Virus record (IMG/VR): IMGVR_UViG_3300025870_000059
Span: 1-27,066 of that record
From: a virus
Reading direction: 5' to 3' (one strand)
Length of the DNA: 27,066 nt
Shown here one piece after another: positions 1 through 27,066 of the stretch; positions within the stretch are counted from its first letter, which is position 1, and every line of letters begins with the position of its first letter. Both the position numbers and the translations under genes were made by a program. The notes beneath the pieces were generated by a model, which worked only from the letters and a program-made list of their open reading frames with translations, did not search any database and had not been told where the DNA came from.

Positions 1-3000
1 TTACTATTGAGTTTTATGTATATTTTGATGCAGTATCAGGCAACTTATACGATCAAAGAACAACTGCGTCACAGGCAGCTCCTGTAATTTATATTAACGG
101 TTCGAGCAAAATTGCATATTATGTTAATGGTACAGAAGTAATTACAGGAACAACAACACCTACCACAAGTACTTGGTATCACGTTGCTGTAACAAGAGAA
201 GGCACAAACACTAAACTGTTTATCAACGGAACACAAGAAGGTAGTACATGGACCGATAATACAACGTATGTTGAGACAGGTATAAGAATAGGTGCAGGAT
301 TTAATGATACTTCTTTTGTAGATGGTAACTTTGATGAAGTTAGAATTGTTAAAGGCGAAGCCAAATATACTGCTAACTTTACTCCTAGCACACTTCCATT
401 TGTAGGCGAAGATGGAACTATTTTATTATTACATTTTGAAGGCTTAGACGGATCAACAGATATTGTTGACGACGGAATAAGCGGACAAGATATTAGATTT
501 AGTGGAGGCGCTACAGCAAGTAAAACTACACTAGTTGATCTTTCAGACTTTGGCGCAGAAATACGTTTAATTGGTTCAGCAAGTGTTTACGGTAATGAAG
601 GACTTGTAGGCGACGGCCCTGGCGTTGTTATGTACGCAATTGGCCATAATGTTGCATATATTGGTAACGGTAAAGATGTTGACAATGATCCTAACACTGT
701 AATACAAGCAAACGAAATTGTAGAAACAAATGATGCAAAAGTTTATTATTCGACAGTTGACCATAAAGGCGATTTTAGAGTAGGCGATTTATTTGTTATT
801 GACCAAGAAAACGGTGCTATACAATTTAGTAATGCATCTTTTAATATTGATACTACTAATGGTATTGAAATTACAGATGGAACAAATACTACACTAATTA
901 GAGGTGACAAAATTGAAACCGGTAACTGGCGTCTAAGTAATAATACATTAGAAACCTTATCTGGTGATGCTAATATTACAGCAGCAAGCGGTCAAATTAA
1001 TTTACAAGATAATGTTGATATTACTGGAGACTTAGACGTTGTTGGTAATGTTACTGTTGCAGGTAACATTACAATAGGCGATCAAAGCACAGATTCAATT
1101 AGTTTTGCTGCTAATATTGATAGCGGAATGTTTCCAACTACATCTGATACTTACGACTTAGGTAGTCCAAGTTTGCGTTGGAGAGACCTTTGGTCAAATA
1201 GATTATATGTTGATGATATAGAAATTAATGACAACTATATTACAACTACTGGAACAAATGCAGATTTAGAACTTCGTGCAAACGGCGCTGGAGTTGTACG
1301 TGTACCGAGTAACAATGTTATTATTTCAAATGATTTAACTGTAAACGGAAATACAATACTCGATGATGTTACAATTAATTCAGACTTCGATGTAACAGGT
1401 ACTGTTACAATTACCGGAGATACTGATATTACAGGTGATGTAACTATTGGTCAGAATTTAACTGTTTCTGAAACTGCACAATTTGAAGAAATATTAATTG
1501 ATGACAACTTTATTACAACTACTACCACAAGTGCAGATTTAGAACTTCGTGCAGCAGGAACAGGTTCTGTAGTTATACCGAATAATAATTTAGAAATTAC
1601 CAACAATTTAAATGTTGGAATTAAACTTACATCGCAAAATATTGATGTAATAGGAAATATACAATCTGCTTCTATTAGTTCTAGCGATATTAATATAGTT
1701 AATAATACAATAACAACTACTCAAACAAGTAGTAATTTAGTTTTAAGAGCCAGCGGTGCCGGCGAAATACATGTTGATACAAATGATGTTGTATTTGGTC
1801 AAACACTAACAGTAGCAGGCGCAACTGACGTACAAGATTTAACTGTTAACGGAACTATAACACATACTGGTGATTATACGCAGACAGGCAATACAAACAT
1901 TACTGGAAACTTAGATGTTTTTGGAACAGTTACGTTTGATTCAGAAGTACAGTTTGAAGAAATATTAATTAATGACAACTTTATTACTACTACATCTACA
2001 AGTGCAGATTTAGAGCTACGTGCAGCAGGTACAGGCAGAGTACTGATACCAAATAATCAAGTTGTAATTGAAAATGATCTTGATGTTACTAATAATATAA
2101 CTGCTAATAATATAGATGTAACAGTAGACGTAACAGCACCGACATTTAATATTAGTGATATACAAATAACAGGCAACGAAATTGCTACAACAGTATTAAG
2201 TACAGACTTAGATCTTGTTGCTAACGGCACCGGCGAAATTGTATTTAATAGTAAAGGTGTTTTCAACCAAGGACTTACTGTTGCAAGCGGCACTACAAAT
2301 TTACTTAATACTACTATTGTAGGTCAGCTATCTCATGCAGGCGATGCAACATATACAGGTGATGCACTTACTACTGGTAACTATATAATAAATGGTGCAT
2401 TGACCCTTACAGGCGGCAGTGCTGTTATTGATGATATTTTAATTGACACTAACTTTATTACTACTAATATAACAAATGCAGATCTAGAACTACGTGCCGA
2501 CGGCAATGGTATAGTTAGGATACAAGACAGACTAGAAGTTACAAACGACTTAACAGTTAACGGAACTTTGTCTACACCAGTGTTAGATGTTACAACAACT
2601 ATTACATCTGATATCTTTAGCACCGGCGACATTGAAATACAAGATAACGTAATTACCACAACAAATACTAACAATGATTTAGAACTACGTGCTAATGCCC
2701 TTGCATTTGTTAGGGTAGATCAAAACAATGTAGTTATGAACCAAGAATTAGAAGTTGTTGGAGCTACACGATTACAAAATACAACCGTATCTGGTAGTTT
2801 AACTCATATCGGACAAACTAATCAAACTGGTGATTTTGATCTAACTGGAAACTTAAATGTAACCGGAGATTTAGATATTTCTGGAGCAGCACAGTTTGAA
2901 GAAATATTAATCGACGATAATAAAATTACAACTACATCTACAAATGCAGATTTAGAATTAAGTGCAAGTGGCACCGGCAACGTACTGATTAATAATGCAG

Positions 3001-5837
3001 CAGTATTTGAACAAAACATTGAAATTGAAGCATCTAATACTTTACAAGCTGGAACTATTAACGTTGGTACTGTGCTTACTCCGTCATTAACTATATCCGA
3101 CGAAATTGAAATAGCTGGAAATGTTATTAGAGCAGTACAAAGTAATTCCGATCTTGTAATTGATGCTAGTGGAACTGGCTCAGTATTAATTCCTAATAGT
3201 AATGTTAGTATTACAAATGACTTAACAGTGTCTGGCTTAACAACTTTAGATAACACAGTAATCACTGGAGATATAACACATACCGGAAATTACGCACAGT
3301 CAGGCGATGCAGTCATTAACGGTAACTACACAGTCAATGGATTATTTTCAGTTAATGCAGAAATGCAATTTGAAAATATTTTAATTAATGATAACTTTAT
3401 CACTACAACTGTAACCAGTAGTGATTTAGAATTAAGAGCAGCAGGCACTGGAAAAGTATTAGTTCCTAACAATGATGTGTTAATTAATAACAACTTAGAA
3501 ATTTTAGGAATAACAACAACTGAAAATATTAATAATACTGGCTTAATAACTTCAGGGTCGTTTGAAACTGCTAAAATTAGAATTATCAACAATCTTGTTA
3601 AAACAATACTACCAGGTGACGATTTAATTATAGAAGCCAACGGTACTGGCACAATTAATGTAGATTCCGATTTAACTGTTACTAATGATTTTGCAGTTAC
3701 AGGCGAGACTACATTACAAGAAACAAGTATAACAGGTACATTAACACAACAAGGCGGTACAGTACAAAGTGGTAATTTTGATCTAACTGGTAACTTGCAA
3801 GTTGTTGGTGATTTAACAGCACTTAGCTCAGCACAATTTGAAGAAATATTAATTGATGACAACTTTATTACAACTACTAACACAAGTGCAGATTTAGAGC
3901 TACGTGCAAATGGACTTGGCGAAGTACTAATACCCCTTAATGATGTTGTTATTACAGATAATTTAACAGTTAACGGAGTAATAACTAGCGGATCAATTGT
4001 AAATTCAGGACAAATAATTAGTGATTCGTTTGGCACAGGCGACATATTAATTGATGATAATACAATTACAACATCTGTTACTAGCAGTAATTTAGAACTA
4101 CGTGCAAGCGGCACTGGTGAAATAAAAGTTCCTACAAGCAATGTTGAAATTACTAATGACTTAACAGTAATTGGATCAACAACAACTGCTGACGTAAACG
4201 TTACTGGACAAATTACACATGTTGGTAATACAATTCAAACAGGTGATTATACGGTAAACGGTGGCGTAGTGCTTACTGGACAACTTAATGTTACTGGTAC
4301 GTCTACTTTAGACAATATGGTGTTTTCAAATAATGTAATATCCATAGATCCAAATTCAACAAATACTGACTTAATTCTTAGACCAAACACAGGCAACGAA
4401 GTTATTATTGATCAAAATGATTTATCAGTAACTGGAGATATATTAGCACAAACTTCTACTATAAATTCAGACACTATTAACAATACGTTCTCTGTATCAG
4501 CATCTACATTTAGTACTGGTACTATATCAATAATAGGAAACTATATTACTTCTAGTGCTGATATTATTTTAGAAGCAAATCCAGGAGATGCTGTTAGAAT
4601 AGAAACTGCTGACGTAGAATTTGGTGAAGATCTAACTATTCTTGGAACTACTACTTTAAATGATTTAAATGTTAACGGAACAATAACACACATTGGTGAC
4701 TACACACAAACTGGTGACACAACTATTAATGGTAATATTATTGTCGGCGGCAACTTTGATGTTTCGGGTGCATTCCAGTTTGAAGAAATATTAATTGATG
4801 ATAACATTATTACAACTACATCAACAGATGCAAACTTAGAACTAAGTGCGAGCGGCACAGGCGAAGTATTAGTTCCAAATAATAATGTTAGAATGCTACA
4901 AGATTTAACAGTTGATGGAACAATATATGCAAATAGTGTTGTAACATCAAATTCGTTTATTTCTAGTGATACGTTTAGTACTGGTAATATTTTAATTGAA
5001 GATAACTTTATCACTACAACGAATACTAATAGTAATTTAGAATTACGTGCATCGGGTACTGGCTCTATTGATTTTGGTACTATACAAATTAAAGATAATA
5101 CAATTTCAACAGTAGGTAATGCTGATCTAATTATAGGTTCTGGTGATGCATTAATAATTTCGTCAACAGGTAGTTTAGTACTTCCGTCGGGTACAACAGC
5201 ACAACAGCCAGCTACTAGTTATACAGGCAGTTTAAGATTCAATACAGACATAAATGACTTTGAAGGATATAATGGCACAAACTGGACTAGCTTGGGAGGA
5301 GTGTTTGATACTGACAGAGACACCTATATTACAGCAGAACTAACTCCGGGTGCAAATGATGGTGCTATTAGATTTTATACAAATGGATCACTAGCAGCAA
5401 CTTTAGACAGTACAGGACTTGAAACACCAAGACTTGAAATTGATAATATTTTAATTGAAAATTCTACTATTAGTTCAGTAAATAATAATACTGATATTAA
5501 TATTGAAGCACAAGGAACTGGCGGAGTAGTATTAGAAAATTTCCGTATAGCAGAAAATACTATAACTAATACTGTACCAGGATCAAACACTGAAATTGTA
5601 CAAACAGGCAACGGGTATCTTAAATTTGGAGATACTGAAGGGTTTGTAATTCCAGTAGGTACAAGTATACAAAGACCAGGAGCACCAGTAGTTGGTGTTA
5701 CACGTTTTAACACTACTGACAGTCGTGTTGAAGTATATGACGGACAAAATTGGGTATCAGTTGCTGGTTCAGCAAGTGGTATATCAAGAGCAGATGCAGA
5801 AGATTTAGCACTAGAAATTGTATTAAGTTTAGGATAA
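1..5837 (+). CDS. Giant repeat-rich tail fibre / adsorption protein, 5' end outside window
   Basis: The reading frame whose first full codon is at position 3 is open from the window edge to the TAA at 5835-5837 (1944 visible residues), so the ATG at 630 is internal and the true start lies to the left. Visible residues 1-150 resemble a LamG/concanavalin-like jelly-roll (WYHVAVTREG, LFINGTQEGS, FDEVRIVKGEAKYTANF), a fold that commonly binds carbohydrate. A module with GDFRVGDLFVIDQENG (about 760-830) follows, then a YDLGS...WRDLW motif (1155-1190). From about 1200 to 5100 the protein is a long array of DDNFITTT / ADLELRA.GTG / NDLTVNG units. The C-terminus has two RFNT...Y.G.NW motifs (about 5235-5290 and 5700-5755), frequent at fibre ends. 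Only 4 nt separate its stop from the next start. Role in host binding is inferred; I cannot tell whether it is a long fibre, short fibre or other virion appendage. Confidence 0.85.
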   Translation, partial: TIEFYVYFDAVSGNLYDQRTTASQAAPVIYINGSSKIAYYVNGTEVITGTTTPTTSTWYHVAVTREGTNTKLFINGTQEGSTWTDNTTYVETGIRIGAGFNDTSFVDGNFDEVRIVKGEAKYTANFTPSTLPFVGEDGTILLLHFEGLDGSTDIVDDGISGQDIRFSGGATASKTTLVDLSDFGAEIRLIGSASVYGNEGLVGDGPGVVMYAIGHNVAYIGNGKDVDNDPNTVIQANEIVETNDAKVYYSTVDHKGDFRVGDLFVIDQENGAIQFSNASFNIDTTNGIEITDGTNTTLIRGDKIETGNWRLSNNTLETLSGDANITAASGQINLQDNVDITGDLDVVGNVTVAGNITIGDQSTDSISFAANIDSGMFPTTSDTYDLGSPSLRWRDLWSNRLYVDDIEINDNYITTTGTNADLELRANGAGVVRVPSNNVIISNDLTVNGNTILDDVTINSDFDVTGTVTITGDTDITGDVTIGQNLTVSETAQFEEILIDDNFITTTTTSADLELRAAGTGSVVIPNNNLEITNNLNVGIKLTSQNIDVIGNIQSASISSSDINIVNNTITTTQTSSNLVLRASGAGEIHVDTNDVVFGQTLTVAGATDVQDLTVNGTITHTGDYTQTGNTNITGNLDVFGTVTFDSEVQFEEILINDNFITTTSTSADLELRAAGTGRVLIPNNQVVIENDLDVTNNITANNIDVTVDVTAPTFNISDIQITGNEIATTVLSTDLDLVANGTGEIVFNSKGVFNQGLTVASGTTNLLNTTIVGQLSHAGDATYTGDALTTGNYIINGALTLTGGSAVIDDILIDTNFITTNITNADLELRADGNGIVRIQDRLEVTNDLTVNGTLSTPVLDVTTTITSDIFSTGDIEIQDNVITTTNTNNDLELRANALAFVRVDQNNVVMNQELEVVGATRLQNTTVSGSLTHIGQTNQTGDFDLTGNLNVTGDLDISGAAQFEEILIDDNKITTTSTNADLELSASGTGNVLINNAAVFEQNIEIEASNTLQAGTINVGTVLTPSLTISDEIEIAGNVIRAVQSNSDLVIDASGTGSVLIPNSNVSITNDLTVSGLTTLDNTVITGDITHTGNYAQSGDAVINGNYTVNGLFSVNAEMQFENILINDNFITTTVTSSDLELRAAGTGKVLVPNNDVLINNNLEILGITTTENINNTGLITSGSFETAKIRIINNLVKTILPGDDLIIEANGTGTINVDSDLTVTNDFAVTGETTLQETSITGTLTQQGGTVQSGNFDLTGNLQVVGDLTALSSAQFEEILIDDNFITTTNTSADLELRANGLGEVLIPLNDVVITDNLTVNGVITSGSIVNSGQIISDSFGTGDILIDDNTITTSVTSSNLELRASGTGEIKVPTSNVEITNDLTVIGSTTTADVNVTGQITHVGNTIQTGDYTVNGGVVLTGQLNVTGTSTLDNMVFSNNVISIDPNSTNTDLILRPNTGNEVIIDQNDLSVTGDILAQTSTINSDTINNTFSVSASTFSTGTISIIGNYITSSADIILEANPGDAVRIETADVEFGEDLTILGTTTLNDLNVNGTITHIGDYTQTGDTTINGNIIVGGNFDVSGAFQFEEILIDDNIITTTSTDANLELSASGTGEVLVPNNNVRMLQDLTVDGTIYANSVVTSNSFISSDTFSTGNILIEDNFITTTNTNSNLELRASGTGSIDFGTIQIKDNTISTVGNADLIIGSGDALIISSTGSLVLPSGTTAQQPATSYTGSLRFNTDINDFEGYNGTNWTSLGGVFDTDRDTYITAELTPGANDGAIRFYTNGSLAATLDSTGLETPRLEIDNILIENSTISSVNNNTDINIEAQGTGGVVLENFRIAENTITNTVPGSNTEIVQTGNGYLKFGDTEGFVIPVGTSIQRPGAPVVGVTRFNTTDSRVEVYDGQNWVSVAGSASGISRADAEDLALEIVLSLG
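1485..5060 (+). repeat. Eight-fold 471-bp (157-codon) tandem super-repeat inside the giant fibre gene
   Basis: The motif encoding (Q)FEEILIDDNFITTT starts (first Glu codon or its equivalent) at 1485, 1956, 2430, 2898, 3372, 3840, a degenerate copy near 4310, and 4782. The intervals are 471, 474, 468, 474, 468 and 942 (2 x 471), so the mean is exactly 471 bases. Each unit contains an A half (FEEILIDDNFITTT...ADLELRA) and a B half (DI.I..N.ITTT...NLELRASGTGEI) about 78 residues apart. The DNA is diverged between copies but still recognisable, for example gaagaaatattaatt recurs. In-frame unit length is kept even in the degenerate copy. Confidence 0.9.
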
Positions 5838-5841
5838 AAAA

Positions 5842-6174
5842 ATGGCAACACTATTTAAAAATAAAGTATTAACGCAGGTAGGAACAACTCCTGTACAAAT
5901 TGCTCAGACTCAAGCTAATTCTAGAGCAACAGTAATTGGACTCAGCCTTACAAATTTATTAGCAGATAAGGCTGTGTTAGTTAGCGTAATGTTAACAGAC
6001 GAAACAAACACAACAGGGTATTATCTCAAAGATGTAATGATACCGCCAGGCGGAAGTTTACGGGCAGTTAATGGAGGCGAAAAATTAATTGTAGCTTCTA
6101 GTAATGAATTAATGGTAGTATCAAGCGTTGATGACAGTATAGATGTCTTAATGAGCTTTGTTGAAATTGTATAA
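5842..6174 (+). CDS. Small virion-associated protein (110 aa)
   Basis: Starts 4 nt after the stop of the upstream fibre gene with no strong Shine-Dalgarno, which suggests translational coupling. The sequence (VGTTPVQIAQ, ATVIGLSLTNL, VMLTDETN..YYLKDVMIPPGGSL, GGEKLIVASSNELMVVSS, VLMSFVEIV) has alternating short hydrophobic strands and turns, as expected of an all-beta sandwich. It matches my memory of small beta-rich proteins found among phage virion genes, with an IPPGGSL turn and a D.L.SF.EI end. No catalytic motif is seen. Its position between two fibre genes suggests a small structural or fibre-attachment subunit, but this is inference only. Confidence 0.75.
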   Translation: MATLFKNKVLTQVGTTPVQIAQTQANSRATVIGLSLTNLLADKAVLVSVMLTDETNTTGYYLKDVMIPPGGSLRAVNGGEKLIVASSNELMVVSSVDDSIDVLMSFVEIV

Positions 6175-6184
6175 GGAGAAATAA

Positions 6185-6544
6185 ATGAGTGGAAATTATT
6201 ACGTAGGAAACGGACCAGACTTAATCCTTGATCAATACAACGGAGGAAGATATTTTTATGCATTAAGAATAGACGAAAACGAATTTTTGTATTTGACAAA
6301 GATAGATATGGTACTAGACAAAACATCTAGTGTTAATTTAAATGAATCTGGACCTGATAGTACAAAGGACTTTGAAAATTTTGAGTTCGGGGTAGACTTT
6401 TTTGATAAACGTTTACCAAATAAAGAAGACGATCCTGAAATAGAAAATATGCGATACCAACAATATCGCTGGGATTCGAAAAACATAGACTATGAAGTTA
6501 ATGCTGACGGAGAACTCATAGTTAGAATAGATCCGTTAGGATAA
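6185..6544 (+). CDS. Small protein of unknown function (119 aa)
   Basis: Start chosen at ATG 6185 because AAGGAG (6173-6178) lies 6 nt upstream and overlaps the stop codon of the previous gene. The protein is acidic and aromatic-rich (GGRYFYALRIDENEFLYLTKID, FGVDFFDKRLPNKEDDPEIEN, RYQQYRWDSKNIDYEVNADG). It is predicted soluble, with no signal peptide or membrane segment. I do not recognise a family. Its co-orientation and tight spacing within the fibre gene cluster suggest a virion component or assembly factor. Confidence 0.7.
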   Translation: MSGNYYVGNGPDLILDQYNGGRYFYALRIDENEFLYLTKIDMVLDKTSSVNLNESGPDSTKDFENFEFGVDFFDKRLPNKEDDPEIENMRYQQYRWDSKNIDYEVNADGELIVRIDPLG

Positions 6545-6554
6545 TAAAATAAAA

Positions 6555-6562
6555 GATAAATA
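6555..6562 (+). promoter_or_regulatory. Putative T4-type late promoter GATAAATA
   Basis: GATAAATA differs by one base from the T4 late consensus TATAAATA. It lies in the 56-base gap before the 458-aa fibre gene, and the same octamer precedes two other genes in this window. By T4 spacing the transcript would start near 6568. A 6-bp inverted repeat (ACATGC at 6562-6567, GCATGT at 6573-6578) straddles that point, so its left arm would not be transcribed. Confidence 0.55.
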
Positions 6563-6600
6563 CATGCAAAGCGCATGTGCTGAATTAAAGGATAAGGAAA

Positions 6601-7977
6601 ATGGCAGAATTTAATCTAGGTAGATTACGATTTGTATGGAAAGGGGAGTGGCAGACCGGCACCGCATACCTAAGAGATGATGTTGTACGTTACGGCGGAA
6701 CATCATACGTATGTAAGGCAGGACACACAGGTCAATCAAACTTCTATGCAGATAGAGATCTTGGTAGTTGGGAGATCATGGCAGGAGGATTCGAATGGGA
6801 ATCTGAATGGACAGGTGGTACATATTATAAAGTAGGCAACGTAGTACGTTATGGTGTTACTGTTTATTTGTGTATTACAGGACATACAGCAGATCCTACA
6901 ACATTCGAAAACGATGGTGCAAACTGGGAAATTTTAGTTGCAGGTTTAAACTGGAGAGACTCTTGGGGCGCAGGCATTCAATACCAAGCAAACGAACTTG
7001 TAGTACAAAGTGATAGACTTTACATTGCATTACGTGATAATATTGGTGCTGACCCAGACACATCTGCTTTAGACTGGAGACGCTTAACAGGTTCTTTAGG
7101 ACTTCAAGACGGTGACACAATTGGCGTAGATCTTATCCCTGACGCTGACGAAGTTTACGACTTAGGTTCTGCAAGTAACAAATGGCGAGACCTTTTTCTA
7201 AGTGGTAGCACAATTTATCTAGGCGATACACAACTTAGTGTTAACGCAGACGGCAAGATATCAGCACTTGGCGGATTTGATTTAGGCGGTACTGAATCAT
7301 TAGAAAACGGCGAAATTAATATTACTGGTAATGTTATTGCAACAATTAATACAAATTCCGATCTTGATTTACGTACAAGCGGCACAGGCGCAATTAATTT
7401 AGAAGCCGATACAAATGTAACAGGTAACTTAGATGTTACTGGAGACATTACATTAGGCGGAAATATAAGAATTGGTGATAACGAAGTTGATACTGTTGAA
7501 GTACAAGCAGATTTTATATCTAATATTGTTCCAGATACTGCTGACACTTATGACTTAGGTAGTACAACTAAGCAGTGGGCAAATGTCTATACAAATAATA
7601 TTCGTGTTAATAATGCTATTACAACTACTGACGTAGGTACAATTGATGTTTTAAATACTAATGCAACAGTTATTAATGCATTTGGTGCAGCATCAACTAT
7701 TATGATTGGTGACACAAATGGCGAAACAACGTTTAGAACAACTATTGTTGTAAATGGTGACTTAGAGTTAGACAATCAACTTATGCCACAATATGGCGGT
7801 ACAGGTTTAACTACTATGCCGTCAAATAGTATTGTGTACGGTAACGGCACAGGTGTGATGCAGACCACAGGCGAAAGTGCTCCTGGGTCAAATGCAACAA
7901 CAAGTTTTGGAATCTTAACAACAGATGCATCAAATGTTCCAGTATGGACCGATGTGATCGACGAAGGAACCTTTTAA
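6601..7977 (+). CDS. Tail fibre with three N-terminal carbohydrate-binding-like modules (458 aa)
   Basis: Residues about 11-60, 64-112 and 116-163 are three tandem copies of a module with pattern W..W..GT.Y..ddVVrYgg.sYvC..gHt...........W, resembling the small chitin-binding CBM5/12 fold (exposed Trp/Tyr, about 50 residues). Next come two YDLGS....W..(L/V)(F/Y) motifs (about 7155-7190 and 7545-7585) and a DLDLRTSGTGAI repeat shared with the giant fibre at 1-5837. The C-terminus carries YGGTGLTTMPSNSIVYGNGTG, a motif common in phage fibre ends. SD-like AAGGA lies just before the ATG. A late-promoter octamer at 6555 makes it the likely first gene of a late transcript. A receptor- or glycan-binding virion role is inferred; sugar specificity is unknown. 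Confidence 0.85.
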   Translation: MAEFNLGRLRFVWKGEWQTGTAYLRDDVVRYGGTSYVCKAGHTGQSNFYADRDLGSWEIMAGGFEWESEWTGGTYYKVGNVVRYGVTVYLCITGHTADPTTFENDGANWEILVAGLNWRDSWGAGIQYQANELVVQSDRLYIALRDNIGADPDTSALDWRRLTGSLGLQDGDTIGVDLIPDADEVYDLGSASNKWRDLFLSGSTIYLGDTQLSVNADGKISALGGFDLGGTESLENGEINITGNVIATINTNSDLDLRTSGTGAINLEADTNVTGNLDVTGDITLGGNIRIGDNEVDTVEVQADFISNIVPDTADTYDLGSTTKQWANVYTNNIRVNNAITTTDVGTIDVLNTNATVINAFGAASTIMIGDTNGETTFRTTIVVNGDLELDNQLMPQYGGTGLTTMPSNSIVYGNGTGVMQTTGESAPGSNATTSFGILTTDASNVPVWTDVIDEGTF

Positions 7978-7978
7978 G

Positions 7979-7986
7979 GATAAATA
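7979..7986 (+). promoter_or_regulatory. Putative T4-type late promoter GATAAATA before the 3562-aa fibre
   Basis: GATAAATA begins just after the stop codon of the 458-aa fibre and overlaps no other signal. By T4 spacing, transcription would begin near 7992. The leader up to the ATG at 8065 would then be about 73 nt, unusually long for this compact region. Confidence 0.55.
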
Positions 7987-7993
7987 AAAATAC

Positions 7994-8009
7994 AAGCATA
8001 TATATGCTT
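7994..8009 (+). repeat. Perfect 16-bp palindrome at predicted 5' end of giant-fibre mRNA
   Basis: AAGCATATATATGCTT is its own reverse complement. In RNA it can form a 6-bp stem with a 4-nt loop within the first few bases after the predicted late start. A 5'-terminal stem-loop could protect the mRNA from decay. A smaller palindrome, CCTATATAGG (8045-8054), overlaps the AGGAAG Shine-Dalgarno of the same gene. Confidence 0.6.
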
Positions 8010-8064
8010 AAAGACTAAGGGAAGACAGGTGTTTCAACCCTTTACCTATATAGGAAGAAAATAA

Positions 8065-11000
8065 ATGGCTAGTAAACTAAAACACATTAGAAGTAGTGTA
8101 CCGGGAAGAGTACCTACAGACTCACAGATCGAAACAGGTCAAATTGCAATTAACACTGCTGATGGTAAAATTTTTACCAAAAAGGAAAACGGTGAAATTG
8201 TTGCGCTACAGGCGGTTGATCCAGATTTTGCATCGTCAAGTATTTTCCAAGGCGATACTTTATTAAAAGTATTAGACGCTCAGGACAGTACTAAAGCAAG
8301 TATTACTGCAAGTATAGACGGCGTATCTAAAGTTGTTATCGAAGCAGACGGTACCGAATTTAACGGACCAATTACTGTTAATGCAGCAGAAACATTATTC
8401 TTTAATGATGCTGACGACAACAAATACGTAGGTATACAAGCACCTGATGATGTTAACTTTAGCTATATTATTAAACTTCCACCAGAAGATTCAATTGACC
8501 CTGCTGTACTAACAACAGACGGACAAGGAAACACATTTTGGGGCAGGCCAGATGCGTTTGGCGGAAACAGAGTTTATGTTTCAGACAAATATGGTAATGA
8601 CGAAAACGACGGTACTAGCCAACCAGTTAAGTCAATTACGCGAGCAACACAAATTGCAGCAGATTTATCATATCGTCCAAAAGTAGATCCGGGTAGAGAA
8701 TTCTTTAACGCTAAGAAATTATTGCGTGATAACAAGCCATATATTAAAGAAGAAGCAATTGCGTTTATTGAAGCAAACTTTGTTAACTTTTTTCCAGAGT
8801 TTGATCAAACAGACTTTGGCAATGACGTAGTTAAATTAATTGATGCTGTAACAGAAGATATTGTATTTGCAACAAATTATAAATCAACAGTACTAGCATT
8901 AGAATTAGCTGAAAAGCAAAAAGCATTTGCAACAGACGGCCAAAAAGCAAAATACATTGATTTTATACAATATGTTCTTACTAGAATAGAACTTATTGCG
9001 CCACTTGATGCAGCAACACTTCCTGCTATTAGAACACTATGGGCATCTATTGTTGAAATTATATGGACTGATCTTGACGATGCTCAAGCAATGAGCGAAA
9101 TATACTTTACTGCAAATCCAACTGCAATAACAACACTTACAAATGGTGTTGCTCTTCTAAGAAGAAACAAAGAGTTTATTGCTGAAGAACAGATTGCTTG
9201 GATTGAAGCAGAAATACTTGCTGGTAATTCACCTTTTAACAACGGCTTAACATATTCACAAGCAGTATGGAAAGACTTTTATAATGACTTAATTGATGCA
9301 ATAGCATATGATTTACAGTATAGTGGTAATACTGCTACAATAGCACAGACTGATTGGCTAGCATCTGGTGATGATAATATTACAGGTGTCGAAGCACAAT
9401 ATAGAGAAGCAATTACACATTTAGTAAATTATATTGATGATGTAATCGAAAGCAACACAATATCAGTACCATCGCAATCGTCAGTAGCACAGGTTACTGA
9501 TGCAGCAAATGGTAGTAGTGTTGAATCAGCAGCAGCTATTGCATTGTTAACACAATTAAATGAAAGAACATATCAAGATAATGTTAACTATCCTGTTATA
9601 ATAACTAATCCAGCATACGTTGCTGCTTTTAACTTTGATCCTGGTAATACCGACAGAGGTACAATCCAAGACGAAACAGCAGCCGTTAGACAAAACTCAA
9701 TTATATACTTAGATCAAAAGTATCCTGGTGCATATAAAGAAGTAAAATGTCGTAGAGACACTGGGCTTATTGTAGATGCAGCATATTGGGATATTTTATT
9801 AGGTACTAATTATAATCAAATTACAGCTGGATTATCGTATACTAGAGGTACAAGTGCGTACTTAGGAAATTATCAAAATATCCAAACTGTAGAAAGTTTA
9901 AAACATGCTAAAACGTTAGCAACAGTGCTTACAAATTCTGATGCAGTTGCACAATTCCGTAATGACGAAGCATGGGACGAGGTTGTATACATTATTGAAA
10001 ACGGTGTTACTGAAGACGGGTCAACAAGACCTGTGCAGTATCCATCACCAGTTGGCGTTTCAGAATTTAAAGTTGAAGCCAAGGATGTACTACAAGACAA
10101 AAGAATACTTATTCAAAATAGAGCAATTAGTTGGTTAGCACTTAACTACCCTGCACTTGTGTATGATACTGCAAAATGTCGTAGAGACGTAGGTTATGTA
10201 CTTGACGCATTATGCTACGATATAACATATGGCGGTAACAGTGCTACACATTATAATGCTTCTATGTATTATGAAAATGCTGTTAACCAATTACCACCAG
10301 ATCAAAGAGTAATTACTTCAGCACTATACTCAGAATTAAAAAATTGGGTTGAAGGCGCAATTGCAGGTACTGACTTTACTGAAGCAATTGACGAAGAAGG
10401 TAACCCGATTATTGTTGATCCAACCGATACAGGACCAACTGGTACGCCAACTGAGGAAACTGGAACTGGTACTGGCGGAACCGGCACTGGCGGCGGAACA
10501 CCTACAGCAGCTCCACCAACAGGCGGACCAACTGGCACAGAGCCAACTGGTGAACCACCAGAAGAATTAGATCCATTACTAATTGTAGAAATTCAAAATC
10601 TACAAGCATTAATTGATGTTATCATTGGTGTAATTGATCAAGGACTTACTCAACTACCAAATAAAATTAATCCTGACATAGCATGGGTAACAGGTTCTGT
10701 TACAACAGCAGCAACAAACTTATTAAACGGTGTTTCTGGAATCCAGCAGTCAGTTATTGAATACATTGAAAATAACTTTACTGGATATGTTTATGACCCA
10801 GCCGACTTTACTGCTAAATTAGGTGCATTTATCGATGCAGCAGAACTAGACGTCGGATTAAGTACAAACTATAATTCTGTTACAGCAGGTAGAGCATACA
10901 ATATTGTTGAAGCACCAAATGTATTCATTGACCAGTTACGTGAGTTTTTACTTACTATAACAGATCTTAAAGCAAGAGCATTACTAGTTAGTGATGTAGC

Positions 11001-14000
11001 TGATTTTCCAAATGCAACAACATCTGTTACTAATTCGTTTGATGAAATTATTAATATTATTACAAACGGTAACAGTTCTGCAAATGCGCTAACATTTACT
11101 TCACCAACTGGTGCAACTGACACTGAATATGCTAAAGATCATTTACAACTTAATAGAGAATTTTTACAAGACGAAATTATTGCGTGGTTAGATGTTAACT
11201 ACGGTAGTTTAAGATATATTCCTCGTAAAACTAAAGAAAGAGTTGGATTTGTTGTTGATGCACTAAGCTATGACATATTATACGGCGGAAATAGTGCTAC
11301 AAGATTTGCAGCAGCGGCATACTTCTTTGGTTCAAACGAACTTAGTGGTGCAGAAGCTAATGCAACGGCAGCAGCATATAATAGATTACAAACTGTTGTA
11401 GCACAGATAGTTAGAGGTATTACTGTATCTAAATCATCAGGCAATGCACAAGTACAAGATACATCAACTCAAAATGCTGACGAAGCAACTGGAATTTTAG
11501 TACAAAACTTAGTACAAATTGTTGAAGATACAATTACTAATGGCGACTTGTCAGCATTGCCAGCTGCAATTGAACCGTCCACAGCTTGGAACGTATCAGA
11601 TCTTACAGATGCAGCAACAGGACTTAACAGCACACAATCAGCAATGGTTACAGAATCAATATTCTACTTAAACACTATTACGTTTGATTATAATAGAGCT
11701 ACATGTAAGCGTGATATTGGATTAATTGTTGACGCAGTGGCCTATGACATTGTACTAGGCGGAAATCAAAAGTCAGTAGAAGGCGGACTAAGTTACTTGG
11801 CAATTGCTAAAGTAATGAAGCAACAGTTATTCCAAACATTGAAATCAATTCAATTTACTAGAGACTTATGTGTAGACGGTATTTTAACTAATACAGCATA
11901 TACGCCAACGTATACTAATGTTGCACCATTCCAAAAATTATATACTAACCTTGAGACTCAATCAGCAGTTGCAACCGTTAGAGAACGATTTGACGAATTA
12001 TTATTAGTATTAACTAGACCAGCAAAAACTGCTCCTGAGCTTGTTGGTGTAAGTACTAAACTTAATACTTACAATGCATTACAAAATGCTAAATCTGTAA
12101 TACAAACAGCAACAACACGTTTTATTAAAGGTACATTTAGCGGATTTATTTACAATGTTGCAACGTGTGAACGTGACATTGGTTTAATTATTGATGCAGT
12201 ATGCTATGACTTAATTACAGGATCGTACTTTGCTTCAGCTGTAGCAGGTAGATCGTATGCACGTGGCACAGCAAGTGTTGTAAATGCAGCCCAAAAAGAA
12301 GAAACAGTAGCAGCATTTGGATACGCTAAAGGATTATCACTAGAGTATGCTGATAGTATTGAACAAGCTGAAATAGCACTTCTTTGGGATATTGTTATTG
12401 ATCTTATTAGTACAGGTGTTACTGACAAAGGTAATATTTGGAACAACTTTACATATAATTCTGTTAAGTGTGCAAGAGATACTGAATACCTTGTAGATGC
12501 AGTACGTCTTGATGCTATCTTTAACAGTAATTATAGATCAGTTGCAAGTGCAAAACGTTATCTAAGTGGCACAGGCATTGTTGTAACGTCTAGTCAAAAG
12601 CCTCAAACTGCTGCGGCGTTTGGCGAAGCTAAGGTATTAACAGCAGCAATTCTTAGTGATGCTACGTTAATTTCACGCTCAAATGCGCTTTGGGACGAAA
12701 TTATTGATATAGTTCAAAATGGCGAAGACGCAGTAGATGCATATAGCTTCCCAACACCAACTGGCGGCGCAAGTAATGCTAGTGATTCTGGTTACGCAAA
12801 TGCAGCAGCACAATTAATTGCTAACAAAACATTTATGCAAAAAGAAGTTAGTGCATGGATTGCTGGACAAATAGGTGCATCGCAACCTCCGTTTACATCA
12901 GACTTTGTATATGATACAGAGAAGTGTGAAAGAGACATTGGATTGCTTGTTGACGCACTTGTTTATGATATTACATACGGCGGCAACTTACAAACTTATG
13001 ACGCAGCAAATGCTTACTATAAAGATGGTGTAGCGCAATATGGCACAGACGAAAAAGATGAAACTATTGCTGCATACACTCGATTAAAAACTATTGCAGA
13101 ACAAGTTATTATTGAAACAGCAGTTGTTGTATCAGCAGGAAACCAAGAAACGCAAGATACATCAGGTACAGCAGGTAGTGCAACAGCAGGAAACCAAGCT
13201 GAAGCATTAGTTCAACAACTTATAGATACATTGACTAATGACGGCACATTGCCAGTTAGATCAGAGCCTGATATTAGTTGGACAAGTGGTACATTCCAAA
13301 CACAATATGCTTCACTTGGAACAGCAGGTCAGCAAAGTGTATCAGCAGACGTTATTACTTGGATTGATAATAACATTGCAAATGCATTCCCAAGTAACAA
13401 CTACACACCAGCAGATGCTGCAACGTCAGTGTCTACTTTCCAAACTAATAAAGCGACTTATATATCGTCGGTAACTAGTTGGATTGCAACAAACTATCCT
13501 GATTTAACTTATGATAGTGCAACGTGTGAAAGAGATACAGGATTCTTAATTGACGCAATAAGTCATGATCTTATGTATAACGGTAACGTACAGTCGTACA
13601 TTGCAGCTGATGCATATTATAGCTTTGGTGTATTACAATTAGGCAGTGTTGCTGAAAAAGAAGCTACAGTAGCAGCATATACATATTTAAGAAACTTAAT
13701 GATTGCAGATTCAACTGGTGCTGACACAGGCACGAGAATAACATCATTATTTACTGATGTGTTTATAATTATTAATGAAGGTGATATACCAGATATTGTT
13801 GAAGCAAGATTTGATATTATTCCAATTACTGTTGCAGTGTCAGCAGGTGACTTTTATGTTAACAACCCAATTATTGTTCCAGACTTTGTTACTATTGTTG
13901 GTGATTCAATTCGTTCAGTTGTTATTAGACCACTTAACGCTGGTAAGGATATGTTCCGTACACGTAATGGTACATATATCTTTGGTGTAACGTTTAAAGA

Positions 14001-17000
14001 TGCACTAGACGAAAACAATATTCCAACATATACGTTTGATTTTGCATTAGCATTTGATGATCCAGCTGATACATCAGTTGATAGAACTGATTATTTTGGT
14101 ATTGGTAATACTAAACCAATTATTACAACTTCACCATATATCCAGAACTGTTCAATTATATCGTTCTTAGGTGCAAACGGTGCAAAGGTTGATGGTAGTA
14201 AAATTACTACTCCAAACATTCCAAAAATACTTGAAGAAGTTGAAACTCCAGTTAGCTTCGGAGACGGCATACCAGAACAAGGTAAGTCAATGGTTTCGAA
14301 CGCATTTACTACATTATCGTTTGGTGGTACAGGTTGGTTAGTAATTAACGATGCTTATGCACAGATTGTTAGTTGTTTCCAAATCTTCATGCTTAACGGT
14401 AGTTACTGTCAGTCAGGTGGTTACTTATCAATTACTAACTCAGCTTCAAACTTTGGTTTGTATGCACTACGTGCAAGTGGTTATTCACAAAATGCATTCT
14501 TGTTTGATAGAGGAACAATTGTTTCAAGTGGATTCGACGGCGGCAATACATTTACAAGTATTGGTACAGGTCGTTCACCAATTGAACAATTTGTTATTAG
14601 AATTAGAGATAAGGACGATAACACTGATATTACAGCAGATTACAAACAAGCAACTACTGAAGTATCATTTGACGCAACTAATATAGATGCTGCTACAAAC
14701 ATTATTACTATTATAGATCATGGATTTACAAATAATCAAGCAGTATATTATAATAGTAACAGTAATGAAGATATTCCAGGATTATTAGATCAAGGACAGT
14801 ACTACGTAAACATTATTGATACAGACACATTTAGACTGTTTAATGATAACTCTTTAACATTTGCAACTGAAGTTTCTCCAGGTACTGGAACACATTCATT
14901 TACATTAAATGCAGAAGAATTTACTGTTAAAGGTATATTAAATGAGCATAACAACTATCAAACACTTGTTCTAACAGACGGACAAAGTTTATCAATTAAT
15001 AGCTTTAATACAGGTGATGCACTATTAGGTAGTACTGCTAGTTTTGAAAATACTGCATATGTACTTGATTGGGACCATTTAACTAGAACCCTTATTGTTT
15101 CTAACGAAGGTACTAACGTTGGTGCAGATGAACCAATTACAGTACGTTTTGAAGAAACGTCAACAATTACACAAGTTGCAGGAGCACTTATTTCTCCAGC
15201 ATACACAATTGAATCAGCTGTAGCAAGAACTGATTACTGGACAGCAACATTTACTGTTGACTCAACAGTACCTGACAACAGTATACAAAATCCAAGTCAG
15301 GCAGTAAGTAACAAGATTAGTTTCCACAGACCTTCAATTGTTAACAGTTCATCACATACTTGGGAATATTCAGGTTCGGGTGTTGACTATAACGCACTAC
15401 CTCAAAACGGCGGTAAGAGCCAAGGTACAGAGTTTGAGCAATATTCAGAACTACCAGGACGAGTTTACGCTTCAGGTACTAACGAACTTGGTGACTTTAA
15501 AGTTGGTTCGTTTATTGTTGCTGAAAACAAGTCAGGTGAAATTGCGTTTAATGCAAGAGTTACAGTTGGCGAACTTGCTGTATTACGTTTGAGCTTATCA
15601 GATGTTAATATTGAGGAGTTCTCCACAGACGTAGGCTTGGGTGATAATGAAATTGGCGGCGCCAAAGATACTCGTGTATCAACTCAGCTTGCTATACGTA
15701 GCTTTGTTGCTAATAGACTTGGTAACGTACTAGATAAGAACGTTAGTTCTAACGCAGTACCAGGTGCTGTTGTACAGTTAAACTCAGCAGGACAAATCAA
15801 CGCAGACTTATTACCACCAGCACGTGGTATTACAACATACAATGTTGATGAGTGGGAAGGTAGATTAAGACTTTCAGAACGTGTTCCACCAGTTGAAGTA
15901 ATTGCAGGTGATAACGCAAGTGAAACATATGATCAAGCAATTATTGTAGTATCCAACAACATAACAGCTAACAAAGGTGATGAAATTACCCAGGTTGGTA
16001 ATGCTGGAGCATTTGGTTATAACCAAAATACAATTATTGGTAATACGGTTATAACATTAGCAGACGTTACTGGTACATTTAACACTACAGGCGAGCTTGA
16101 AGTTAATGGTGTTGCGCAGTCAGGTGTTATTCCAACTACTGTTAACGCAACAGAAGAAATTGTTGACAACTACTTTATGAAGAGTGACACTATTAGTCAG
16201 TACTTAGTACTTGAAGATGGCGTCACATATGACTTTACTGGCATTACTGAAGTAATTGGTGCTAACGCAGGCGCACAAGGTGATATTACAGCAGGACCAA
16301 CATATGGTAACATTGCATCACTTAACTATGCAACATTTACAGCAGGTACTGGCTATACTCCATCTACAGGAACAGCAGCATACAAAGACGTTACGTTAAC
16401 AGGCGGCACAGGTTCAGGTGCAGTTGGTGATGTTATTGTCACAGGTGGCGTAGTTGAAAGTGTTCAGCTAACAGCAAGTGGAACAGGCTATACAGCAGGT
16501 GACACACTAAGTGCAGCAGCGTCAGCTATTGGCGGAACTGGTGCAGGCTTTAGTATTAACATTGCTACAGTACAAACTAGATTGTTTATTGATCTATCAG
16601 GCGGCTTTACTAAGTTTAGTGCTAATGAAGGTTCACCAGATTACATACAAGATGCTAATGCAACTGTTAAAACTATTGCAGATGTAACAGCAACTACAAA
16701 TGTTATTGCTAACGGTGCTGATATTGGCGCAGGCGGTGATATTGACTACTTAAACAGTGAATTTGAAGTTACAGGACACGGTCTTGTAAGTGGTGAAGCT
16801 GTTAAGTATAGCAGAAATGGTAACCCAGTAATAGGTAACTTAGTTGATGGCGAAACATACTTTGTTAAAGTAATAGATATAGATACATTTGAACTTTACG
16901 CAAACTATGCATTTACATCAGGCTCACAGATACTATTAGGTGGTTCAACATCAGGTAACCATGTATTTGCACATGATGTAATATCAGTTGATAACGATAT

Positions 17001-18753
17001 TTTCAACATTCCATCACACACGTTTGCTACAGGTGATATTGTAAGATTAAGTGCTAGTGATGCACCAGCTGGGTTATTAGACCAAACAACTTACTTTGTT
17101 GGTAGTGTAACAACTAATACATTTACGTTACATGAACAAGGCGGTGATGCATTAGCAAGTACAAACGGTGTATCGCTAAATGCAGTTGATTTAACTGACA
17201 CTGGTACAGGTTCAATTACACTTACACTACAAAACGTTGCTATTGTTGGAACAGTAAACACAAGTTCAACAACACTTAATAACTGGGGTATACTTGCTTC
17301 AAGTAGCTTCGATGCAAGTGCAATTGTTTCGGGTGTTATTGATCCTTCGAGATTGGCACCAGAAGGAAGTGCAACAGATCAGTCGTTCTTAAGACTGCTT
17401 AACGGTAACAGTGCTTGGGTACTAGCAGTACAGAATATTAGACCAACAGCAGATAGTCCAATATCTGTAACTGGCGACTTCTTTACTGATCCAGATGATG
17501 GACTTAACAAGTACTATTCAGAACTAGCATTAGATGTTTCAAGAGCTGATGATGCAGGTGGCGATACTAACTATACTAACTTGGGTGTTGTAGGAACTAA
17601 TAAACTACAGTTTACTACATCCAATGGACAAGTTAGCATTAAGAGTGGTGTTGTTGATGCAGGATTCTTAGGCGGACAAGCAGGTAACTATTATACTAAC
17701 CCAGCTAACTTGTCAAGCAGTGTACCAACTAATAAAGGTGGTACAGGACTAGCAAGTTTCACAGCAGGTGACTTGATTTACTCAGGTGCAACTGATAGTT
17801 TAACTAACTTATCAATTGGTCCTAATAACTCAGTATTGTTTAGTGACGGAGCTGTTCCACAGTGGACAACATCACCAACATTCGGTGGTGCGTTAACAAT
17901 TGGTGGTATTGCTGCTGTTAACAGTACATCGGCAGCTACAAGCGCAACAACAGGTGCGCTACGTGTTGCAGGCGGTGTAGGTATTGGCGGAGACGTTTAT
18001 CACACTGGTACGCTTAACACTGAAAAACTAAATGTTATTAACACAGATCCAAGTAATAATGTTGCTCTAGCTGTTAGATCTAGTTTACAATTCCAAGCAG
18101 TTGACGGCATTCAGCAAATTACTGCTAGAATGGATCAACCAGCAGGTGGTTTACGATTTGACGGTGCAGCTGGACAGTTGTTTACAATTACAGATACACT
18201 AGTTGGTACTGTGTTCTCAGTAAACAATGATACTAAAACATTATTAGAAGGTAATGACGTCAACGAACTTATTGCAGTTCCTGCAAGTAACAGTTATTTA
18301 CTAGTTGGTCAAACATCAAACGACGGTGTTAGCAGACTACAAGTTACAGGACAGTCAGTATTTAACGGTAACGTAAATATTACTGGCACAATGACTGCTG
18401 CTGCTAAGAGCTTCCTTATTACGCATCCAGCTAAGCCAGGACATAAATTACAATACGGTTCACTTGAATCACCATATCATGGTGTAAGATTAACTGGTGA
18501 AGGAGTTGTAAAGAATGGTACAGCAACTATTGAGCTACCTGACTATATCCATGCACTATGCCGCGAAGAAGGAGTTAATGTACAATTAACTAATATCAAA
18601 CACGGACAGGTATTATGGGTAGAATCAGTTGATATTGCTAATAACCAAGTTGAAGTTAGAACTGAAAATACTGATGGTAACTTTAAGTTTTACTGGAGCT
18701 TCACAGCAGTCAGAAAAGATGTTCCGCCACTAGCAACGGAGTATAAGTACTAA
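8065..18753 (+). CDS. Giant multidomain tail fibre (3562 aa) with split beta-helix and 11 Cys/Arg-Asp repeats
   Basis: The N-terminus (LKHIRSSVPGRVPTDSQIETGQIAINTADGKIFTKK, split here for length only) matches the usual phage fibre attachment region. Residues about 170-205 (NRVYVSDKYGNDENDGTSQP...SITRATQIAA) look like the start of a pectin-lyase-like beta-helix. Residues about 210-1880 carry 11 repeats with CxRDxGxxVDA and YDIxxGGN. A Pro/Thr/Gly linker lies at about 782-834. The beta-helix resumes at about 1912-2180 (VSAGDFYVNNPIIVPDFVTI, VGDSIRSVVIRP, ITTSPYIQNCSI). Next comes a LGDFKVGSF module (about 2475), as in the fibre at the left edge, then many beta-rich receptor-type segments. The end (KSFLITHPAKPGHKLQYGSL, ELPDYIHAL) is a C-terminal domain I know from many fibre proteins, but not its function. 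The overall plan resembles large structural proteins of marine T4-like phages. No catalytic residues can be assigned, so depolymerase activity is only a possibility. Confidence 0.88.
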   Translation: MASKLKHIRSSVPGRVPTDSQIETGQIAINTADGKIFTKKENGEIVALQAVDPDFASSSIFQGDTLLKVLDAQDSTKASITASIDGVSKVVIEADGTEFNGPITVNAAETLFFNDADDNKYVGIQAPDDVNFSYIIKLPPEDSIDPAVLTTDGQGNTFWGRPDAFGGNRVYVSDKYGNDENDGTSQPVKSITRATQIAADLSYRPKVDPGREFFNAKKLLRDNKPYIKEEAIAFIEANFVNFFPEFDQTDFGNDVVKLIDAVTEDIVFATNYKSTVLALELAEKQKAFATDGQKAKYIDFIQYVLTRIELIAPLDAATLPAIRTLWASIVEIIWTDLDDAQAMSEIYFTANPTAITTLTNGVALLRRNKEFIAEEQIAWIEAEILAGNSPFNNGLTYSQAVWKDFYNDLIDAIAYDLQYSGNTATIAQTDWLASGDDNITGVEAQYREAITHLVNYIDDVIESNTISVPSQSSVAQVTDAANGSSVESAAAIALLTQLNERTYQDNVNYPVIITNPAYVAAFNFDPGNTDRGTIQDETAAVRQNSIIYLDQKYPGAYKEVKCRRDTGLIVDAAYWDILLGTNYNQITAGLSYTRGTSAYLGNYQNIQTVESLKHAKTLATVLTNSDAVAQFRNDEAWDEVVYIIENGVTEDGSTRPVQYPSPVGVSEFKVEAKDVLQDKRILIQNRAISWLALNYPALVYDTAKCRRDVGYVLDALCYDITYGGNSATHYNASMYYENAVNQLPPDQRVITSALYSELKNWVEGAIAGTDFTEAIDEEGNPIIVDPTDTGPTGTPTEETGTGTGGTGTGGGTPTAAPPTGGPTGTEPTGEPPEELDPLLIVEIQNLQALIDVIIGVIDQGLTQLPNKINPDIAWVTGSVTTAATNLLNGVSGIQQSVIEYIENNFTGYVYDPADFTAKLGAFIDAAELDVGLSTNYNSVTAGRAYNIVEAPNVFIDQLREFLLTITDLKARALLVSDVADFPNATTSVTNSFDEIINIITNGNSSANALTFTSPTGATDTEYAKDHLQLNREFLQDEIIAWLDVNYGSLRYIPRKTKERVGFVVDALSYDILYGGNSATRFAAAAYFFGSNELSGAEANATAAAYNRLQTVVAQIVRGITVSKSSGNAQVQDTSTQNADEATGILVQNLVQIVEDTITNGDLSALPAAIEPSTAWNVSDLTDAATGLNSTQSAMVTESIFYLNTITFDYNRATCKRDIGLIVDAVAYDIVLGGNQKSVEGGLSYLAIAKVMKQQLFQTLKSIQFTRDLCVDGILTNTAYTPTYTNVAPFQKLYTNLETQSAVATVRERFDELLLVLTRPAKTAPELVGVSTKLNTYNALQNAKSVIQTATTRFIKGTFSGFIYNVATCERDIGLIIDAVCYDLITGSYFASAVAGRSYARGTASVVNAAQKEETVAAFGYAKGLSLEYADSIEQAEIALLWDIVIDLISTGVTDKGNIWNNFTYNSVKCARDTEYLVDAVRLDAIFNSNYRSVASAKRYLSGTGIVVTSSQKPQTAAAFGEAKVLTAAILSDATLISRSNALWDEIIDIVQNGEDAVDAYSFPTPTGGASNASDSGYANAAAQLIANKTFMQKEVSAWIAGQIGASQPPFTSDFVYDTEKCERDIGLLVDALVYDITYGGNLQTYDAANAYYKDGVAQYGTDEKDETIAAYTRLKTIAEQVIIETAVVVSAGNQETQDTSGTAGSATAGNQAEALVQQLIDTLTNDGTLPVRSEPDISWTSGTFQTQYASLGTAGQQSVSADVITWIDNNIANAFPSNNYTPADAATSVSTFQTNKATYISSVTSWIATNYPDLTYDSATCERDTGFLIDAISHDLMYNGNVQSYIAADAYYSFGVLQLGSVAEKEATVAAYTYLRNLMIADSTGADTGTRITSLFTDVFIIINEGDIPDIVEARFDIIPITVAVSAGDFYVNNPIIVPDFVTIVGDSIRSVVIRPLNAGKDMFRTRNGTYIFGVTFKDALDENNIPTYTFDFALAFDDPADTSVDRTDYFGIGNTKPIITTSPYIQNCSIISFLGANGAKVDGSKITTPNIPKILEEVETPVSFGDGIPEQGKSMVSNAFTTLSFGGTGWLVINDAYAQIVSCFQIFMLNGSYCQSGGYLSITNSASNFGLYALRASGYSQNAFLFDRGTIVSSGFDGGNTFTSIGTGRSPIEQFVIRIRDKDDNTDITADYKQATTEVSFDATNIDAATNIITIIDHGFTNNQAVYYNSNSNEDIPGLLDQGQYYVNIIDTDTFRLFNDNSLTFATEVSPGTGTHSFTLNAEEFTVKGILNEHNNYQTLVLTDGQSLSINSFNTGDALLGSTASFENTAYVLDWDHLTRTLIVSNEGTNVGADEPITVRFEETSTITQVAGALISPAYTIESAVARTDYWTATFTVDSTVPDNSIQNPSQAVSNKISFHRPSIVNSSSHTWEYSGSGVDYNALPQNGGKSQGTEFEQYSELPGRVYASGTNELGDFKVGSFIVAENKSGEIAFNARVTVGELAVLRLSLSDVNIEEFSTDVGLGDNEIGGAKDTRVSTQLAIRSFVANRLGNVLDKNVSSNAVPGAVVQLNSAGQINADLLPPARGITTYNVDEWEGRLRLSERVPPVEVIAGDNASETYDQAIIVVSNNITANKGDEITQVGNAGAFGYNQNTIIGNTVITLADVTGTFNTTGELEVNGVAQSGVIPTTVNATEEIVDNYFMKSDTISQYLVLEDGVTYDFTGITEVIGANAGAQGDITAGPTYGNIASLNYATFTAGTGYTPSTGTAAYKDVTLTGGTGSGAVGDVIVTGGVVESVQLTASGTGYTAGDTLSAAASAIGGTGAGFSINIATVQTRLFIDLSGGFTKFSANEGSPDYIQDANATVKTIADVTATTNVIANGADIGAGGDIDYLNSEFEVTGHGLVSGEAVKYSRNGNPVIGNLVDGETYFVKVIDIDTFELYANYAFTSGSQILLGGSTSGNHVFAHDVISVDNDIFNIPSHTFATGDIVRLSASDAPAGLLDQTTYFVGSVTTNTFTLHEQGGDALASTNGVSLNAVDLTDTGTGSITLTLQNVAIVGTVNTSSTTLNNWGILASSSFDASAIVSGVIDPSRLAPEGSATDQSFLRLLNGNSAWVLAVQNIRPTADSPISVTGDFFTDPDDGLNKYYSELALDVSRADDAGGDTNYTNLGVVGTNKLQFTTSNGQVSIKSGVVDAGFLGGQAGNYYTNPANLSSSVPTNKGGTGLASFTAGDLIYSGATDSLTNLSIGPNNSVLFSDGAVPQWTTSPTFGGALTIGGIAAVNSTSAATSATTGALRVAGGVGIGGDVYHTGTLNTEKLNVINTDPSNNVALAVRSSLQFQAVDGIQQITARMDQPAGGLRFDGAAGQLFTITDTLVGTVFSVNNDTKTLLEGNDVNELIAVPASNSYLLVGQTSNDGVSRLQVTGQSVFNGNVNITGTMTAAAKSFLITHPAKPGHKLQYGSLESPYHGVRLTGEGVVKNGTATIELPDYIHALCREEGVNVQLTNIKHGQVLWVESVDIANNQVEVRTENTDGNFKFYWSFTAVRKDVPPLATEYKY
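8800..13640 (+). repeat. Eleven diverged Cys/Arg-Asp repeats within the giant fibre
   Basis: The unit core, C(E/K/R)RDxGxxVDAxxYD followed by (I/L)xxGGN, is centred near 8814, 9268, 9745, 10171, 10801, 11221, 11701, 12163, 12466, 12922 and 13522. The first, second and fifth copies have lost the Cys-Arg-Asp signature, and the sixth has KERVG in place of CERDIG. Each core is usually preceded by an N..FI..E...WI segment and followed by an alanine/tyrosine-rich helical stretch. Spacing is irregular, about 100-210 residues. Confidence 0.85.
10410..10565 (+). repeat. Low-complexity Pro/Thr/Gly linker in the giant fibre
   Basis: Encodes a chain of PT, GT and GG steps (PTDTGPTGTPTEE, GTGTGGTGTGGGTP, TGGPTGTEPTGEPPEE). 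It separates the fourth and fifth Cys/Arg-Asp repeats. DNA here is richer in GGC/ACT triplet repeats than its surroundings. It looks like a flexible or extended hinge. Confidence 0.8.
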
Positions 18754-18792
18754 TGATAAAGCAATATAAATTGTTAAAAGGAGACATTTAAA

Positions 18793-21612
18793 ATGGGCGT
18801 ACATTACGGACCAAGACCCACAGGCAATTTGCCACCGATAACAACGCCGCCAACGGCAGATCCAGCTACGGGTAATACAAAACCAGTAAACCCGTCTAGT
18901 TGGACAAGAGAAAGCGACTGGCTAGCAATGCCAAACGTAGTTGAAACTGACCAAGTATTTTATGGGTTAGTTGCAATTCACGATGTGCCGCATAATTTTT
19001 TAACATTTAGAGCGCAAGGTGCTTATACAATTGACTGGGGTGACGGAACGCCTACTGAAAATTATTCAAGTAATGCAACAGCACGACATGATTATGATTG
19101 GAGCAGTGTTTCATCTTCTACATTAACTAGTAGAGGATATAGACAGTGCATGGTTACTGTAACACCGCAAGCCGGAAACAACCTTACAGCTATTAATTTA
19201 AATGATAAACATAACCAAGCAGGTCTAACAAACTATTCGTCATCTGGTTGGCTAGATATTAAATTTGCTATGAATAATGTAGGTACGTTCTACTTGTATA
19301 ACTCAGTATGGCGTCATTCTGTATTAGAAAGATGTCATTGGGTTGCATCGTCATGTAGTCAAACAAGTGGTAACCAATTGTTTAGACATTGTTGGGCTAT
19401 GCGATCAATACCAAACTTACCATTTGCTTCATTAACAGATTGCTACTTTATGTTTGGACACTGTGACAATTTAGGCGACGACGGATATCCAACATTACCT
19501 AGTACAGCAACATCAAACAATTTCCACTATATGTTCTATTTGAACAGACAGTTGCAAACTGCTCCTGTATTAGATACTGGTAATGCTACAAATATGAGTT
19601 ATATGTACCGACTTTGTTGTCGATTAAAGTATATACCTTCGCTTAATTTCCAAAATAATTTATATTCACAATACCAATTTCAAAACTGTTTTTGCTTAGA
19701 ATTATTTAGTGACGTGTCATGGGACTTTGCTAAAGTTACACGTTGCGAATATATGTTCTCAGGGTGTTATGCTATAAGATACTTACCAGCAATGGATACT
19801 AGTGCTGTAACACGTATGGACGGTATGTTCTTATCACTAAGGTCGTTGACAGAAATGCCAGAAGTTGATCTATCTGCGTGTACTAATGCGTATCGATTAA
19901 TGGAATCATGTACTAAAGTTAAGTATACACGATTTGTTGGTTCAAACTCAAATATTACACGAATGGACAGAATGTTCCTTGCATGTTATAGACTGGAATA
20001 TTTACCAGCTCTTGATACATCTAATATTGAAAGAGCTGATAACATGTTTAACGGTTGTATTAACCTTAAACGTTTAACTCAAGATACGTTTGATCTAAGT
20101 GCATGTACACGTATTAATGGTATGTTTGCAGGTATGAATCAGTTGAGAGTTGCACCTGTATTACTTAATTCTAGCTTAGTTGTTGACCTTGATAACTTGT
20201 TTACAAGTTGCTTCTACTTAACTGAAATTGGATATATTGATACACAAAGCGTTACTGACTTTTATCGTATGTTTATTAACTGTTACTCACTAACAGGTCT
20301 TGATTGGGAATTAGACTGTAGAAGTGCCACACGACTACGTGGTATTTTCCACAGTTGTATTTCATTGCGTAAATCACCAGCACTACGTAACCTTAACTTA
20401 GTTAATGAAGCAACCGAGTTCCGTGATTTATACTATAATTGTAATTCGCTGCAAGAATTTACAAATATAGAATTAGACACGTCGAATGCTACTACTTTTT
20501 ATTACATGTTCTATAACTGTTTGAGTTTAGCAACAATTCCGTTTAACTTTGATACAAGTAAGTGTATTGACATGCGTGGAATGTTTAGATACTGTCGTGT
20601 GTTAGAATCGTTTAATCAAACTAATAATGAATTTGATACTACATGGCTTCGTAACTATGATGCAATGTTTTGGGATTGTCATAATTTACAAGAAGTTCCG
20701 GATATTGAAATAAACAATATCAATACTGATATCAACGGAACCGCAGTTACTCAAAATACAAACTTAGATTATATTTTCTATGGCTGTTACAATCTTCGAG
20801 AAATTCCAGCTAACTTCTTTAACAAGACTTATTTAACTGCTGATGGCACTCCAAAGAGCTTTGACGGTTATAGATTGTTTACTAACTGTTTTACAATTAA
20901 TACATTACCGACAATGAGCTTCGGTCAAATCAATAGATTTTACCAATTCTTACAGAGTTGTCGTAATGTTGAATATCTACCAACAATGGATACTTCAAAT
21001 GGCGGCGACATGAGATACGCTTTTGCATACATGTATGCTCTTAGAGAAATGCCAGCTGGTGTTGATTTATCAAGTTGTACTAATGCATATGCATTTGCTA
21101 TCAACCCAAGAGCAATGATGTATCTTCCGGACTTAAATGGTCCTGGTGCAAGTTGTACAGACTTCCGTTACATGTTCTATGCCAGTGAGACTCTTTCGAA
21201 TGTAGATGCTACATTTGATACTAGCGGCGCAACAAATGTTGCACGTATGTGGGGATATTGTAGAGCACTTAAAAAGTTACCAGGAACTTATGATTTCAAT
21301 AATGTTACTACTGAGTCAACAAGTGCAGCAGCAGGTATAAATGAGTTTATTGTAGATTGTAGCTCACTACAAGAAGTTAATGTTATTAATGTACGTAGAC
21401 AGATGCATTTTAAAAACTCAAGTTTTGATAGAGATCAACTTGTAAATATGTTTAATAACTTAGTTGACAATAGTAGCCCTGAGTTAAAGCCAGACGGTAC
21501 AACACGGGCTACAGCATATACATTGTTTATAAGTGGTAACCTCGGATTGCAAACATTAACTCAAGCTGACAGAGATATAGCTCTTAATAAAAATTGGATT
21601 CTAAACGGATAA
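18793..21612 (+). CDS. BspA/DUF285-type leucine-rich-repeat virion protein (939 aa)
   Basis: ATG 18793 is preceded by AAGGAG (18778-18783). Residues about 75-110 (YTIDWGDGTPTENYSS...HDYDW) form a PKD-like beta segment. Residues about 199-858 hold roughly 25 repeats of about 26 residues with the pattern MF..C..L..LP.(L/M)DTS..T.(M), the signature of BspA-like LRRs (DUF285). Conserved Met-Phe and Cys pairs would line the solenoid core. The C-terminus (LQTLTQADRDIALNKNW) is like other phage members I recall. No signal peptide is present, as expected for a virion protein assembled in the host cytoplasm. The neighbouring fibre genes suggest a host-recognition tip or adhesin-like fibre. The repeats are diverged, so this is an old expansion rather than a recent one. 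Confidence 0.85.
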   Translation: MGVHYGPRPTGNLPPITTPPTADPATGNTKPVNPSSWTRESDWLAMPNVVETDQVFYGLVAIHDVPHNFLTFRAQGAYTIDWGDGTPTENYSSNATARHDYDWSSVSSSTLTSRGYRQCMVTVTPQAGNNLTAINLNDKHNQAGLTNYSSSGWLDIKFAMNNVGTFYLYNSVWRHSVLERCHWVASSCSQTSGNQLFRHCWAMRSIPNLPFASLTDCYFMFGHCDNLGDDGYPTLPSTATSNNFHYMFYLNRQLQTAPVLDTGNATNMSYMYRLCCRLKYIPSLNFQNNLYSQYQFQNCFCLELFSDVSWDFAKVTRCEYMFSGCYAIRYLPAMDTSAVTRMDGMFLSLRSLTEMPEVDLSACTNAYRLMESCTKVKYTRFVGSNSNITRMDRMFLACYRLEYLPALDTSNIERADNMFNGCINLKRLTQDTFDLSACTRINGMFAGMNQLRVAPVLLNSSLVVDLDNLFTSCFYLTEIGYIDTQSVTDFYRMFINCYSLTGLDWELDCRSATRLRGIFHSCISLRKSPALRNLNLVNEATEFRDLYYNCNSLQEFTNIELDTSNATTFYYMFYNCLSLATIPFNFDTSKCIDMRGMFRYCRVLESFNQTNNEFDTTWLRNYDAMFWDCHNLQEVPDIEINNINTDINGTAVTQNTNLDYIFYGCYNLREIPANFFNKTYLTADGTPKSFDGYRLFTNCFTINTLPTMSFGQINRFYQFLQSCRNVEYLPTMDTSNGGDMRYAFAYMYALREMPAGVDLSSCTNAYAFAINPRAMMYLPDLNGPGASCTDFRYMFYASETLSNVDATFDTSGATNVARMWGYCRALKKLPGTYDFNNVTTESTSAAAGINEFIVDCSSLQEVNVINVRRQMHFKNSSFDRDQLVNMFNNLVDNSSPELKPDGTTRATAYTLFISGNLGLQTLTQADRDIALNKNWILNG

Positions 21613-21622
21613 GGTAACAAAA

Positions 21623-22114
21623 ATGACAGAAATTACAGAAATAACGCAAGACACACAGTCGGGATTTTATTGCATGAATGACGGAGACTTGGGGTTTGCT
21701 CCAAACTTTGTTCAGTGGCCTGATGGCACAACTATTCAGCGTTCAGAGAAAGATACTTATAGCTATCCTGTCAATGGATATAGTTGGTTTGACTCACGAT
21801 CAGCAGCAAAAAGATTTTTTAATCATGTTGACGAGCCGCAAGGCGATGCTACATTAGTAGATGCAGAAGACATGCAGTTTGGAACGTCTTCAAATTCATA
21901 TATTGTTGGACCAATTCCGCCCGACAACGATCCAGACGATGACGATCAAGGCATACTAGAAAAACCAGATCCTTATATTGAAGACGGACCTTTGCCAAAC
22001 CCTATTGGACTAGCGTATGAAATTGATATGCCTCCTGCACATGCAGAAGATGCCCACTTAGCTGACCCGTATGAATTTGATCCTACATTGGAAATGGATG
22101 TTCCGCATCAGTAA
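21623..22114 (+). CDS. Acidic protein of unknown function after the LRR gene (163 aa)
   Basis: Starts 10 nt after the LRR gene with a modest SD (AAGG, 21611-21614, overlapping the upstream stop). The N-terminal half is mixed (GFYCMNDGDLGFAPNFVQWP, YSWFDSRSAAKRFFNHVDEP). The C-terminal half is very acidic and Pro-rich (PPDNDPDDDDQGI, DPYIEDGPLPNP, PYEFDPTLEMD). I do not recognise a family. Tight coupling to the LRR gene suggests a partner, such as a fibre assembly chaperone or connector. Last gene before the convergent terminator. Confidence 0.75.
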   Translation: MTEITEITQDTQSGFYCMNDGDLGFAPNFVQWPDGTTIQRSEKDTYSYPVNGYSWFDSRSAAKRFFNHVDEPQGDATLVDAEDMQFGTSSNSYIVGPIPPDNDPDDDDQGILEKPDPYIEDGPLPNPIGLAYEIDMPPAHAEDAHLADPYEFDPTLEMDVPHQ

Positions 22115-22120
22115 TAAAAC

Positions 22121-22144
22121 AAAAGGACCGTAATGGTCCTTTTT
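22121..22144. terminator. Bidirectional hairpin terminator between convergent operons
   Basis: A 9-bp perfect stem (AAAAGGACC at 22121-22129, GGTCCTTTT at 22135-22143) encloses the loop GTAAT. T-rich sequence follows on the + strand (TTTTT, 22140-22144), and the A-run gives a matching U-tract on the - strand. It sits between the stops of the acidic protein (+) and the Nudix gene (-) and overlaps the Nudix stop codon. Confidence 0.85.
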
Positions 22145-22574
22145 ATATTAAATCCATTACGTCAAATATTGTTTCTAATTTATTAACTATAATTTTTGTA
22201 GAAAAACTTCTGCGCAACCCTTGATGTAAGGGTTTAGGCGCATCTCTAATTTCACTCCATGCCCAGCCTTTGTGTTCATTGCTTAGAATAGGTAAAAACT
22301 CTTCATCTACTACACATAGATATGTATGAAAGTTAAATTTTTCATCGCTAGAAATAAACGTTTCTAATGGAATTGATTTGAGTATGTGAGGTAGGAAACC
22401 TATTTCTTCTTCAACTTCTCGTTGTAGACCTTGCCATGCACTTTCGTCTTTTAAATTAGTGCCGCCAACAAGTCCCCAAGTACCGCGATTTTTACCTTCG
22501 GCCTTTTGTAATAAAAATATTCTTTTGGTTTGCTTTGAATAAAAAAGCGCACCACTGCAAACTATCTCGGTCAT
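22143..22574 (-). CDS. Nudix hydrolase (143 aa)
   Basis: Residues 38-60 match the Nudix box GX5EX7REUXEEXGU exactly: Gly38, Glu44, Arg52-Glu53, Glu56-Glu57 and Gly59. The conserved WGLVGG strand precedes it and a short C-terminal helix follows. Nudix enzymes hydrolyse nucleoside diphosphates linked to another moiety (dNTPs, nucleotide sugars, dinucleoside polyphosphates, RNA caps); the substrate cannot be read from the sequence. It starts 8 nt after the gp15 stop with no strong SD, so it is probably translated from the neck/tail-completion transcript. Finding a nucleotide-cleaning enzyme at the end of a structural operon is unusual. Confidence 0.92.
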   Translation of the reverse strand: MTEIVCSGALFYSKQTKRIFLLQKAEGKNRGTWGLVGGTNLKDESAWQGLQREVEEEIGFLPHILKSIPLETFISSDEKFNFHTYLCVVDEEFLPILSNEHKGWAWSEIRDAPKPLHQGLRRSFSTKIIVNKLETIFDVMDLI

Positions 22575-22582
22575 ACTAATAG

Positions 22583-24052
22583 TTAGCCGTCGAGCTGCAT
22601 TCCCCAGGTTCCTCCTGAGTATTCACCTTCGTATGAACGTATCCAAAACTCTCCGGTCCATTTATATTGATAAGATGTATTAAGATTAGTTACGTATGTA
22701 ACTGTTGACGTTTCACTTGCATCAAATACAATTGACCAAGCACTGCCGTCCCATTCAACAATGTCGTTTTCGCCAGCAATAAAGTCACTATTATTAGAAT
22801 TTTTCCAAGCATCTGATCCGTCTGTGTTTTCTAAATTACCAATATCGCCTAGTAACATTAATCGTATACCAGGTGACTTTTCTTGTGTAGGATCAAATCT
22901 TAATGGATCAACAATATAATCAATTGATGTTCTTGTTCCTGCAGGACCTGTAATAGCAGTATCGTCTCTAAACTCATCAAAGTTAATAACAATAGTTGTT
23001 ACGTCTAATGGGTTAATTGTAAATGTTCCTGCAATGTAAGTATCGCTATCGTCTGTTTTTAGATACAGTTTACTAACTCCTGCTTTATACGATCCAGGAA
23101 CTGCTTCAACTAGTTCTTCCCAACTAACTTCGCCTACGTTATTTCGATTTATAAGTTGTGCTTCGTTACCAAGTACCATTAATCCGTAATTTTGATAAGT
23201 GGAAGCAGATACTAAATGATCCCATCTAAATGTAGTATCGATATCCATTACGCCATCGCCGGCGTTTGGAAATTCTCCTTTGTCTACTACAGTTTCAGAT
23301 TCGCTACCAACGGCTTTAAATATAGGATCTGCACCGTCTTGCGCACCAATGTTAAGATTAACACCTAGTTCGATAGATCCTGAACTTTCGTTAAACATGT
23401 TACTAATAATGTTTGTAACAACACCGAGTCGTTTAACCTTTGTAGGAGGCGATATGTATATCGGACTACTAAATTGTAATTGTCCTACATCAATATCGCT
23501 ATCAACACCTACCGGAATACTTTTACTACTAAATGTAACTCCTTCTAAGTCAACTACACTTAGACTTGTCCAATCTACATAATTATCTGTTGTTTGTATT
23601 TCAAAACTAGGATTAAACAATACAAGTATTTGCTCCATTATTTGTAACTTTTGTTCAGTATTACTTGCCCATATATCAACACTCATTTTTAATATATATG
23701 GACTTGGCATTGCACGTTCAACAGTATAGTTTTTGCCTTGTTTATTTAGATACTCGTTATTATTTTCATCGTATGCACGTTCTCTAATATGTACTTTACT
23801 AACTAAACTTGCATCTGCTGTCCTTGTGCGATCCATTTCTAAACCTGTGACATATACACTCATTCTAGGAGCACTTGGCAATTTATTTTCAGAGTTGTCA
23901 CGTATAATACCTGCAACCTGTCTAGTTAAATCACCGTACATAACCGGAACCTGTGTTTCATTTCCGTTACCGTCTTGTACTTTGAAGTGACTCATAAGTC
24001 TAATCATTTGAGTAATATAACGTCTAATTTGTCCGTCGTAAAAGAAATCCAT
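22583..24052 (-). CDS. 15: Tail completion / sheath stabiliser protein, T4 gp15-like (489 aa)
   Basis: The N-terminus (FFYDGQIRRYITQMIRLMSH) aligns with T4 gp15 (YFYN..FRRY.TLM..LFS). Other shared features are VPVMYGDLTRQV (T4: VPITYAS), PRMSVYVTGLEMD, the P.PYILKMSVDIWASN...QIMEQILVLFNPSF block (T4: PSPIKMIYELSI...QIVEQILPYFQPHF) and a late PPTKVKRLG strand. gp15 forms the hexameric ring that ends the tail tube and sheath and joins it to the neck. T4 gp15 is about 270 residues; here an extra C-terminal region of about 220 residues (from about residue 265) carries DIVEWDGSAWSIVFDAS and YQYKWTGEFWIRSYEG, beta-rich and unlike T4. The start ATG overlaps the gp14 stop (TAATG), implying translational coupling. 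Confidence 0.85.
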   Translation of the reverse strand: MDFFYDGQIRRYITQMIRLMSHFKVQDGNGNETQVPVMYGDLTRQVAGIIRDNSENKLPSAPRMSVYVTGLEMDRTRTADASLVSKVHIRERAYDENNNEYLNKQGKNYTVERAMPSPYILKMSVDIWASNTEQKLQIMEQILVLFNPSFEIQTTDNYVDWTSLSVVDLEGVTFSSKSIPVGVDSDIDVGQLQFSSPIYISPPTKVKRLGVVTNIISNMFNESSGSIELGVNLNIGAQDGADPIFKAVGSESETVVDKGEFPNAGDGVMDIDTTFRWDHLVSASTYQNYGLMVLGNEAQLINRNNVGEVSWEELVEAVPGSYKAGVSKLYLKTDDSDTYIAGTFTINPLDVTTIVINFDEFRDDTAITGPAGTRTSIDYIVDPLRFDPTQEKSPGIRLMLLGDIGNLENTDGSDAWKNSNNSDFIAGENDIVEWDGSAWSIVFDASETSTVTYVTNLNTSYQYKWTGEFWIRSYEGEYSGGTWGMQLDG

Positions 24053-25275
24053 TATGTGTTATCCGCCTTGGGTCGTAGTGCTTTTGATAGTGCTTGCTTT
24101 TCTGTAACAGGATCGCCACCAATATCGCTAACTGTATCATTATTAATAAACGATGTAAGTTGAGTTTTTCTTTCACTTGTGTTAGACATTGTCATTCTAA
24201 CATCGTCATACATTCTTAGCCATCTCTGCCCGTCAAACTTAAATAGTCTGTTTGGCAAATAGTCAGTACGTAAAAAATAATCACCTGCGTCATTTTCTGC
24301 TGGGAAGTTAATACCACTTCCAAATGCAGCACCGTTTGGTGGCTCACCATTACTTACTAAGTATCCGGTATAACCAGATTTACTAGGAGCACTTGCATTA
24401 GGATCTTCAACAGTATTAATACTTGCTTTTCCACGATCGTCTACATCTACAGTATAGTAATGACTTGTATCATAACCGCTTTTAGGAGCATCTGCTTCAG
24501 CTTCTGAAAGTACAGCATTGTTAATTTGCATTTCTTTTTCGTAAGTGCTAAGTAAATCTCGTAAAGTATTATCTTGGTATTGTTGCCAATATACTGTGTC
24601 TGTAGGAAGGTTGCCTATAGTTTCTTGTATAACTTCGTATAGTACACCTTTATATTTTATAGTCTCACCTATAGCATATGTAATAGTTTCGTCATAATCA
24701 CCTAAAAATAAATCATCATTTTCAGGACGTTCTAAAATATCTTTATATTCTTGACTATCAACTATTGCTTTTAATTTTAGTCTATATAAATGTGGATACC
24801 ATGTAGGAGAAAATCCTTCAGCTGCTCTGTTAACGTCTTCAACTACATAATATCTTTTAAGACTTGTAGCAAAATCATTCTCAGCATATTCGTCTTTTAA
24901 GTGGGGCAGTTCTATAACATCCCCACTCATAATTTTTCTTCCGATTGCAGTAACACTTGATGTAATATGTATAGTCATAAACAAAGTATCATTACTTAGA
25001 AACAAACCAAACTGGCTTAAATCAAAATCAATATCTTGTATATTGTATACAGCTCTAACAGTGTATATGTCGGAATCGTATTTACGATCTCTATTTTCTA
25101 AAAATAGCAAATCTTGTATTTGTGTATGATCCTTTACTGAATCACCATCGTCTGTACCTATATACTTGTGTATATTAATATCAGTACCGCCGATAGTAAA
25201 CATTTCATAGATACGTTGATCTATAAATTTGTAATCATTACCTTTTTGTGGTTTGTATAAACTTAATCTTGGCAT
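24052..25275 (-). CDS. 14: Neck protein, T4 gp14-like, with C-terminal insert (407 aa)
   Basis: Residues about 1-185 (PRLSLYKPQKGNDYKFIDQR, FTIGGTDINIHKYIG, IMSGDVIELPHL, RYYVVEDVNRAAEGFSPTWYPHLYRLKL) follow the T4 gp14 plan, including the GD.I.(L/F)P turn. gp14 with gp13 forms the neck that seals the packaged head and receives the tail. T4 gp14 is about 256 residues. The extra part includes a CBM-like module (YDETITYAIGETIKYKGVLY...YW, about residues 208-250) and GDYFLRTDYLPNRLFKFDGQRW near residue 345. The start is uncertain: ATG 25275 or 25281. The longer frame back to TTG 25329 would cross the promoter and is rejected. No SD is visible. The stop overlaps the gp15 start by 1 nt. Confidence 0.8.
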   Translation of the reverse strand: MPRLSLYKPQKGNDYKFIDQRIYEMFTIGGTDINIHKYIGTDDGDSVKDHTQIQDLLFLENRDRKYDSDIYTVRAVYNIQDIDFDLSQFGLFLSNDTLFMTIHITSSVTAIGRKIMSGDVIELPHLKDEYAENDFATSLKRYYVVEDVNRAAEGFSPTWYPHLYRLKLKAIVDSQEYKDILERPENDDLFLGDYDETITYAIGETIKYKGVLYEVIQETIGNLPTDTVYWQQYQDNTLRDLLSTYEKEMQINNAVLSEAEADAPKSGYDTSHYYTVDVDDRGKASINTVEDPNASAPSKSGYTGYLVSNGEPPNGAAFGSGINFPAENDAGDYFLRTDYLPNRLFKFDGQRWLRMYDDVRMTMSNTSERKTQLTSFINNDTVSDIGGDPVTEKQALSKALRPKADNT

Positions 25276-25280
25276 ATACA

Positions 25281-25288
25281 TATTTATC
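25281..25288 (-). promoter_or_regulatory. Putative late promoter GATAAATA driving gp14-gp15-Nudix
   Basis: On the - strand GATAAATA runs from 25288 to 25281. If it occupies -13 to -6 as in T4, +1 falls at 25275, the A of an ATG that opens the conserved MPRLSLY sequence. It overlaps the alternative ATG at 25281 by one base. It faces away from a second copy at 25303-25310. Confidence 0.55.
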
Positions 25289-25302
25289 GAAAAGGCTTTA
25301 AT

Positions 25303-25310
25303 GATAAATA
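25303..25310 (+). promoter_or_regulatory. Putative late promoter GATAAATA driving gp13
   Basis: The third + strand copy of the octamer in a short intergenic space. Predicted start near 25316 gives a 16-nt leader with GGAG (25318-25321) before ATG 25332. It forms an inverted pair with the gp14 promoter, separated by 14 bases. Confidence 0.6.
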
Positions 25311-25331
25311 CTAGTACGGAGACAATCAATA

Positions 25332-26093
25332 ATGACAGATATAATTAAGCAAAAACAAGAAGTTTATGATTACGTTCATACGCTATTAGGTGGCGGGATG
25401 GTCGATGTTGAACTTGATCCTGCACATTACGAAATAGGATTAGGCAAAGCATTGTCAAAATATAGACAACGAAGCGATCACAGTGTAGAAGAATCGTATA
25501 TTTTCTTACCATTAATAGAAGACACTAACGATTATATTTTACCAAAAGAAGTAATTGAAGTCAGAAAGATTTTCCGTAGATCAATTGGTTCAAGAACAGG
25601 CAATGGCGGTGGTGGTACAGTATTTGAACCATTTAACCTTGCATATACAAACACATATTTACTAAGTGGCTCTACTCAAATGGGCGGACTAGCAACATAT
25701 GATATGTTTGCTCAATACCAAGAATTAGTTGGTAGAATGTTTGGATCATATATTGAATTTAAATGGAACTCTCCAACTAAAAAACTTACATTATTCCAAC
25801 GTCCAAGAGCAAATGAAGAAGTATTATTAATGTGTTATAATCATAGGCCAGATAGTCAGTTATTAGAAGACTACCTTGCAAGCCAGTGGATTAAAGATTA
25901 CACATTGGCTAACTGCAAATATATGCTAGGAGAAGCACGTAGTAAGTTTGCTACTATTGCTGGACCACAAGGCGGAACAAGTCTTAATGGTGACACACTT
26001 AAAGCAGAAGCCGTACAAGAAATGGAAAAACTAGAAGCCGACGTAAGCAACCAAGTTGCTGGTGGAGCAGGCTACGGTTTCCTAATTGGTTAA
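25332..26093 (+). CDS. 13: Neck / head completion protein, T4 gp13-like (253 aa)
   Basis: The N-terminal region (YDYVHTLLGGGMVDVELDPA, ALSKYRQRSDHSVEESYIFL, NDYILPKEVIEVRKIFRR) parallels T4 gp13 (YALKRLGAPVINIEVSEEQV, DAIRFFFQYHNEGSEELHI, YITLPEHVHAVTEMV). Shared traits are a short helix, a V.(V/I)E(L/V) strand, a D/GI..AL..Y helix, a linking strand and then a (Y/I).LP..V..V stretch. The second half (LFQRPRANEEVLLMCYNHRP, QWIKDYTLANCKYMLGEARS, helical SLNGDTLKAEAVQEMEKLEADV) fits the family. gp13 works with gp14 at the portal vertex after DNA packaging. Length is near that of T4 gp13 (about 309) but shorter. It is transcribed opposite to gp14, unlike T4 where 13, 14 and 15 are consecutive and co-directional. 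Confidence 0.85.
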   Translation: MTDIIKQKQEVYDYVHTLLGGGMVDVELDPAHYEIGLGKALSKYRQRSDHSVEESYIFLPLIEDTNDYILPKEVIEVRKIFRRSIGSRTGNGGGGTVFEPFNLAYTNTYLLSGSTQMGGLATYDMFAQYQELVGRMFGSYIEFKWNSPTKKLTLFQRPRANEEVLLMCYNHRPDSQLLEDYLASQWIKDYTLANCKYMLGEARSKFATIAGPQGGTSLNGDTLKAEAVQEMEKLEADVSNQVAGGAGYGFLIG

Positions 26094-26120
26094 AATACCC
26101 CAACGTTAGCGCCAACATTT

Positions 26121-26146
26121 TGTTATATTGTAAATACAATATAACA
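26121..26146. repeat. Perfect 26-base palindrome (12-bp arms, 2-nt spacer)
   Basis: TGTTATATTGTA (26121-26132), AA, then TACAATATAACA (26135-26146) are exact reverse complements. It ends one base before GGAGG, the SD of the 81-aa gene. No U-tract or GC-rich stem follows, so it is a poor terminator. It could be a repressor operator or an mRNA hairpin next to the ribosome site. A weaker 12-base imperfect palindrome (GTTAGCGCCAAC, 26105-26116) lies just upstream. Confidence 0.8.
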
Positions 26147-26158
26147 CGGAGGTACATA

Positions 26159-26404
26159 ATGTGTAGTCCATTTGTACGCAAAGAAGCCAATCGACTTAAC
26201 TGGTTAGTCAAAGGCCAATTAATTGACAGAAGCGAATCAGATGCTACTGTTGAAAAATTATACGATTCATATTTTAAAAGACTTTGGAATAATACTGAAA
26301 GAGCAGAATATGGTGCTATAGGATTTGAAGCAGCATACAAGGCTCGAGAAGCCGAACTATTATCTGAAGAAATGACATATGTTGCTAATCTAGGATACAA
26401 TTAA
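26159..26404 (+). CDS. Small protein of unknown function (81 aa)
   Basis: ATG 26159 was chosen over an upstream in-frame start at 26120, because GGAGG (26148-26152) lies 6 nt before it and the palindrome occupies the upstream codons. The protein is mostly helical and charged (FVRKEANRLNWLVKGQLIDR, ATVEKLYDSYFKRLWNN, FEAAYKAREAELLSEEMTYV), with no membrane segment or known motif. Its position between a late gene and an early-type gene, behind a perfect palindrome, suggests separate control. Function unknown. Confidence 0.7.
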   Translation: MCSPFVRKEANRLNWLVKGQLIDRSESDATVEKLYDSYFKRLWNNTERAEYGAIGFEAAYKAREAELLSEEMTYVANLGYN

Positions 26405-26406
26405 GG

Positions 26407-26435
26407 TTGACACACTTGCTTGTGTAGTGTATACT
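26407..26435 (+). promoter_or_regulatory. Host sigma70-like promoter before the kinase-like gene
   Basis: TTGACA (26407-26412) is a perfect -35 box. TATACT (26430-26435), 5/6 to consensus, follows after an ideal 17-bp spacer. A start near 26442 gives a leader of about 20 nt with AAGGAG before GTG 26464. It differs sharply from the GATAAATA late-type signals in the same window. Confidence 0.75.
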
Positions 26436-26463
26436 ATAAAGTATATTCAATAAGGAGTAATGC

Positions 26464-27024
26464 GTGTTACCTAAACTATTAGTCGTTGGCCACGGCCGCC
26501 ATGGCAAAGATACTGTATGTGAACTATTAGAAACATACGGTTATACATTCCAATCATCAAGTAAATTTTGTTCAGAGTTGTTTATCTTTAACGACTTAAA
26601 AGATCAGTACGGATATACAGATGAGGAAGAGTGCTATGCAGATAGGCACAATCATCGTACTGAATGGTATAATATGATACATGATTATTGTAAAGACGAC
26701 TTAGCACGTTTAGGGCGTGACTTATTTGACGAACATGATATCTATTGCGGTCTGCGTAATAAACGTGAATTCTTTGCAATGCAAAATGAAGAAATATTTG
26801 ATTATGCTATTTGGGTAGATAGAGGAGATCACTTACCTAGTGAAGATCCTAGTTCAATGAGTATTGAGCAATGGATGTGTGATTACACTATTGACAATAA
26901 TGGCGACTTGCAACGGTTAAAAAAGAATGTTGATATATTGATTAGAACAATATTTAAAAATCGGGGACTAAGTCTCCCTGCCTCCAGCGATTACCTTCTT
27001 TCTGAATTATTCGTTGACAGTTAG
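26464..27024 (+). CDS. P-loop nucleotide-kinase-like protein, possible deoxynucleoside monophosphate kinase (186 aa)
   Basis: Start is GTG 26464, 6 nt after AAGGAG (26452-26457). The ATG at 26460 is in another frame and stops after four codons. Residues 5-17 (LLVVGHGRHGKDT) are a beta-strand plus Walker A motif of the GxxxxGKD type seen in T4 gp1-like dNMP kinases, and L..LGRDLFDEH and DYAIWVDRGDHL are compatible with the later parts of such folds. It would supply dNDPs for phage DNA synthesis, using ATP. The kinase assignment rests mainly on the P-loop. The protein is shorter than T4 gp1 (241 residues), and its last 24 codons overlap an opposing reading frame. Sigma70-like promoter implies early expression. 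Confidence 0.8.
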   Translation: MLPKLLVVGHGRHGKDTVCELLETYGYTFQSSSKFCSELFIFNDLKDQYGYTDEEECYADRHNHRTEWYNMIHDYCKDDLARLGRDLFDEHDIYCGLRNKREFFAMQNEEIFDYAIWVDRGDHLPSEDPSSMSIEQWMCDYTIDNNGDLQRLKKNVDILIRTIFKNRGLSLPASSDYLLSELFVDS

Positions 27025-27066
27025 CACAAATTGTTTTTAAATTATTTGCTCGACAATTAGTTAAGT
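26954..27066 (-). CDS. C-terminal fragment of a Cys-rich HNH-type protein, enters from right edge
   Basis: On the - strand a frame open from the right edge (first full codon at 27064) ends at TAA 26956-26954. The 36 residues include NCRANNLKTICANCQRIIQK and end with RWRQGDLVPDF. The TICANC(Q/H)R pattern with paired Cys is typical of the zinc-binding end of small HNH endonuclease-like phage proteins. The catalytic His-Asn-His part would lie outside the window, so activity cannot be judged. It overlaps the 3' end of the kinase-like gene by 71 bases, tail to tail. Confidence 0.65.
   Translation of the reverse strand, partial: LTNCRANNLKTICANCQRIIQKEGNRWRQGDLVPDF

Follow-up and report, generated by a model that had tools for sequence, protein, structure and literature searches.

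We find that the beta-helix of a giant tail fibre from an uncultured T4-like phage is interrupted at its start by an inserted array of phycobiliprotein-like globin domains, that the copy number of these domains varies among relatives, and that fold and sequence homology both tie them to phycobiliproteins, along with a conserved Cys, Arg and Asp that are lost jointly. The best explanation of these computational results, and in our judgement a probable one, is that the adsorption fibre bears globin domains in an array and that these carry bilin. The window is the whole stretch of DNA that was analysed, 27,066 nucleotides of an IMG/VR virus record, and its features are listed here with the residue numbers of the fibre protein (L016, L017 and L018 are three other IMG/VR contigs).

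8065..18753, plus strand: T4-like phage tail-fibre gene, 3562 aa (ORF; PHROG 5342 and 4527)
8557..8661, plus strand: left half, residues 165-199, beta-helix strand and capping helix, YVS..GND.NDG...P..TI..A..A (HMM L; contiguous homologues; DUF1565 spans both halves in homologues)
8701..9000, plus strand: repeat 1, residues 213-312, C-x-R-D lost (HMM)
9139..9477, plus strand: repeat 2, residues 359-471, C-x-R-D lost (HMM)
9649..9957, plus strand: repeat 3, residues 529-631, C562-x-R-D intact (HMM; conserved in L016-L018)
10075..10386, plus strand: repeat 4, residues 671-774, C705-x-R-D intact (HMM; conserved in L016-L018)
10705..10902, plus strand: repeat 5, residues 881-946, partial match, C-x-R-D lost (HMM)
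11125..11442, plus strand: repeat 6, residues 1021-1126, C-x-R-D lost (HMM)
11605..11916, plus strand: repeat 7, residues 1181-1284, C1214-x-R-D intact (HMM; conserved in L016-L018)
12058..12345, plus strand: repeat 8, residues 1332-1427, C1368-x-R-D intact (HMM; conserved in L016-L018)
12349..12681, plus strand: repeat 9, residues 1429-1539, C1469-x-R-D intact (HMM; conserved in L016-L018)
12793..13137, plus strand: repeat 10, residues 1577-1691, C1621-x-R-D intact (HMM; L016-L018; AlphaFold model of residues 1015-2214 and Foldseek)
13423..13743, plus strand: repeat 11, residues 1787-1893, C1821-x-R-D intact (HMM; L016-L018; AlphaFold and Foldseek)
13819..14037, plus strand: right half, residues 1919-1991, first beta-helix rung, VSAGDFYVNNPIIVPDFVTIVGD (HMM R; AlphaFold strands)
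14038..15264, plus strand: fibre part after the right half, residues 1992-2400 (beta-rich start in models; 3' limit approximate)

The gene can be assigned as a T4-like tail-fibre gene from its matches to PHROG tail-fibre families 5342 (3e-211) and 4527 (2e-62) and from its structural-gene neighbourhood, with a baseplate-wedge-like gene upstream and genes for the tail sheath stabiliser and the neck downstream. Phages of this kind commonly have fibres of such a size. The sequence-only reading had counted it among the largest fibre genes; this does not stand, as 3000-3700 aa is normal at the locus and the S-RSM4 fibre has 4482 aa. Two homologues, of 4482 and 6682 aa, rule out a record size; the longer is an ORF with about 33 repeats of the window type.

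Searching with an iterated HMM gave exactly 11 divergent repeats between residues 213 and 1893 (domain E 2e-8 to 1e-30). This method was adopted because strict regular expressions caught only 5-7 of them, C.RD.G..VDA..YD matching five times and C.RD....[VILM][DE][AG] seven times. The repeats share only ~15-30% pairwise identity, self-BLAST of the fibre returned no repeat pairs, and neither Pfam nor NCBIfam annotates them. The earlier count of 11 repeats is confirmed, and the Cys/Arg-Asp motif is intact in seven of them and gone from four; the identity of the repeats as phycobiliprotein-type globins, with C-x-R-D as a bilin-attachment signature, had gone unrecognised. The same 11-repeat layout is found in L016, L017 and L018, whose repeat blocks are 96%, 76% and 77% identical to that of the window, and we therefore exclude an assembly artefact. 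Purifying selection acts on the block (dN/dS = 0.19, window vs L017).

In bilin-binding globins, CXRD is the bilin-attachment motif, in which the Cys is joined to ring A and the Arg and Asp hydrogen-bond the chromophore (PMC10151467). In a non-redundant set of 235 repeats, conservation of C, R and D reaches 86, 83 and 93%, far above a background of 28%, and all three residues are present together in 81%. They are lost jointly (C/R p = 3e-21 and C/D p = 2e-16, in a test that ignores shared ancestry) and independently of the similarly conserved D54, N60, A50 and D49, while Y70 and T86 covary with the Cys. All 21 C, R and D residues of the intact motifs in the window are kept in L017 and L018. 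We infer that at least some of the repeats are likely to carry a bilin.

When a single repeat was searched against 50,697 phage records, 392 were matched, all of them cyanophages by name except one marine virus. The bilin-lyase gene cpeT lies about 1-6 kb from the repeat-rich fibre in 10 of the 12 cyanophages that have it. Most repeat-bearing cyanophages tested have no reductase (their hosts make bilins), and P-SSM2 encodes a bilin reductase and heme oxygenase (HO) with the repeat absent. Among uncultured contigs of more than 200 kb, all three found through the fibre encode HO and bilin reductase side by side, and all six found through the reductase have 8-42 repeats each; one contig was common to both searches, so that repeats and reductase occur together in eight of eight distinct contigs. 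Four related jumbo isolates of heterotrophs had neither repeat nor bilin reductase. Contigs of the same capsid lineage sampled through gp23 (fragments of 58-186 kb) had repeats in 12 of 14 cases and a reductase in none; because all are fragments without reductase, a two-by-two test of repeat against reductase is uninformative here and the sample itself weakly informative, and a general lineage association may exist. HO and bilin reductase were not found in the 27-kb record of the window, itself a fragment, nor did a nearly identical 110-kb fragment contain cpeT, psbA, reductase or HO.

We dropped the idea that the window phage is a typical cyanophage, since its capsid and gp15 kin infect heterotrophs and psbA is mostly absent. 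The gp23 of a 96-99% identical relative and the gp15 of the window are closest to those of jumbo phages of Sinorhizobium, Pseudomonas and Vibrio, and psbA was missing from 24 of 25 repeat-bearing contigs tested.

The alternative that survives best, although we think it rather unlikely, is that the repeats descend from bilin-binding globins and now do no more than space or extend the fibre as a protein arm, with no pigment and with C-x-R-D kept for structure. Persistence of four window repeats without the motif would fit this, as would a copy number as free as that of a length element (0-11 at the loop, up to about 33 per ORF) and the lack of a reductase in most repeat-bearing cyanophages tested and in the gp23-sampled contigs. 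However, conservation of the three residues so far above background, their co-loss independently of other conserved positions, the covariation of Y70 and T86 with the Cys and the retention of every motif residue at 76% block identity all argue against it.

The repeats very probably belong to the phycobiliprotein/bilin-binding-globin superfamily, both in fold and by homology. It can be seen in the AlphaFold models that each inserted unit is helical, as had been proposed, with a kinked helix pair, a 21-residue helix starting at C-x-R-D and more helices after it, all following the A/B-E-F-G-H order of globins, and Foldseek likewise places the fold as globin-like. The model of window residues 1015-2214 matched almost only phycobiliproteins in the PDB, including smURFP (6fzn; TM 0.77, rmsd 3.0 over 135 columns) and the bilin domain of ApcE (4xxk; 0.67, prob 1.00). 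L019, a natural homologue with three repeats, was modelled as well; its repeats matched phycoerythrin (7lj0, TM 0.70) and ApcE (4xxi, 0.68), and its other half matched beta-helix enzymes and tailspikes. The Foldseek E-values are modest (0.004-0.7; model pTM 0.53 and 0.38), as a result of the length of the queries and the several domains in each.

Profiles built without structures point the same way. Against 177,635 PDB sequences, profile A4 had CpcA (8iml) as its top match (E = 1.2e-4) and phycobiliproteins made up nearly all of the matches listed; A4 was made from C-x-R-D-intact repeats and is thus biased toward matches at that motif, but the unselected profile A3 also ranked phycocyanin first (E = 0.056). 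Conversely, a CpcA+CpcB HMM matched 85 of 235 repeats at E<0.01 and none of 235 reversed or shuffled ones, and hhalign scored 37, where the highest value among 60 block shuffles was 25.7. Individually, nine of 73 repeat-family members matched PF00502 (best 4.9e-5) and three matched TIGR01338 (C-phycocyanin alpha), and the C-x-R-D-x-G...Y....GG stretch aligns with phycobiliproteins gap-free over ~20 residues. Convergence of a generic helical bundle without common ancestry, to which the modest Foldseek E-values, additional hits to haemoglobin and other globins and the lack of a Pfam match for the window fibre might point, is very improbable given that the profiles single out phycobiliproteins from the whole PDB, that the phycocyanin HMM matches repeats but no controls and that the motif stretch aligns gap-free. 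The window fibre itself has no match to any Pfam family at E<=0.1, PF00502 included, and we file its repeats as distant superfamily relatives and not as antenna phycobiliproteins.

The array occupies a single loop of the beta-helix. In the window fibre, NRVYVSDKYGNDENDGT stands at residue 168, ITRATQIAA at 191 and VSAGDFYVNNPIIVPDFVTI at 1925, with 1719 residues between the two halves. In 64 related sequences the halves are only 4-16 residues apart, while other relatives have 1, 2, 3, 4, 7 or 9 repeats at the same loop, against 11 in the window and L016-L018. In L032, L033 and L042 the two ends of the original loop can still be recognised in the sequence, one on each side of the array. DUF1565 (PF07602) covers both halves in contiguous homologues, with E-values of 4e-4 and 0.009 that are at or just below the cut-off; its strand-loop-capping helix comes directly before the first rung in the homologues and is split by the array in the window. 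The proposal that the halves together make up the start of a single beta-helix, into which a block was inserted and expanded, is supported because the halves are near-contiguous in the 64 relatives and 1-9 repeats are found in others. About five changes are needed on the tree, at least two of them forced, and it does not decide between insertion and loss at every node. Fusion of two fibre genes with the halves as separate complete folds, which the 1719-residue spacing and the presence of at most one half in each window-protein model might suggest, is most unlikely in view of the near-contiguous and intermediate relatives, the span of DUF1565 and the surviving loop ends.

The 11 bilin-binding-globin domains lie after the N-terminal capping helix and before the first rung of the fibre beta-helix. 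The loop that holds them can be as short as 4-16 residues in homologues, so the array is expected either to stick out from the beta-helix rod or to lie at its base. On the pigmented-array explanation, the Cys of each of the seven intact repeats would bind an open-chain tetrapyrrole (a bilin) as the virion is assembled, the bilin presumably coming from the host in cyanophages or being made by the phage where HO and bilin reductase are encoded. More speculatively, the coloured array may tune adsorption to light, or protect or stiffen the fibre. P-HM2 does not adsorb in the dark and P-SSP7 does (PMC7112961); the P-HM2 genome contains the repeat and that of P-SSP7 has no significant match to it. 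A benefit through light-responsive adsorption is nevertheless speculative. We would also put forward only tentatively that cyanophages and a large uncultured jumbo T4-like lineage have pigmented tail fibres with covalent bilins, supplied through host or phage HO and reductase and perhaps phage CpeT, giving light-responsive adsorption or fibre deployment.

The repeats share with the light-harvesting phycobiliproteins (phycocyanin, phycoerythrin and allophycocyanin; PF00502) the globin-like helix order, a C-x-R-D-x-G that starts helix E, a GG that closes it and a likeness that profiles detect in both directions. Those proteins, however, are free alpha and beta subunits of ~160 residues, whereas the window domains are in tandem inside a phage fibre, with low overall identity, no phycobilisome context and a pigment that is only predicted. 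The bilin biosynthesis-associated globins (BBAGs; Rockwell et al., 2023) are non-antenna bilin-binding globins, some with CXRD, that are associated with HO and FDBR genes and attach bilin in E. coli without lyases (PMC10151467). We liken them to the window domains by description and not by sequence; BBAGs are bacterial proteins in gene clusters, whereas the window domains are virion-fibre modules. The giant fibres of T4-like cyanophages (S-PM2 p091, DSL-LC03 and S-SCSM2R; PHROG 5342/4527) have the same beta-helix and the same repeat, which is unannotated in their records. The very loop that holds 11 repeats in the window holds three in DSL-LC03 and in S-SCSM2R; S-PM2, Syn1 and P-HM1 keep this loop unbroken and have their repeats in other parts of the protein. 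The two-gene viral cassette of hemO with pcyX or pcyA, present in the three largest contigs first found through the fibre, was described in 2024 as having a purpose 'still enigmatic', with no virion acceptor named (PMC11480375).

In the open-access papers searched we found no virion protein built from phycobiliprotein-related domains. Even without pigment, the repeats would show that phage fibres can draw on a new source of fold, and would be a clear example of globins arrayed inside a beta-helix, with a copy number of 0 to 11. Many aquatic phages carry bilin-synthesis genes (PMC11480375), several cyanophages need light in order to adsorb, and BBAGs have no known natural function (PMC10151467); a bilin-acceptor domain in an adsorption fibre offers one directly testable hypothesis for all three. 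The presence of phycobiliprotein-related repeats in the fibre suggests a possible use for the pigment-making genes of aquatic phages, and pigmented, light-responsive fibres, if true, would account both for the enigmatic viral bilin genes and for the light-dependent adsorption of some cyanophages.

The fibre gene is preceded on its 5' side by baseplate-wedge-like and small fibre genes and followed on its 3' side by genes for a leucine-rich protein, tail sheath stabiliser and neck, and the relevant features are as follows:

3-5837, + strand, baseplate-wedge-like protein with a Laminin_G_3 domain, N-terminus beyond the window edge
6601-7977, + strand, structural protein with carbohydrate-binding module family 5/12 (strong match)
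8065-18753, + strand, tail-fibre gene, 3562 aa (PHROG families 5342 and 4527)
10430-10710, + strand, Gly/Thr/Pro-rich low-complexity linker between repeats 4 and 5 (fibre residues ~790-880; TGTPTEETGTGTGGTGTGGG...)
18793-21612, + strand, 939-aa leucine-rich protein with six DUF285/BspA-like stretches (PF03382, E 1.9e-36)
24052-25329, - strand, structural protein with carbohydrate-binding module family 5/12 (weak match)

The baseplate-wedge-like protein carries long internal repeats (EILIDDNFITTTST.ADLELRAAGTG), and the DUF285/BspA-like protein adjoining the fibre gene is of a kind uncommon among phage structural genes.

The sequence-only reading had proposed that the fibre beta-helix is split by a nested, expanded helical block of 11 Cys/Arg-Asp repeats. 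Its anchor segments are present at fibre residues 168, 191 and 1925, and a repeat HMM, seeded from cyanophages and the window and then iterated, gave exactly 11 repeats (residues 213-1893, domain E-values 2e-8 to 1e-30). This layout is common to three other IMG/VR contigs, and purifying selection acts on the block (dN/dS 0.19). When profiles of the left half (the beta-helix cap) and the right half (the first rung) were searched across 80 related IMG/VR loci and 15 isolates, the split was borne out: the halves lie only 4-16 residues apart in 64 relatives without the block, and the remaining sequences, window included, have 1, 2, 3, 4, 7, 9 or 11 repeats between them. At the related loci L032/L033 and L042 the original loop can be traced on both sides of the array, with remnants such as GLVYK...AYTSGYVPNG around it (uninserted counterpart GLVYTSGGAVNG). 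DUF1565, a Pfam family that we take to be an N-terminal beta-helix element, covers both halves of contiguous homologues (E 4e-4 and 0.009), consistent with an insertion point that follows the capping helix and precedes the first rung. We conclude from these alignments that the array is, with little doubt, an insertion within a beta-helix.

A tree of the right-half region implies about five state changes (gain or loss), at least two of them forced by well-supported branches, and every one of the 11 sequences in the window's clade has 3-11 copies. In other phages the same beta-helix protein has a second insertion site for the repeat, ~200 residues beyond the right half (residues 478-579 of L034 and comparable positions at other loci), and the repeat is also present in gp7, 'structural protein' and 'short tail fiber' genes; it therefore acts as a reusable module. 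Single ORFs of 6682 aa with ~33 repeats and 5616 aa with ~24 repeats were seen on the IMG/VR contigs of L263 (at ~104-123 kb of G030:C1) and L414 (at ~30-45 kb of G059:C1), respectively.

Searched against 177,635 distinct PDB sequences, an alignment of 82 repeats gave phycocyanin as top match (E = 0.056). A longer alignment of 73 repeats gave CpcA (8iml, E 1.2e-4), with phycobiliproteins making up nearly all matches listed, although this set is biased towards matches at the motif because its members were chosen for an intact motif; nine of the 73 matched PF00502 Phycobilisome (best 4.9e-5), and three repeats matched TIGR01338 C-phycocyanin alpha. In the reverse direction, an HMM of CpcA and CpcB from cyanobacterial loci picked out 85 of the 235 repeats in a non-redundant set (E<0.01), against 0/235 reversed or shuffled controls. 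With hhalign, repeats and phycobiliproteins scored 37, compared with at most 25.7 for 60 block-shuffled controls and 9.0 for a reversed profile.

AlphaFold models of a natural three-repeat relative, L019 (pLDDT 75.6), and of window residues 1015-2214 (pLDDT 67.1) agree that the inserted unit is helical, each repeat comprising a kinked helix pair and a 21-residue helix starting at C-x-R-D, then one short helix and two long ones. In Foldseek searches of the PDB, one part of the L019 model matched beta-helix enzymes and tailspikes, and its repeats matched phycobiliproteins, plus some globins (TM 0.70 for phycoerythrin 7lj0, 0.68 for the ApcE bilin domain 4xxi and 0.60 for CpcA 4f0t); the window model matched smURFP 6fzn (0.77) and ApcE 4xxk (0.67). 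E-values were modest because the queries are long. In these predicted structures the specificity for phycobiliproteins is striking.

In phycobiliproteins and some bilin biosynthesis-associated globins (BBAGs), the Cys of CXRD covalently bonds bilin ring A, and its Arg and Asp form hydrogen bonds to the chromophore (PMC10151467). Among the 235 repeats (mean identity 28%) these residues are conserved at 86% (C), 83% (R) and 93% (D), and they are lost jointly (C/R odds ratio 86, p = 3e-21; C/D p = 2e-16; p-values ignore kinship). Loss of C is independent of D54, N60, A50 and D49, all about as conserved, whereas Y70 and T86 covary with it. The motif is intact in seven of the 11 window repeats (residues 562, 705, 1214, 1368, 1469, 1621 and 1821), and two contigs of like layout whose block is 76-77% identical to that of the window (L017 and L018) keep 21/21 motif residues and 10/10 block cysteines. 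C-x-R-D thus looks like a ligand site, kept or lost as one unit per repeat.

A tblastn search with one repeat matched 392 of 50,697 phage records, 391 named Synechococcus, Prochlorococcus or cyanophages and one 'Marine'. Among 15 isolates picked via the fibre, 14 have repeats and 12 CpeT; in 10 of the 12 cpeT-bearing cyanophages (genomes ~190 kb; S-RSM4 and S-MbCM7 among them) this bilin-lyase-type gene lies ~1-6 kb from the repeat-rich fibre gene, although the genomes share synteny, so that the ten cases should not be counted as independent. The window itself was rejected as a typical cyanophage, since gp23 (from a 110-kb near-identical relative) and its own gp15 are nearest jumbo phages such as Phosso, PA5oct and Atu_ph07; four of the nearest jumbo isolates have neither repeat nor bilin reductase.

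All three uncultured contigs >200 kb found through the fibre (L034, L043 and L083) have adjacent heme oxygenase and bilin reductase genes, and all six found through the reductase have repeats (8-42 each); the sets overlap by one, giving eight distinct contigs. The reductases of the former three (52-65% mutual identity) are nearest phage PcyA, not PebS, in agreement with the hemO-pcyX/pcyA cassettes of PMC11480375. In three jumbo-phage contigs (L193, L194 and L195) a gene judged ClpS-like by eye from the sequence lies at, or immediately ahead of, the pair formed by heme oxygenase and bilin reductase. Strict coupling of repeat and reductase is contradicted by Prochlorococcus phage P-SSM2 (NC_006883), an exception with PebS and heme oxygenase in which the repeat was undetected, by most repeat-bearing cyanophages tested, which lack the reductase, and by gp23-sampled contigs of 58-186 kb (repeats 12/14, reductase 0/14), although the last, being fragments, are weakly informative on the reductase because the cassette lies ~130-175 kb from gp23 in the three cassette contigs found through the fibre.

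By computation, then, a globin-type, phycobiliprotein-related array of variable copy number, with a conserved bilin-type site, sits inside the first loop of the fibre beta-helix. We hypothesise that the fibre repeats with an intact motif bind bilin covalently. Speculatively, the benefit would be light-dependent adsorption, which is known in several cyanophages: P-HM2 shows no dark adsorption and P-SSP7 adsorbs in the dark (PMC7112961). The repeat is present in P-HM2 (same tblastn search) and a search of P-SSP7 for it gave nothing significant, a contrast drawn from very few phages, in which morphology (T4-like versus T7-like) is a confounder. Photoprotection or fibre stiffening are alternative, also speculative, benefits of the array.

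The purpose of viral bilin cassettes was described in 2024 as 'still enigmatic', a BBAG-type partner being raised only as a possibility (PMC11480375), and searches of 5.39 million open-access full texts gave no account of tail fibres with domains resembling phycobiliproteins or globins (subscription papers and preprints being outside this scope). Against that literature, a virion fibre made from phycobiliprotein-related modules is new as to identity.
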